Shown here piece after piece: positions 1 to 55,648 of a DNA stretch of 55,648 nucleotides; position 1 is the stretch's first letter, and each line of letters begins with the position of its first letter. This stretch comes from Stygiobacter sp. RIFOXYC2_FULL_38_25. Its GTDB lineage: Bacteria > Bacteroidota > Ignavibacteria > Ignavibacteriales > Melioribacteraceae. The notes beneath the pieces are model-generated. The model saw only the letters and a list, made by a program, of their open reading frames with translations, was not told the DNA's origin and did no database searches. Where the stretch lies: positions 1 to 55,648 of the forward strand of contig MHAZ01000008.1 in assembly GCA_001803165.1 (NCBI GenBank), given 5' to 3'. Both the position numbers and the translations under genes were made by a program.

Positions 1-42
1 ACTCTTAATTTTATTTCACCCTTCCTTTGGTATCATTTGATA

Positions 43-2523
43 CTATTTTAGATAAATCATTTTCTTTGTTTCAGAAAAACTTCCGGCGGTTAATTTGTAG
101 AAGTAAACCCCGCTCGGTAGAGACGTTGCATGCAACGTCTTTACATATGAACCCGGTTGTTTGTATTCATCTACTAACGTTGCAACTTCATTTCCAAGCA
201 CATCATAAACTTTTAGCGCAACATGAACAGAAGTCTCCCCTTTGGGGAGATTTAGAGGGGCTATCTTGTAGCTGATAGTAGTTTCCGGATTAAATGGGTT
301 TGGATAATTCTGCATCAGTTCATATTCGTCCGGAATTATTTTGGATTCTTCTTTTTCAATTCCGGTTGGAAGTGTTACACTTGGCTTTACCGGAATCCAA
401 TCCGTTGCAAAAGCCGGAGACTTTGAATTTTTTGAAAAAATATTTTGAACAGTATAATCTGCCGCTTCAACATCTGTTAGCTGCCGTACGGTACTCCATA
501 ATTTTGTTCGCTCTGAAGGCTTGAAACCGGGACCGGTACATTTATATTCAGCATATAGAGCTGGTGTAACAGCCATTGTTGTCCAGCCAAGCGGATTTAC
601 AGTAGCCGGTTCATAGCAACGAACCCACACAACGCGCGGTTGCGCTTGCCATGGTCTTCCCAGATAGAATGAAGTAATTGGTGTGCCGTTATATCCAACC
701 GGATCATTTGTAATGGTGCAATCCAAAAAATTTATACCGAATTTCATTGCGGCGTCTGTACTTGCGGCTGTTATATAACCTCCCTCCCGGATTTCTTTAA
801 TCGTACAGTTATCAAAAACCATTATTGATTTGCCATAGATAAAATCTACAGTACCTTCAACAAAGCTATCTTTGAAATAAATCCTCCCAATACCGTTTCC
901 ATAAAAAGTATCTTGATAACCCTTTATACTGCAATTGTAGAAGGCAATTCTGTCTCCATTAGTTTCGATTGCCAATGCCTGCGCAATATCATGCGAAGTA
1001 TTCTGGAAGGTAATATTCATCGCAGTAAAATCATTTGCACTAATTCTCGTGCTGGGGTTAGTAAATCCTGATGTGGCATACTTGTCATTAACTAAGATTG
1101 TGTTATCTCTATCCTCTCCAACTAAAATTACATTTATCTTATTTGCAGCTAAGGTATCAAGTTCATAGTACGTTCCCTTCTTAACATATATAATCCATCT
1201 TCCGGTGTAGTTAATAGGAACATCTCTAAATGCAGCTTGAACGGTTTTGTAATCCCCTGTGCCGTTTTGAGCTACAATTTTTAACACATCCGGGGCTGGT
1301 TCTTGCGTAGTAAATTCTTTAATTGTTCCATAGCCCGTACCACTGTTGTTTGTTGCATATGCCCTAATGTAATACTTTGTTGATTTTGTAAGCTCAGTTA
1401 ACGCGCTTGCAAATGTGCCTGTTCCAGTCCCATCACTCGTTTTCTTATCGTTTGTTGTTGGGGTGCCTGTTGTATTCCAGCATACACCTCTTTCTGTTAC
1501 CTCTGTTCCGCCCCAATCGGTTACGTTACCCCCGGAAACTGCCGTGGTAACTAATATTGAGCTAACATCCGTAGTTGTTACAACCGGAACTGTTAATGCA
1601 CTCATTGTTGTAAATGGAATTCCCTCTCCATACGATGTACCAGCACTGTTTGTTGCGTAGGCTCTTAAAAAATATTTTGTTGAATTCGTAAGCGAACTAA
1701 CCGTGCTAAGAAACGTTCCAACACCGGTTCCCTCTTTTGTTCTACTGTTTGCAATTGTTGGATTCTCAGAAGTGTTCCAACAAACTCCTCTCTCGGTTAT
1801 TTCAGCACCGCCATCGGATGTAATGTTCCCACCGCTAAATGCTGATGTAGTAGAAATTTTAGTTACCGGAGTGGTTGTAATAGTCGGCATCGAAGCTATA
1901 ACGTTACCTGTATAAGTACCTGAGATACCAACATTTTGTATAGCCATATATTTACCGCTTGCACCTGTTGATGTTTCAACCCATGGATATATTCTAACAT
2001 ATAATTTTCCACCATCCGGTACAGAGGCATTAATATCAGCAACAATGTTCTGCAGTGCATCCCGTACTAAATAATTACCGGCAACATTTGTTGTGAATGG
2101 TACATTAATAGGATTTTTGAATGATGCATCAGTTGAATAATAAATTGCAGCCTTCATTGTATTGATTGCTGTTGCGGCAAGACTGACTGACAATTTGGTT
2201 GCGTTGAGTTGAACACCGATTTTTGAAGCTACAACAAATTCCACAAATACCGTATCTATCTTATCCTTTATGTTAGCCGGCCATGTGTTACTAGGAGTTG
2301 TTTTCATCCTAACACGCTGGCTATTGCTTGGACCGGTATATTGGTTTATTTCCGTCCCAACAAATTTTTCGTCCAACGCCTCTACCGGACCGGCTACATT
2401 AGCAGTGAATCCAGTACCGCCCGTTGCGGGATTTGTAAGCGGCCATTTAACCGAAAAAGTGTTTTGGCAAAAAAGTATGCTGCCGTGAGTCAAAAAAATT
2501 AAGATTAATAAAATTCTTCTCAT
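43..2523 (-). CDS. Secreted pectin methylesterase (CE8) with FN3-like repeats and T9SS sorting domain
   Basis: This 826-residue protein should remove methyl esters from homogalacturonan at the cell surface or outside the cell. A signal peptide covers about residues 1-20. Residues 25-205 form a beta-rich module that resembles the N-terminus of the protein at 16919-17836. Two near-identical FN3-like repeats follow (about 213-306 and 312-406), each with ERGVCWNT and RAYATN. The CE8 domain spans about 415-690 and keeps all family motifs: GTYYE, QALA (Gln515), GYQDTFY (Gln537, Asp538), VDFIYG (Asp560) and LGRPW (Arg623). The C-terminus (about 735-826) is a type A T9SS sorting domain starting at NYPNPFNP. 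The enzyme therefore looks fully active and secreted by T9SS. It is the last gene of the TonB receptor cluster, 173 bp after the previous gene and behind a hairpin, so it may have its own promoter. Two short palindromes are embedded in the sorting-domain codons. Confidence 0.93.
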   Translation of the reverse strand: MRRILLILIFLTHGSILFCQNTFSVKWPLTNPATGGTGFTANVAGPVEALDEKFVGTEINQYTGPSNSQRVRMKTTPSNTWPANIKDKIDTVFVEFVVASKIGVQLNATKLSVSLAATAINTMKAAIYYSTDASFKNPINVPFTTNVAGNYLVRDALQNIVADINASVPDGGKLYVRIYPWVETSTGASGKYMAIQNVGISGTYTGNVIASMPTITTTPVTKISTTSAFSGGNITSDGGAEITERGVCWNTSENPTIANSRTKEGTGVGTFLSTVSSLTNSTKYFLRAYATNSAGTSYGEGIPFTTMSALTVPVVTTTDVSSILVTTAVSGGNVTDWGGTEVTERGVCWNTTGTPTTNDKKTSDGTGTGTFASALTELTKSTKYYIRAYATNNSGTGYGTIKEFTTQEPAPDVLKIVAQNGTGDYKTVQAAFRDVPINYTGRWIIYVKKGTYYELDTLAANKINVILVGEDRDNTILVNDKYATSGFTNPSTRISANDFTAMNITFQNTSHDIAQALAIETNGDRIAFYNCSIKGYQDTFYGNGIGRIYFKDSFVEGTVDFIYGKSIMVFDNCTIKEIREGGYITAASTDAAMKFGINFLDCTITNDPVGYNGTPITSFYLGRPWQAQPRVVWVRCYEPATVNPLGWTTMAVTPALYAEYKCTGPGFKPSERTKLWSTVRQLTDVEAADYTVQNIFSKNSKSPAFATDWIPVKPSVTLPTGIEKEESKIIPDEYELMQNYPNPFNPETTISYKIAPLNLPKGETSVHVALKVYDVLGNEVATLVDEYKQPGSYVKTLHATSLPSGVYFYKLTAGSFSETKKMIYLK
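117..144. repeat. Palindromic mini-repeat, family A, inside a coding region
   Basis: A 28-base element whose core, 121-140, is a perfect 20-base palindrome. On the coding (minus) strand its outer eight bases read GTAAAGAC and GTCTCTAC. The same outer octamers flank a different palindromic core at 19726-19753, in the opposite orientation relative to its gene. The element encodes the residues VKTLHATSL in the T9SS sorting domain of the pectin methylesterase, just before the conserved SGVYFY strand. Confidence 0.75.
234..250. repeat. Palindromic mini-repeat, family B, inside a coding region
   Basis: Perfect 7-base arms TCTCCCC and GGGGAGA around a TTT loop, followed by TAGAGGGGCTATCTTG. A hairpin with different arm sequence but the same TAGAGGGGCTATCTTG flank lies at the homologous codons of the PL9 gene (19855-19877). 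It encodes the NLPKGE insertion between YKIAPL and TSVHV in the sorting domain. Confidence 0.65.
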
Positions 2524-2618
2524 TCTAAATTCTCTAATAATATTAACATTTCACAACGAGTATAAGTACATTAATTCATTTCCAGTGTTTATCAGCATTG
2601 TCCGTGTTCACTAACAAT

Positions 2619-2663
2619 AATAGAAAGCATAACGGTGAATTAACTATTGTTATGCTTTCTATT
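2619..2663 (-). terminator. Strong hairpin after the 2697-3839 gene
   Basis: Perfect 15-base arms (2619-2633 and 2649-2663) enclose a 15-base loop, 34 bases past the stop codon of the upstream minus-strand gene. The T-tract on the minus strand is weak, so this may be a terminator, a processing site or an mRNA-stabilising hairpin. Confidence 0.55.
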
Positions 2664-2696
2664 TTAAGCCAATAACCAACTAGAGAAATCGAGAAG

Positions 2697-3839
2697 CTAT
2701 TTTATCAGCATCATTTTCTTCGTTAAGCTAACTTGATCTGAATCTAACTTATAGAAATAAATACCGGAGCTAAGTTGTGAAGCATCAAAAGAATATGAGT
2801 GTGCACCGGCTTGTAATTCCTCGTTAACAAGCGAAGCGACCTTTTCACCTAATAAGTTATAAACACTTAAAGATGTCATCCCATCTTTTGGTAAAGAGAA
2901 AGTAATCTTTGTTGTTGGGTTAAATGGATTTGGATAGTTTTGTTCCAAAGTATATTCTGTTGGTAACTCATCAGTTTTTTCAACATCCGATGTTGGATCC
3001 ATAACCCACTTTACGGCGCCGAGAATTAATTTGAAGCCATCATTTGTAACAGTGCCAAGTGCTTGTCCAGCAATTCCTATAATAGCGATTCTTGCAGATG
3101 TTTTCAATGTTGGATCAATGGTTCCACCAGTTGATTTGAATGTAGCAGTTCCTTTTTCAACACCATAAGCAACCAATTGAGTACCGGTCGCATCTTCGGT
3201 AACTGTTGCTATTGGAATTATTGGTGTAATTGTAGGAACAGAAAAATTAATGATCGCTCCAGTAGCTTCTGTAGTTGCAGTCGCCAAGTCAATTTCAGCT
3301 CCGCTTGCTAATCCGCCTGCTAAGATATGATTTGACTGGTCAACTATTTTAACCTTTCCGCTCCCATTAATATTACCAGCGGAAGGAGTGAACCCATTTA
3401 AGCAAACATTGCCATAAGTTGTAGCAGAGTTAGAGGATGAGACCACAAAACCAAAAGTTCCAACTTTTGCAAACCAGTTATCAGTAGATATAACTGGGAT
3501 GTTCAACCATCCGCCTGTCCATGTTGTGCCTGTGGCTCCCCTAAAACGCGCGCCATCACCGGAACCGCAATATTCACTAACAAAAGCGAATTTGTATTGC
3601 TTCAGTTCATCGTTGGTTGGTACGGGAGCTGAGGTAGTTTTAAATCCTGCAATACTTTTTATGTCAACTGTTAATCCCCAAGAAGTTAACTTAGCTACAA
3701 TATAAGCATCATCTGTTCCGGCTAATTGAGCATCGGTTGTTAAGTAAAGCACCTTCCCTGTAAACGGCTGAGCTTGAATTTGAGAGAATGAAACAAGAGT
3801 AACGAGCAAAATAATTGCCAAACGGTTTAACATTTTCAT
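2697..3839 (-). CDS. Secreted T9SS-tagged protein of unknown function
   Basis: 380 residues from the ATG at 3839, chosen because AAGGAGT lies 5-6 bases upstream; a longer frame to 3887 has no such signal. A signal peptide ends near AQA at about residue 23. The body begins GKVLYLTTDAQL and has alternating alpha/beta character with a SWGLTVDIKS segment and a VSEYCGSGDGARF segment. This resembles ThuA or glutamine-amidotransferase-like folds, but no catalytic Cys-His pair can be assigned with confidence. The last 85 or so residues form a classic T9SS sorting domain (NYPNPFNPTTKITF through SGIYFYKL to KKMMLIK). It lies between the PorV-like gene (57 bases upstream) and the pectin methylesterase, so a role in pectin recognition or breakdown is inferred only from position. 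Confidence 0.8.
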   Translation of the reverse strand: MKMLNRLAIILLVTLVSFSQIQAQPFTGKVLYLTTDAQLAGTDDAYIVAKLTSWGLTVDIKSIAGFKTTSAPVPTNDELKQYKFAFVSEYCGSGDGARFRGATGTTWTGGWLNIPVISTDNWFAKVGTFGFVVSSSNSATTYGNVCLNGFTPSAGNINGSGKVKIVDQSNHILAGGLASGAEIDLATATTEATGAIINFSVPTITPIIPIATVTEDATGTQLVAYGVEKGTATFKSTGGTIDPTLKTSARIAIIGIAGQALGTVTNDGFKLILGAVKWVMDPTSDVEKTDELPTEYTLEQNYPNPFNPTTKITFSLPKDGMTSLSVYNLLGEKVASLVNEELQAGAHSYSFDASQLSSGIYFYKLDSDQVSLTKKMMLIK

Positions 3840-3895
3840 AAACACTCCTTTTGTTAAAATGGGAACGCTCACTCCAAGCGTTCCCAAAATTATTG

Positions 3896-4936
3896 TTAGA
3901 ATCCAAAACCAATTGAAAAACGGTTTACGCCGCCAAAGTATTCTGTGTTAGAATATGAATAATCAATATCGAATTTGATTCCGCCTAAAGTTTGAACAAC
4001 ACCAACACCACCAGCCCAGCTTAATACATCGTGATTCGTTTGGTAGCCGCCTCTTACGGAAAACATTTTCATGAATGTATATTCAATACCGGCGTTAACT
4101 CTATCTGTATAATTATTAGGATGAACAAATTCAGTAGAGAACAAAAGCTCGTGCTCTTTAGATAACTCTTTGTCAAATACATCCATTACGTTCATTCCGA
4201 CACCAAGCGCAAATTCCAAAGGAATAGGTGATTGGAAACTCTGGTATTTTACGAAAGTGGAAAAGTTTCTAATCGACATTCCCAATCTTAGGGATTCAAT
4301 ACCCGGGAAATATTTTACGCCCATATCAAACGCAACCTTGTTAGCATTATTATCTGTAGTAGCTCCGGCTGCATCAACTGAACGACCCAACTGTTGACCA
4401 ACATATTTAACGGTGCCGCCAATAGAAAATTTTGGACTGATTGCTTTTACATATGATAAGCCGAATGAATAAGCCCCAACGTTTTCTACATTACCGGTTA
4501 AGATGTAATTATCTGTTCCGGTGCTCGCTTTTGGAACAAGCGCAGTTCCCTTTATTGTGCCATAATCAACAACAACAAAACTAACAGCAACAACACCATA
4601 GTCTTCGCCATTCCAGGCAAGAGCTCCGGCAAGATAATTTATATCTGCAAACCATTTGGTAGTAGATACAAATGCTTCAAATTCAGAATTCATTTCTGTT
4701 AATCCGGCGGGGTTTGTAAAAACGCTTTCAACTCCCTTGCTTAGTGCAGTATATGCATTACCTAATCCGGCAGCTCTGGGCGAAACACCAACTTGAAGAA
4801 AGTTCATTGTTGTTTGTCCGGATAGTTTCAAATCTACTCCACCCTGGCCGGTAGTTTTCATATCAACATTTTGAGCTTGTAAGCTCAAGTAGTTCATTGA
4901 TATGATCAATACAATTAATTTTATAAGTAACTTCAT
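3896..4936 (-). CDS. PorV/PorQ-family outer-membrane beta-barrel protein
   Basis: 346 residues with a signal peptide ending near QAQ (about residue 22). The sequence shows the family hallmarks FLQVGVSPRAAGLGNAYTA and SVFTNPAGL near the start, then repeated amphipathic strands and a terminal aromatic FGF, as expected for an outer-membrane barrel. Relatives of PorV act in the type IX secretion system, where PorV escorts cargo to the attachment complex; PorQ-type relatives are less defined. It follows the 738-residue secreted protein by 22 bases and precedes the next secreted gene by 56 bases, so the four genes are probably co-transcribed from 10683. Its place in a substrate-uptake operon rather than with por genes suggests a cargo-specific surface anchor, which is inference. 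Confidence 0.85.
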   Translation of the reverse strand: MKLLIKLIVLIISMNYLSLQAQNVDMKTTGQGGVDLKLSGQTTMNFLQVGVSPRAAGLGNAYTALSKGVESVFTNPAGLTEMNSEFEAFVSTTKWFADINYLAGALAWNGEDYGVVAVSFVVVDYGTIKGTALVPKASTGTDNYILTGNVENVGAYSFGLSYVKAISPKFSIGGTVKYVGQQLGRSVDAAGATTDNNANKVAFDMGVKYFPGIESLRLGMSIRNFSTFVKYQSFQSPIPLEFALGVGMNVMDVFDKELSKEHELLFSTEFVHPNNYTDRVNAGIEYTFMKMFSVRGGYQTNHDVLSWAGGVGVVQTLGGIKFDIDYSYSNTEYFGGVNRFSIGFGF

Positions 4937-4958
4937 TTAATTAACTCTCCTATTTTAA

Positions 4959-7175
4959 TTAGCGTACAACTACCAGTTTTTGAATAGAAACGCCACCATC
5001 CGGTGTCTGGAATACAACAATGTAAATACCGCTCGAAACTGTTTGTCCCGCTTCATTAGTCATATTCCACTTATCAAAACCACTATCTTGATTATGATCT
5101 ATTGTCCTAACCAAATCGCCATATTCCGTAAATATTTTTATGGTTACTGTTTTTGGCAACTCAAAGAAAGAAATTTGAAGATTGGTAGGATTTGTATAAC
5201 CATAACCTCTTAGTAAAGGATCGTTGTAATTGAATGGATTTGGAACAATTGCGATCTTGTCCATATCTCCTCCAACTTTTCCCTCACCGGTAACTGCTGT
5301 ATTGTTATAGAAGAATACTCTTCCGCTAAAAATAGTTTTTCCTCTTTCAGAAGGATGTGCATTAGGATCTGTTGATGAAATGTTTGCAGCAGCTTGAACA
5401 TAATAGTAATGCGTAGAACCAACACGAACTTTGGTATCTGTAAATGTATGTGTTGCTGCTTTGTCGCTGCTGTTGGATCTGTAAATCTCTTGATAATAAG
5501 TAGTATCTCTATCACCAATTTTTTTCATGATTCTGTAACCGGCAAAATTACTCATAGCTTCTGCAGCTGCATCAGACCATTGAAGAGTAATTCCAGCTCC
5601 TGTTCCAGTTACACTTAAATCTGTTGGAGGAGGAGGAGTTACCGGCGCTTTATAACCGGTTTTGAAATTATATTTTGCTCTGCTGACAGAAAGTAAAACT
5701 GAGTCTATTCCGGTACTGATCCACTTATCTTTCTTTATGTCGTTAGTTGTAGCTCCGGTTGGAAAAGCAAAGTTGGTCGGGAAAGATCCTTTGGGAGAAT
5801 TTGGCATTGGATCATCAAGTGTGTTTGTACCAAACTTACTATCGTTGTACCATTTTTTACCAACTTCAATAGCTTTTTCACGGCTAATACCTGCAATACC
5901 TGTTACCTTAACAATTCTAATTTGCTGACCCGGCGCAAAAGTATATGGTCCATAACTCATCATCATACTTTCAAAAGTATTAGCCTGGGCACCAATTCCG
6001 TTCTCACCTCCCGGTGCATTTTTGCCCAAATCATCAATATCTTTTCTATGATGCCCCGGGCGAATATCTGCGCCTGTAAGATCTTCACTTTGTAAAGTTA
6101 AGCCGGAGATATAGTTATAATAGGATGCACCATCGCTGCCTACCGGATCGTATGTCTTACCTAATAGAGGCAGATTTAGATTGTTTTGCATATTAGCCAC
6201 AGTTGTAACTCTTGGCTGATCCATATCATCTTTATCGTTTGGATCTATCGGCGTTGTGTAAGAAGCGGTTGGTGTGTATGGTTTTTCTGATGCGTGAATT
6301 GTTGCCATAAAAGAATAAGTATAATCTAAGAGCCTGCCATACTGTTGCGTAAGCGGCTGTCCCATTCTGTCACCGGCAACTTCAGGATCATCCGATGAGT
6401 AATTGTAATAAACCCGCAACGAATCAGTTTTTTTCGCTCCATAATAGTGAAACCACTTTCTTGGTGCGTTATTATTTGAATATTGATCTACTGCAGCAAC
6501 CGATGGATTAGTTCCATCTGCTCTTTGAAATTGGTATTCTCCATCATGAAGAAAAATGTAAACACCTGTTAAGGTTTTAGAGCTTTTGTTTGTAAAAGTT
6601 AAATCAATAATCGAATAGTTATCGTGATATTGCTGGGTCCATGCAAGAACCTTTCTTTGTACTTGCAAGTTTGGTGTTACATATCCGTTAGTAACAACAA
6701 CTGTTTGATCGCTTGTACCAATACATTTTGATGGATCAACAGTTACACTTCCTAAATCATTTTTTGAAGGTGTAGTAGTTTTACCTTGAGAAATAACCGT
6801 ATAGTTAGGATTAGCATAGCGAGTATAATTTACAATAGGTGTTACGATATTACCCGCTTGCTGATCTTTTGCAATTGGTGAAAACATTGCAGGTTTACCA
6901 TTCCAGTTATCAGTACCTATAGCAACAAAACCGCCAAAATAACTTTCGCCGCCCTGAAACCGCGCGCCAAAAGCACCATAATCTGCAAAGAGGTTTAAGT
7001 TAGATGAACCATACGTGATTCCTTTGTTACCTCCATCTGAAGAAACACCTCCCCAAAGCCTGTTGACCCGGATATAAGGATCACTTTGGGAATAGATACT
7101 GTTCGCAAAGAACAAAGCTATAAACAAAGTCACGCGAATAATATTCATTCGATGTGAGTTAATTATTTTATTCAT
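4959..7175 (-). CDS. Large secreted FN3-domain protein with variant sorting domain
   Basis: 738 residues from the ATG at 7175, which has GGAGAG about five bases upstream; an in-frame extension to 7286 would overlap the TonB receptor gene and lacks such a signal. A signal peptide ends near IYSQ (about residue 29). Residues 30-510 are a long region rich in Tyr, Asn and Gly that I cannot assign. An FN3 domain lies at about 514-595. The C-terminal 95 or so residues (VPNPFNYND through SSGIYIVVFQ to KLVVVR) look like a FlgD-Ig or variant T9SS sorting domain. It sits between the TonB receptor and the PorV-like barrel, the position that SusD-type surface proteins take in classical Bacteroides loci. 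A surface pectin-binding role is therefore plausible but unproven. Confidence 0.78.
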   Translation of the reverse strand: MNKIINSHRMNIIRVTLFIALFFANSIYSQSDPYIRVNRLWGGVSSDGGNKGITYGSSNLNLFADYGAFGARFQGGESYFGGFVAIGTDNWNGKPAMFSPIAKDQQAGNIVTPIVNYTRYANPNYTVISQGKTTTPSKNDLGSVTVDPSKCIGTSDQTVVVTNGYVTPNLQVQRKVLAWTQQYHDNYSIIDLTFTNKSSKTLTGVYIFLHDGEYQFQRADGTNPSVAAVDQYSNNNAPRKWFHYYGAKKTDSLRVYYNYSSDDPEVAGDRMGQPLTQQYGRLLDYTYSFMATIHASEKPYTPTASYTTPIDPNDKDDMDQPRVTTVANMQNNLNLPLLGKTYDPVGSDGASYYNYISGLTLQSEDLTGADIRPGHHRKDIDDLGKNAPGGENGIGAQANTFESMMMSYGPYTFAPGQQIRIVKVTGIAGISREKAIEVGKKWYNDSKFGTNTLDDPMPNSPKGSFPTNFAFPTGATTNDIKKDKWISTGIDSVLLSVSRAKYNFKTGYKAPVTPPPPTDLSVTGTGAGITLQWSDAAAEAMSNFAGYRIMKKIGDRDTTYYQEIYRSNSSDKAATHTFTDTKVRVGSTHYYYVQAAANISSTDPNAHPSERGKTIFSGRVFFYNNTAVTGEGKVGGDMDKIAIVPNPFNYNDPLLRGYGYTNPTNLQISFFELPKTVTIKIFTEYGDLVRTIDHNQDSGFDKWNMTNEAGQTVSSGIYIVVFQTPDGGVSIQKLVVVR

Positions 7176-7221
7176 TTTCTCTCCAATTTTTTTATTTATT
7201 GTCTGGCGCCTAATTATATCT

Positions 7222-10200
7222 CTAGAAGTCAAACTGAATTCCGAACCAAACGGCTCTTGGATTTCCGAACATAAACACATCAACATTAGGATCGTTTATA
7301 TGATTCTTCTCGGTTGATCTCAAATCTCCAATTTTATCTTCTCCAACAACATCACCTTTATTATGTGCCACTCCCCATTGATCTGTAACATTAGCGGTAT
7401 AAACATAACCAGGGTATAGATAGTCACCTTTGGTTTCGTTTCTAATTGGTTCGTAGTAAGAATCTGAATACTCTTTTAGATGTAACGAAGACATATAAGC
7501 CTGGTAATCCGTTCCGCTGGCTGATCCGCCGCCGCCGGCAAATGCATAATCCTGATTGAATATTTTTGTATCGAAGATGTTGTTTATATCTATGTATGCA
7601 GTTGCTTTGAATAAACCAATGTCGAAAGACTTGCTGATTTTCATGTTAACAAGGAAGAAATTAGGCCATCTGAATTCATTATTGGCACCATCAACATTAC
7701 GAGGATTGTATCTAAAAAGGTCTCCAACTTTCCAGTTAGGCATTAAGCTTAAATTCCAGCCTCCTAAAAAATATCCCCAATCCGCCGGAGATTTGAAATT
7801 AATATTCGCTTTAATTTGTGGTACAGGGTCAGGTCTACCTGGATCAGCATAAGAAAACGCGCTTGGTGCAATGTTAGCAGCTTCATCTTGGAATACTCCA
7901 TTTCTACCGGTATTTCCGCCACTTGTATATGTATAACCAACATTTAACCAACCTGTTACCCAGCTTCCAATTGCTTTTGTTATTTGAACATCGAGACCTT
8001 GGGTGGCTCTGTAGCTGTCATTTGTTCTGAATCTATATCTTGCAATACCGGCAGTAGTAGGATTATACGTAAGTGTTCTTACTTCACCGGTTATATCTTT
8101 ATAATATCCGGCTATGTGAACTAAGTATTCATCAAATAAATTGTAATCAACACCCAATTCATACTGAATTGTTTTTGATGGGGAAAGATTTGGATTACCA
8201 AGTTCTGCTATTCCGCCTTTCTGTGTATCGTATCTAAAATCATACATAAACATTTCGCTTAACGGCGGCAAACTTCTGAAGTGACCATAATTAAAATAGA
8301 ATTTTGCTCTTTCGGTAATTGGGAATGAAATTCCAAATCTTGGACTAAAAGTAATATGAGTAGCAACGGGTTGAAGTAAAGGATCCTTACCAGCAGCTAT
8401 GTATTGATCGTTTAATTGATTCCAATGTTCCCAAATAATTGATCTACCGGATTTAAGTATTTCTAAATAGTCTGAAGGAGTCCAAGATGGAGCGGCAAAC
8501 GCATCGCCATCCCATGGATTTCCTGTTGGCCAAACTGCATCACCAAAACTGTAATAATCCATACGTACACCAATGTTTGCAACCATATCTTCAAATGTAA
8601 TTTCGTCTTGTACATATGCACCTATAGTACGTGGAGATACATCAAAATTATACTCATACATACTTAACGGACCTTGAGTAGGCCAGTAAGACCATCTTTT
8701 GTTTTCTAAGTCAACTTTTAAAAATTCCACACCCGCTTTCATATAATGCATTTTGGAAATTTGACTTCCAAAATTGAGTTTCAATCTCAATTGTTTTGTT
8801 AAAGAATTATCATAATAAACGCCGCCTTTGCTATCAAACCTATCGCTGCTTAAACCAGGAACAGCATAGTATTGATCAAACTGCCATCCGGCTATAGTAT
8901 CAACCGATTGACCAACATTAAGAATTCTTCTTCCATATGGCATTTCAGTTAAAGGGATAGGACCTAAATATGCAAGGACTGAATTATTTCTTGGTGTGCT
9001 TAAATCCGGATTAATATTTTCTTTTGTAGTTTGATAACTACCTGTAAATTCATAAAACGAAGTTGAGCTTAATGCATGTGTAAGATTCAATCCTAACAAA
9101 AGATTTTTTTGAATCCATGGTTGCAGCATAGTTTGATAATACCAGTATTGACCTGGTGCGTAGTTACCACCTGAAGCAATATATAGTGGAATATTATTTT
9201 CCGGCATAAAATTTCCTCTATCAAGACCGGTATAAACGCCGGTTAAACCGGTAGCAATAGCTAAGTTTGCCGGTTCACTATCTGCACCACGTGCCGGATT
9301 CATACCTTTTTGATAGCCGTAAATGCCTGTCAACTTTAATGTAATGTTACTTGTTAAATCTGATTTTAAACTAAGCATTGTAGAGCTGCTCAGATTGTAA
9401 TCAAGTTCTTGTGGCTGGATATAGGAATTGCGGTTAGTTGTATTTGATATATAAAATGTTGCATCGCCAAGCTCTTCACTTATCAAAGGAATCGGTCCGC
9501 CAAATCCTCCGTCAAAGTTAAAGTCGGCATACTTACCTTCTTTATTGGCGTGATTTCTAAACAAGTTCTTAAGATTTTGATCTGTTATTTCCGCCCCTAC
9601 ATTTAATCCCTTAGCATTCAGTTCACGTATCTTTGCATTTAACTTATCAAAATCGGGGTTAATCATGTGCATCCAGGAATCATACAAATAAATATTAACC
9701 GGAGTTACAGTTTCGCCAGGTTTTAAGCTAGCTTTCCATCCAGCCGGCAAATTCTTTGCCGCTGTAATAAAGCCGGTAAATGCAGAATAGGTTGGAAATT
9801 GTTGTTTATCATAAGCCGTAATAAAGCCTTGATTAATTGCTTCGGTAACACCAATAAAGGCAATGTCCGGGTCTTGATGAGGTCTTAAATAGTTATTCAT
9901 CGGATCATAAATAGATTTACCAAATCTTTTCATTTGTGCCGGACCTTGAGTAAAGCTGAACGTGCCATGATAACCGCTTTTTGTACCGGTTTTAGTTGTA
10001 ACACTAATGAGACCGGAACGGAAATCACCGTATTCAGCATTCATACCGCCTGCCTTCAAAGAAACTTGTTCAACTGCGCTTGTTGGAATGAACGATTCGG
10101 CTTTTCCTACTCTAGCGTTTACGTATGTAAGACCATTTACCATTGTGCCGGTTTCCGAAGGTCTTCCTCCACGGATATTCAAGTAATCGCTATTTGTAAT

Positions 10201-10683
10201 TCCAGCCTGTGTTGAAAGAAAATCTTGAAGAGTTCTAACACCCGCGGCTTCACCTATCTGATCTTTGGTAATAACAATTTGGCTGCTTGATACTTCTTTG
10301 TGAAGAATATCTTGTTTAGCTGTAACAACCATTTCTTGATTCAGCACAGCTGTTTCAAGAAGTTCGAAATCTACCCTAGTTGTTTGTCCTTGCGATACGA
10401 TTACATTTGTCTTAGTAACTTTAGTTGTACCAACCATACTTGCTTGAACCGAATAAACACCGACAGGAACGTTAACGATTATGTAATCTCCTTCAGGATC
10501 TGATGGTGCACCTGTATTTGTCCCAACTAGAATAATACTAGCACCAAATAAAGGCTCCCTAGTTTTTTGTTCGACAATTTTGCCGACGATTTTGCCCTGA
10601 GCATACGTAATTCCCGTCACCAAGATAAAAATCGAAAATATGAGAATTGTAATGCTCAACATGCGGTTAGACTTATGAATCAT
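7222..10683 (-). CDS. TonB-dependent outer-membrane receptor, SusC-like
   Basis: 1153 residues. A signal peptide ends at about residue 28. A carboxypeptidase-regulatory-like beta-sandwich follows (about 30-110, GKIVGKIVEQKTREPLFGA). The plug domain covers about 120-240, with LNIRGGRPSET and GMNAEYGDFRSGLISVTTK. The rest is a 22-strand-type barrel ending in WFGIQFDF, with a terminal Phe as usual for barrel assembly. A GAGGAG ribosome site precedes the ATG. It is the first gene of the cluster running down to position 43 and should import pectin-derived oligosaccharides across the outer membrane with TonB-ExbBD energy. No SusD homologue follows. The substrate is inferred from neighbouring pectinases only. 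Confidence 0.92.
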   Translation of the reverse strand: MIHKSNRMLSITILIFSIFILVTGITYAQGKIVGKIVEQKTREPLFGASIILVGTNTGAPSDPEGDYIIVNVPVGVYSVQASMVGTTKVTKTNVIVSQGQTTRVDFELLETAVLNQEMVVTAKQDILHKEVSSSQIVITKDQIGEAAGVRTLQDFLSTQAGITNSDYLNIRGGRPSETGTMVNGLTYVNARVGKAESFIPTSAVEQVSLKAGGMNAEYGDFRSGLISVTTKTGTKSGYHGTFSFTQGPAQMKRFGKSIYDPMNNYLRPHQDPDIAFIGVTEAINQGFITAYDKQQFPTYSAFTGFITAAKNLPAGWKASLKPGETVTPVNIYLYDSWMHMINPDFDKLNAKIRELNAKGLNVGAEITDQNLKNLFRNHANKEGKYADFNFDGGFGGPIPLISEELGDATFYISNTTNRNSYIQPQELDYNLSSSTMLSLKSDLTSNITLKLTGIYGYQKGMNPARGADSEPANLAIATGLTGVYTGLDRGNFMPENNIPLYIASGGNYAPGQYWYYQTMLQPWIQKNLLLGLNLTHALSSTSFYEFTGSYQTTKENINPDLSTPRNNSVLAYLGPIPLTEMPYGRRILNVGQSVDTIAGWQFDQYYAVPGLSSDRFDSKGGVYYDNSLTKQLRLKLNFGSQISKMHYMKAGVEFLKVDLENKRWSYWPTQGPLSMYEYNFDVSPRTIGAYVQDEITFEDMVANIGVRMDYYSFGDAVWPTGNPWDGDAFAAPSWTPSDYLEILKSGRSIIWEHWNQLNDQYIAAGKDPLLQPVATHITFSPRFGISFPITERAKFYFNYGHFRSLPPLSEMFMYDFRYDTQKGGIAELGNPNLSPSKTIQYELGVDYNLFDEYLVHIAGYYKDITGEVRTLTYNPTTAGIARYRFRTNDSYRATQGLDVQITKAIGSWVTGWLNVGYTYTSGGNTGRNGVFQDEAANIAPSAFSYADPGRPDPVPQIKANINFKSPADWGYFLGGWNLSLMPNWKVGDLFRYNPRNVDGANNEFRWPNFFLVNMKISKSFDIGLFKATAYIDINNIFDTKIFNQDYAFAGGGGSASGTDYQAYMSSLHLKEYSDSYYEPIRNETKGDYLYPGYVYTANVTDQWGVAHNKGDVVGEDKIGDLRSTEKNHINDPNVDVFMFGNPRAVWFGIQFDF

Positions 10684-11121
10684 TTTTACTCCTCTTTTGA
10701 AATGATATTAGCGAAACATTCATAAGAACATCATGAATTAATTATACTTTACTACTGCAAATACTTTTGAGCTATAAAATTTTTGTTATTTGGAAGTACA
10801 CGATTATTAGTTGCATCTAATGCAACCATTTCTGTTGGATGTGTAAGCGTTTTGTTAATTGATATTAAACAGTACAACCATGACTGATTACTGTTTGATT
10901 CGAGGTAAGCATTTCTTTTTGACGACAGAGAGAAATACAATTTGCATTTACTCCTTAATAACTTTTTATGCGTAAAGTTGCCGTGTACTTCATCGTTTAC
11001 TTAATTGCTAACTAAAATTCGTAAAAATTTCTTTTCCATCAAAGAAAAATCTTAATAATTATTAATTGCGAATCTTTCGGATTACTATAACAAGTAAGTA
11101 ATTATTAATCTCTACTATTAC
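10684..11121. other. 438-base intergenic region between two pectin clusters
   Basis: Upstream region of the TonB receptor gene and downstream region of the 11122 pectinesterase gene. It holds a candidate operator at 10992-11000, a small perfect hairpin at 10810-10826 (GTTGCAT, loop CTA, ATGCAAC) and a weak AAGTAAT/ATTACTT inverted repeat (11096-11123) overlapping the pectinesterase stop. A 62-codon open frame at 10752-10940 shows no ribosome site or domain and is not called. No RNA gene is visible. Confidence 0.6.
10992..11000 (-). promoter_or_regulatory. Candidate operator GTAAACGAT (site 1)
   Basis: The minus strand reads AAGTAAACGATG. The same 9-mer occurs in front of the PL9 gene (21257-21265) and the uronate transporter (41235-41243). 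The CG-centred AT-rich form resembles LacI-family operators, but no regulator gene is in the window. This copy is 309 bases upstream of the TonB receptor start. Confidence 0.3.
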
Positions 11122-12363
11122 TTATTTAGGCAGCCTAGTAAAATCAGCAAACCTTTCAAAAATACCAGCGGTTGTGCCGGAAATACTACCGGAGACTATC
11201 TCCAATCCAACCAATTTATTTTTAATTATAACTGAGTCAGCAAAAAAGCGAATTGTATCTGAACCGGCACCATCAGCATAAACGAATTTCTCGCCGGAGT
11301 CGCTACTTAGTTCCGGCTTACCAATTACGGTTACTTTTTCACTCAAGTTAAGTATCAGCGTTCTGTCTTTAATTTGATAAGAAATAACTTTTGGACCTTC
11401 TTTGCTCTCAGGATCCCACATTCCATCAAATGTCCACTTGGGTGTAATTTGATTTTTGCTCGGTGAACCAAAAGCTGTTTGAAGATTATTTATATTCCAA
11501 TCCAACTGCATGTTGGATTTGTTATCGCTGTAGTAATACCTCGGTCCCCAATTAAACGGTCTTTCTCTTTCCGGTTCATTTGGATAAGTAACTCTGTAAA
11601 TTGGGCGCGTACTCATGCTGTCTGAGAAAATACAATCTATAAGATAGAACTGAGCTTCGTAATGATGTCGACCAAGTTCAAAGCCTTTAACGCCATCGAA
11701 GAATGAATTTACAATAACAAATTTCTGGTTAATGTTATCTCCTCCGGCATGCCAGATAGCTGCAGTCTGTTTCACTTCGTAAAATTTTGAATCCCGGATG
11801 AAGCACCAGCCGCGCGGACAAACAAAATCTACAGCGCCTACAAAAGAACAATTTGCGTGATAGTACATTCCGGTTTTGTAATCCCACAGTGAAACTGTAT
11901 CGCCCCCTTTACTGATAAGGTTGCAATTTAGAAGTATAGTTCTACTGCCGGTACCATATATAGTAAATGCGTGCGGACCGATTTGTGGTTGAGTGTTTTC
12001 AACAGTCATATTCTCAAGAACAAAATCATCACCATTAAGATTGATTACAGCCGCGCCGGTTGAGTCTTTGTTTGCAATCCAATCTGTACGAAGCTGAGAA
12101 TATTGAAGGATGGTTTTATCTCTGTTCTCACCGCGAAGTGTAACGTAATCTTGGTCTATACGGATTTTCTCGTTATAGATTCCGTTCTTAACAAAAATTA
12201 CTGTGCGCTGATAATTAAAATATGGAAGCGATTGAATAGCAGCAGTTATTGTTTTAAATTCTCCACTGCCATCTTGAGCTACTGTAATGAATCTTTTTTC
12301 TTGTGCTTGAGCGCCAAGAGTGAAAAAGAATATAAACAAGATCAAATAATTAACAAGTTTCAT
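11122..12363 (-). CDS. Divergent CE8 pectinesterase-family protein
   Basis: 413 residues from the ATG at 12363, which starts a clear signal peptide (through AQAQ, about residue 21) and leaves 10 bases after the polygalacturonase stop; the longer frame to 12414 would overlap that gene. The beta-helix fold is evident (VAQDGSGEFKTI, GIYNEKI). Catalytic motifs are altered: the usual QA(V/L)A is HAF (His131), GYQDT is KGGDT (Asp155 kept, Gln lost), DFIFG is DFVCP (Asp179 kept) and LGRPW is LGRHHY (Arg232 kept). Both catalytic Asp and the Arg survive while both oxyanion-hole Gln are missing. About 95 C-terminal residues form an additional beta-rich domain; there is no T9SS tag. Last gene of a four-gene pectinase cluster. 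It may be an esterase with shifted specificity or a non-catalytic binder. Confidence 0.82.
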   Translation of the reverse strand: MKLVNYLILFIFFFTLGAQAQEKRFITVAQDGSGEFKTITAAIQSLPYFNYQRTVIFVKNGIYNEKIRIDQDYVTLRGENRDKTILQYSQLRTDWIANKDSTGAAVINLNGDDFVLENMTVENTQPQIGPHAFTIYGTGSRTILLNCNLISKGGDTVSLWDYKTGMYYHANCSFVGAVDFVCPRGWCFIRDSKFYEVKQTAAIWHAGGDNINQKFVIVNSFFDGVKGFELGRHHYEAQFYLIDCIFSDSMSTRPIYRVTYPNEPERERPFNWGPRYYYSDNKSNMQLDWNINNLQTAFGSPSKNQITPKWTFDGMWDPESKEGPKVISYQIKDRTLILNLSEKVTVIGKPELSSDSGEKFVYADGAGSDTIRFFADSVIIKNKLVGLEIVSGSISGTTAGIFERFADFTRLPK

Positions 12364-12373
12364 ATAGTTCACT

Positions 12374-14047
12374 CTACTTAGTAATAACAGCACTTTGAGG
12401 GACACCATCACCAAATTGTGTTTTAGTTTTCAACTCGGAAGAATTCTTTCCTTGAAAAACTATTGATGAAGTTTTTGCGCCATCAAGCTTAATTAAGGAA
12501 CCGCTACCAACCGGTTCAAAGTTATCAAAGAAAACATTTTTGCTTTGGTTGATTCTAACTACCGGAGACTTAGAAATAATTTTTGTTGAAGAAATTTTTA
12601 TTCCGTCCGCATCAAAAATCGAAATTCCACAATCAGCTTTCATAACACAGTTTTCAACTTCGATTGCCTTGATGCTCATTTCCGGCAATCCTTGTATTAC
12701 AATAGCGTCTTTGGCGCCATCACAATAAATATTCTTCATGTAGATATTTCTGAAAATTGGAGTTCCATCATTCACTTCAACAGCTTTAGCCTCTTTGGAT
12801 TTTTCATCAGCCGGCTTATCATCTGTCGGTGAGAAGCCGCCGTAATACATATTAAAGCTAAGCGCGTCGGTTGGAATATCTTTCATATAAATATTGCTCA
12901 CCCAAATATTTTCAACAATACCGCCACGTCCGCGTGTACTCTTGAAGCGCAGCCCAATATCAGTTCCGATGAAATTGCAATTATCAACCTTGATATTACG
13001 AACGCCGCCGGACATTTCGCTGCCGATTGTAAATCCGCCATGACCGTGGTAAACAATGCAGTCTTGAATAACAATATTCTCTGCCGCTCTGCCGCGCTTT
13101 CTACCTTCTGCATCTTTTCCGGACTTCATGCAAATTGCGTCGTCACCAACATCGAATTTGCTGTTATAGATAAAAACATTTTTGCACGCATCAACATCAA
13201 TTCCATCACCGTTCTGAGAGTACCACGGGTTTCGCACATTCAAATTTGTAACTAAAACATTTTCGCAAAGAAGAGGATGAAGATTCCACGCCGGAGAATT
13301 TTGAAATGTAACTCCATCAAGCCAAACATTTTTGCACTCAATAAAACTAAGCATAACCGGACGGAAGAAAATTTTATACTTCTCGGCTTCTTCCCGCGTG
13401 ATTGTTCTGCCTTCTTTTTTCAGTTTAGCAGCAAAATCCAAATATTCCATCGACTCCTTGGTTGGATACCACGTATCGCCTTTCGTATCAACAACTCCGC
13501 CGGAAGCAGTAAGTTCTTTCCATTGCGGAGCTGTGAGTTTGTTTTTCTTAACCATCCGCCAAACTTCGCCGCTTCCGTCAAGAATTCCATTTCCGGTAAT
13601 TGCAATATTTTTCAGATTCCTTCCGCTGATTGGTGAAGTGCATCTATATTGATCAACACCTTCCCAATTACTTTGCAAAAGCGGATAGTCATCAATATTT
13701 TTTGTGAATTGAATGTGCGAGCCGATTTCCAAATGAAGATTAACATTATTCTTGAAATGAATTGGACCCGTAAGCCACATTCCCGCCGGTACAATAACTT
13801 TACCACCACCGGCTTTTGTGCAAGCATCAATCGCTTTTGCAAATGCTTCTGTGTTCACTGTCATTCCATCTCCAACAGCACCAAACTGTTTTATGTTAAA
13901 TACTTTGTTTGGGAATTTAGGAATGGAGAGTGCGTGCATTTTAAACGGAAGGTTCTTGAAGTACTTCGCAAAATCATATTTACCTTGAGCAAAAGAATTA
14001 TTGCAACAGATAAAAACAAGAAGGATAAAAGGAAAAAATTTTTTCAT
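12374..14047 (-). CDS. GH28 polygalacturonase
   Basis: 557 residues with a signal peptide ending near SFAQ (about residue 21). It should hydrolyse alpha-1,4 galacturonosyl bonds of pectin in the periplasm or outside. The GH28 right-handed helix starts at NIKQFGAVGDGMTVNTEAF (about 51-69). Active-site motifs are present: NGDGID (279-284, standing for NTD), GDDAICMKSG with Asp302-Asp303, HGHGG (His334-His336) and GLRFKS (Arg367, Lys369, standing for RIK). An insertion at about 163-230 that is rich in Lys and Glu precedes the catalytic region, as in exo-acting bacterial members. AGGTGA precedes the ATG. It is 16 bases after the acetylesterase gene, so both are in one operon. Confidence 0.92.
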   Translation of the reverse strand: MKKFFPFILLVFICCNNSFAQGKYDFAKYFKNLPFKMHALSIPKFPNKVFNIKQFGAVGDGMTVNTEAFAKAIDACTKAGGGKVIVPAGMWLTGPIHFKNNVNLHLEIGSHIQFTKNIDDYPLLQSNWEGVDQYRCTSPISGRNLKNIAITGNGILDGSGEVWRMVKKNKLTAPQWKELTASGGVVDTKGDTWYPTKESMEYLDFAAKLKKEGRTITREEAEKYKIFFRPVMLSFIECKNVWLDGVTFQNSPAWNLHPLLCENVLVTNLNVRNPWYSQNGDGIDVDACKNVFIYNSKFDVGDDAICMKSGKDAEGRKRGRAAENIVIQDCIVYHGHGGFTIGSEMSGGVRNIKVDNCNFIGTDIGLRFKSTRGRGGIVENIWVSNIYMKDIPTDALSFNMYYGGFSPTDDKPADEKSKEAKAVEVNDGTPIFRNIYMKNIYCDGAKDAIVIQGLPEMSIKAIEVENCVMKADCGISIFDADGIKISSTKIISKSPVVRINQSKNVFFDNFEPVGSGSLIKLDGAKTSSIVFQGKNSSELKTKTQFGDGVPQSAVITK

Positions 14048-14062
14048 TTTGTCACCTAAAAA

Positions 14063-15571
14063 TTAACGTACACGTTTAGATTTTTCTAACAGCCAAGCGA
14101 AAAGATTTTTCGCGGCTTTGTAATTTTCAAATTCAACCGGAAGTTTCCGGTTATCGTAATACTCGTTGTAAATCCAAGGATCGCCAACAGCAAAGACAAA
14201 TCCATCCCCTACCTTTGAACCTGCCATAATAACATCTTCGCCATCCGTAAAAACCGCTTCAGCCGGAGATGATAATTTTATTGTGGAAATTTCTTTCAAG
14301 TAAACTGAATTCACTCCTTTGAAGATTGGATGCCCGGGAAATTTATCAAATTTGCCTTTATAGAATTCAGTTCCCTTTAGCCTATTACGGCTAACTTCGT
14401 TAAAGTGAATTCCAAACTTTTCCGAAAGTCTGTTAAAATTTTCAAATTCGCAATTACCGGCATCGTTTGTGAAAAGCACGAGAACACCACCATCTTTCAC
14501 CCACTTCTCAATTTCCACAACTGCGGAATCCGACATAAAATTTGGCGAAGCAGTTTCTTTCGGAGTATCCGGATCAACAATAATATACATACTTACTTTT
14601 TTCAGTTCATCATATTTTGGGGAAGCCGGGACTTCATAAATTCCCGCTCCAAAATTTTCAATCATATTTCCCAATTCGTAAAAGCCGGAATTCTCTTTGT
14701 CTTCCCATGTGTAGTGGAATTGAACTTCTTTTCCATCTTTATCTTTTTTGAGTTCGTGGTTAAAGAAATAATCGAGAGCTACAACTTTACCATCAGCTAC
14801 ATTCGAAAAAGGTAAATCATTCTTCAGATATTTTTCGAGCGGAAGACTTATAGTTTTGATTCCTTCAACAACCATCTTTGCAACTTCAATTGCCCCTTCG
14901 CGTGTAAAGTGTGTATTGTCCTCTCTTCCTTTTGGAAGCGATTTAAATACATCCGGCTTAACGCTCATTATAAATAACTTCTTAGAATTCTCAACTCCAA
15001 GTTTGGAAAACAATTCAAGACTCGTTTTATGAACATCAATCAAAGGAGCATATAATTCAGCGGAAACTTCACGAACTACAACCGGGTAATCCGCATGCTG
15101 ATCAATGAAATTGCCCTTCTCATCATACTTTCTTCTATTAACCGGAGTTAGCAATACCGGTATTGCGCCTTTGCTTCTACTTTCTTCAATGTAACGTATT
15201 AAGTTTTTCTTGTAATCTGTATGAGCTTCTGCGTAACGGGTTGTATCGGTTTTTTTAGAATCGTTATGCCCAAATTGTATAAAAACATAATCGCCCGGTT
15301 TTAGCTTATCGTAAACTTTTTGCCAGAGACCTTGATCTCTAAAACTTTTTGTACTTCTACCATTTACAGCATGGTTTTCAATTATAACATCACTCGTAAA
15401 AAAGTTTTGGAATAATTGCCCCCAGCCTCTTTCCGGATTATCGTCAAGCGGTTTATTAGCGCAAGTTGAATCACCAATTAAATAAACTGTAATTTTTTCT
15501 TGCGGAAGAAACCAAGCAATTGAAATAATTGCGGCAAGCAAAACAATAGTTATTCTAGAAAATAATTTCAT
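14063..15571 (-). CDS. Rhamnogalacturonan acetylesterase (CE12-like SGNH) fused to a second domain
   Basis: 502 residues. A hydrophobic leader (about 1-22) is followed by an SGNH hydrolase domain to about residue 240. The catalytic blocks are visible: IGDST with Ser35, the ENHAVNGRS block (Gly71), QFGHND (Asn103) and DNTHF (Asp218, His221). This domain should remove acetyl groups from rhamnogalacturonan I. The second half (about 260-500), with YIIVDPDTPKET, GGVLVLFTNDAGN and FAVGDPWIYNEYYDN, resembles DUF4350/GATase-like domains and has no assigned activity. Many CE12 enzymes lack such a C-terminal domain, so the fusion is notable. Eight bases separate it from the GH105 gene upstream. Confidence 0.88.
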   Translation of the reverse strand: MKLFSRITIVLLAAIISIAWFLPQEKITVYLIGDSTCANKPLDDNPERGWGQLFQNFFTSDVIIENHAVNGRSTKSFRDQGLWQKVYDKLKPGDYVFIQFGHNDSKKTDTTRYAEAHTDYKKNLIRYIEESRSKGAIPVLLTPVNRRKYDEKGNFIDQHADYPVVVREVSAELYAPLIDVHKTSLELFSKLGVENSKKLFIMSVKPDVFKSLPKGREDNTHFTREGAIEVAKMVVEGIKTISLPLEKYLKNDLPFSNVADGKVVALDYFFNHELKKDKDGKEVQFHYTWEDKENSGFYELGNMIENFGAGIYEVPASPKYDELKKVSMYIIVDPDTPKETASPNFMSDSAVVEIEKWVKDGGVLVLFTNDAGNCEFENFNRLSEKFGIHFNEVSRNRLKGTEFYKGKFDKFPGHPIFKGVNSVYLKEISTIKLSSPAEAVFTDGEDVIMAGSKVGDGFVFAVGDPWIYNEYYDNRKLPVEFENYKAAKNLFAWLLEKSKRVR

Positions 15572-15578
15572 TCATTCC

Positions 15579-16784
15579 TCAAAGTTTAACTTTGGCTTTT
15601 TCCAGTCCGATTGCAGCCAATAGAAATGGTCCGTAGCCTTTAAAATCATTAGTACGGATTCTCTCGCTCATGTAATATTCAAATGTTCCGTCACGGTAAG
15701 GTTTGCCGCCTAATCCGGCACCCTGGCAAGTTTTTTCTAAATTGACAGCACCGGTTTCATCAACAACAATAAACTCACGCTTCATTCCATCCCAAGATTC
15801 TTTAGCGTGTTTCAGAAATTTCTTGTTCAAGTAACCTTTGTTAGCTCCTTTGGCAAAAGCATAAACAAACATAGCTGAGCCGGAAGCTTCAAGATAATTT
15901 GGTTTGCGGTCCGGTAAATCAAGAATTTGATACCAAACTTTTGCTTTCTCATCACGGAATTTCAAAAGCACATCGCTCATTTCTTTGAACTGAGTGATAA
16001 GTATTTTCCTTTTGGGATGATTCTTTGGCATAAAGTCGAGAACATCAACAAGCGCCATCATGTACCATCCCACAGCTCTTCCCCAAAAATGTGCTGATTG
16101 CCCGGTTTCTTTGTTAGCCCACTTTTGTTCTTTGCTTTCATCCCAAGCATGATAAAGCAAACCGGTTTTAGCATCCTTAGTCTTACTGTAAATCAATTCA
16201 AACTGATGCGCGATGTCATCAAAATCTTTTGATGAATTGAACGTCTTAGAATACTCGGCATAAAATGGTTCACCCATATAAAGTCCATCAAGCCACATTT
16301 GCCAAGGATAAATTTTCTTATGCCAATAACCGCCCGCTTTTGTTCTCGGGTGACCGGCTAATTGTTTTCGTAATGTATCAGCAGCCATTTTGTATTTAAC
16401 ATCCTTAGTCATTTCGTATGTAAATAAAAGCGCACGTCCCGGTCCAACTTGGTCTATATTATAATCAGTTAAATCATAACTAGTGATGCTTCCATCTGCT
16501 TGCACGTTTTGGTCTAAGTTACTCTTAACATATTCAAAATATTTTTTGTCTTTGGTGTGATAATACATTTGGCGCATCGCGTTCAGCATCAATCCTTGTT
16601 CATAATTCCACTTTTGCTTAGTAGGATTCTGATCATAAACAATGAATTTAGGAGTTCTTTCCATAAACGAATGAGCAATTTTTGTTGACCAGGATTTATC
16701 TACCTTTCCGCCGCCACCGGCAAAAACTAAACAGCTTAACGCGAGAACAATAATTAACTGAAGAACAATTCTTTTAGCTAACAT
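15579..16784 (-). CDS. GH105 unsaturated rhamnogalacturonyl hydrolase
   Basis: 401 residues from the ATG at 16784, chosen because GAAGGAA lies about six bases upstream and the protein then begins with a proper signal peptide (to about residue 22); a 16-residue extension to 16832 is possible. It should remove the 4,5-unsaturated uronyl residue from lyase products. The alpha/alpha-barrel motifs of the YteR family are present: WNYEQGLMLNAM (about 59-70), DYNIDQVGPGRALL (about 107-120), YPWQMWLDGLYMGEPF with the catalytic Asp166, HAWDES (212-217) and HFWGRAVGWYMMALVDVL. First gene of the 16784-11122 cluster with CE12, GH28 and CE8. Together these act on rhamnogalacturonan I and homogalacturonan. 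Confidence 0.9.
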   Translation of the reverse strand: MLAKRIVLQLIIVLALSCLVFAGGGGKVDKSWSTKIAHSFMERTPKFIVYDQNPTKQKWNYEQGLMLNAMRQMYYHTKDKKYFEYVKSNLDQNVQADGSITSYDLTDYNIDQVGPGRALLFTYEMTKDVKYKMAADTLRKQLAGHPRTKAGGYWHKKIYPWQMWLDGLYMGEPFYAEYSKTFNSSKDFDDIAHQFELIYSKTKDAKTGLLYHAWDESKEQKWANKETGQSAHFWGRAVGWYMMALVDVLDFMPKNHPKRKILITQFKEMSDVLLKFRDEKAKVWYQILDLPDRKPNYLEASGSAMFVYAFAKGANKGYLNKKFLKHAKESWDGMKREFIVVDETGAVNLEKTCQGAGLGGKPYRDGTFEYYMSERIRTNDFKGYGPFLLAAIGLEKAKVKL

Positions 16785-16851
16785 AGGTTTCCTTCGAAAT
16801 TTCTTTTCATTAATAAAATTTAGTGTGTTCAATTATTCATTACCAAAGTGT

Positions 16852-16900
16852 ATAAAAAAAGGCATTAACCCAATCAAACCAGATATTGAATTAATGCCTT
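16852..16900 (-). terminator. Rho-independent terminator of the 16919-17836 gene
   Basis: On the minus strand the arms AAGGCATTAA (16900-16891) and TTAATGCCTT (16868-16859) flank a 22-base loop and run directly into a T-tract (seven T). It starts 18 bases after the stop codon. This separates the small T9SS gene from the GH105 cluster. Confidence 0.8.
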
Positions 16901-16918
16901 AACATAAAGTCTGTTTAC

Positions 16919-17836
16919 CTATTTAATTAGCATCATTTTCTTTGTTGATGAATAGCTACCTGAAGAAAGCGCGTATAGATAAACGCCGCTCGGTAGATTC
17001 GTTGCATCAAAATTTACGGAATGGGTTCCGGCACTTAATTTTTGTTTCACCAAAGTAGTTATTTGATTTCCCAAGAGATCATAGACTGCAAGTTTGGTAA
17101 ATCCTTCTTTTGGCAAAGAGAAAGAAATTTTTGTAGCCGGGTTAAAAGGATTTGGATAATTCTGGTTCAAATTAAATTCAACCGGAAGAGATGATTCTTC
17201 AACAGAGGTTCCGGGAGAAGTAGTTCCGGTTACAGAAACTTTTTGTAAGTAAACATATTTAGAGTTTGAGTTTGAGCCTGTGTACCATGGGAATATTCTT
17301 ACTAAAAACTTTCCGCCGGATTTGACTTCAACATTGCCGGTATATACAATAACAGTATCTTCCGGTTTTTGGCTTCCTTGTTTCAATTTAATTGTATCGG
17401 CAATTGATGTTGCTGGAATAAAAGTTGGGTCGGTTGCAAATGCAACATTGGCTCTCATCATACTCGTTCCACCAGCCGCCATGTACATTTCAACTTTAGT
17501 AATCGTGAAATTATTTCCGGCTTTAGGTGCAACTTCAATTTGGATGTATCTATCATCAAGTGGCTTTGTTTCCGGACCCCATTTTATACCAACACCGGCT
17601 GCGTCTTTACCTGGCCACCATCTTTGGTGTGTTCCGGCAAGTGGTCCGGTAGAATTTGTACCATTATAGTCACGTACTGCAAAATTGCTGCCTACCAAAG
17701 GTTGAGCGACAATATTTCCAACTGTTGTGGAAGGGTTTTCATCAGCAACACAATCCCATTGAACTGAAGCCGCTTGCGCGAGCAAATTTGATACGCCAAT
17801 GACTAAGAATAGTAGAGCAAGTAATTGTTTTTTCAT
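16919..17836 (-). CDS. Small secreted T9SS protein with putative pectin-binding module
   Basis: 305 residues: a signal peptide (about 1-21), one beta-rich module (about 22-208) and a T9SS sorting domain (NYPNPFNPATKISF to KKMMLIK, about 222-305). The module matches the N-terminal module of the 43-2523 pectin methylesterase: both have VxW near the start and a GGKxxVRIxPW...SKYxxxQxVxxxGT block before the linker. It contains no recognisable catalytic motif. A module found both alone and attached to a pectinase is what one expects of a carbohydrate-binding domain, but that is inference. An AGGAGGATT site precedes the ATG. It has its own terminator, so it is probably monocistronic and perhaps highly expressed. 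Confidence 0.8.
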   Translation of the reverse strand: MKKQLLALLFLVIGVSNLLAQAASVQWDCVADENPSTTVGNIVAQPLVGSNFAVRDYNGTNSTGPLAGTHQRWWPGKDAAGVGIKWGPETKPLDDRYIQIEVAPKAGNNFTITKVEMYMAAGGTSMMRANVAFATDPTFIPATSIADTIKLKQGSQKPEDTVIVYTGNVEVKSGGKFLVRIFPWYTGSNSNSKYVYLQKVSVTGTTSPGTSVEESSLPVEFNLNQNYPNPFNPATKISFSLPKEGFTKLAVYDLLGNQITTLVKQKLSAGTHSVNFDATNLPSGVYLYALSSGSYSSTKKMMLIK

Positions 17837-17885
17837 TGAATCCTCCTTTGATTTTTAGGTTTTCTATTTTCCCTTTATTGATAAC

Positions 17886-17898
17886 TTAAACGCTAACT
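17886..17898. promoter_or_regulatory. Candidate operator variant TTAAACGCTAACT
   Basis: Eleven bases (AAACGCTAACT) are shared with 22604-22614. The two lie about 50 bases upstream of the 17836 and 22555 start codons. This looks like a variant of the GTAAACGAT sites at 10992, 21257 and 41235. Confidence 0.3.
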
Positions 17899-17957
17899 TA
17901 AATTCTCAAATTTAGACTTCTTTGTCAAGTGAAATAATGAGCTACTCCAAATCAAAG

Positions 17958-19634
17958 TTACTTAAATCTGAACCAATCGAAATCTGCAAAACTACTCTTT
18001 GTTGGATTTGCCGACTCACTAAACAAGCCAATCTTGGCTCCAACCCATCTACCTTCTTTGGCTATAAACTCATTCCCAATTTGCTCAAAGGATTTTCCAT
18101 CTGCACTAAAAGAGAATTTACATTTTGCAATTGGAATTCCTTGCTCAGAAAAGGATTCCAAAACTGTTGCTTTCAAATAAACTTTATTTGATGCGACATC
18201 TTTCACAGAGATATTTTTTTCTTCGGTGCCTTTTTCAGCGTTTATACAAACTGACTGAAAGATTTTGTAACCATCTAAAGTTTTCTTTATTCCAAAGCGG
18301 GTGTAATCGTAACCGAAGATTACTATTCCGGCATTTGCATTAACATCGCCGGAGCTTAGTTCCACTTTTGTAACAGCTTCAAAACTTGGCGCTGGAAACT
18401 TCTGCATTAGTAGCGCGGAAGCCATGTAAATGTTTTTTGTGTTGTTTAAATAAGGCTGAGAATAAAAGCGAAACCAGCCTTTTCTTTCTTTAAGAGAAAC
18501 CCAATCGTTAGTAAAATTTGATTGCCACTGCCACTGAAGACCAAGTTTGTTCTCAGAGAATTCATCATTTGTCTGAGGTACGCTTACCGAATATTTCTTA
18601 CCTACATTTGGTTTCTTAAATGTTGCTACCGGCTCACCAATTCCGTTTTTATCATAATCTTCACCCATTACAGGCCAATCGTTTTCCCATGTCATAGGTT
18701 GAAGATGGACTATCCTTCCATAAGCATATCTATCTTGAAAATGGATAAACCAATCTTCGCCCGTTTGAGTTTGTACCCACGCGCCTTGATGCGGACCGTT
18801 TATTTTTGTACTTCCTTGTTCTAAAACAATTTTTGCTTCATACGGTCCATAAATATTTTTTGAACGAAGAATGGTTTGCCAACCTGGCTTAACTCCTCCA
18901 GCCGGCGCGAAGATATAGTAAAAACCATTCCGCTTATATACTTTTGGTCCCTCCATTGTGTTATGATTTACCGAATCGCAAAACACTTTCACTCCGTCAT
19001 CGAGAATTGTTTTTCCATCAGCGCTCATTTTATTTACTGTAATGATATGCTTAATACCGGAACGGCTTCTTGCCCAAGCGTGGACTAAATATGCGTTACC
19101 ATCTTCATCCCAAAACGGGCAAGTATCAATCCAACCTTTGGCTTTACGAATAAGCTGAAGTGGTTCCCATGGTCCGCGCGGGTCTTTGGCTTTGGTCATG
19201 AAGACTCCGTTATCCGGATCACCAAAGTAAATGTAAAACTCACCTTTATGGAAGCGAATAGCGGGTGCCCAAATACCGTTTCCGTGTTGTACTGAATTAA
19301 ATTCCGGCAATGGATAATTTGAAACCGCATGAGAAATTATTTTCCAGTTAACTAAATCTTTAGAGTGAAGAATTGGTAATCCTGGAAAGTGTGAAAAGCT
19401 TGAAGATGTCATATAGTAATCATCACCAACTCTAATAGCATCGGGATCTGAGTAATCAGCTTGAATAATTGGGTTTGTGTAGGTTTCGTTTCCGCTATCG
19501 GGAATCCAAACAGCACCACGCTCTTTCAGATTTTTTATTCCATGCGATTGCGAAAATGAAATTGAAGTGAATAAAGAGATGAAGAATATCACAAGCAGTA
19601 AATGATAAAATCGTTTTGTTGAATGGCTGATCAT
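17958..19634 (-). CDS. GH43 glycoside hydrolase (arabinosidase/galactosidase-like)
   Basis: 558 residues with a signal peptide ending near SFSQ (about residue 29). The five-bladed propeller shows the three GH43 acidic residues: Asp63 in ADYSDPDAIRVGDDYY, Asp170 in GWIDTCPFWDEDG and Glu228 in TMEGPKVYKRNGFYY. A C-terminal beta-sandwich (about 340-558) is the usual GH43 C2-type domain. Likely substrates are arabinan or galactan side chains of rhamnogalacturonan I, inferred from family and neighbours; the subfamily cannot be fixed by eye. AAGGA precedes the ATG by about ten bases. It follows the PL9 gene by 17 bases, so the two are co-transcribed. Confidence 0.9.
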   Translation of the reverse strand: MISHSTKRFYHLLLVIFFISLFTSISFSQSHGIKNLKERGAVWIPDSGNETYTNPIIQADYSDPDAIRVGDDYYMTSSSFSHFPGLPILHSKDLVNWKIISHAVSNYPLPEFNSVQHGNGIWAPAIRFHKGEFYIYFGDPDNGVFMTKAKDPRGPWEPLQLIRKAKGWIDTCPFWDEDGNAYLVHAWARSRSGIKHIITVNKMSADGKTILDDGVKVFCDSVNHNTMEGPKVYKRNGFYYIFAPAGGVKPGWQTILRSKNIYGPYEAKIVLEQGSTKINGPHQGAWVQTQTGEDWFIHFQDRYAYGRIVHLQPMTWENDWPVMGEDYDKNGIGEPVATFKKPNVGKKYSVSVPQTNDEFSENKLGLQWQWQSNFTNDWVSLKERKGWFRFYSQPYLNNTKNIYMASALLMQKFPAPSFEAVTKVELSSGDVNANAGIVIFGYDYTRFGIKKTLDGYKIFQSVCINAEKGTEEKNISVKDVASNKVYLKATVLESFSEQGIPIAKCKFSFSADGKSFEQIGNEFIAKEGRWVGAKIGLFSESANPTKSSFADFDWFRFK

Positions 19635-19651
19635 TGTCTTAATCCTTAAAA

Positions 19652-21223
19652 TTACTTGAGTAGTACCATTTTTTTACTATCGCTATAACTGCCGCTTTGC
19701 AAACGGTAGAAATATATACCGCTATGTAAAGACTTGCTGCGGCAAGTCTCTACGCTAAATATAACTATGTAATTGCCAGGCTGTTCAAACTCATCAACTA
19801 ATGTTGCTACTTCTCTTCCCAACAAATCATATACTTTTAGTGTAACATGAACTGAAGTCCCGCCTACGGTGGGACTTAGAGGGGCTATCTTGTAGCTAAT
19901 TGTGGTTTCCGGATTAAAAGGGTTAGGATAATTTTGTTCTAATACGAATTGTGCCGGAAGAGATTTGTCTTCAATGATTGATGTTTCTAATCCATATTCA
20001 TATGCACCAAGATCCGGAGATTTACCGTTGAATGGAAGTCCAACATCTACTCCGGCATCAATTAATTTACTTGTTGGTGCGAGATGCAAAAACTTCAAGT
20101 CGGGCAAACTACCATCCGGTTTTCGCGCTCCCCTAACTCCGGTTGTATCTATCGAAATAAAATCTTCATTGGAAACACTTAGCGGAGAATTCCACGAATT
20201 GGTTGATTGCGATACTGCTGAAATAAAATTTACCCCCGGCGATAAATATGAAATACAATTTTTAACTGTTGCAGTGTTCGTTGCACGAAACTTTCCCGGG
20301 ATGCTGAAATTGTAGGAACCATTTCTAAAGCCGGTACAATTCAAAATTACCATTGTCCCCCGGTCATTATTCTGATCGTAACCTTTCACTCTGTTATCAA
20401 AACATAAACTGTTTTTAATTGTTACGTTGTGGCGCAAGCTGTCTTTATTAGAGCTATCTCCTCCTCCCATTTTAAAACCATTTCCATTCCCAGTTGCAAT
20501 CTGATTTCCATCTTTCAAATAGCCATTCATAAACGACCAGCAATTTTCTATAACAGTTGTAACGTTATCAGCCGGACGCAAATAACCATCCCAACCATCA
20601 TCTGAATTTTGCCAAGCGCGGCAACCATAAAAATAATTTCCGGTGCCTACATCAAGCTTAGGCGCAAACCCATCTGCGTTACCACCACTTGGTGGATCGT
20701 AATTATAGTATGAATCGCAGTTAATAATTTTGTTGTAAGAAGCGCCGTTCCCAAACTGCATTCCCGAATTCTTGTTATCATGCATTACACAATTTTCAAT
20801 AATGTTATAACTTCCGTTAACTGCAATCCCATTGTGAGTTGAATACATTGATTCAATTCCTTTTAGGTACCAGTAACTACCGTTTACTTTAATTCCATCA
20901 CTCGAAGTTTGCTTTGAAAAATCAAAAACTGGTTTCTCACCCGGATATGCGAATACATGATAGTAGTTTGTAGCCGTTCCGCTTTTACTTGAGGAACCGA
21001 GCGATATAGTTGAACTTATCTGATAGACACCGCCGCGAATCAAAATTGTATCCCCAGCAATTGAGGTGGAAGCAGCTTTTGTTAATGAAGCAAACGGAAA
21101 TTCTTTTGCCCCACTGTTTGTATCACTCCCATTAGTTGCTACATAATAAGTTTTAGATATTAATGGTGTGCATACTACTAATGCAATGAGACATACTTTT
21201 AAGAGAATTCGAGCGGTTTTCAT
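19652..21223 (-). CDS. PL9 pectate lyase with T9SS sorting domain
   Basis: 523 residues from the ATG at 21223, which starts a clear signal peptide (through LISK, about residue 24); an 18-residue extension to 21277 is less likely. The parallel beta-helix (about 25-400) carries the PL9 calcium site: Asp184 in NADGFAPK, then Asp208, Asp209 and Asp212 in SDDGWD. The 24-residue spacing is the same as in the characterised Dickeya PL9 enzyme. The probable catalytic Lys251 lies in GNGFKMGG. It should cleave polygalacturonate or rhamnogalacturonan by beta-elimination, giving the unsaturated products used by GH105 and KduI. The C-terminus is a T9SS sorting domain (NYPNPFNPETTISY to KKMVLLK) into which two palindromic mini-repeats have been inserted. 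Confidence 0.9.
   Translation of the reverse strand: MKTARILLKVCLIALVVCTPLISKTYYVATNGSDTNSGAKEFPFASLTKAASTSIAGDTILIRGGVYQISSTISLGSSSKSGTATNYYHVFAYPGEKPVFDFSKQTSSDGIKVNGSYWYLKGIESMYSTHNGIAVNGSYNIIENCVMHDNKNSGMQFGNGASYNKIINCDSYYNYDPPSGGNADGFAPKLDVGTGNYFYGCRAWQNSDDGWDGYLRPADNVTTVIENCWSFMNGYLKDGNQIATGNGNGFKMGGGDSSNKDSLRHNVTIKNSLCFDNRVKGYDQNNDRGTMVILNCTGFRNGSYNFSIPGKFRATNTATVKNCISYLSPGVNFISAVSQSTNSWNSPLSVSNEDFISIDTTGVRGARKPDGSLPDLKFLHLAPTSKLIDAGVDVGLPFNGKSPDLGAYEYGLETSIIEDKSLPAQFVLEQNYPNPFNPETTISYKIAPLSPTVGGTSVHVTLKVYDLLGREVATLVDEFEQPGNYIVIFSVETCRSKSLHSGIYFYRLQSGSYSDSKKMVLLK
19726..19753. repeat. Palindromic mini-repeat, family A, inside the PL9 gene
   Basis: 28 bases with outer octamers GTAAAGAC and GTCTCTAC identical to the element at 117-144 but with a different 12-base core, and in the opposite orientation relative to its gene. 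Arms of 12 bases pair with one mismatch. It encodes VETCRSKSL before SGIYFY in the sorting domain. Confidence 0.75.
19855..19877. repeat. Palindromic mini-repeat, family B, inside the PL9 gene
   Basis: Arms AAGTCCCGCC and GGTGGGACTT pair with one mismatch around TAC and are followed by the same TAGAGGGGCTATCTTG as the element at 234-250. It encodes the SPTVGG insertion at the homologous place of the sorting domain. Confidence 0.65.
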
Positions 21224-21256
21224 TATTAGAATACTTTTTTCTTTATCAATGACTTT

Positions 21257-21265
21257 ATCGTTTAC
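21257..21265 (-). promoter_or_regulatory. Candidate operator GTAAACGAT (site 2)
   Basis: The minus strand reads TAGTAAACGATAA, 34-42 bases upstream of the PL9 start codon, where a regulator would overlap the promoter. Same 9-mer as at 10992 and 41235. Confidence 0.35.
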
Positions 21266-21338
21266 TATATTGCTCAAATCCTAAGACAAATTCAAGTATT
21301 TGATATAAAAATTACAATTTTGATTTGACGATCAGAAA

Positions 21339-21380
21339 AGTACTCCAACGCGCGATCTTGTTACCCGCCGATGGAGTACT
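21339..21380 (-). terminator. Terminator-like hairpin after the aldose epimerase gene
   Basis: Perfect 9-base arms AGTACTCCA and TGGAGTACT (21339-21347, 21372-21380) with a 24-base loop. On the minus strand the hairpin is followed by TTTTCTG. It starts 20 bases after the stop of the 21401 gene. Confidence 0.6.
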
Positions 21381-21400
21381 TATTAAAAGGTCAGCTCACT

Positions 21401-22555
21401 CTACTTTACTGAGAACTTATAGATGGTTGTTTGCCTGTAAGGTAAAGTTTTATCTGCATTCAAAATTGGAGAGGGCCATTTAGGTTTATTTGGTGAATCA
21501 GGATACTTTTGAGCTTCCAAACAAAAACCGGTTCTTTGTTGATACATAACGCCATGTTTGCCTTTCACTTTGCCATCTAAAAAATTGCCGCTGTAAAACT
21601 GAACACCTGGCTGATCGGTAAACACTTCCATAAACCTTCCGGATATTGGTTCGTAAGCAGTAGCAAACTTAAAAATTTGTTCCTGATGTTTATTCAAAAC
21701 CCAATTATGGTCGTAACCCAAACCATATTTTAATTGTTCATTAACGTCATTAATTCCCTTCCCTATTGCTTCAGATGTTCTGAAATCAAAAGGAGTGTTT
21801 GCAACATCAGCCATTTCTCCTGTTGTAATTAAACCTTTATCAACCGGAGTAAACTTATCCGCATCAATCATCAAGAGGTGATCAAGAACCGTTTTGTTTG
21901 GATCTCCGGTTAGATTAAAATATGAATGGTGTGTTGGATTCAGAATTGTATTTTTATCAGAAGTGGCGGTGTAATTTATAAACAATTCATTATCAGCAGT
22001 AAGTTGGTAATTAACAGTTAACTCAACATTTCCAGGGTATCCCTCCTCCCCATCCTTGCTAACATATTTTAAAGTCATTGATGAACCGCCCATTTTCGAT
22101 TCTACGCCCAGAACTTCCCAAACTCTTTTGCTGAATCCTATCTTCCCGCCATGAAGATGATTTTCTCCATTGTTGATGGAAAGCTGATACTCCTTACCAT
22201 CCAGCACGAACTTACCTCTCGCAATTCTGTTGCCATATCTTCCTACAATTGCGCCAAAATATGATTCACCTTTTTCATAACCCTCAATATCATCGTACCC
22301 AAGAACAATATCTTCTAATTTTCCGTTTTTATCCGGGACAAAAAGGGAGACAACAGTCGCACCATAATTGGTTATTTCAGCTTTCAAACCAGTCTTATTT
22401 GTCAATGTGTAAATGAATACTTCATCACCGTTACTCAATTTACCAAAGGATTTTTTTTCAACCATTGTAGATTCCTCATTATTGGACTTACATGAAACTA
22501 AAAGAAATAAAATTACCGCTGTAAAACAAATTGTGTACATAAATCGAATTTTCAT
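21401..22555 (-). CDS. Lipoprotein aldose 1-epimerase (galactose mutarotase family)
   Basis: 384 residues. The N-terminus ends in a lipobox LLVSC (Cys22), so the enzyme is probably anchored in the periplasm or outer membrane. Family residues are present: NHLHGG (His133, His135), NPTHHSYFN (His209, His210) and the catalytic-base Glu347 in FCLEAQKYPDSPN. It interconverts alpha and beta anomers of aldoses such as galactose, arabinose or possibly galacturonic acid released by the neighbouring hydrolases. It has its own upstream region with a candidate operator (22602-22614) and its own terminator, so it is probably monocistronic. Galactokinase is at 42676-43950, a related step. Confidence 0.92.
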   Translation of the reverse strand: MKIRFMYTICFTAVILFLLVSCKSNNEESTMVEKKSFGKLSNGDEVFIYTLTNKTGLKAEITNYGATVVSLFVPDKNGKLEDIVLGYDDIEGYEKGESYFGAIVGRYGNRIARGKFVLDGKEYQLSINNGENHLHGGKIGFSKRVWEVLGVESKMGGSSMTLKYVSKDGEEGYPGNVELTVNYQLTADNELFINYTATSDKNTILNPTHHSYFNLTGDPNKTVLDHLLMIDADKFTPVDKGLITTGEMADVANTPFDFRTSEAIGKGINDVNEQLKYGLGYDHNWVLNKHQEQIFKFATAYEPISGRFMEVFTDQPGVQFYSGNFLDGKVKGKHGVMYQQRTGFCLEAQKYPDSPNKPKWPSPILNADKTLPYRQTTIYKFSVK

Positions 22556-22601
22556 TATTGACTCCGGATAAATTCTTGTTTCCGTAAACTATCCTACTAT
22601 T

Positions 22602-22614
22602 AAAACGCTAACTG
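22602..22614. promoter_or_regulatory. Candidate operator variant TAAAACGCTAACT
   Basis: Shares AAACGCTAACT with the site at 17886-17898 and lies 47 bases upstream of the aldose epimerase start. Confidence 0.3.
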
Positions 22615-22796
22615 CAATTAGAAAGAAACATAACAGACAATTGCTATAGCAATAATAATAGTGAACAATATAATTTAAAAGACATTTCTTGGGATTCAGA
22701 ATTACTGAGAGTATAGGGATGGTGGTCTTATTGAAAAGGCGATGAAGTTTTTTTTATCAAAATCCCTCAGAGCCAGTGCGATTAAGTAAGCATGTA

Positions 22797-24119
22797 CTAA
22801 ATATTTTTAGGAAGTAGAATGTTGAATGTTGAACCTATCGCTTCTTCACTTATGAAATTAATACTTCCCAGATGTCTATCCATAATTTCTTTACAAAGTA
22901 TTAACCCTAATCCGGTGCCGGCTTCATTTTCTGTTCCCCGCGTAGAATAATTCGATTCTATTTTGAACAATTGTTTTGCTCTTTCCTCAGAAATTCCTAT
23001 CCCGGTGTCTATTACTTTTACAGTAACATCCTTCGCGGTGTCTTGAATAACAACTTTGATACTGCCGCCCGAGGACGTATATTTTATTGCGTTAGACATA
23101 AGATTTCGGATTACAGTTGAAATCAAGTTCTCATCGCATTTGGCATTAACTTCCAAAGGACCATCTATTTTGAATTGAATCTTTTTCTTATAAATGTTTC
23201 CGGAAAGTATTTCACTATTACTTTCTATGATTTCTCTAATGTTGCATACAACCGGTTCAAAATCTATTGCTTCCCTCTGAATCTTTCCCCACAGCAGCAA
23301 CTCTTCTAAAAAATCATATTGACGCTTAAGCGCAATATTTAGTCTCGAAACAAAGTTCTTTCTCTCCTCTCTTGTAAGTTCATCATCTAAACTTTCTAGA
23401 ATGTTTGCAATTCCCAGCAAACCTTGAAACGGACTTCTAAGATCGTGAGCAACTATAGAAAAGAATTTATCTTTGGTAGCATTAGAATGACGGAGTTCTT
23501 TATTTGCATTTGTTATTTGTACTGACTTGGCTTTTATATCTTTGATAGAAATTTTGAAATCTCCAACTATTAGATCAATTATAAATGTAGAAAAGATTAA
23601 AGTTATTGAGAGAATAATTAGCTGGAAATATGTTGTGCCAAAAGAAAACCGATTCTTCAATAGCCCTTGCATTTCTAAATTGCCCAGAAACCATATAATT
23701 CCCAGCTCAATAATTAGAGTCATTATCAATTGTTTGTGTTCGAAAGCTAAACTAGCAATAATTAATGAAACCGGAAAAACTAACAGAACTTCGTCCCGGG
23801 TGCCGTCAGCCATAACCATTATTGCTGTAGCAGTTGCAATTAGAGCAAAATCAATAAATACTAAAGGATGTGTTAACAGTTTCTTCTTGTTTAAACAGTA
23901 TAGCAATGTTATTAAGGCTATAGAGGAATACATAATTACTAAATAGTAAGTTGACCCGGTTAGTAATTCGTGTATAGCCGCATATGAATAACCAACAATG
24001 AGGGAAAGAGCAACATAATGAGCATACTTAGCTTCTCTCTTCCTCTGATAATCATCAAATTGAGGTGGGCGAAAAAATGAATATAATTGCTGCACTACAT
24101 ACCAAAAATTATTGGACAA
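22797..24119 (-). CDS. Orphan membrane sensor histidine kinase
   Basis: 440 residues, beginning at a TTG codon (24119); an in-frame stop lies two codons upstream, and a GTG at codon 9 is an alternative. Six hydrophobic segments (about 33-50, 60-76, 86-103, 110-127, 131-147, 163-187) form an MFS-like or 6TM sensor region with very short loops. A short coiled linker leads to the HisKA domain with phospho-acceptor His225 in FSIVAHDLRSP. The ATPase has N box NLMSNAIKYT, G1 DTGIGIS and G2 GTGLGL. No response regulator or receiver domain is adjacent or fused. Its position between the secreted pectinases and the uronate operon invites a regulatory role, but nothing in the sequence ties it to pectin. 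Confidence 0.9.
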   Translation of the reverse strand: MSNNFWYVVQQLYSFFRPPQFDDYQRKREAKYAHYVALSLIVGYSYAAIHELLTGSTYYLVIMYSSIALITLLYCLNKKKLLTHPLVFIDFALIATATAIMVMADGTRDEVLLVFPVSLIIASLAFEHKQLIMTLIIELGIIWFLGNLEMQGLLKNRFSFGTTYFQLIILSITLIFSTFIIDLIVGDFKISIKDIKAKSVQITNANKELRHSNATKDKFFSIVAHDLRSPFQGLLGIANILESLDDELTREERKNFVSRLNIALKRQYDFLEELLLWGKIQREAIDFEPVVCNIREIIESNSEILSGNIYKKKIQFKIDGPLEVNAKCDENLISTVIRNLMSNAIKYTSSGGSIKVVIQDTAKDVTVKVIDTGIGISEERAKQLFKIESNYSTRGTENEAGTGLGLILCKEIMDRHLGSINFISEEAIGSTFNILLPKNI

Positions 24120-24187
24120 ACATTAAATAGGAAAACGCCAATATCATTATCGGATGTAAAACAGAATTATTTAGCTTTTGCTTAGAA

Positions 24188-25222
24188 TTATCTTTCTACT
24201 CTTCCTGAGCCGCCGCTTTTTACAAGTTTTTCAACTTCATCTATACTAACCAAATTGAAATCGCCGGTAATTGAATGTTTTAAGCAACTTGCCGCAACAG
24301 CAAACTCAAGCGCGTCCTTAGTATTCTCTTTGGCGATTAAGCCGTAGATCAATCCGCTTGCAAAAGAATCTCCGCCGCCGACACGATCTACAATTTCAAT
24401 ATCATATTTCTTAGAACGGTATGGAGCTATGCAGTCTTTTTCATCTAACAGAAGTGCGCTCCAACCATTCTTTGAAGCCGAATAACTTTCACGCAATGTA
24501 ATTGCTACAGTTTTAAAACCGAATGTTTCTTTGAGCTTTTTGGCAACAGCAAAATAACCTTCTTGGTTTAACTCTCCGGCTTCAATGTTTGTTTTCTCTG
24601 CCTTCAATCCCAAACTTTTTTCCGAGTCTTCTTCATTAGCTATACAAACATCAACATACTTCATCAACGGTTTCATAACAGATTGCGCTTCCGCTTCCGA
24701 CCACAGCTTTGCTCTAAAATTCAAATCGCAACTGATTGTTACATTTTTCTTTTTAGCGGTCTCACATGCAAGCAGTAATGCTTCTTGCGCGCTTTTTCCA
24801 AGAGCAGGAGTAATTCCAGTCCAATGGAACCACTCAACGTTTTCAAAAACATTATCCCAATCAACTTCATCTTTCTTGATATAAGAAACTGCGGAGTTTG
24901 CTCTATCATAAATAACTTTGCTCGCTCTTTGGCTTGCGCCGGTTTCCAAAAAATAAATACCAACTCTATCGCCGCCGCGAACTATGTAATCATCCTTTAC
25001 GCCAAATCTTCTTAAATGATTTACAGCCGATTGACCAATTTCATGTTTTGGCAATTTCGAAACGAAGTAGGAATCGAAACCATAATTGGAAAGCGCGACA
25101 GCAACGTTTGCTTCACCGCCGCCGTATGTTACATCAAAATTTTGTGATTGAACAAAACGTGTAAAACCCGGTGTTGAAAGGCGAAGCATAATTTCGCCAA
25201 AGGTTACTACTTTTTTCTTCAT
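24188..25222 (-). CDS. kdgK: 2-keto-3-deoxygluconate kinase (PfkB family)
   Basis: 344 residues from the ATG at 25222, chosen because GGAA is seven bases upstream; an ATG six bases earlier is too close to that site. It phosphorylates KDG to KDPG, the substrate of the aldolase at 34957. PfkB features: GGGEANVAVALSNYG near the start, SCDLNFRAKLW and NEEDSEKSLGLK in the middle, and the anion-hole/catalytic-base block DRVGGGDSFASG. Last gene of the uronate operon, 25 bases after kduD. A paralogue with the same C-terminal ending (GGSGRVER here, GGSARIQR there) is at 32903-33985. Pairing with KduD and KduI favours KDG as substrate here. Confidence 0.9.
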   Translation of the reverse strand: MKKKVVTFGEIMLRLSTPGFTRFVQSQNFDVTYGGGEANVAVALSNYGFDSYFVSKLPKHEIGQSAVNHLRRFGVKDDYIVRGGDRVGIYFLETGASQRASKVIYDRANSAVSYIKKDEVDWDNVFENVEWFHWTGITPALGKSAQEALLLACETAKKKNVTISCDLNFRAKLWSEAEAQSVMKPLMKYVDVCIANEEDSEKSLGLKAEKTNIEAGELNQEGYFAVAKKLKETFGFKTVAITLRESYSASKNGWSALLLDEKDCIAPYRSKKYDIEIVDRVGGGDSFASGLIYGLIAKENTKDALEFAVAASCLKHSITGDFNLVSIDEVEKLVKSGGSGRVER

Positions 25223-25247
25223 CTTCATTTCCAAAATATTTTTATGA

Positions 25248-26012
25248 TTAACGCCCCATCCAGCCGCCATCAACGGTTACAACACTTCCGTTAAGATAGC
25301 TAGAAGCATCAGAGCAAAGAAACAAAACTGTTCCCATTAAGTCTTCAGGTGTTCCCCAGCGACCGGCTGGAATTCTCGCTAAGATTGATTTATTTCTTTC
25401 CTCATCTTCTCGTAATGCTTTTGTGTTATCAGTAGCAATGTAGCCGGGAGCTATTGCATTAATTGTTACACCTTTTCCAGCCCATTCATTCGCAAAAGCC
25501 ATGGTTAATTGTTTAACTCCGCCTTTGCTAGCAGCATAGCCAGGCACAGTAATTCCACCTTGAAAAGAAAGCAGCGATGCAATAAAAACTACTTTTCCGT
25601 AACCGCGGGAAACCATTTCCTTTCCAAATTCGCGCGTGAGAATGAACTGAGCTGAAAGATTTATCTCAATCACTTTATCCCAATATTCATCGGAGTGTTC
25701 CGCTATAGGCTGACGAAGAATTGTACCGGCATTGTTTACTAAAATATCCACACGCGGAAAATCTGCTTTAACTTTTTTAATGAATTCGTACAAAGCTTTG
25801 CGGTCGGAAAAATCACAAACGTAACCTTTGAATTTGCTTCCGCGTTCAGTAATTAATTTTTCTGTTTCAGAGAAATCTTGTTCATAAGAGGCACTGATGA
25901 TTACATCTGCACCGGCTTCTGCTAATGCCAAAGCATAATATTGACCGATTCCTTTGTTAGCGCCGGTTACAATCGCGGTTTTACCTTTCAAGCTAAATTT
26001 ATCAAGTACCAT
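25248..26012 (-). CDS. kduD: 2-dehydro-3-deoxy-D-gluconate 5-dehydrogenase
   Basis: 254 residues from the ATG at 26012 (AAGGAA seven bases upstream); a GTG two codons earlier is less likely. A short-chain dehydrogenase that reduces 2,5-diketo-3-deoxygluconate (DKII) to KDG with NAD(P)H. The Rossmann motif TGANKGIG, NNAG, the catalytic Ser in IASLLSFQGG and YAASK are all present, and the length fits KduD. The sequence FSLKGKTAIVTGANKGIGQYYALALAEAGADV is characteristic of KduD rather than of generic SDRs. It lies directly after KduI, the preceding step, with a 12-base gap. Confidence 0.93.
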   Translation of the reverse strand: MVLDKFSLKGKTAIVTGANKGIGQYYALALAEAGADVIISASYEQDFSETEKLITERGSKFKGYVCDFSDRKALYEFIKKVKADFPRVDILVNNAGTILRQPIAEHSDEYWDKVIEINLSAQFILTREFGKEMVSRGYGKVVFIASLLSFQGGITVPGYAASKGGVKQLTMAFANEWAGKGVTINAIAPGYIATDNTKALREDEERNKSILARIPAGRWGTPEDLMGTVLFLCSDASSYLNGSVVTVDGGWMGR

Positions 26013-26023
26013 GTTCACATTCC

Positions 26024-26857
26024 TTATTTTAAATCTTTAGTTGCAATAGCATCCATATCGTCAAAAACTTGGTTCTCTCCGCCCATCGCCCAGATGAAAG
26101 AGTAGCTTTGCGTTCCGCAGCCGGAGTGAAGCGACCAGCTTGTTGAAAGCACTGCTTGCCTATCACGAATAATTATGTGGCGCGTTTCATTTGCTTCGCC
26201 CATTAAGTGAACAACAAAAGCATCCGGATTCAAATTGAAATACATGTAAACTTCGCTTCGGCGTTGGTGAGTATGACAAGGCATTGTATTCCAAACACTT
26301 CCATCTTCAAGTTCAGTCAATCCCATTACGAGCTGGCAAGTTGGAAAAAGCTCCGGCAAAATGTATTGGTTGATCGTTCGCTTGTTTGAAGTTTCCGTTG
26401 AACCAAGATGACGGTGAATTGCTTGCTCGTAAGTAATATGTTTTGTTGGATAAGAAGTATGAGCCGGATAGCTGACAAAATAAAAATGAGCCGGAGTTTC
26501 GGCACTATCACTTTTGAACTCTATACTCTTAGCACCTTTTCCGATGTAGAGCGCATCGCGGTAATTCATCTTGTAATCGGCTCCATCTATTGTCACTACA
26601 CCGTACTTACCAATATTAATTACACCAACTTCTCTACGCTCGCAGAAATGTTCTGCAGCCATTTCCTTTTTTGTAGCGATAAGCTGAAGAGTTTTTCCAA
26701 CCGGAACTGCAGAGCCAGTAATTGATCTATCTACATCAGAGTAAACCATTGGAATTTCGTTTGGAGTAAAAAGAGTTTCAATCAAAAATGAATTGCGAAG
26801 TTCCGTCGTATCCATCTTTTTAAACCCATTCTGATCCGGTGAATATCTTACTTCCAT
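26024..26857 (-). CDS. kduI: 5-keto-4-deoxyuronate isomerase
   Basis: 277 residues, close to the E. coli length. It converts 4-deoxy-L-threo-5-hexosulose uronate, which forms spontaneously from unsaturated galacturonate, to 2,5-diketo-3-deoxygluconate. The zinc ligands are visible as HTHQRRSE (His195, His197, Glu202) and His244 in SLHSG, one residue off the E. coli numbering. GAGGAT precedes the ATG. It links the PL9 lyase and GH105 hydrolase outside the cell to the cytoplasmic KDG pathway. 33 bases separate it from the transketolase gene upstream. Confidence 0.95.
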   Translation of the reverse strand: MEVRYSPDQNGFKKMDTTELRNSFLIETLFTPNEIPMVYSDVDRSITGSAVPVGKTLQLIATKKEMAAEHFCERREVGVINIGKYGVVTIDGADYKMNYRDALYIGKGAKSIEFKSDSAETPAHFYFVSYPAHTSYPTKHITYEQAIHRHLGSTETSNKRTINQYILPELFPTCQLVMGLTELEDGSVWNTMPCHTHQRRSEVYMYFNLNPDAFVVHLMGEANETRHIIIRDRQAVLSTSWSLHSGCGTQSYSFIWAMGGENQVFDDMDAIATKDLK

Positions 26858-26890
26858 TTTATCCTCTTTCTCTTTAGTAAGAGAGATTTT

Positions 26891-28876
26891 TTATAACCAG
26901 CTTTTAATTTTTTCTGCAACACTCGCTCCGGTGAAACCAAATTTTTCTGCGAGTGTTTGATATGGAGCAGAAGCGCCAAAAGATTTCATTCCTATCAACA
27001 ATAATTTTTGTCTGAACAAATCTCCCCATCCAGTCATTGTTGCAGCTTCAATTACAACAACCGGAACATCAGCCGGGAATATCTTTGCTTTGTATTCTTC
27101 AGATTGCTTCTCGAAAATTTCTCGAGAAGGAATTGAGACAACTCTGATATTATACTTATCACCAAGTAATTTCTTTGCTGAATCTGCGACCGGAACTTCC
27201 GAACCGCTTGCAGCGATTACTAAATCAAGCTTACCATCTTTTTCTTTGCTTGTTATGTATGCGCCTTTTAATACTTCACTTGGATTAAAATCTTCAGCTC
27301 TATCAAACGCATCTATTTTTTGTCTGGTGAGAATTAGCGAAACCGGTCCATCAGTTTTTCTTAACGCGTAAGCCCAAGCCATCGCCGTTTCAATTCCATC
27401 TGCCGGACGAAGGACAGTTGAGTTTGGAATTGCTCTCAGCACAGCCAAATGTTCAACCGGTTGATGAGTTGGTCCATCTTCGCCAACAAAAATTGAATCG
27501 TGAGTGAAAACGTAAATTGCAGGAATTTGCATAATCGCAGCCAGGCGAATTGTCGGGCGCATATAATCCGAGAATACAAAAAATGTTGCGCCGAAAGCTT
27601 TGTATCCGCCGTAAAGTGTTATTCCATTTAGAATAGAACCCATTCCATGTTCACGAACTCCAAAGTGGAAATTTCTTCCGCCGAATTTATCGGCGAATAT
27701 CGCATCGAAGCCGTTCATAAAAGTATTAGTAGATGGAGCCAAATCAGCAGATCCGCCGACAAAGTATGGAACAAGTTGTGCTAATTTCTGAATTACTTTA
27801 CTTGATAAAGTTCTCGTAGCGCTTGGTTCTTTTGAAACAGCCGCAACTAATTCTTCTTCAAGATTTTCCGGCAGCCAGCCGCTTAATGCTTTTTCATACT
27901 GATCAGCTTTTTCAGTTTCACTCTTCTTCCATGCAATAAAATCCTTTTGCCAAGCATCGTAAAGTTTTTTCATTTCGCTTTTGCGGTCTGCAAATAAATC
28001 TGCAACTTCTTGCGGGACGTAAAATTCTCTATCAACGGACCAGCCTAAATTTTCTTTAGTCTTGATCATTTCTTCTTTGCCAAGCGGTGAGCCGTGAACT
28101 TCATGTGTGTTAGCTTTATTCGGCGAGCCAAACCCAATTGTAGATTTTGTTATAACCAAGGTTGGTTTTTCTTTTTCAGCTTGTCCAGCTAAAATTGCTT
28201 TTCTAATTCCATCGTGATCGTAAGCGTCTGTATGAAGGACTTGCCAGCCGTAGCTTTCAAATCTCTTCTGAATATCTTCTGAGAAAGTTAAATAGGTATG
28301 TCCTTCAATTGTAATTGTATTATCATCATAGAAATAAATTACGTTGCCAAGTTTCAAATGTCCGGCTGTTGAAGCTGTTTCGTGAGAAACACCTTCCATC
28401 AAATCGCCATCGCCGCAGAATCCATAAATATAATTTCCAGCAAAAAGATTTCCGTAACGGGCTTCTGTCATCTTTGCGGCAATCGCCATTCCAATCCCAT
28501 TTCCAAAACCTTGTCCCAATGGACCGGTAGTAGTTTCAACTCCCGGAACGTGTCCATACTCAGGATGACCGGCAGTTTTGCTTCCCCATTGTCTAAATGA
28601 TTTTAAATCATCCATCGTTACATCATAACCAGTAAGATGAAGCATAGAATAAATCAACATTGAACCATGACCACCGGAAAGAACAAATCTATCACGTCCG
28701 GCCCACTTAGGATCATCGGGATTATGCTTAATAAATTCTGTCCATAATATTGCCGCAACATCAGCCATTCCCATCGGCATTCCGGGATGACCGGAGTTTG
28801 CTTTCTGCACACCTTCCGCTGCTAAAATTCTAATTGTATTTGCTGTCAGTTTCTTAATATCCAATTTCTTCTCCAC
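26891..28876 (-). CDS. tkt: Transketolase
   Basis: About 661 residues. It transfers two-carbon units between sugar phosphates with thiamine diphosphate. Motifs: ANSGHPGMPMG, the ThDP-binding GDGDLMEGVSHE, HDSIFVGEDGPTHQPVEH and the C-terminal domain ending near MKSFGASAPYQTLAEKFG. The frame opens with GTG at 28876, but GGAG lies six bases before a TTG at 28864, so the true start may be this TTG, four codons later. It sits between gnd and kduI in the uronate operon. Transketolase is not part of the classical KDG pathway, so its place here points to flux through pentose phosphates. Confidence 0.95.
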   Translation of the reverse strand: MEKKLDIKKLTANTIRILAAEGVQKANSGHPGMPMGMADVAAILWTEFIKHNPDDPKWAGRDRFVLSGGHGSMLIYSMLHLTGYDVTMDDLKSFRQWGSKTAGHPEYGHVPGVETTTGPLGQGFGNGIGMAIAAKMTEARYGNLFAGNYIYGFCGDGDLMEGVSHETASTAGHLKLGNVIYFYDDNTITIEGHTYLTFSEDIQKRFESYGWQVLHTDAYDHDGIRKAILAGQAEKEKPTLVITKSTIGFGSPNKANTHEVHGSPLGKEEMIKTKENLGWSVDREFYVPQEVADLFADRKSEMKKLYDAWQKDFIAWKKSETEKADQYEKALSGWLPENLEEELVAAVSKEPSATRTLSSKVIQKLAQLVPYFVGGSADLAPSTNTFMNGFDAIFADKFGGRNFHFGVREHGMGSILNGITLYGGYKAFGATFFVFSDYMRPTIRLAAIMQIPAIYVFTHDSIFVGEDGPTHQPVEHLAVLRAIPNSTVLRPADGIETAMAWAYALRKTDGPVSLILTRQKIDAFDRAEDFNPSEVLKGAYITSKEKDGKLDLVIAASGSEVPVADSAKKLLGDKYNIRVVSIPSREIFEKQSEEYKAKIFPADVPVVVIEAATMTGWGDLFRQKLLLIGMKSFGASAPYQTLAEKFGFTGASVAEKIKSWL

Positions 28877-28969
28877 TGTTTTTTGTACTACACGAAAATA
28901 TAAAATATTTCACTCTGCCAGCCTCGACTTGCGTCTTCTACAAGGCAGGTGTTCTGCGTTCGGAATTTA

Positions 28970-28986
28970 TCCGCCGATAAGGCGGA
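28970..28986. repeat. Short inverted repeat after gnd
   Basis: TCCGCC and GGCGGA around GATAA, seven bases past the gnd stop codon. No T-tract follows, so it is a weak terminator candidate or an interspersed palindrome. The surrounding 116-base gnd-tkt spacer holds no gene. Confidence 0.4.
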
Positions 28987-28992
28987 CTCAAT

Positions 28993-30444
28993 CTAAACGC
29001 TGTATGTAGTCGAAGCCGTATCTCCGCCGCGTCCGGTCCAGTTTGTATGGAAGAATTCGCCGCGAGCTTTATCAACTCTTTCGTAAGTATGGGCGCCAAA
29101 ATAATCGCGCTGAGCTTGCAGAAGGTTTGCCGGTAATCTTCCGTTGCGGAATCCATCAAAATAATTTAACGCAGTTGAAAGAACCGGAATCCAAATACCA
29201 TTAGTAGCTGCTGTTGCTACAACTTTTCTCCACGATTCTTGAGCATCCATAATCTTCCCGGCAAAGAAAGGATCAAGTAAAAGGTTTGTGAGATTCGGAT
29301 TTATATCGAACGCTTCTTTAATCTTGCCTAAGAATGCAGAGCGAATAATACATCCGCCGCGCCACATTAACGCAATGCCGCCGTTGTTCAAATTCCATCC
29401 AAATTCTTGAGCTGCGTAACGCATCAGTACATAACCTTGTGCGTAAGAAACCAACTTGGATGCATAAACTGCTTTTCTAATATCTTCTATGAATTGTTTT
29501 TTATCACCTTCAAATTTTGGAGTTGGTCCGCTTAAAACTTTTGAAGCTTCAACGCGATCATTCTTCAATGCAGAAAGTGCACGTGCGTAAACAGCCTCTC
29601 CAATCAATGTTAGAGGAGTTCCGGTATCTAGTGATGCAACAACCGTCCACTTGCCGGTTCCTTTCTGTCCGGCAGTATCTAGAATTTTATCAACAAGCGG
29701 AGAACCGTCTGCATCTTTAAACGCAAGAATATCGCGAGTGATTTCGATAAGATAACTTTCGAGTTCACCTTCATTCCAATCTTTGAATACTTCGTGCATT
29801 TCATCGGCGCTCATTCCCAAAAGATCTTTCATAATTTGATAAGCTTCGCAGATGAGCTGCATATCGCCATATTCAATTCCGTTGTGAACCATCTTAACAA
29901 AATGACCGGCACCGTTTTCGCCAACCCAATCGCAGCATGGAGTTCCATCAGCAACTTTTGCTGAGATTGATTGGAATATATCTTTCACATGAGGCCAAGC
30001 CGCAATAGAACCGCCGGGCATAATTGATGGACCTTTTAAGGCTCCTTCTTCGCCGCCGCTAACACCGGTTCCAATATAGAGTAAACCTTTCTCTTCCAAA
30101 TATTTTGTTCTTCTAATGGTATCCGGGAAATGTGAGTTGCCTCCATCAATAAGAATATCACCTTTTTCTAAATGAGGAATTAATAACTCAATAAAATCAT
30201 CAACCGGTTTACCGGCTTTCACCATCATCATAACTTTGCGCGGAGTTTTAAGATTTGCAGTAAGTTCTTCCAACGAATGCGCGCCAATTACATTCTTTCC
30301 TTTACCTCTGCCATTAACAAAGTTATCTACTTTATCAATTGTGCGGTTGTAAACCGCAACCTTGTAACCATGACTTTCCATGTTGAGAACAAGATTCTCA
30401 CCCATTACGGCAAGACCAACTAAACCAATGTCAGCTTTACTCAT
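28993..30444 (-). CDS. gnd: 6-phosphogluconate dehydrogenase, decarboxylating
   Basis: 483 residues, a full-length member of the long-form family. It oxidises 6-phosphogluconate to ribulose 5-phosphate with CO2 release. Motifs: GLAVMGENLVLNMESHGY with the Rossmann loop, YIGTGVSGGEEGALKGPSIMPGG, HNGIEYGDMQ with the catalytic Lys in FVKMVHNGIEY, and MWRGGCIIRS near the C-terminus. GAGGAAAT precedes the ATG. The NRTIDKV segment after the second strand suggests NADP preference. 14 bases after pdxB; transketolase follows. In this operon it would drain 6-phosphogluconate produced from uronate-derived gluconate, if the LarA and kinase genes act as proposed. Confidence 0.95.
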   Translation of the reverse strand: MSKADIGLVGLAVMGENLVLNMESHGYKVAVYNRTIDKVDNFVNGRGKGKNVIGAHSLEELTANLKTPRKVMMMVKAGKPVDDFIELLIPHLEKGDILIDGGNSHFPDTIRRTKYLEEKGLLYIGTGVSGGEEGALKGPSIMPGGSIAAWPHVKDIFQSISAKVADGTPCCDWVGENGAGHFVKMVHNGIEYGDMQLICEAYQIMKDLLGMSADEMHEVFKDWNEGELESYLIEITRDILAFKDADGSPLVDKILDTAGQKGTGKWTVVASLDTGTPLTLIGEAVYARALSALKNDRVEASKVLSGPTPKFEGDKKQFIEDIRKAVYASKLVSYAQGYVLMRYAAQEFGWNLNNGGIALMWRGGCIIRSAFLGKIKEAFDINPNLTNLLLDPFFAGKIMDAQESWRKVVATAATNGIWIPVLSTALNYFDGFRNGRLPANLLQAQRDYFGAHTYERVDKARGEFFHTNWTGRGGDTASTTYSV

Positions 30445-30458
30445 TTTATTTCCTCTAT

Positions 30459-31601
30459 TTATTTTTTCTTAAATCCTATTTGATACAATTTGTTTTGAAT
30501 TTTCTCTGCACAGTTTTTGAGTTCAATCGAATAGAATGTAAGCTCTCTCCGAACCGGATAATCGCCACGCTGCTTCTCAAATGTTTCTACAGAGCTTCGC
30601 AAGCAGTTATCATCTTCTTCAACTTTATACGTTGATAAAACAACTTCCCGAATTATTTCTTCTTCAGCTTTACCAGTGCAATCAATCCCGATTATGTTCG
30701 AGTTGCTTGAATTTGGAATTTCATCTGGATACCAATTCTTATCAAGAGGAAGATTAAAAAACTCAGCCAATCCATTCACACACATTGCTGTTCCGTTCGC
30801 TTTTCCATCAGCAGAATAACCGGCAATGTGAGGAGTTGCAATATCCGCAAGTTCCAGCAATTCCGGATCAATATTTGGTTCATTTTCCCAGACATCAAGA
30901 ACAAGATCGGAAACACTTCCATTCTTCACCGCGTTCTTCAAAGCAGTTGTTTCAACAACTTCACCGCGCGAACTATTAAAGACAATTTTGCTTTCGTAAA
31001 AACTTTCGAAAAATCTCTCATCAGCCAAGTGAAAAGTTTTGTCTTCGCCGCTTCTGTTAAGCGGAACATGAAAAGTAATAATGTCGCTGCCCTTAACAAG
31101 TTCGTCAAGTGAAACAAATTGATTTCCACCTTCTCTTCTTTGTCTGGGCGGATCGCATAGAAGAACATTCATTCCAATTGCTTTAGCAAACCTCTCAACT
31201 TTACTTCCAACGTTTCCAACTCCAACAATTCCTAAAGTCATATCAACAAGTTTGATGTTTTTTCTTGCTGCAATAGTAACCAATGCTGATGCGATGTACT
31301 GCTGAACAGAACTTGAGTTACATCCCGGCGCACTCATCCAGCTAATCTTGTTCGCATCACAGTAAGAGTTATCAATGTGGTCAAATCCAATTGTTGCTGT
31401 AGCTATAAACTTTACTGCCGAACCGGCAAGTAAGTCTTGATTACATTTTGTTCTGGTGCGAATAAGAAGTGCATCTGCATGTTTCACTGTTTCTCTAATA
31501 ATTTCTTTCGGCGGTAAATAAATCACATCAGCAAAAGGCTCCAGCACTCCTTTTAAGAATGGAATCTTATCATCAGCCACTATCTTAATTCTGTTATTCA
31601 T
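30459..31601 (-). CDS. pdxB: 4-phosphoerythronate dehydrogenase-like (PdxB), D-2-hydroxyacid dehydrogenase family
   Basis: 380 residues, the usual PdxB length. PdxB oxidises 4-phosphoerythronate in pyridoxal phosphate synthesis. Visible features: IVADDKIPF start, ATIGFDHID, NAD-binding GVGNVGSKVERFAKAIG, HVPLN, the catalytic Arg in FNSSRGEVV, Glu in WENEPNID and His in PHIAGYSADGK, plus a C-terminal dimerisation region (about 290-380). Five bases separate it from the LarA-like gene, so translation is probably coupled. Vitamin B6 genes are unexpected in a uronate operon. Transketolase next door makes erythrose 4-phosphate, the precursor, which is one possible link; action on another sugar acid is an alternative. 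Confidence 0.85.
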   Translation of the reverse strand: MNNRIKIVADDKIPFLKGVLEPFADVIYLPPKEIIRETVKHADALLIRTRTKCNQDLLAGSAVKFIATATIGFDHIDNSYCDANKISWMSAPGCNSSSVQQYIASALVTIAARKNIKLVDMTLGIVGVGNVGSKVERFAKAIGMNVLLCDPPRQRREGGNQFVSLDELVKGSDIITFHVPLNRSGEDKTFHLADERFFESFYESKIVFNSSRGEVVETTALKNAVKNGSVSDLVLDVWENEPNIDPELLELADIATPHIAGYSADGKANGTAMCVNGLAEFFNLPLDKNWYPDEIPNSSNSNIIGIDCTGKAEEEIIREVVLSTYKVEEDDNCLRSSVETFEKQRGDYPVRRELTFYSIELKNCAEKIQNKLYQIGFKKK

Positions 31602-31606
31602 TGCGG

Positions 31607-32881
31607 TCAGTTGTTGAATCTATCCTTGTAAGCCCACAAGCCAAGAGCAGGGTTTGAGATGTAGAAAATTTCTTCTCCATCGGGCATTATGTTAAAACCA
31701 TCTTTCAAAATTTGCGGATTGTATTTATTCGTCATCTTCTTCAAATCAGCATACGAAAAATTCACACTTTCAATTTCTTCTTTTGTAAGATTTCCGGGAC
31801 AGTAAGTAATCTTAAATCTGTTTTCCGATGAACCATGAATCAAATGTGCAGCAGCGCTTAAATTATTTTTCAGTTCTTCATTTTCTTCAACATACTTAAG
31901 CACTTCCGGAGTTGTAACATAACCATACTTTCTAATCAAGCGGTCAATCTCTTTATCTTCACCAAATTCTTTTAAGCCGGGAGCGAGTACTATTAACTCA
32001 CCGTCATCTGCAATTGCCATTCTTGTTCTGTAAATACTTTTATTGCCAAGCCAGGTACTTTTGAACTCTGAAGGATCGAGATAAACAACGACTTTCTTCA
32101 GAGGTTCATCAACCATTTCGAAATTTACTTTGAGAGAAAGCTCTGCGGCGAGCTTAAATGTATCGTAATCATCACCAACAAATAATCCTTTAACAGCCAA
32201 ACGACCGTACATATCTTTGCCAACAACAGTTAATACATAAACTATAGGAAGATGTTTAGCAAAATTATCCGCGGCGTAATTTAGAACTTTACGAACCGGA
32301 GTATCGGCTCGTCCCATCATTCGTTCCATTCCGTAAACAGCGCCGAGGTAATGACTTTTGTTAATTCCTTCTTTGCCGCCGGTTCCAACAAAAATATTTT
32401 TAGCCTGGTTTGCCATTCCAACAACTTCGTGAGGGACAACCTGACCAACCGATAGAATTAAATCATAATTTCCTTCTGTCACGAGTTTATTCACCTGTGC
32501 AGGCCAAGAATAATTTAGTTTACCTTCACTCACTTCATTTATAAACTCTGAAGGAACTTCGCCAAGAGTTTGAAGATCGCTGCGCCATTTGTGAACACGA
32601 AAAATATTTTTAGGCACATTACCAAACATAGTTTCGATTTCTTTTTCAGACATTGCGGCGTGCGTTCCAAGTGCCGGTAATACGTCGGTCAGTTTCTCAC
32701 CATAATATTTGTAAGCAAGACGAGTTAATATTCCCGCATGAGAATGAAAGCGCGTAAAGTCGGGAGGAATTGCGAGCACCTTTTCTTTTAGCCCAAGTTT
32801 TTCCAGCGCTGAAAATAATCCTTCTCGTAAATCATCTTCATTTAGAATATCGCTTTCACTGCCACGTGCATAATAAATCAT
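31607..32881 (-). CDS. LarA-superfamily nickel-dependent 2-hydroxyacid racemase/epimerase
   Basis: 424 residues, a DUF2088 plus C-terminal domain layout as in lactate racemase LarA. The key residues for the nickel-pincer cofactor are conserved in spacing: His151 (VVPHEVVG), Lys161 ten residues later (QAKNIF) and His177 sixteen further (NKSH), matching His174, Lys184 and His200 of LarA; His74 in GTHAAM probably matches His108. Characterised members of the superfamily include lactate, malate and phenyllactate racemases and a D-gluconate 2-epimerase. Between a sugar-acid kinase and pdxB-gnd, epimerisation of D-mannonate to D-gluconate is the attractive guess. No larB, larC or larE cofactor gene is in the window. 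Lactate racemase itself is unlikely given the context. Confidence 0.82.
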   Translation of the reverse strand: MIYYARGSESDILNEDDLREGLFSALEKLGLKEKVLAIPPDFTRFHSHAGILTRLAYKYYGEKLTDVLPALGTHAAMSEKEIETMFGNVPKNIFRVHKWRSDLQTLGEVPSEFINEVSEGKLNYSWPAQVNKLVTEGNYDLILSVGQVVPHEVVGMANQAKNIFVGTGGKEGINKSHYLGAVYGMERMMGRADTPVRKVLNYAADNFAKHLPIVYVLTVVGKDMYGRLAVKGLFVGDDYDTFKLAAELSLKVNFEMVDEPLKKVVVYLDPSEFKSTWLGNKSIYRTRMAIADDGELIVLAPGLKEFGEDKEIDRLIRKYGYVTTPEVLKYVEENEELKNNLSAAAHLIHGSSENRFKITYCPGNLTKEEIESVNFSYADLKKMTNKYNPQILKDGFNIMPDGEEIFYISNPALGLWAYKDRFNN

Positions 32882-32902
32882 CGTTAATCTAATCCTTCAA
32901 AT

Positions 32903-33985
32903 TTATCTTTGAATTCTAGCCGAGCCGCCTTTTGCAAATGCTCTAACTTCTTCAACACTAGCCATAGTTGTATCGCCCGGAGTTGTTGTTAGCAGCGCAC
33001 CATGAGCCCAGCCAAGTTTAACAGCTTCTTCAGCAGATTCGCCATTTAACAAGCCGTAAATAAATCCGGCAGCAAAACCATCTCCGCCGCCAACTCTATC
33101 CAGTACATCTAGTTCGCAAGTTGGAGCAGAATAAGTTTTACCGTTAATCCAAGCTACTGCGCTCCAGCTATGTTTGTTTGTAGAATGTACTTCTCTTAAT
33201 GTTGTAGCAACTGATTTTATATTTGGATAACGAGCAGTTACATTATCAATCATAGCGAAGAAAACACTCGGATCTAATTTTGATTTAGCGTGAACATCGG
33301 GTCCCGGAAATCCCAACCCTTTTTGTAAATCTTCTTCATTGCCTACAAGAACATCAACATGCTTAACAATTCCATCTAAAACTTCCGCAGCTCTACTTTC
33401 GCCGCCCCAAATATTCCAAAGTTTAGCGCGGAAGTTCAGGTCAAAACTTGTAATTGCACCGGCTGCTTTCGCTGCTTTCATCGCTTCTATAATTAATTGC
33501 CCTGTAGTTTCTGAAAGCGAAGCGAAAATCCCGCCGCTATGAAACCATTTAATCCCGTTTGCAAATATAACATTCCAATCGAAATCTCCCGGCTTTAGAT
33601 AGGAAGCGGCTTCGTTACATCTATTATAGAAAACCACCGGAGCGCGAGAGCCCAAACCTCTGTCGCTGTAAACTGTTGCCATATTTGGTCCGTTCACACC
33701 GTTGTGTTTCATTTTTTTGTAGAACGGTTTAACACCCATAGCACGTACGCGTTCTGCAATTAATTCGCCAATAGGATATTCAACCATTGCGGTTGCAATA
33801 GCCGTGTTCATTCTAAAACAATCGGATAAATTTGCCGCGACATTAAACTCGCCGCCGCTAACATGAATTTGGCACTGCGTAGCTTTTCTAAATGGAATGA
33901 TTCCGGGATCCAAACGGTGAACAAGCGCACCGAGGGAGAGTAAATCTAAAGCTGCATCTTTTTTGATATTTAGTACTTCGCTCAT
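32903..33985 (-). CDS. PfkB-family sugar-acid kinase, KdgK paralogue
   Basis: 360 residues with AAGGAA eight bases before the ATG. PfkB motifs are clear: SGGEFNVAANLSDCF, FDLNFRAKLWNIWGG, GNEEDLQKGLGFPG and DRVGGGDGFAAGF with the catalytic Asp. It shares the KdgK-type DLNFRAKLW and NEEDxxKxLG blocks with the kinase at 24188, but has a longer N-terminus and an HNGVNGPNMATVYSDRG insertion near the substrate lid. Substrate could be KDG, or another hexonate such as gluconate. It is 21 bases upstream of the LarA-like gene and 116 bases downstream of the SDR gene, so it groups with the larA-pdxB-gnd part of the operon. Confidence 0.85.
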   Translation of the reverse strand: MSEVLNIKKDAALDLLSLGALVHRLDPGIIPFRKATQCQIHVSGGEFNVAANLSDCFRMNTAIATAMVEYPIGELIAERVRAMGVKPFYKKMKHNGVNGPNMATVYSDRGLGSRAPVVFYNRCNEAASYLKPGDFDWNVIFANGIKWFHSGGIFASLSETTGQLIIEAMKAAKAAGAITSFDLNFRAKLWNIWGGESRAAEVLDGIVKHVDVLVGNEEDLQKGLGFPGPDVHAKSKLDPSVFFAMIDNVTARYPNIKSVATTLREVHSTNKHSWSAVAWINGKTYSAPTCELDVLDRVGGGDGFAAGFIYGLLNGESAEEAVKLGWAHGALLTTTPGDTTMASVEEVRAFAKGGSARIQR

Positions 33986-34101
33986 TTTATATTTCCTTAA
34001 TTAATAGCTGCTATAAAAAACAAAGTGATTTTTCATACTACAATTGAGCAATTAATGTAATCAATGATTACAATTTCTCGTCCGCCGAAGCGAATATAGG
34101 A

Positions 34102-34947
34102 TTACACACCACTGTATGCGTTAAAACCGCCGTCAACCGGAATGATTACACCGGTTACAAATTTTGAGACATCTGAAATCAAATAGAAAAGTGTTCCGAG
34201 AAGTTCTTCCGGCTCACCAAATCTTCCCATTGGAGTTCCGTTAAGAATCTTGTTTGCACGAGCCGTTAACTCGCCCGACTTTTCATCAATCATTAAAAAT
34301 CTATTTTGATTTGTTAAAAAGAATCCGGGCGCAATTGTATTAACACGCACGTTTACTTTTGCAAAGTGAACAGCCATCCATTCTGTAAGATTATTAACCG
34401 AAGCCTTTGCAGCCGAGTAAGCGGGAATTTTTGTTAGCGGTCTAAAAGCATTCATTGAAGAAATGTTAATAATGCTTCCGCCTCGCACCAGCATGTCTTC
34501 CGCAAAAACCATTGTTGGGAGAACTGTGCCGAGGAAATTTAGATCGAACACATTTCTAAATCCTTCAATATCTAAACCAAAGAATGATTTAGAAAGATCA
34601 TTCATATTATCCGGTGTTAAAAACTCATTCGCGCAAGTTGCTTTGGGAGAATTTCCGCCGGCACCATTTATCAAAATATCAATCTTACCAAGTTTTTCAT
34701 TTATTTGTTTTTTTGCTTCCAACAAACTTTCTTTATTGAGAACATTACCTATTACACATAAAACCGGCTTACCTTCCTTCGCCGCCAAACCCCGTGAGCA
34801 CTCTTCACATCTTCCTTGTTTATAATCTAGGATGGCAACTTTGGCACCGGCTTCCATTAGTGCTTGAGAAAAGACGCCGCCAAAAACTCCGCAGCCTCCG
34901 GTGATTACACAAACCTTACCTTCCACATCTGCAAACGACAAATCCAT
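34102..34947 (-). CDS. SDR D-mannonate oxidoreductase (fructuronate reductase, UxuB-like)
   Basis: 281 residues with GGAG upstream of the ATG. It should reduce D-fructuronate to D-mannonate with NAD(P)H. Cofactor motif TGGCGVFGG (variant of TGxxxGIG), NGAGGNSP, catalytic Ser in NISSMNAF and YSAAK are present. The long NGAGGNSPKATCANEFLTPDN segment and the ITLxxKxLN-like NKILNGTPMGRFGEPEELLG block are typical of the SDR-type mannonate oxidoreductases found with uxaC/uxuA in Firmicutes and Bacteroidota. It lies nine bases after the KDPG aldolase gene. Its product mannonate normally goes to UxuA, which is absent here. Confidence 0.88.
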   Translation of the reverse strand: MDLSFADVEGKVCVITGGCGVFGGVFSQALMEAGAKVAILDYKQGRCEECSRGLAAKEGKPVLCVIGNVLNKESLLEAKKQINEKLGKIDILINGAGGNSPKATCANEFLTPDNMNDLSKSFFGLDIEGFRNVFDLNFLGTVLPTMVFAEDMLVRGGSIINISSMNAFRPLTKIPAYSAAKASVNNLTEWMAVHFAKVNVRVNTIAPGFFLTNQNRFLMIDEKSGELTARANKILNGTPMGRFGEPEELLGTLFYLISDVSKFVTGVIIPVDGGFNAYSGV

Positions 34948-34956
34948 TTTAATCTC

Positions 34957-35604
34957 CTACTTCTTTATAGCGTTATTTATGTTTTGTGTTATCAACTTAG
35001 CGTTTTCCGTGAGCTTAGAATAGTTTTCAGAATCAATTGCATCTTTATCTAACAATGCTGAGCCAATCCCGACGGCAACAGCGCCGGCTTTAATCCAATC
35101 GCCGGCATTAGTAAGAGAAACGCCGCCGGTTGGCATTAATTTTAAGTGAGGCATCGGCGCAAGAATTCCCTTGAAGAAAGCCATTCCTAAAACGTCCGCC
35201 GGAAAAACTTTTACAACGTCTGCGCCATATTCGTAAGCGGTTAAAATTTCGGTTGGAGTAAAACAGCCGGGCATTGCGGGAACATCGTAAGCATGGGCTG
35301 CATCTATAATTTCTTTTTTGAAAACCGGGCTAACTACATATTTAGCTCCGGCTTCAATTGCTTGTTTTGCTGTGTCGGCATTCAAAACTGAGCCAACACC
35401 TACAATGATATCTTCACTTAATTCTTGTGTTATTTGTTTAATCAATCCAATAGCGTTTGGAACAGTCATAGTAACTTCGGCAACAGAAACGCCTCCAAGA
35501 GCTATAGCTTCAATTACTTTTTTGAGTTTGTCCGCATCTTTCAAACGGATTACAGCAACGGATTTTCTTTTTAGAATTTCTTCTAAGATTTTTTCTCTTT
35601 TCAT
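34957..35604 (-). CDS. eda: KDPG/KHG aldolase
   Basis: 215 residues from the ATG at 35604, one base after the uxaE stop codon, which implies translational coupling; a 10-residue extension would overlap uxaE. It cleaves 2-keto-3-deoxy-6-phosphogluconate to pyruvate and glyceraldehyde 3-phosphate. The Schiff-base Lys132 in VKVFPAD, Glu43 in VAEVTMT, GCFTPTE (113-119) and PTGGVS are all present, at nearly the E. coli numbering. It completes the KduI-KduD-KdgK route and the UxuA-type route if a dehydratase is encoded elsewhere. Confidence 0.95.
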   Translation of the reverse strand: MKREKILEEILKRKSVAVIRLKDADKLKKVIEAIALGGVSVAEVTMTVPNAIGLIKQITQELSEDIIVGVGSVLNADTAKQAIEAGAKYVVSPVFKKEIIDAAHAYDVPAMPGCFTPTEILTAYEYGADVVKVFPADVLGMAFFKGILAPMPHLKLMPTGGVSLTNAGDWIKAGAVAVGIGSALLDKDAIDSENYSKLTENAKLITQNINNAIKK

Positions 35605-35605
35605 A

Positions 35606-37156
35606 TTAGCAAAAAGGCTCAATGTGTTTGACAAAATGGTTAGTTAAGAATTTATAATGAGTCTCTTCATTTTCTTTAAGGCAATTTAAAATTTTATTTT
35701 TGAATAAATACCCGCTATCAGTTTTTTCAGTCAACACTTTACCAAATGTTACATGCAGTACTTGACGAGCATCTTCTGAGTTGAAAAGTCCGAGCAATTC
35801 TTGATCTGTGTAACCTGAAGCCGGTTTCAAATTACTCAACACAGCCGAAACATGGTAAGACATTTTTTCTGTTTCGTATAAACCGAAACAAAAATTGTAA
35901 ATCGCTCTAAAAAGTTTTGGATCTTCTGCTGCCACTACACGAAGCGCCTCAAGGTAGCTTGTTCCGGCTGTTTTAACGTGTGTGTGTGCACTGTGTAGCG
36001 AGCCTATTACTTTGTAAACAGAAAATTTATCGCTGCCGGAGTGAAGGCTAATTTTATAATTGCCAAAATATTTCGTTATGGCTAAATGCTTAACATATTC
36101 TCTCTTGAACAAATCCAAATCGCCTTTGTAGTCTATACCCTTTTCAAAATCACCAATGAAGCGGGGGGCAAGACTAACAAATTCAACTTTCAAACGGTGA
36201 AGTTCGTTCGCAAAAAAGAAATGTTCGAATGTTGAGGTCACTGATTCAGTTTCATCAACTGATACTTCTACTTCGAACGGACGACCTTCGCTTTCATTCT
36301 TTAAATGCTCAAACATTTTTTTGATGTGAGCAATTGCTTTCCCATACTTTGCATATGCACGCAAGAAATCTTGCTCGTTTACATTCAGAATAAATTCATT
36401 ACTAATCTTAAATTCCTTTTGAGAGTAGCGTCTTTCAGCCGCCGGGAATGTATCGTTAAGCTCACTCCACGGCAGATTTGCCACAACGCTGAAAAGTTTT
36501 TGTTCGTCATATTCATCAGCATTGTTATCAACGTGCTCACCCGGATCAAAAGTAAACATTGTAAATCCGGCATCAAGCATCACTGTAATATCAGCAGGAG
36601 TTTTTAAATGATCAGCATCTGAGCCGAAACCATTTTTATATCCTTCTTGAAACACTGCCCAAACTGCTGCATCCATAACTTCATCTGCACTTCTTTGCGT
36701 TCTTGTGAGTTCCCTTATTGATTGTTGAGCAAGAATTGGTTTGAAATTTCCAATATTCAACGAACGAATATGACCTGCGTTTGCCAATCCCAATCTATCG
36801 CCGAAACCAAAAGAATCATTTATACCAAGAACTTGTGGAACTGTAAAGCTAAAAAGTGATTGAAGCGCCACACGGTTGCTTTTGGATAGTTCACACTTTT
36901 TAAGAATTTGTGTATCGCTCTCATTAACTATAGCTCCGTTGAACTTTTCTTTTGTCGCAGATTTTGCCTTAGGTGCTAACAGGTATAAATATTTTTCAAT
37001 TCCTTCCCTTCCGATAAAGAACATAATCTCGTTTAAGTGATTAATAGAGTTGGGATACACTTGAATTGAATAGCTATCATTTATCTTTAGTTCAAGCAGA
37101 TCGTTTGTTACAGATTTTGAGTCCGAAAACTTTTCCAATAATTTTTGAAAATCCAT
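35606..37156 (-). CDS. uxaE: Tagaturonate epimerase (UxaE family)
   Basis: 516 residues, typical length. UxaE epimerises D-tagaturonate to D-fructuronate at C3, replacing the UxaB-UxaA branch of E. coli. Recognised from the SFGFGDRLGLANAGH block, the SIRELTRTQRSADEVMDAAVWAVFQEGYKNGFGSDADHLKT block, TFDPGEHVDN and the KISLHSGSDKFSVYKVIG metal-site region. AGAAGGAAAG precedes the ATG. It is ten bases after uxaC, so galacturonate flows UxaC to tagaturonate, UxaE to fructuronate, then SDR to mannonate. Consistent with this, no altronate dehydratase or tagaturonate reductase is in the cluster. Confidence 0.92.
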   Translation of the reverse strand: MDFQKLLEKFSDSKSVTNDLLELKINDSYSIQVYPNSINHLNEIMFFIGREGIEKYLYLLAPKAKSATKEKFNGAIVNESDTQILKKCELSKSNRVALQSLFSFTVPQVLGINDSFGFGDRLGLANAGHIRSLNIGNFKPILAQQSIRELTRTQRSADEVMDAAVWAVFQEGYKNGFGSDADHLKTPADITVMLDAGFTMFTFDPGEHVDNNADEYDEQKLFSVVANLPWSELNDTFPAAERRYSQKEFKISNEFILNVNEQDFLRAYAKYGKAIAHIKKMFEHLKNESEGRPFEVEVSVDETESVTSTFEHFFFANELHRLKVEFVSLAPRFIGDFEKGIDYKGDLDLFKREYVKHLAITKYFGNYKISLHSGSDKFSVYKVIGSLHSAHTHVKTAGTSYLEALRVVAAEDPKLFRAIYNFCFGLYETEKMSYHVSAVLSNLKPASGYTDQELLGLFNSEDARQVLHVTFGKVLTEKTDSGYLFKNKILNCLKENEETHYKFLTNHFVKHIEPFC

Positions 37157-37166
37157 TTCTTTCCTT

Positions 37167-38579
37167 CTATAGTTTGTAGGCTTCTTTAGCCAAATTATAA
37201 GTGAGGTCTTTTGCTATGATCATTGCTTCTTCAATTGAAATTATGTGCCGGGCAACTAAACCAGCCAGAAAATTCGAATCAACTCTTCGGGCTACATCAT
37301 GCCTTGCCGGTATCGAAACAAAAGCACGAGTATCATCAATAAAACCAGCCGTATTATAGAATCCGGCTGTTTCAGTTACTTGCTGTCTAAATCTTGTAAT
37401 TCCTTCAATGCTGTCATGGAACCACCAAGGCGGTCCAAGTTTCATTGCCGGATAATGACCGGCAAGCGGTGCCAATTCGCGCGAGTAATTTGTTTCATCC
37501 ATCGTAAAAACAATAACAGTAAAACGAGAATCGTTTCCATATTTGTTGAGTAGTTCTTGCATGTTCTTCGTGTATTCACAAGTTGTTGGTATGTCGGCAC
37601 CTTTATCCGCACCAAACTTTGTGAATACATCTTTGTTATGGTTTCTGTAAGCTCCGGCATGAATCTGCATAACCAGTCCATCCTCAACACTCATATGCGC
37701 CATTTGCATCAGCATGTGGGCAGTAAATGCATCAGCATCTGATTGAGTGCTTGTTCCGCTCAAACCTTTCAGGAAAAGTTTTTCTGCTTCGTCGTCACCG
37801 AGATCGTGAGCATAAGCAGAAACAACTCCATGATCAGTAGAAGTAGCGCCCATCTCTTTGAAAAACTTTCTTCGTTCTTCGAGCGCTTGAATTAAGCTTT
37901 TGTAAGTAGTGATTTCGTAGCCAACTATTTGCCCTAACTTTTCCACGTTGCTTTTCCAGGCAAAGTTTGATAAGTCAGTAATACCATCGGGACGAAAAGC
38001 CGGAACCACCTTTCCCTTCCAGCCGCTTTCTTTTATTTTTTTATGAGGTTCAAGTGTATCGAATGGCGCATCGGTTGTGGATAGGACTTCTATTCTGAAT
38101 TTTTCGAATAATGTTCTGGGGAGAAATTCCGGCAAGTTTATTTTCTCATTCAGTTCATCATAAATTTTGAGAGCATTCTCACCGTTCAACTTTTCTTTTA
38201 TGCCGAAAACAATGTTGAATTCATAATCGAGCCAAACGCCGCTTGGTGTACCGTTAAACAAATAATAATTCTCTGCAAAGAGTTTCCAAATTTTCTTCGG
38301 ATCATTTTCAACCGGAGTACCATTTGCACTCGGAATTCCAAGCGATTCCAAAGAAACTCCTTTGGAATAGAGCATTCTAAAAATATAATGATCCGAAGTT
38401 AAAAAAAGTTGTGTCGGATTCGGGAACGGTTTGTTATCAACAAAAATCTGCGGATCTACATGTCCATGCGGGGAAATGATTGGCAAATTTTTGATCGTCG
38501 CGTAAATATCACGGGCAATATTTCTGATTGCCGGATTCGGATCGAAAAATCTATCTTCGTGTAAATTATAGAGAGCCAT
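37167..38579 (-). CDS. uxaC: Glucuronate/galacturonate isomerase
   Basis: 470 residues, the family's usual length. It isomerises D-galacturonate to D-tagaturonate and D-glucuronate to D-fructuronate. The amidohydrolase-like metal motif SPHGHVDPQ appears near residue 35, preceded by DRFFDPNPAIRNIARDIY. Downstream family blocks include STTDAPFDTLEPHKKI, VVPAFRPDGI, MQIHAGAYRNHN and FIDDTRAFVSIPARHDVARRVDSNFLAGLVARH. GAGGT precedes the ATG. Twelve bases after the DUF4861 gene, in the operon headed by the transporter. Confidence 0.96.
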   Translation of the reverse strand: MALYNLHEDRFFDPNPAIRNIARDIYATIKNLPIISPHGHVDPQIFVDNKPFPNPTQLFLTSDHYIFRMLYSKGVSLESLGIPSANGTPVENDPKKIWKLFAENYYLFNGTPSGVWLDYEFNIVFGIKEKLNGENALKIYDELNEKINLPEFLPRTLFEKFRIEVLSTTDAPFDTLEPHKKIKESGWKGKVVPAFRPDGITDLSNFAWKSNVEKLGQIVGYEITTYKSLIQALEERRKFFKEMGATSTDHGVVSAYAHDLGDDEAEKLFLKGLSGTSTQSDADAFTAHMLMQMAHMSVEDGLVMQIHAGAYRNHNKDVFTKFGADKGADIPTTCEYTKNMQELLNKYGNDSRFTVIVFTMDETNYSRELAPLAGHYPAMKLGPPWWFHDSIEGITRFRQQVTETAGFYNTAGFIDDTRAFVSIPARHDVARRVDSNFLAGLVARHIISIEEAMIIAKDLTYNLAKEAYKL

Positions 38580-38591
38580 TAAAACCTCAAA

Positions 38592-39824
38592 TCAATATTC
38601 TATTGTTAATGGGTTGTTTAATTCTTCAACAACTAATGCTAAATAGTTATCAAACTCTTCCTGGGTTTTAATTCCGCCCGATTCTTGTTCCCAGGCGGCG
38701 CAGAAATAGTATTCGAGTTTTCCTTTGTTCGGCTTAAGTTTTACGATTTGGCTAACAGCGTCTTCGGTTAACTCAATTAAATCTTTCTTCTTGAAGAGAA
38801 TAGCAATTCCAAGTTTGTCTCCGGAAAGAGCTTGCTTTCCGTACAGTGCCAAATAACCCCATCCTTTTTTAGGATCGAGTTTGGTTAAATTCGTTCCGGC
38901 ATATTTTGCTAATCCGGTTACTAAATTTTCCGGTTCTCCATCAATTGTAACTGCGTGTTTTGTTAATCTGCTTCCGGCTGTAATTGAAAATCTTGATTCG
39001 ACATTATATTTTTTATAACCAACCAGCCAACCAAAATAGTTAGTTCGAATTTCGGATTTAACCGGACCGTTTTTGGAAACTTGGCAAAGTATGCTGTCCG
39101 TTTTGGAAATCATATTTACTTTGCTGTCTGTAAACATTCCGAGCGCACCAATGCCGAGAGATGTTCCAACTTTAAAAATATCCATTCCCCAATCTTGCAT
39201 TGTGTGGTAAGAATCGTCATTGTTTCCAAGTGTATCTGTAACTCCTACTGTATTCAGCACAAGTGAATTTACTTTCTTGCCAAAAATGTCTGTAGCGTTT
39301 CTCCAATCTAAATAAAAACGGTAACCAACTTTTTCACTTTCCCAGCCCGGACCTTCATACTTAAAAAGTGCATCGTGGTCTGTATGGACTGCCGGCACTT
39401 TTACCTTATTAACATTTGTAAACTTTGTACCCCGGAATTTCTTTCCGTCATACTGAAGATTTTTCTTCATTGCGATTTCAGCATAAGTTCTTTCTGCAAA
39501 AGCTGATGGCTTCTTCCCGAGAGTGAATTTTAGTTCTTTAGTTTCGTTTGGTTTCATGTTAAGCAAGACAAGAATTTGAGCGCCCTTCGTTTTGTTCTTT
39601 TCGATTTGGAATGCCAGCTCAGTCTCCCCATCGAAAACAGAAAACAAATCCAAATTGAAATCAGTGTGTGCATTGATTATTTCCTTTGAGGAAATGCTTA
39701 CAACTGCATCGGGTCTTTCCTTTGCTAAAGGATTCTTCACTTTAACCACAAATGACTTCTCTTGTGCAATGTTCGTTGAAGCTACAAGTAGAATTAATGC
39801 GAAAAATAATTTCAGTGTCTTCAT
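38592..39824 (-). CDS. DUF4861 exported protein of pectin loci
   Basis: 410 residues with a signal peptide ending near TNIAQ (about residue 20), so it acts in the periplasm or outside. The rest is one large beta-rich domain matching DUF4861: FRGTKFTNVNKVKVPAVHTDHDALFKYEGPGWESEKVGYRFYLDWRN and YHTMQDWGMDIFKVGTSLGIGALG are the recognisable blocks (about 130-225). No activity is established for the family that I can state. It is often found beside GH105 and uronate genes in Bacteroidota, which suggests a late step of rhamnogalacturonan or glucuronide breakdown. It lies between the transporter and uxaC. No clear ribosome site precedes the ATG. Confidence 0.85.
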   Translation of the reverse strand: MKTLKLFFALILLVASTNIAQEKSFVVKVKNPLAKERPDAVVSISSKEIINAHTDFNLDLFSVFDGETELAFQIEKNKTKGAQILVLLNMKPNETKELKFTLGKKPSAFAERTYAEIAMKKNLQYDGKKFRGTKFTNVNKVKVPAVHTDHDALFKYEGPGWESEKVGYRFYLDWRNATDIFGKKVNSLVLNTVGVTDTLGNNDDSYHTMQDWGMDIFKVGTSLGIGALGMFTDSKVNMISKTDSILCQVSKNGPVKSEIRTNYFGWLVGYKKYNVESRFSITAGSRLTKHAVTIDGEPENLVTGLAKYAGTNLTKLDPKKGWGYLALYGKQALSGDKLGIAILFKKKDLIELTEDAVSQIVKLKPNKGKLEYYFCAAWEQESGGIKTQEEFDNYLALVVEELNNPLTIEY

Positions 39825-39857
39825 AATGTTTATTTTATAATTGATTAAAAATTCAGA

Positions 39858-39887
39858 TGGCGGCTAGAATTTCCGAGCTTGCCGCCA
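39858..39887 (-). terminator. Hairpin between transporter and DUF4861 genes
   Basis: TGGCGGC and GCCGCCA (39858-39864, 39881-39887) with a 16-base loop. On the minus strand a TTTTT run follows nine bases later. It could act as a partial terminator or a processing site that separates transporter expression from the rest of the operon. Confidence 0.45.
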
Positions 39888-39925
39888 CCTGCTCTTTTAT
39901 AGGAGGCACTATAAAAAGAAACTTT

Positions 39926-41185
39926 CTAAACTAATTTTACTTCTTCCAAAGTCGGTATCATAAAATTGTAAATGGCAAAGGATATCAGATACATACTTCC
40001 CGCAATTATGAACAGTATTAAATAGCTTCCTGTAAGTTGTAAAATGAATCCGGCTGCCGTAGCAATTAACATTCCTCCTATTGCACCTGCCATTCCGCCA
40101 AAACCTACAACAGAGCCAATTGCTTTTCTAGGAAAAACGTCTGATGCAGTAGTAAATAAATTAGCCGACCAGCCTTGATGAGCAGCAGTAGCAAGGCTTA
40201 ATAAAGCAACTGCAACCCACAGATTATCCGTCTGAGAAACAAATACAATCGGAGTAACAAGGATAGCGCAAATAAGCATAGCTGCTTTTCTTCCTTTGTT
40301 TACACCCCAACCACGTTTAATAAAGAAAGAAGAAAGCCATCCGCCGCCAACGCTTCCAACATCAGCCATTACATAAATGATAATTAGCGGGAGACCAATT
40401 TTATCCAGAGTGATATTGTAATTTTTATATAAGAACTTTGGAATCCAGTAAAGGTAAAACCACCAAACCGGATCTGTTAAAAATTTAGCAAGTGCAAAAG
40501 CCCAAACTTGTTTGTGTTTCATTAACGATAACCAAGGAATTGCCTCTTGGGGATCAGGCGGATCTGACTGAATGTATTCCAGTTCTTCTTTAGATAACCT
40601 TTTTTGTTTTTCCGGTTTTTCATAATAGATATTCCAAAAGATCAGCCAAACTAATCCAATTAAACCGGTGATGATAAATGCTTCCTGCCAGCCCCATGTT
40701 AACGCAATCCAGGGAACAGCTAATGGTGCAACTATAGCGCCTACATTTGAGCCGGCATTAAAAATACCGGTAGCAAAAGCTCTTTCTTTCTTGGGGAACC
40801 ATTCTGCAACAGTTTTTACTGCCGCCGGAAAGTTGCCGGCTTCAAAAAGACCGAGAAAAAATCTTGCAATGGAAAAACCCATTACTGTAGAGGCAAGCGC
40901 GTGTCCGGCTGCTGCAAGGCTCCATCCGGTTAAAGATGCAGCATAACCTTTCTTTGTTCCAATTCTATCAACTAATCTACCAACTAGTAATAATCCTAAT
41001 GCGTAAGCCGCTTGGAAAGCTAAGACGATTGAAGCATATTCCATTTCGTTCCAGCCAATTTCTTTTTCCAAAGTAGGCGCAAGAATTCCTATGATTTGGC
41101 GGTCCATATAATTAATCGTTGTAGCAAAAAAGAGTAAGGCAATTATTGTCCATCTGTATTTACCAACACGAACCTTATGTTCCAT
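39926..41185 (-). CDS. MFS hexuronate transporter (ExuT/ACS family)
   Basis: 419 residues with twelve predicted membrane helices. It should carry galacturonate or glucuronate across the inner membrane by proton symport. Family blocks: INYMDRQIIGILAP in helix 1, GRLVDRIGTKKGYA after helix 2, RFFLGLFEAGNFPAAVKTVAEWFPKKERAFATGIFNAGSNVGAIVAP across helices 4-5, and WWFYLYWIPKFLYK in helix 7, all typical of the anion:cation symporter subfamily. GGAG precedes the ATG. First gene of the long uronate operon, with a candidate operator 50 bases upstream. Confidence 0.93.
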   Translation of the reverse strand: MEHKVRVGKYRWTIIALLFFATTINYMDRQIIGILAPTLEKEIGWNEMEYASIVLAFQAAYALGLLLVGRLVDRIGTKKGYAASLTGWSLAAAGHALASTVMGFSIARFFLGLFEAGNFPAAVKTVAEWFPKKERAFATGIFNAGSNVGAIVAPLAVPWIALTWGWQEAFIITGLIGLVWLIFWNIYYEKPEKQKRLSKEELEYIQSDPPDPQEAIPWLSLMKHKQVWAFALAKFLTDPVWWFYLYWIPKFLYKNYNITLDKIGLPLIIIYVMADVGSVGGGWLSSFFIKRGWGVNKGRKAAMLICAILVTPIVFVSQTDNLWVAVALLSLATAAHQGWSANLFTTASDVFPRKAIGSVVGFGGMAGAIGGMLIATAAGFILQLTGSYLILFIIAGSMYLISFAIYNFMIPTLEEVKLV

Positions 41186-41234
41186 TTCTACTCCAATTGA
41201 TAGATGATGATAAAGCGTGTTTTTCGTTTATTTA

Positions 41235-41243
41235 ATCGTTTAC
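41235..41243 (-). promoter_or_regulatory. Candidate operator GTAAACGAT (site 3)
   Basis: The minus strand reads AAGTAAACGATTA, 50-58 bases upstream of the transporter start and at the head of the whole uronate operon. Same 9-mer as at 10992 and 21257. Confidence 0.38.
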
Positions 41244-41390
41244 TTTATCGGTGAAATAAAAATCTTAAAAAATAACTATTAAGTCAATGATTTCTAAAAA
41301 TAAATCTCTGCTCAGATTTTACATCGTTGACATTAAAACTAAAAATTTCTTAAAAATATGCGGGTTTGCTATTTTAGGATTGGAGACCAA

Positions 41391-42683
41391 ATGATTTCAG
41401 CAAAAAAAATACTTCTACCACTTTCCTTAGTATTAATTCTTGGGCACTTACTGTTACTATTTAATCCGGGGAAGCCAATAATTATTTATAGTATAGTTTG
41501 GATTGCGCTTTCAGTTCTCTATCTATCTTATTTCTTAGTATTGAATAAAGAGGGGCTAAACCACAGTTTAATTACGAAGTTAGTAACTGCTGCTGTTGTT
41601 ATCCGTATTCTATTCTTATTTAGTCAGCCGGTTGGTTCCGATGATATCTATAGATATATGTGGGATGGGAAAACACAAGATGCCGGAATTAACCCATACT
41701 TGTACAAGCCGGTTGATGACAAACTAAATTTTCTCCACTCTGAAATTCTCCCTTCGAAAATGAATTTTAAGGAGATGAAAACAATTTACTTCCCTCTTAG
41801 CCAGTGGCTTTTTTACATTGGGTATAAACTAAGCGGTGAATCGGTTTGGGCTTATAAATTGTTGTTGCTGCTTTCGGAGTTAGTAACTCTATTCCTTTTA
41901 TACAAGATTCTGGAAAAGCTAAGAATTGATAAAAAGTATTTACTGCTCTATGCCCTAGCACCGCTGCCTATCATTCAATTTGCACTGGATGCACACTTAG
42001 ACGGGTTTGGACTCCCGCTCCTTCTCGCATTTGTTTATTTCTACTTAGGTAACAAAAAAATTCTCTCTGCCGTTTTTCTAGGTTTGTCATTCTCAATAAA
42101 GCCGGTTGGAGTTTTGATTCTGCCAATATTGTTTTTGCATGAAAAGAAAATCACTGACAAGTTGTTAATGGTATCAATTCCCTTCTTTGCTTTCGGCGTT
42201 CAATTCTTGCCATATATTTTCACATCAAACCCGTTCGAAGCGTTTATGATTTACACACGAAATTGGTTTTACAATGGTTTGGTTTTCAATCTGCTCAATT
42301 CTATCATACACAACAATCAAACTACTAGATTTTGGTGCAGCTTACTGCTAATTATTTCACTTGTTCCGGTTTATCTTAGCAAAAAGATTTTTATGGATAA
42401 GATTTACTTTGCGGTAATGCTGTTAATGATATTCTCCCCTGTTGTCCATCCCTGGTATATTACCTGGGTCTTAATTTTGGTGGTGATAACTCGTAAAGCG
42501 AGCGGAATTTATTTTGCAGCCGCAGCAAGCCTTACTTCTCTTACAGTTTTGAATTACCAATTGAATGGGGTTTGGAAAGATTACTTACTGGTACAAATTG
42601 TAGAATACGTACCTGTAATAGCACTGCTTGTTTATGAGTTTGTGAAATCAGAAAAAGAGAAACAGCTTCCGACAGTTAGTTAA
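41391..42683 (+). CDS. Polytopic GT-C-type glycosyltransferase (mannosyltransferase-like)
   Basis: 430 residues from the ATG at 41391, which has GGAG eight bases upstream; an in-frame ATG at 41358 lacks this. About ten to twelve hydrophobic helices. After helix 2 the periplasmic loop SQPVGSDDIYRYMWDGKTQDAGINPYLY carries the Asp-Asp pair expected of GT-C enzymes that use polyprenyl-phosphate sugars. HPWYITW near residue 355 is typical of DUF2029/MptB-like relatives. Donor and acceptor are unknown. It is the only plus-strand gene before the integron, divergent from the uronate operon. Its 3' end overlaps the galactokinase 3' end by eight bases. Confidence 0.8.
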   Translation: MISAKKILLPLSLVLILGHLLLLFNPGKPIIIYSIVWIALSVLYLSYFLVLNKEGLNHSLITKLVTAAVVIRILFLFSQPVGSDDIYRYMWDGKTQDAGINPYLYKPVDDKLNFLHSEILPSKMNFKEMKTIYFPLSQWLFYIGYKLSGESVWAYKLLLLLSELVTLFLLYKILEKLRIDKKYLLLYALAPLPIIQFALDAHLDGFGLPLLLAFVYFYLGNKKILSAVFLGLSFSIKPVGVLILPILFLHEKKITDKLLMVSIPFFAFGVQFLPYIFTSNPFEAFMIYTRNWFYNGLVFNLLNSIIHNNQTTRFWCSLLLIISLVPVYLSKKIFMDKIYFAVMLLMIFSPVVHPWYITWVLILVVITRKASGIYFAAAASLTSLTVLNYQLNGVWKDYLLVQIVEYVPVIALLVYEFVKSEKEKQLPTVS

Positions 42684-43950
42684 GTTCGTCTAAACAAATC
42701 ACTCCGTAATTTCTAATGCTTAATTTTTTAATTGCGTCCTTTGCAAAATATGGCGCAATAGAATCAGCGAAGTTTTCTATTTTATTTTTCGGGACGAATA
42801 CTTGAATGGTTCCTGCGAATCCACCACCATGAATACGGCTGGCTCCGCCATATTTTTGCACTAGCTTTTCAACCAATGCTAATGCAATAGATACGCTTTG
42901 CTCATGTACATTCTTCGTACTATAAATGTTTTGCAGCCATTTGAAGGATGAATTTCCGGACTCATTCACTAGTTTAAGAAATTCCGCAAAATTATTTTTC
43001 TTAAGTGCAGAGACTTGGTTTACAACTCTTTCATTCTCAAAGACAAAATGATAAGCGCGAAGAAAAGCCCGGTCGCCAACTTTCTTTCTAATCTTCACTA
43101 CATTTTTTAACAAATCTTCCTTGCTAACTTCTCTGCAAACATTTTTCCCTAGAAATTTAGCTACACTTTTCATTTCTGCTGGAACAGATGCATAATCATC
43201 CGTTAAATCAGCGTGAGAGCCGCCGGTATCTATTATTAATAATCCATAACCGGATTTGCCGAAATCAACTTTTAATTTTTCATGTTGTGGTTTCGCCGGA
43301 TTCTCAAAATCAATTGTAATAATTCCGCCGGTAGCACAAGCCATCTGATCCATCAATCCGCAAGGCTTACCAAAGAAATTATTTTCTGCGAACTGCCCAA
43401 TTATCGCTATTGTCTCAGCATCAACTTTGTTTTGGTTGAAAAGGTAACTAAGAATTTTTCCTATCAATACCTCAACCGATGCCGAAGAACTTAACCCGCT
43501 GCCAACTAAAACATTGCTTGTTATGTAAGCGTTAAATCCGCCGAATGATAATCCGCGATCATCAAATCCCTTTGCAATGCCGCGAATCAAAGAACTCGTC
43601 GTTCCTATTTCACTTTGTACGACAGATAAATCATTCAAATCAACAACGAATTGTTCTTTGAAAGCATCCGAAGACAAACTCACTTTCATATCGTCTGTTT
43701 TTGAGACCGCACAAATGGCATCAAGATTAATACTAGCGGCAATCACTCTGCCGTGGTTATGATCGGTGTGGTTCCCGCCAATTTCAGTTCTTCCGGGCGA
43801 GCTAAAAAATAATTCAGGTGAACTCATAAAATTTTTATTGAATAGCGATACGAGTTTTTCATACCGTTTCTTTTGAAATTCAACTTCATTCTTACCGTAA
43901 AGCTTTGCCAAAATTGAAGCGTTAAAAGTGCCGGAATTATTTGAGTTCAT
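42676..43950 (-). CDS. galK: Galactokinase
   Basis: 424 residues, GHMP kinase. It phosphorylates galactose at C1. Motifs: PGRTEIGGNHTDHNHG (signature 1, the family usually has GEHTD), VGSGLSSSASVEVLIG (ATP-binding GLSSSA), the catalytic Asp region CGLMDQMACATGG and HGGGFAGTIQVF (motif 3). The N replacing E in GGNHTDH is also seen in longer bacterial members. Only a weak ribosome site is visible. It fits removal of galactose from rhamnogalacturonan side chains, together with the mutarotase at 21401. It converges with the plus-strand glycosyltransferase gene and overlaps it by eight bases. Confidence 0.93.
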   Translation of the reverse strand: MNSNNSGTFNASILAKLYGKNEVEFQKKRYEKLVSLFNKNFMSSPELFFSSPGRTEIGGNHTDHNHGRVIAASINLDAICAVSKTDDMKVSLSSDAFKEQFVVDLNDLSVVQSEIGTTSSLIRGIAKGFDDRGLSFGGFNAYITSNVLVGSGLSSSASVEVLIGKILSYLFNQNKVDAETIAIIGQFAENNFFGKPCGLMDQMACATGGIITIDFENPAKPQHEKLKVDFGKSGYGLLIIDTGGSHADLTDDYASVPAEMKSVAKFLGKNVCREVSKEDLLKNVVKIRKKVGDRAFLRAYHFVFENERVVNQVSALKKNNFAEFLKLVNESGNSSFKWLQNIYSTKNVHEQSVSIALALVEKLVQKYGGASRIHGGGFAGTIQVFVPKNKIENFADSIAPYFAKDAIKKLSIRNYGVICLDELN

Positions 43951-44011
43951 TTTCTTTCGTATTTGTTGTTAGTTCAATTCTTTAACTAATTGATGTGCTA
44001 AAATAAGAAAA

Positions 44012-44027
44012 CCCCGACGAGTCGGGG
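44012..44027 (-). terminator. Rho-independent terminator of htpG
   Basis: CCCCGAC and GTCGGGG with a two-base minimal gap form a GC-rich stem, 13 bases past the htpG stop. On the minus strand it runs into TTTTCTTATTTT. Confidence 0.85.
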
Positions 44028-44040
44028 CTTCTTAGAATAA

Positions 44041-45942
44041 TTAATTCATTTTTTTCAAATCAACATACCAACTGCTGGATTGTTCCATCATCTCATTCAA
44101 CCGCTTAATTAGCTTATGCGGATCCTCTAAGCTGCCATCTTGCAGCAATGCGGAATCCATAAGCTGCTCGGTAACTTTGAGAATAAATTCATCATTGCTG
44201 TCTGTCTTAAAAACCTTAACAAGATTTCTAACCAGTGCATGATCAGGATTAACTTCCAAAACTTTCTTTTCAACACCAACATCTTGCTTAGTCATCTTCA
44301 AAATCTTTTTCATCTGGGAAGACATACTGTCATCCTTAGAAACCAGACAAGCCGGGCTATCAACCAAACGTTTTGATTCAACGACATCTTCAACCCGATC
44401 ATTCAAGATGCTTTTCATCTTCGAGAGCAAGCTGTAAAATTGTTTCTGATCATCTTTGGCAAGCGGTGCTACTTCATTTTTCTTTTCTTCCACATCCTTC
44501 AAGTCTTTTAGATTTTTCATATCAACATTATCTACAGACTTCAACTCAAAATCCTTGTACTTGCGGATTGACTGAATTACAAACTCATCAACCGGATCGT
44601 AGAGATAGAGAACTTCCAAACCTTTGTTCTTGAAAATTTCGATATGCGGATCAACTGCAAGCGCGTCTCTATTAGTTCCGCTGATGTAGTAAATTTCTTT
44701 CTGACCTTCTTTCATCCGGGAAGAATAATCTGCCAACGAAACAAGTTCCTTCTCATCTTTAGCCGAAGAAGAATTGAAACGAAGAAGCTCCATGTATTTT
44801 TCTTGGTTAACAAAATCCATGTAACCTAGTTTGAAAACCTTACCATGTTCTTTCCAGAACTCCGCATAAGCCGTTGCGTCGTTTTTAGCTTTGTCTATTA
44901 AATAACTAAGCACGTTCGAAGTAACACTCGAAGCGATTTTGGAGAACACAACATTCTCTTGCAAAGTCTCCCGGGAAATGTTAAGAGGCAAATCTTCCGA
45001 ATCTACGACACCCTTTACAAAGCTTAAATATTCCGGCAGCAAATCTTTGTTCTTATGCTGAATGAGTACGCGGCGGACATATAAATCCAAGCCATAATTT
45101 TCTCTATCGTAGAAAAACATTTCGCCGGACTTCTTTGGAATGAACAAAAGAGCATTAAACTGAATCGGCGCATCAACAGCCTTGTGGATTACATCCATCG
45201 GTTCTTCGGAATCATAGCTCAAGAATTTATAGAACTCATCGTACTGTTCTTTCTTAACAGAGCTTTTCGGCTCGCGCCAGATTGCATTAACAGTATTAAC
45301 TTTTTCCTTATCAAGTATGATAGGAAAAGTTATGAAGTTGGAATGCTTCTTAATTGTGCTCTCAAGTTTCCATTTCTGAACAAACTCCCCGGCATCATCT
45401 TTGAGATGAATTTCAACTGTTGTTCCTCGGGTTGTCTTCCCGTTCAACTCGGTAATTTCATAATCACCAAGACCATCACTCTTCCATTCAATTGCAGGCT
45501 CATCAACTTTGAATGATTTGGTTTTGATTACTACTTCTTTTGCAACCATAAAAACCGAGTAGAACCCAACGCCGAATCTCCCAATAATGTTACTTGGATC
45601 GCCTTTTGCTTCCGCAATTAATTTTGCAAATTCTTCCGTGCCCGATTTTGCAATTGTGCCGATGTTTGCAATTATTTCATCGCGGCTCATTCCAATTCCG
45701 GTATCGGCAATAGTTAATACTTTAGCCTTTTCATCAAAAGTAATTTTGATTTCCAGCGGCAAATCTTTATCGGCTACCGCAGTTCCGCGTGTGGATTCAA
45801 AGCGCACCTTATCAAGTGCGTCTGAGGCGTTCGAAATCAATTCACGCAAAAAGATTTCCCGGCTGGTGTAAAGTGAGTGGACAAGAATATCCAACAGTTT
45901 CTTCACTTCTGCTTTGAATTCATATTTTTTTGTATCGCTCAT
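44041..45942 (-). CDS. htpG: Hsp90-family molecular chaperone HtpG
   Basis: 633 residues, full length. A cytosolic ATP-dependent chaperone. N-terminal GHKL ATPase blocks: ELISNASDALDKVRF, IADTGIGMSRDEI and GRFGVGFYSVFMVA. The middle domain has NLPLNISRETLQEN, with the conserved Arg that contacts ATP. The C-terminal dimerisation domain ends at about 633. GGAGG precedes the ATG at ideal distance and a strong terminator follows, so it is monocistronic. Housekeeping; unrelated to the pectin genes. Confidence 0.97.
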   Translation of the reverse strand: MSDTKKYEFKAEVKKLLDILVHSLYTSREIFLRELISNASDALDKVRFESTRGTAVADKDLPLEIKITFDEKAKVLTIADTGIGMSRDEIIANIGTIAKSGTEEFAKLIAEAKGDPSNIIGRFGVGFYSVFMVAKEVVIKTKSFKVDEPAIEWKSDGLGDYEITELNGKTTRGTTVEIHLKDDAGEFVQKWKLESTIKKHSNFITFPIILDKEKVNTVNAIWREPKSSVKKEQYDEFYKFLSYDSEEPMDVIHKAVDAPIQFNALLFIPKKSGEMFFYDRENYGLDLYVRRVLIQHKNKDLLPEYLSFVKGVVDSEDLPLNISRETLQENVVFSKIASSVTSNVLSYLIDKAKNDATAYAEFWKEHGKVFKLGYMDFVNQEKYMELLRFNSSSAKDEKELVSLADYSSRMKEGQKEIYYISGTNRDALAVDPHIEIFKNKGLEVLYLYDPVDEFVIQSIRKYKDFELKSVDNVDMKNLKDLKDVEEKKNEVAPLAKDDQKQFYSLLSKMKSILNDRVEDVVESKRLVDSPACLVSKDDSMSSQMKKILKMTKQDVGVEKKVLEVNPDHALVRNLVKVFKTDSNDEFILKVTEQLMDSALLQDGSLEDPHKLIKRLNEMMEQSSSWYVDLKKMN

Positions 45943-46174
45943 TTATCCTCCAAATAAATTTTTAATGTATATCAGATGATAATTATTCTATCGGGTTGCA
46001 AAAATATTTATTCCGAAGTTATTCTTCAAATTTAGTTTCATTATGTAAGTAGTGCGGGGGACTAATTCAGTACAAAAAAAAGCTTGAATCGCAGTTTCAT
46101 AACAATCTCTGTTTGTTTGCAATTCAAACTTAGTGAGAAAACTTATTCTATATATCGAATTTCCCGGAGGCTAA

Positions 46175-46336
46175 CTATTTCTTTGTCTCTTCAGATTCAT
46201 CGCCTTTCAGGCCCTTCTTGAAAGAACGGACTCCTTCGCCAATACCCTTAGCGAGTTCCGGTATTTTCTTTCCACCAAACAATAAAATCACGATAAGTAG
46301 AATTATCAGTATTTCGGTCATTCCAAAGTTGCCCAT
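46175..46336 (-). CDS. tatA: Twin-arginine translocase subunit TatA/E
   Basis: A 53-residue gene, short enough to be missed by length cut-offs. It begins [24 protein letters not shown]: one N-terminal membrane helix with the Glu at residue 8, then [21 protein letters not shown], the typical TatA hinge and amphipathic helix, and a charged tail. AAGGAA is six bases before the ATG at 46336. It forms the pore part of the Tat system for folded proteins; no tatB or tatC is adjacent. A TATCTTTG sequence at 46370-46363 on the minus strand fits the Bacteroidota -7 element. The 232 bases downstream to htpG hold no other gene I can support. Confidence 0.95.
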
Positions 46337-46397
46337 CTCAATTCCTTTCTATTTTGCCTTATCAAAGATACAGGTCTTATAACTTTGTTACATAGTT

Positions 46398-48440
46398 TTA
46401 GTTTCTGCCGGTATAGATATTTTGTTCAAATCCCGGAATTGCACCCGGCGAAAACCGTAATATCTCCGGTATTAGTTTCTGCGCTTCTTCAATTTTGCCT
46501 TGCGAGAAGTAAATATTTTTCAGATAGATTCTTGCAATAGCATTTGTAGAATCCGCTTCGGCGGCATCGCGCAAATACTTTTCTGCAATGATATAATTCC
46601 CGGCGTGGTAGAAAGTCATTCCTTTCAACGTTTTCACTTCCGGTATTCTAACGCTGCATTTCAGAAACACAGCATCAAGCTCGTTATTGATTTTCCTAAT
46701 TAGACTTTTATCGCCCGATTTAATCATACCCAGGAATAGATTGTTAGCTTCTATATAATGTTTTACAAAACCGCTTCCGCAATCGGCGGAATCTGAGCGG
46801 ACATTTTCCAACCGGGTAAATACCGGCAACAGCTGGTTAAGTTCTTTTGAATAGAACAACTGCATGTAATAGTTTTTTCTAAATTCCTCTTGAACATAAA
46901 TTGCACACTCTGCAAACGCGCTTGGCTTTGCACCGGCTGGAAAGATTATATAATCCGGTTTCTCGCTTAAAACGTAACCGGCATTGTAATGGCGTTCCTT
47001 CCAAATCACGGGAAGCTCATCATCAATCCCTTCTACTTCTATTGGATTGTGAGCAACGTATTCATCGGTTAAACCAACAAGATCAATTACACGCGCGCCG
47101 GAATAAAAAGAAAACGCGCCGATAGTTGACATCGCTACACTAGTAGTCTTGATCTTGTTCTTACTCTTAATCTTGATCTTATCTTTCCGTACAGTGTTCA
47201 ATAACTCGGCATAAATTTTCATCTTAGTAACAAGCCCGGTTTCGTAAGCGCGTTTCTCCATCATAACAGGCAAGTTGTGTTGGTAGTTTATAACGGAATA
47301 GGCTAACAGAATAATCACCAAACTATACTTCGCAATTAAGTTCACCTTTCCTTTAAGGAATTCTTCAATCAGTTCTGTGGTTGAATTAATAAACAAAATG
47401 AACAGCATCGGCATTATAGTTAAGAAGAACCGGTTCACCGGCAGAACATCCCCCCCGATTACAATTATTGTGATTGTATAAACCAGCGCAAAACCGATAA
47501 GTATATTTTCTTTAGCGTTGGTCCTAGAGCGCATGAGCTGAATTAAAACCGGGACGTAAAAGAGACCGAACAAAAGATACTCTTCTAAGAAATTGATGTA
47601 GTAATTCCAGCCGCGCGTAAGGAACTGGGTTGTAAACTCTGTCTTTGCGTAAAATGTATTTGGGAATGGATAGCCGTAATAGAGCAATCTGAAAATGATG
47701 TAAGCAATTACCGGTACAGCATAAATTATAAGAGATTTTTTAATCGAAGAATCGAAACTTAATTTGATTTTTTTGCTAAGCTTGAATTCTTCTGCCGAGA
47801 AAAAATTTTTAATAAGTTTGAAACTCATCAACAAAATAAAGAAGAACATTCCTTCCGGACGGAGAAACGAGTTTAGCACAGAAACTATTACAAAGGCATT
47901 CCGCTTGCCTTGCTCTTCATAATCTATAAAGTAATAAACGCTTAGCAGCGTTAGAGAAACAAACAATGGCGTTTCCATTCCGCTTACAGACCAGTAAATA
48001 AATGGAGTTGTAAAGAGAACCATTGCCGGTGCGGACAGAGCCAACAATGATGAAATAATTGAGCCGGAATAATTCTTAGCGATTATTTTTTTTGCAAGAA
48101 GATAAGTTGAAACTAATAGCAGCACTCCGAATAATGTTGAGAGAACCTGCGCGACTAAAGGAAGATTAAGATTAAGAGCATGAGCAAGAAATGAAACCGC
48201 AGAAAGCAGCAGCACCCAGAGAAAATTTGTGTAGCCTTCTACCCTTTCCCCTATATTAAATACCAAACCGTTTCCATCAACAAAATTTTGAACATAGCGA
48301 AGTGATGTAAACGCATCATCTTGTATAAATTTTGCTTCCGATGCGAGTTTGTAATACCAGACGGCTAACAACAGAAATCCTACTACGGTTAGCCATGTGC
48401 TAAAATTCTTTTTCCCGAAGACACTATACATGAATGCCAA
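46398..48440 (-). CDS. Polytopic GT-C glycosyltransferase with C-terminal TPR-like region
   Basis: 680 residues (an ATG at 48431 is an equally plausible start). About ten membrane helices up to residue 385. The first periplasmic loop has FIQDDAFTSLRYVQNFVDGNGLVFNIGERVEGYTNFLW, the Asp-Asp acceptor of GT-C enzymes and the block seen in bacterial relatives of arabinofuranosyl/mannosyl transferases. A soluble region (about 430-600) contains ATSVAMSTIGAFSFYSGARVIDLVGLTD, and two TPR-like helical pairs end the protein (about 610-665). Sugar and acceptor are unknown. Last chromosomal gene before the integron, and divergent from it. Confidence 0.8.
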   Translation of the reverse strand: MAFMYSVFGKKNFSTWLTVVGFLLLAVWYYKLASEAKFIQDDAFTSLRYVQNFVDGNGLVFNIGERVEGYTNFLWVLLLSAVSFLAHALNLNLPLVAQVLSTLFGVLLLVSTYLLAKKIIAKNYSGSIISSLLALSAPAMVLFTTPFIYWSVSGMETPLFVSLTLLSVYYFIDYEEQGKRNAFVIVSVLNSFLRPEGMFFFILLMSFKLIKNFFSAEEFKLSKKIKLSFDSSIKKSLIIYAVPVIAYIIFRLLYYGYPFPNTFYAKTEFTTQFLTRGWNYYINFLEEYLLFGLFYVPVLIQLMRSRTNAKENILIGFALVYTITIIVIGGDVLPVNRFFLTIMPMLFILFINSTTELIEEFLKGKVNLIAKYSLVIILLAYSVINYQHNLPVMMEKRAYETGLVTKMKIYAELLNTVRKDKIKIKSKNKIKTTSVAMSTIGAFSFYSGARVIDLVGLTDEYVAHNPIEVEGIDDELPVIWKERHYNAGYVLSEKPDYIIFPAGAKPSAFAECAIYVQEEFRKNYYMQLFYSKELNQLLPVFTRLENVRSDSADCGSGFVKHYIEANNLFLGMIKSGDKSLIRKINNELDAVFLKCSVRIPEVKTLKGMTFYHAGNYIIAEKYLRDAAEADSTNAIARIYLKNIYFSQGKIEEAQKLIPEILRFSPGAIPGFEQNIYTGRN

Positions 48441-48876
48441 TAATGTTGAGGCAAATATAGGGAACTGCGATAAAGTATTTAGTACTGAGTATTGAGCACT
48501 AAGAATTTAGTATTGAGTATTGAGTACTAAGTATTGAGATTATAGAATATAATCTGGAATTGAGAATTGCGGTTTGGATTTGTTGCTGGAAGCTTGATAC
48601 AGGATGCTGGATTCTTGATAGAGAGTAGAAAGTTGAAATTTGTGAGTCGAAAAGTTGAAGCTGCGTTTTACATTTTATTGATATGCTGAACTCTGAAAAC
48701 TTAAGTTCTCAATCCGCTATACTGAAGACTGACATGCTCTAAATTATTCCTTGATATTAAAAACTTCAATAAGTAAGTTGCAAACGACAACGGGGTTCCA
48801 TTCTAAGCTTCTTCCGGGGGAACCGAGAAACTGCAACATTTACGAATTACGATTTAGGAAGTATGAATTACAGATT
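48441..48876. repeat. Patchwork of degenerate short repeats upstream of the integrase
   Basis: No gene is visible. The region is made of several degenerate repeat families: AGTATTGAGTACTAAG-like units at 48474-48538, TGCTGGATTCTTGATA-like units at about 48577-48620, GAAAGTTGAA-like units at about 48626-48660, and GAATTACGA-like units at about 48843-48887, which run into the first codons of the integrase. It separates two divergent transcription units, so promoters for both must lie here; I could not identify them. No repeat-spacer regularity of a CRISPR array. Confidence 0.6.
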
Positions 48877-49856
48877 ATGAATTACGAAGCGACAAAAACG
48901 AATTCAAACAAAATTAAGCTGTTAGATCAAGTGCGCATAACTTTGCGTACAAATCATTACTCTTCAAAAACGGAAGAGAGTTATACCAGCTGGATAAAAC
49001 AGTTTATTCTATTCAACGGCAAAAAACATCCTCTCGAATTAGGACCAGAAGAAATTCAAAAGTTTATAAATTTTTTAGCAACAGAAAAACATGTGTCCGC
49101 GTCAACGCAGAACCAAGCATTGCAAGGAGTACTATATCTTTATAAAATCTTTTGAAAAAAGAAATTGGTTGGATTGAAAACATTAAACACGCAACAAGAG
49201 TTAAGCATCTGCCTGTAGTATTTTCTAAACGAGAGACAATGAAAATATTTGAACATTTTGAAGGCATTCCAAAATTAGTAGTTTCCCTATTATACGGAAG
49301 CGGGCTGCGGTTATCCGAATGCTTGAATCTAAGGATTAAGGATATTGATTTTGATTACAAACAAATAATGGTGCGTGATGGTAAAGGAGAGAAAGACAGG
49401 CATTCTGTTCTACCGACTACAATTATACCCGAATTGAAAAGGCACTTGAATGAAGTATATAAACGACACAAAAAAGATTCAGCTAATGGAAAAGGAGAAA
49501 CAGTTCTCCCTTATGCGCTAAAAAGAAAATATCCAAATGCCGGTAAGGAGTTTGGCTGGCAATTTGTTTTTCCAGCGGATAAATTTATTAAGGAAAAAGA
49601 AAGCAGCTTAATTTTCCGTTTCCATATTCACGAGAGTACTATTCAAAGAGCGGTTAAAGAAGCTATTCGAAAAGCGGGAGTTAATAAGCCTGGCAGTCCG
49701 CATACTTTTAGGCATTCATTTGCTACTCACCTATTGGGAAATGGCGCTGATATAAGGACAATACAAGAATTACTTGGTCATAACTCGGTTAAAACGACAA
49801 TGATTTATACCCATGTATTAAATAGAGGACTTGGTGTAAAGAGTCCGTTAGATTGA
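48877..49856 (+). pseudogene. intI: Integron integrase IntI with a single frameshift
   Basis: A tyrosine recombinase of the integron type that would join attC to attI. Two overlapping frames align end to end with IntI proteins: 48877-49155 (N-terminal SAM-like domain, LDQVRITLRTNHYSSKTEESY) and 49152-49856. The first stops at TGA 49153-49155 in ATCTTTTGAAAA; adding one T would read YKIFLKKEIGWI, which matches YxxxLKxExGW of other IntI. The second part has Arg53, His184, Arg187, His210 and Tyr219 (its own numbering) and the IntI-specific extra segment LPYALKRKYPNAGKEFGWQF (about 119-138). The start at 48877 is chosen by homology; no good ribosome site is seen. The change may be a true mutation, frameshifting at TTTT, or a sequencing error. 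It is transcribed towards the cassettes, not away from them. Confidence 0.9.
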
Positions 49857-49887
49857 AACAGTTATGGATGATATATATGCATAACCT

Positions 49888-49907
49888 ATTTCTAAAAGCT
49901 TAGAAAT
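49888..49907. terminator. Hairpin after the integrase gene
   Basis: ATTTCTAA and TTAGAAAT pair perfectly around AAGC, 31 bases past the integrase stop. AT-rich and without a T-tract; either a weak terminator or part of attI. Confidence 0.35.
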
Positions 49908-49930
49908 TATGTTGTAATATGACTATTTGG

Positions 49931-49964
49931 AACATATATATGCAGCACCGTGCATATATATGTT
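49931..49964. repeat. Perfect 14-base inverted repeat in the attI region
   Basis: AACATATATATGCA and TGCATATATATGTT flank GCACCG, 35 bases before the first cassette junction. It could be a recombinase-binding or regulator-binding palindrome or a structured attI element. Confidence 0.6.
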
Positions 49965-50017
49965 CTTTAACTAACAAACCGGTGCAGCATAAGTAATAGT
50001 TATACGCTGAGGTATTT

Positions 50018-50596
50018 ATGGAAATAATAGTTAAACTAATTGAATCATTGGCTTGGCCGGTAACTGTCTTAATTATAGTTTTTATTTTTCGTAAAGAATT
50101 GACTAAAGTTGTATCAAGGTTGTCAAATTTGAAGTATAAAGATTTTGAAGCTCAGTTTAATAATGATTTAGCAAATATTGAAAAGAAGACTTCTCAACTT
50201 TCTATAAAATCAAGCGGTTCTCTTAAAATATCTGGTAGTGCTGAAATAGTATTTAATTCTAACTATGATAGATTATTAGAAATTGCAAAACTGTCTCCAC
50301 GCGCCGCTATAATGTCTGCCTGGTTTGAAGTAGAAAACGCCATATATTCATTAAATAAAGAAACTGTTAACCAACAAGCACCTTCATTCAAGCAATCACA
50401 AATTATATCTGAGTTAGTTAATAAAAATGTATTGGCAGAAACTGTTATTGATATTTTTAGAGATTTAAAACAATTGAGAAATCAAGCAGTTCATTATCCT
50501 GAATTTGCCCTGACACAGAAAGAAGCAGAAAAGTATATTGATTTGGCATTAAAATTATCTTCTGAATTACTGAGAGTGAAAAATCAAGTGAAATAA
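50018..50596 (+). CDS. Membrane-anchored HEPN-domain protein (DUF4145-like), candidate RNase
   Basis: 192 residues. One N-terminal membrane helix (about 11-25, preceded by few residues, so the rest is probably cytosolic), a linker with coiled-coil character (about 36-65) and a helical domain (about 80-190). The domain ends with LRNQAVHYPEF: Arg154-x4-His159 is the RX4-6H motif of HEPN nucleases, and SPRAAIMSAWFEVENAIY upstream fits the DUF4145-type HEPN fold. HEPN proteins act as RNA-cutting toxins or defence effectors, but DUF4145 members also include non-catalytic proteins. GAGGT lies just seven bases after the cassette junction, so the ribosome site is inside the cassette. The next gene encodes a membrane protein that may be its partner. 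Confidence 0.75.
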   Translation: MEIIVKLIESLAWPVTVLIIVFIFRKELTKVVSRLSNLKYKDFEAQFNNDLANIEKKTSQLSIKSSGSLKISGSAEIVFNSNYDRLLEIAKLSPRAAIMSAWFEVENAIYSLNKETVNQQAPSFKQSQIISELVNKNVLAETVIDIFRDLKQLRNQAVHYPEFALTQKEAEKYIDLALKLSSELLRVKNQVK

Positions 50597-50617
50597 ATCA
50601 TTCAAAGAGGTTTATAA

Positions 50618-50995
50618 ATGACTGACGAAATTGAAAAAGCTGACGCTGAAGAATTACCACAGAATATTTCTAAACAAATTACGCTTACTGATTTGATGCA
50701 ACTTGCGCACCCATTAATAGATACTTATACAAAATCACAAGTAGAACAAAAGAAACAAGAATATGAATATGATTTAAAGGCACTACAAATACAGTCTCGT
50801 CAAAACATTGTTCTAATAATATGTCTCTTCTTTGTATTATTTATTGTTCTCATTATATCTGGTTATTTATATTTTCAAAACAGAGATGTATCTGCAACCA
50901 ATTTAATTCAGATTGTAATTGCAATCGGCGGTGCTGCTTTTGGAGGTTATGGTTGGGCTAGAAGCAAACATTCAAAGAATAAAAAAGATGAATGA
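50618..50995 (+). CDS. Small two-helix membrane protein, partner of the HEPN gene
   Basis: 125 residues, not recognised. An acidic N-terminus (about 1-20) and a charged helical or coiled-coil segment (about 35-60, KSQVEQKKQEYEYDLKALQIQ) precede two membrane helices (about 63-85 and 95-112) and a basic tail (SKHSKNKKDE). AGAGG is seven to eight bases before the ATG. It is the second gene of cassette 1, 21 bases after the HEPN gene and ending two bases before the GCGTATAAC terminus, so the two genes move together. An immunity, sensor or scaffold role for the HEPN protein is inferred only from this linkage. Confidence 0.75.
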   Translation: MTDEIEKADAEELPQNISKQITLTDLMQLAHPLIDTYTKSQVEQKKQEYEYDLKALQIQSRQNIVLIICLFFVLFIVLIISGYLYFQNRDVSATNLIQIVIAIGGAAFGGYGWARSKHSKNKKDE

Positions 50996-50998
50996 AGC

Positions 50999-51185
50999 GT
51001 ATAACCAGTTTTCCAAGCCGACCGCTTTAAACGTTGCGGCATTTGTGCGGTTATAAAGTTACGTTGTAAAAGTATGTTGCTATTTGAGTGTGGTGAACAA
51101 AACTAAATTATAAATAATTATTGGCGTTGTTTTCCAAAGTTGCATTGCTATGTTGGGCGGCGGCTTAAAAACAACGTCGTTAGCC
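50999..51185. other. attC site 1
   Basis: 187 bases from R'' GTATAAC (50999-51005) to R' GTTAGCC (51179-51185), cut point 51179/51180. L'' AAGCCG-A-CCGC (51015-51025) pairs with GCGGCGGCTT (51157-51166), leaving one unpaired A. The interior carries GGCATTTGTG, shared with sites 3 and 4. Confidence 0.88.
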
Positions 51186-51972
51186 ACTTAATCATATATG
51201 GAAGATTCTGTAAGATTTTTATTAAATAAGAATGGAAAAGTAGTGGTATCCAAGTTACTTGATTGGGGAATGATTTATTTTCTATTGCTTATGGTATTTA
51301 TACAAGTATACGATTGGATTGGTAGTGGTGCGTGGAGTTCAAATAATATTGCGAATCCTTATTTTCAATATTACCAGAATTATGGAATAAAAATAATTTG
51401 TTTAACCGCATTTATTCTAAATTGTCTACTAATAACGCAAATATATTATCATATAAAAAATATTTCCTTAAAAAGAACGAACGCTCTCATTAATACAATT
51501 TTATTTATTTCTACTTTCTTAATATGGTTTGAGCTATGGTATGGTTCTACTTTCTATTATGGAGAAGTTAGAGATAAACAAGGATTACCATTTGGAGTTA
51601 ATAACTTTGGAATTATTGGGAGTATTTTATTTCTCACTTACTGGATTTCTAGAATTAATTTTAGAACAGAGAATAAAAATAAAATAATTATTAATTCTAT
51701 TTTTGTTGTTACAATAATAGTTTTACATATCCTTCTTATTAATTATTTAGAGGGTTCTTGGCAATTATGGCAATCGTAAAATATCAAATCGTGGCTAACC
51801 AGCGGCTCAAGCTGACTGCGTGCCTCCGTCCGGCATTTTGGTGTAATTAAGGTTGTTTGTATCCGTTAGGTTCTTGTTCTAAGTAGTTACGCATGAAAAT
51901 TAATTTAAAACAATTGGCATTTGTGGGCTAAGTGAAATTGCTGTTCTGGGCAGCAGCTTAGCCGCAGGGTCG
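51180..51972 (+). mobile_element. Integron gene cassette 2
   Basis: Begins TTAGCCAC; its 3' R'' side reads GTGGCTAAC (51791-51799), the exact complement of the first eight bases. One plus-strand gene. Confidence 0.88.
51198..51779 (+). CDS. Five-helix integral membrane protein, unknown
   Basis: 193 residues, no recognised family. Five hydrophobic segments (about 24-41, 66-83, 95-113, 134-150, 163-182). The loop after helix 1 (YDWIGSGAWSSNNIANPYFQYYQNYG) and the loop after helix 3 (ELWYGSTFYYGEVRDKQGLPFGVNN) are aromatic and polar and may face the periplasm. No ribosome site is visible before the ATG, which lies 18 bases after the cassette junction. Its stop is 11 bases before the GTGGCTAAC terminus, so it fills the cassette. 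AT-rich like the other cassettes. Confidence 0.7.
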   Translation: MEDSVRFLLNKNGKVVVSKLLDWGMIYFLLLMVFIQVYDWIGSGAWSSNNIANPYFQYYQNYGIKIICLTAFILNCLLITQIYYHIKNISLKRTNALINTILFISTFLIWFELWYGSTFYYGEVRDKQGLPFGVNNFGIIGSILFLTYWISRINFRTENKNKIIINSIFVVTIIVLHILLINYLEGSWQLWQS

Positions 51973-51978
51973 TTAGCC
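51793..51978. other. attC site 2
   Basis: 186 bases from R'' GGCTAAC to R' GTTAGCC (51972-51978), cut point 51972/51973. L'' AAGCTG-A-CTGC pairs with GCAGCAGCTT, one unpaired A at the same position as in site 1. Confidence 0.88.
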
Positions 51979-52795
51979 AGTATTATAAATATTATCAACA
52001 AATGTATTATGATAAATAAAACATTATTTCTAACAATTATTATGATCTCATTTATTGGCTGTTCCAATCAAATGGACAAACGTTTTGACAAAACAAAAGA
52101 TGGCAAACCAACCTTGAGCAGTTTGATAATCTTTTCGACTTTTAATGATTTGCCTCTTGGAAAAACATCGCAAAATGTTCTAATAAATTATAGACGTCAT
52201 TTGATTAAATATTCATTCCCGAATCCAGATAGTTTAGTGCCAAATCCAGAGATCGTTAGCCAGCTGTTAGGTAAAAAAGTTACTAGAGTTAATATAACGA
52301 GAACAGAATGGCCTTATATCTATCTAAATTTTCTTTCTGATACATGTGTAAGTGTTTTTATTCGCGATACAACAAAGAGTGAAAATCATCTTAAAGCCTG
52401 CATAGATATTATTACTAATGAGTTTGGTAATCCGACATATGATAATATAAACCCAGCAAGTAAAAGTGTAGTAAAAGGTACCGACCATTATACATGGAAA
52501 AAATCATCTATTTATGTTGAGTTAGTTCGTTGGCGCTGGGAAAATGATTTTTTTATTGATTTTCATAATGAGAAATTAAGGCAATATAATAATCTAGTTA
52601 GCTCTGTTACACCACTGCAACCATTATAAAATTCTGGCTAACCCGCGTCTCAAGCGGTACGCTGTAGTCGGTCATGGTATTTGCAGCTTTTGTTGACTTG
52701 GTTTTTGTTCGGCATTTGTGCAAGTGAAATAAATAATCAATAAATCATGTTGTTGGTAGCGGACACTTCGTGGCGTCCGCTTAAACGCAACGTCG
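51973..52795 (+). mobile_element. Integron gene cassette 3
   Basis: Begins TTAGCCAG; its 3' R'' side reads CTGGCTAAC (52634-52642), the exact complement of the first eight bases. One plus-strand gene. Confidence 0.88.
52009..52629 (+). CDS. Predicted lipoprotein, unknown function
   Basis: 206 residues. A hydrophobic leader ends in SFIGC, giving Cys18 as the lipidated residue. The mature part (SNQMDKRFDKT onwards) is mixed alpha/beta with no recognised motif; TEWPYIYLNFLSDTCVSVFIRD and KGTDHYTWKKSSIYVELVRWRWENDFFIDF are strand-rich blocks. No ribosome site is obvious before the ATG at 52009, 36 bases into the cassette. The stop is four bases before the CTGGCTAAC terminus. The lipid anchor places it on a membrane, as for the other cassette products. 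Confidence 0.7.
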   Translation: MINKTLFLTIIMISFIGCSNQMDKRFDKTKDGKPTLSSLIIFSTFNDLPLGKTSQNVLINYRRHLIKYSFPNPDSLVPNPEIVSQLLGKKVTRVNITRTEWPYIYLNFLSDTCVSVFIRDTTKSENHLKACIDIITNEFGNPTYDNINPASKSVVKGTDHYTWKKSSIYVELVRWRWENDFFIDFHNEKLRQYNNLVSSVTPLQPL

Positions 52796-52801
52796 TTATA
52801 C
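52636..52801. other. attC site 3
   Basis: 166 bases from R'' GGCTAAC to R' GTTATAC (52795-52801), cut point 52795/52796. L'' AAGCGG-T-ACGC pairs with GCGTCCGCTT; the unpaired base is T here. GGCATTTGTG occurs inside. Confidence 0.88.
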
Positions 52802-54174
52802 GTTCAATAGGTCTTGTAAAAATTATGAAATATAGATTATCACTAATATGGTTTTTATTCTCTGTTTATATTTATGCTCAAAAAATTGAGCTAATTAACC
52901 CAAATGGAAATGAAGTTTTCACCTCTTCAACCAATCAATCTATTTACATAAAAAAAATCTCTTTTAGATACTTTGATGTTTTTTTTAGTGAAAATAATGC
53001 TAAAGATTGGCAGTTATTATTAAGAGATAAAGTTGCGGGAGATTACTTTAGTTACTCAGCATTAGCATGGCAAGTTCCAAATGTTAAATCAGATAGTTGT
53101 CTAATCAAAGTAGTTGATTCATCCGATTCATTAAATTATGATGTTAGTGATAAAATATTTTCTGTTGTTTCTGGTGCCATGAAAAATGAATTTAATTTTC
53201 CATTACAAGTAGGAAATGCATGGTTTTTTGTTTATGAAGGTGATTTATATAATCAACCCAATCCAAAGATATTGACGATTCTAAAAGTTACAAAAGATAC
53301 TTTAATGAATGATGGAAATCGTTATGCTGTAATTGAGAGATATGATAGCACTTATGAAAATAAATGGGAAAAATATAAAGGTAATTACAAATTACTTCGA
53401 GTAGAAGGGTCAAAAGTTTATGAATATCCGAATAAGCTTCTTTTCGATTGCAATTGGACTGCGTTAGATACTAGACCTGGAGGATTATTTTCTTTTCATT
53501 CAAAATATGTCCCATTGTTCGGCTATTTTAATATTACTTATTATTTGATGACATTTACTGAAGAATGGACATCATATATGGATGGAATAGGATTTTATGA
53601 ATTATATATTCTTCATTGGCATGATTACCAAAGGACAAGTAGAACATTAGTTGGATGTTTATTAAATGGGAAAAACTATGGTAATACAATTACTGATATC
53701 AAAAAAGAGTTAGGAGAATTGCCAAAAGAATTCAAATTATTGCAAAACTATCCTAATCCATTTAATCCTTCAACTATAATTAGATATTATCTTCAAAGTA
53801 GCGGCGATGTAACTCTTAAGTTATATAACATACTAGGAAAAGAATTATTCACTTTAGTCAATAAATATCAAACTTCTGGTGAATATGAAGTAGAACTAAA
53901 TATGAAGTATTATTCAAGTGGGATTTATTTCTACACTCTGAGTTGTAATAATTATATAAAAACTAAAAAATTATTATTGTTGAGATAAAACGTATAACAA
54001 GTTTTACAAGCCGACAGCTTTAAACTGTTGGGCATTTGTGTAATTATATAGTTGCGTTGTAAAAGTTAGTTGCTCTTTAAAGTTGGTTGCAATAAGAAAG
54101 TTTTAATAAAATTATTGGCGTTCGTTTTTCAAAGCAGCTTTGTTTTGTTGGGCTGCGGCTTAAAAACAACGCCG
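52796..54174 (+). mobile_element. Integron gene cassette 4
   Basis: Begins TTATACGT; its 3' R'' side reads ACGTATAAC (53990-53998), the exact complement of the first eight bases. It carries a gene for a T9SS-sorted protein. Confidence 0.88.
52825..53988 (+). CDS. Cassette-encoded secreted protein with T9SS sorting domain
   Basis: 387 residues from the ATG at 52825, which opens a clear signal peptide (to YAQ, about residue 19); the open frame reaches back into attC at 52747 but cannot be coding there. An Ig-like N-terminal domain (about 20-105, INPNGNEVF, WQVPNVKSDSCLIKVVDSSD) resembles the Kre9/KNH-type domain of secreted bacterial proteins. A middle region (about 115-295) starts FPLQVGNAWFFVYEGD and is not recognised. 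A T9SS type A domain closes the protein (NYPNPFNPSTIIRY to SSGIYFYTL to KKLLLLR, about 308-387). The stop abuts the ACGTATAAC terminus. A mobile cassette carrying a host-specific secretion tag implies exchange among T9SS-bearing relatives. Confidence 0.85.
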   Translation: MKYRLSLIWFLFSVYIYAQKIELINPNGNEVFTSSTNQSIYIKKISFRYFDVFFSENNAKDWQLLLRDKVAGDYFSYSALAWQVPNVKSDSCLIKVVDSSDSLNYDVSDKIFSVVSGAMKNEFNFPLQVGNAWFFVYEGDLYNQPNPKILTILKVTKDTLMNDGNRYAVIERYDSTYENKWEKYKGNYKLLRVEGSKVYEYPNKLLFDCNWTALDTRPGGLFSFHSKYVPLFGYFNITYYLMTFTEEWTSYMDGIGFYELYILHWHDYQRTSRTLVGCLLNGKNYGNTITDIKKELGELPKEFKLLQNYPNPFNPSTIIRYYLQSSGDVTLKLYNILGKELFTLVNKYQTSGEYEVELNMKYYSSGIYFYTLSCNNYIKTKKLLLLR

Positions 54175-54180
54175 TTATAC
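53992..54180. other. attC site 4
   Basis: 189 bases from R'' GTATAAC to R' GTTATAC (54174-54180), cut point 54174/54175. L'' AAGCCG-A-CAGC pairs with GCTGCGGCTT, one unpaired A. Sequence very close to attC 1, including the GGCATTTGTG block. Confidence 0.88.
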
Positions 54181-54198
54181 GCAATAATAAGAGATATT

Positions 54199-55554
54199 AT
54201 GAAGACAAAAACATTAATGGTATTCATTCTTTTTTATTCATCACAAATATTTTCGCAAAATTCGGATTGGAATATTCTCCAGCCGTCCAATATTGGTGTA
54301 TTTAAGAATATTCAAGTCAAAAATGAAATGAATATGTATTTATTGACAGATTTGGGATTATATAAATCTGTAGATAAAGGATATAACTGGATCGAATTGA
54401 TACGAGGAGACATTGAAACATTCTCGTTATATAATGATAATGAAATTATAATATCAAAAAATTATGATCAAGGAAATTGTTCAATTTTACTTTTAAAAGA
54501 AGATGTGAATACATTAATAAAAGAAAATGAACATTTCATAAGTAAAGAAAACAATAGTAGTGTGGTTATAAGCAAATATTTTATAAACAAAGGGGATATT
54601 TATGCTGTAGCAGATTACCGTTTTGAACCTTTTATGTCAAAATATGGTAACCTATTTTCTAACATTCTATTTAAGACCAATGGGGATACCTTATGGCAAA
54701 AAATTAATTATCCTGGGTATTATATATATAGTTTATCTATTAAAAATAAAGATACACTGATAGTGGCTAATAACGGCTCAACTTCTAGTAATAAAACAAT
54801 GGGCTGGACTCAAAGAATAGAATATAGTTATAATAATGGCGCAATCTGGTCTGTTTATGGAGGTGTATATTTGAATAGTAACACTAACCTAACAACAATT
54901 AGCTCATTGATAATTTCCCAAAGTGACGCCATAATTTATGGTCAATACAATTTGCACTCATATGACGCGACTAGAGGGCTATTCCGGTTAGACGATTTCA
55001 TGGATACAAACCATAATGGAAAGTGGGATAATTATCTAATTGGAATACCAATTATTAAACTTTTTTCGCATAGTTCTTCTTCAAATCTTTACGCATTAAC
55101 TCCAGATAGTTTGTTTGTTTCAAAAACTGATGGAAAGTCATGGTATAATAGAAACAATAGCCAAATATTTTCTAATAATTTAGATTTTACTGTCGATAAG
55201 GATGGTATCGTTTATGTAATATCGTCGAATAAGATTTACAAAAGTAAAAATGATTTGACTATAGTTGAAAAAGACAATATTCATTTATCAAACGAATATA
55301 TATTACTTCAAAATTATCCAAATCCATTTAATCCTCAAACCACCATCGAGTATTCTATTGCCAAAGCTGGAAATGTAAAAATACTATTATATGATATGTT
55401 AGGTAAAGAACTCCGAGTCTTAGCGGACGAGTTTAAGAATGTGGGTCATCATAAGATTGTATTTGATGGATCAAATTATTCAAGTGGAATCTATTTTTAT
55501 AAAATACAAACAAGCAATTATTCTCAAACAAAGAAATTATCGTTAATAAAATAA
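54199..55554 (+). CDS. Cassette-encoded secreted Asp-box propeller protein with T9SS sorting domain
   Basis: 451 residues from the ATG at 54199 (AAGAG upstream, signal peptide to FSQ, about residue 20); the frame extending back to 54070 runs through attC. The body looks like a beta-propeller with Asp-box-type repeats SxDxGxxW: SVDKGYNW (about 57-64), SYNNGAIW and SKTDGKSW, as in sialidase or Ycf48-like folds, with VYVISSNKIYKS late. No catalytic residues can be assigned. A T9SS domain ends the protein (NYPNPFNPQTTIEY to SSGIYFYKI to KKLSLIK, about 372-451). The stop codon touches the GCGTATAAC cassette end. With the cassette 4 protein it makes two consecutive T9SS cargoes in the array. Confidence 0.85.
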   Translation: MKTKTLMVFILFYSSQIFSQNSDWNILQPSNIGVFKNIQVKNEMNMYLLTDLGLYKSVDKGYNWIELIRGDIETFSLYNDNEIIISKNYDQGNCSILLLKEDVNTLIKENEHFISKENNSSVVISKYFINKGDIYAVADYRFEPFMSKYGNLFSNILFKTNGDTLWQKINYPGYYIYSLSIKNKDTLIVANNGSTSSNKTMGWTQRIEYSYNNGAIWSVYGGVYLNSNTNLTTISSLIISQSDAIIYGQYNLHSYDATRGLFRLDDFMDTNHNGKWDNYLIGIPIIKLFSHSSSSNLYALTPDSLFVSKTDGKSWYNRNNSQIFSNNLDFTVDKDGIVYVISSNKIYKSKNDLTIVEKDNIHLSNEYILLQNYPNPFNPQTTIEYSIAKAGNVKILLYDMLGKELRVLADEFKNVGHHKIVFDGSNYSSGIYFYKIQTSNYSQTKKLSLIK

Positions 55555-55556
55555 GC

Positions 55557-55648
55557 GTATAACCTCTTTAATAAGTAAAAAGTCAAGAGGATAAAATAAT
55601 TCCTGACCAATCCGTAAAGTACGGATAGTAAGAAAGAGTTCTTTGAAA
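55557..55648. other. Start of attC site 5, divergent or degenerate
   Basis: R'' GTATAAC (55557-55563) is intact, but at the place where sites 1-4 have AAGCNG only AAG-TAAA is found. Instead CCTCTT (55563-55568) pairs with AAGAGG (55585-55590), and ATCCGT (55610-55615) with ACGGAT (55621-55626). Either a different attC type or a decayed array end; the window stops too early to tell. Confidence 0.55.

Follow-up and report, generated by a model that had tools for sequence, protein, structure and literature searches.

In the UxaR pectin regulon of Thermotoga maritima, reported to comprise gnd, uxaE, uxaD, gntE and gntK, conversion of mannonate to gluconate has been proposed (PMC3750489). GntE2 of the same bacterium has demonstrated mannonate/gluconate 2-epimerase activity (PMC7583248). 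Two reported observations speak against such a route: the KM of GntE2 for mannonate is high, at 17 mM (PMC7583248), and T. maritima reportedly did not grow when gluconate, glucuronate or galacturonate was the sole source (PMC3750489). The galacturonate pathway of Lactobacillus suebicus, described as redox-neutral to ribulose 5-phosphate, resembles the locus presented here in its initial isomerase-route steps and in its later use of 6-phosphogluconate and Gnd; it differs in that mannonate is phosphorylated first, the genes are not identified in that account and a phosphoketolase follows (PMC6978723).

Here we analysed a window of 55,648 nucleotides, a stretch of contig MHAZ01000008.1 from Stygiobacter sp. 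RIFOXYC2_FULL_38_25 (genome 99.82% complete, 22 contigs). Like the T. maritima system as described, it carries a pectin operon with a LarA homologue, a kinase and Gnd alongside UxaE and a reductase. Unlike GntE2, which belongs to LarA group 20 (LarAH20), the LarA homologue here belongs to group 18 (LarAH18) and is 26% identical to GntE2 in a structural alignment. The kinase is of the PfkB type, whereas GntK of T. maritima presumably belongs to another family. Further, T. maritima was positive for UxuA and for LarC in our control searches, and neither UxuA nor larB, larC or larE was found here. The best explanation of the operon, to which we assign a probability of about 0.65, is a uronate route without UxuA that runs via mannonate, gluconate, 6-phosphogluconate and ribulose 5-phosphate; uronic acid catabolism in this bacterium thus probably takes a detour via gluconate.

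Gene content and the proposed route

The initial annotation had listed UxaC, UxaE, a fructuronate reductase, a PfkB kinase, LarA, pdxB, gnd and transketolase, and profile matches confirm each of these at the positions given, all on the minus strand (Table 1). An Eda gene absent from that list is part of the same gene run.

Table 1. Operon genes in the window, in order of transcription
Feature	Coordinates	Strand	Profile or reference match
MFS transporter, probable hexuronate importer	39926..41185	-	PF07690, 220 bits
DUF4861 protein	38592..39824	-	PF16153, 305 bits
UxaC, uronate isomerase	37167..38579	-	PF02614, 294 bits
UxaE, tagaturonate epimerase	35606..37156	-	PF16257, 577 bits
Eda, KDPG aldolase, Kdu branch	34957..35634	-	TIGR01182, 190 bits (cut-off 156)
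SDR fructuronate reductase (D-mannonate oxidoreductase)	34102..34947	-	NF006132, 385 bits (cut-off 281)
KIN2, PfkB sugar-acid kinase, candidate gluconate kinase	32903..33985	-	PF00294
Group-18 LarA homologue, putative NPN-dependent mannonate/gluconate 2-epimerase	31607..32881	-	NF052594, 675 bits (cut-off 500)
PdxB, 4-phosphoerythronate dehydrogenase	30459..31601	-	NF001309, 457 bits (cut-off 434)
Gnd, decarboxylating 6-phosphogluconate dehydrogenase	28993..30444	-	TIGR00873, 766 bits
Transketolase	26891..28876	-	PF00456, PF02779, PF22613
KduI	26024..26857	-	NF002091, 421 bits (cut-off 250)
KduD-like SDR	25248..26018	-	NF005390, 345 bits (slightly below cut-off 369)
KDG kinase, Kdu branch	24188..25273	-	416 bits to 2afb (T. 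maritima KDG kinase)

In the proposed route, UxaC, UxaE and the SDR reductase would convert galacturonate and glucuronate to D-mannonate, which the group-18 LarA would invert at C2, by hydride transfer on a nickel-pincer nucleotide (NPN), to D-gluconate. KIN2 would then yield 6-phosphogluconate, and Gnd ribulose 5-phosphate, CO2 and NADPH. A second branch, comprising KduI, the KduD-like SDR, the Kdu-branch KDG kinase and Eda, would serve unsaturated pectin fragments. Because the reductase step precedes the NADPH-yielding Gnd, the sum to ribulose 5-phosphate should be approximately redox-neutral, as stated for L. suebicus (PMC6978723), and the NADPH gain suggested in the initial annotation falls away. 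The annotation's sequence of intermediates from mannonate to ribulose 5-phosphate fits the gene context and the separate clade of KIN2, although as a route it had already been published for T. maritima. Gene content, conserved sites, linkage and the failure to find uxuA, larB, larC or larE come directly from the sequence, whereas the substrates of LarA and KIN2, the use of NPN and the origin of that cofactor are inferred.

Absence of UxuA was a central point of the initial annotation and holds for this genome: a profile search (PF03786) found none, a result that favours the UxuA-free reading, and the same search matched 5 of 14 known genomes, T. maritima included. ManD (NF043051) as a substitute for UxuA was rejected, with no match above cut-off in any of 20 genomes, this one among them, and weak enolase-superfamily matches in 16; the best match in this genome reaches 52 bits against a cut-off of 550 and looks by eye like a dipeptide epimerase. 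The operon thus appears not to fit the classical uronate route via a mannonate dehydratase. As a general rule, replacement of UxuA by LarA fails, and the same counts speak against the route: UxuA co-occurs with LarAH18 in 14 of the 33 LarAH18 genomes of the class (a set that omits the short C-terminal pieces G191 and G166 and includes G192, split over two contigs), and at one locus (L108) it adjoins LarA. Nor do the two behave as alternatives, since 19 of 20 UxuA genomes of the class set carry LarAH18 or a LarA scoring 138–190 bits.

The LarA homologue and the order of steps

The only PDB sequence match of the LarA homologue is GntE2 (4nar, E = 1.4e-40), which is also the nearest solved relative. 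The predicted structure aligns to 4nar with Z = 40.0, and to other LarA-family entries with at most 29.4. In the alignment to 4nar, the catalytic residues D72, H108, H174 and K298 of LarA correspond to D41, H74, H151 and K281, and the NPN residues R75, K184 and H200 to R44, K161 and H177; the earlier claim of a full set of nickel-pincer residues is thereby borne out. All seven are conserved across 111 relatives, bar one gap in a partial gene, and the EV/S loop and W signature of groups 18–20 is present (E152, V153, W277). LarAH18 is under strong purifying selection, with dN/dS of 0.039 against its homologue in genome G195 (Nei–Gojobori; dS near or above 1, three LarA pairs giving no ratio). 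Similarity to 4nar and gene context together suggest that the protein interconverts D-mannonate and D-gluconate.

In the publications consulted, we found no activity reported for any group-18 LarA, and its family, NF052594, is named just 'putative hexonate epimerase'. The protein might therefore act on another hexonate or sugar acid, with Gnd and PdxB serving the ordinary pentose phosphate pathway, for which this genome has zwf. We consider this quite improbable: UxaC, UxaE and the reductase end at mannonate, the other known mannonate-using enzymes, UxuA and ManD, were not found, and gnd lies near LarAH18 in most loci, also where zwf is missing (see below).

A different order of steps has a precedent. 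KIN2 could phosphorylate mannonate and the LarA homologue could then act as the 2-epimerase of 6-phosphomannonate, both activities having been measured in extracts of galacturonate-grown L. suebicus, which, as reported, made no gluconate from mannonate unless ATP was present (PMC6978723). The gene set here is compatible with both orders. However, GntE2 uses free mannonate (PMC7583248), the LarA homologue retains the E-V and W signature in its substrate loop, and GntE2-like LarAs stand beside KIN2 at three loci, so that we judge phosphorylation ahead of epimerization unlikely.

These three loci (L063, L064 and L069) carry LarA of another type, 45–51% alike among themselves and scoring 215 bits to 4nar in the case of L063, beside KIN2 (77–82%) and Gnd (74–80%). 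The shared partners indicate that either LarA type can take the place of the other. Among the seven loci with the other type (L063–L069, examined out of 13 genomes with a 138–190 bit LarA), KIN2 was seen in three, another PfkB kinase in two and neither in two.

For the epimerase-first route, KIN2 is inferred to be the gluconate kinase. It forms a clade apart from the Kdu-branch KDG kinase, has no NCBIfam equivalog above cut-off and fails the curated KDG kinase model (best KDG kinase equivalog 127 bits, cut-off 440); to 2afb it scores 168 bits, whereas the operon's KDG kinase reaches 416. That KDG kinase here is a gene separate from KIN2 supports the route. Like 2afb and other PfkB KDG kinases, KIN2 has the same fold (predicted structure, Z = 44.7 to 2afb) and R122 and R186, invariant across 23 aligned kinases, which we take to bind the carboxylate; unlike them, it has a differing stretch before R122. 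Two observations weigh against the route, namely that the nearest solved relatives of KIN2 are KDG kinases and that 35 of 111 relatives' loci show none of three kinase types near LarA. The three types occur in 29, 38 and 9 of these loci, never two together, which supports the route. PfkA-type proteins were considered as a third kinase and set aside, the single one tested (from L037) scoring as a PPi-dependent phosphofructokinase.

Conservation of the neighbourhood

The loci compared include the best 80 of 583, a choice biased to close kin; L083, which shares a contig with L048, was removed. The loci are recorded under Ignavibacteria, Bacteroidota, Planctomycetota, Verrucomicrobiota and others. 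In the 68 loci with 5 kb present on both sides, gnd is found within 5 kb of LarAH18 and on its strand in 58, and the reductase in 51. Neighbours were recognised by BLAST against proteins of the window or of the loci, and unrelated replacements therefore score as absent. The gnd–LarAH18 linkage exceeds chance. Transketolase is so placed in only 2 of 68 and is a local addition to this operon. Relatives of the MFS transporter lie within 5 kb in 13 of the 68 loci, and of PdxB in 27. For PdxB, which was considered as a sign of a new step, plain vitamin B6 synthesis is possible, given that PdxJ was found in 40 of 40 genomes; another idea is that it protects Gnd by removing 4-phosphoerythronate, a reported Gnd inhibitor (PMC6449344).

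Eleven of the 33 LarAH18 genomes of the class lack zwf, and in 10 of these the distance from gnd to LarA is at most 5 kb (about 8 kb in the other, G013). With gnd near LarA and no zwf, gluconate is the simplest source of 6-phosphogluconate in these genomes, an argument that is indirect for the present genome, which has zwf.

Possible sources of the NPN cofactor

The genome search found no LarC, and no LarB or LarE above cut-off. This counts against the reading of a LarA-dependent route in the initial annotation, and against the route itself. The same three genes were not found in 13 further genomes among the 33. Conservation of the operon and NPN site in many genomes without these genes means that their absence does not overturn the route. 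LarC is present in all 13 genomes with a 138–190 bit LarA, versus 19 of 33 with LarAH18 (Fisher p = 0.004, kinship uncorrected). We looked for sequence features that set LarAH18 of LarC-less genomes apart and dropped the idea, the differences being weak.

NPN may come from scavenging or from another synthesis, or the enzyme may do without it. With no known NPN synthesis genes in the genome, uptake or synthesis by an undescribed path is the most likely source. The enzyme might instead be NPN-independent or use another cofactor, or the lar genes might be too divergent or unassembled to detect, alternatives that we jointly regard as rather unlikely. Divergent lar genes do exist, as genome G202 holds together a LarB at cut-off (176 bits), a LarE below it (127 bits) and a short LarC, and an assembly of 22 contigs could miss genes. 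Yet R44, K161 and H177, which by analogy with LarA would bind NPN, are the same in all 112 aligned rows, 38 of them from LarC-less genomes. Among the genomes of the best 80 of 583 loci, 45 were searched, for LarC alone and with completeness not given; Draconibacterium aestuarii Z1-6, an isolate, is among those in which LarC was not found. Further, three of the genomes without larB, larC and larE are single-contig (G106, G149 and G180), and a short-LarC profile matches none of the 38 LarC-less genomes, although both controls sat inside the profile, so that this tests little.

A more far-reaching reading, to which we give somewhat below even odds, is NPN as a shared, vitamin-like cofactor: many pectin users without larB, larC and larE would have their epimerase supplied with NPN or a precursor by neighbours, or by an undescribed path. 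Around 15% of genomes are reported to carry larB, larE and larC without larA (PMC11796402). The sharing reading mirrors this published puzzle of NPN-making genomes; in both cases NPN synthesis is uncoupled from its use, but in reverse, with an NPN enzyme here and no synthesis genes.

The gluconate route is not new; the same logic recurs here with a LarA group of putative function and three alternative kinase types, which makes LarAH18 and these kinases direct candidates for assay. The missing cofactor pathway is the larger point. Uptake of NPN would mean that members of a community share nickel-pincer chemistry among themselves, and synthesis by other means would leave a second NPN route to be discovered.

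Pectin locus and LarA homologue

The window is one contig of 22 (C8) in a 4.4 Mb genome with a completeness of 99.82%, and its minus strand carries a pectin locus made up of degradation genes and a uronate operon at 24188-41185 (see table). Around LarA, the intergenic spacings calculated from coordinates are 21 bases between KIN2 (a PfkB sugar-acid kinase, inferred to act on gluconate) and LarA, 5 between LarA and PdxB and 14 between PdxB and Gnd. The 775-residue protein in the pectin locus has no Pfam match at 1e-5.

Features of the window
Feature	Coordinates	Strand
Pectin degradation genes: pectinesterases, GH28, GH88, GH43, Pel9A-like protein	43-21277	-
775-residue protein beside TonB receptor	4959-7286	
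Uronate operon, transcription order, first half: MFS transporter, DUF4861, UxaC, UxaE, Eda, SDR reductase, KIN2	32903-41185	-
Uronate operon, after KIN2: LarA homologue, PdxB, Gnd, transketolase, KduI, KduD-like, KDG kinase	24188-32881	-
KIN2	32903-33985	-
LarA homologue	31607-32881	-
PdxB	30459-31601	-

The LarA homologue scores 675 bits to NF052594, a family named 'putative hexonate epimerase', and is read here as a member of group 18 in the scheme of Desguin et al. 2020 (PMC7583248), who hypothesised a hexonate epimerase role for that group. At a threshold of E 0.001, GntE2 of T. maritima (4nar, E 1.4e-40) is the sole match to its sequence in the PDB, and its AlphaFold2 model (mean pLDDT 90.8) aligns to 4nar with Z 40.0 and rmsd 2.9 over 392 aligned residues, versus Z 22.0–29.4 for other LarA-family PDB entries. 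The initial annotation described a LarA-superfamily protein with all nickel-pincer residues, and the seven catalytic and nickel-pincer nucleotide (NPN) residues are indeed kept (7/7); in an alignment with 111 relatives, six are invariant (112/112) and K281 is conserved in 111/112, the remaining row being a gap in a partial gene. Among the best 80 of 583 matches, the nearest named relatives by the LarA gene are Ignavibacteria MAGs (L071, 87%), and the tree agrees.

Conserved partners and likeness to GntE2

Counting this genome, 32 of the 197 genomes of the class have a group 18 LarA (LarAH18) that passes the cut-off; G192, where the gene is split over two contigs, brings the total to 33. Our neighbour survey combined the 32 other class loci with the best 80 of 583 from named genomes, giving 111 loci after removal of one duplicate. 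Sequence reaches 5 kb to either side of LarA in 68 of these; counting same-strand genes within that distance, gnd is near LarAH18 in 58, confirming in relatives the larA–gnd linkage proposed for checking, the reductase in 51, PdxB in 27, UxaE in 22 and transketolase in 2. PdxB at LarAH18 loci might protect Gnd from 4-phosphoerythronate instead of serving vitamin B6 synthesis.

Across all 111 loci, the nearby kinase is KIN2 in 29, a second PfkB type in 38 and a PfkA-type protein in 9; none of these is near in 35, and no locus has two. In a FastTree phylogeny, a single branch sets KIN2 apart from all other kinases, and the same is true of the second PfkB type and of the KDG kinases. The operon's KDG kinase is the product of the gene at 24188, which scores 416 bits to 2afb, the KDG kinase of T. 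maritima, versus 168 for KIN2. In L037:10637-12895 (minus strand), PPi-phosphofructokinase-like and HAD-family proteins, placed between reductase and LarA, replace the PfkB kinase; the arrangement recurs in L039, L072, L074, L079 and others, and a HAD protein is near in 9/9 loci with the PfkA type.

The strongest argument that LarAH18 would do the same job as GntE2 is that one LarA type can be swapped for another with its partners unchanged: at three loci (L063, L064 and L069), KIN2 at 77–82% and Gnd at 74–80% accompany a different type of LarA, which scores 215 bits to 4nar in L063. GntE2 acts on mannonate with a kcat of 197 per s and a KM of 17 mM (PMC7583248). The proposed route, from mannonate through gluconate (LarA) and 6-phosphogluconate (KIN2) to ribulose 5-phosphate (Gnd), is a variant of one already known, credited to Rodionova 2012 as cited in PMC6978723, and not wholly new; it differs in its LarA group, its PfkB kinase and the lack of UxuA.

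Mannonate dehydratase and the fate of gluconate

The operon had been described as lacking a mannonate dehydratase, and for UxuA and ManD this extends to the whole genome: UxuA was not found by a search positive in 5 of 14 known control genomes, and ManD was over the cut-off in 0 of 20 genomes, this one included (2 of 14 controls). Across the class, LarA is commoner than UxuA and UxuA is mostly an extra to LarA, since UxuA is present in only 20 of 197 genomes, 14 of them among the 33 LarAH18 genomes and 5 among the 13 whose LarA scores in the 138–190 bit band. In L108, UxuA stands next to LarA.

No zwf was found in 11 of the 33 LarAH18 genomes. In 10 of these the distance from LarA to gnd is at most 5 kb, and in G013 it is about 8 kb; because zwf is absent and gnd close, gluconate would most simply be the source of 6-phosphogluconate there. 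The present genome has zwf, and the argument is therefore indirect for it. The NADPH gain initially ascribed to the route is not expected: NAD(P)H spent by the reductase would offset the NADPH regained by Gnd, making the sum redox-neutral, as stated for L. suebicus in PMC6978723.

LarA and the known NPN synthesis genes

The initial annotation also pointed to larB, larC and larE, and none was found in the whole genome: LarC (PF01969) has no match, LarB (NF033503) a sole match at 5e-9, presumably PurE, and LarE (TIGR00268) weak matches alone (best 5.7e-10, in a 551-residue frame). Fourteen of the 33 LarAH18 genomes, this one included, likewise lack all three, among them the single-contig G106, G149 and G180; LarC is present in 19, with LarB and LarE over the cut-off in 17 of these, and in 13/13 genomes with LarA in the 138–190 bit band. 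In 45 further LarAH18 genomes from the best 80 of 583, where LarC alone was sought, it was not found in 24, including the isolate Draconibacterium aestuarii Z1-6.

A divergent, compact larB-larE-larC set stands together in G202 (L152:6873-9219), where LarC is short, at 271 residues. A profile of the short LarC had no match in any of 38 LarC-less genomes; the two genomes that it did match were among those it was built from. Carboxylicivirga (L151, L153) has a short LarC, with no larB or larE seen in the 15 kb fetched. G066, of the same family as the window's genome, has clustered larC, larE and larB (C115:9173-11940) and no LarA found by the group-18 model at E 0.001; it is a possible NPN producer without group-18 LarA.

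A quick tree of 85 LarAs implies at least 13 LarC state changes, 6 of them forced by starred branches. Between this genome and the same-genus G195, both without larBCE, dN/dS is 0.039 for LarA, 0.048 for Gnd and 0.034 for KIN2 (0.028–0.095 over eleven genes); LarA pairs from LarC-bearing genomes give 0.061–0.112. Low dN/dS and invariant residues despite the missing larBCE argue that LarAH18, NPN site included, is retained in genomes without known NPN synthesis genes. About 15% of genomes are reported to have larB, larE and larC without larA (PMC11796402); we found no report of the converse state in the portions of the literature consulted, Desguin 2014 lying outside them. An NPN enzyme orphaned of known synthesis genes is the point likely to surprise specialists.
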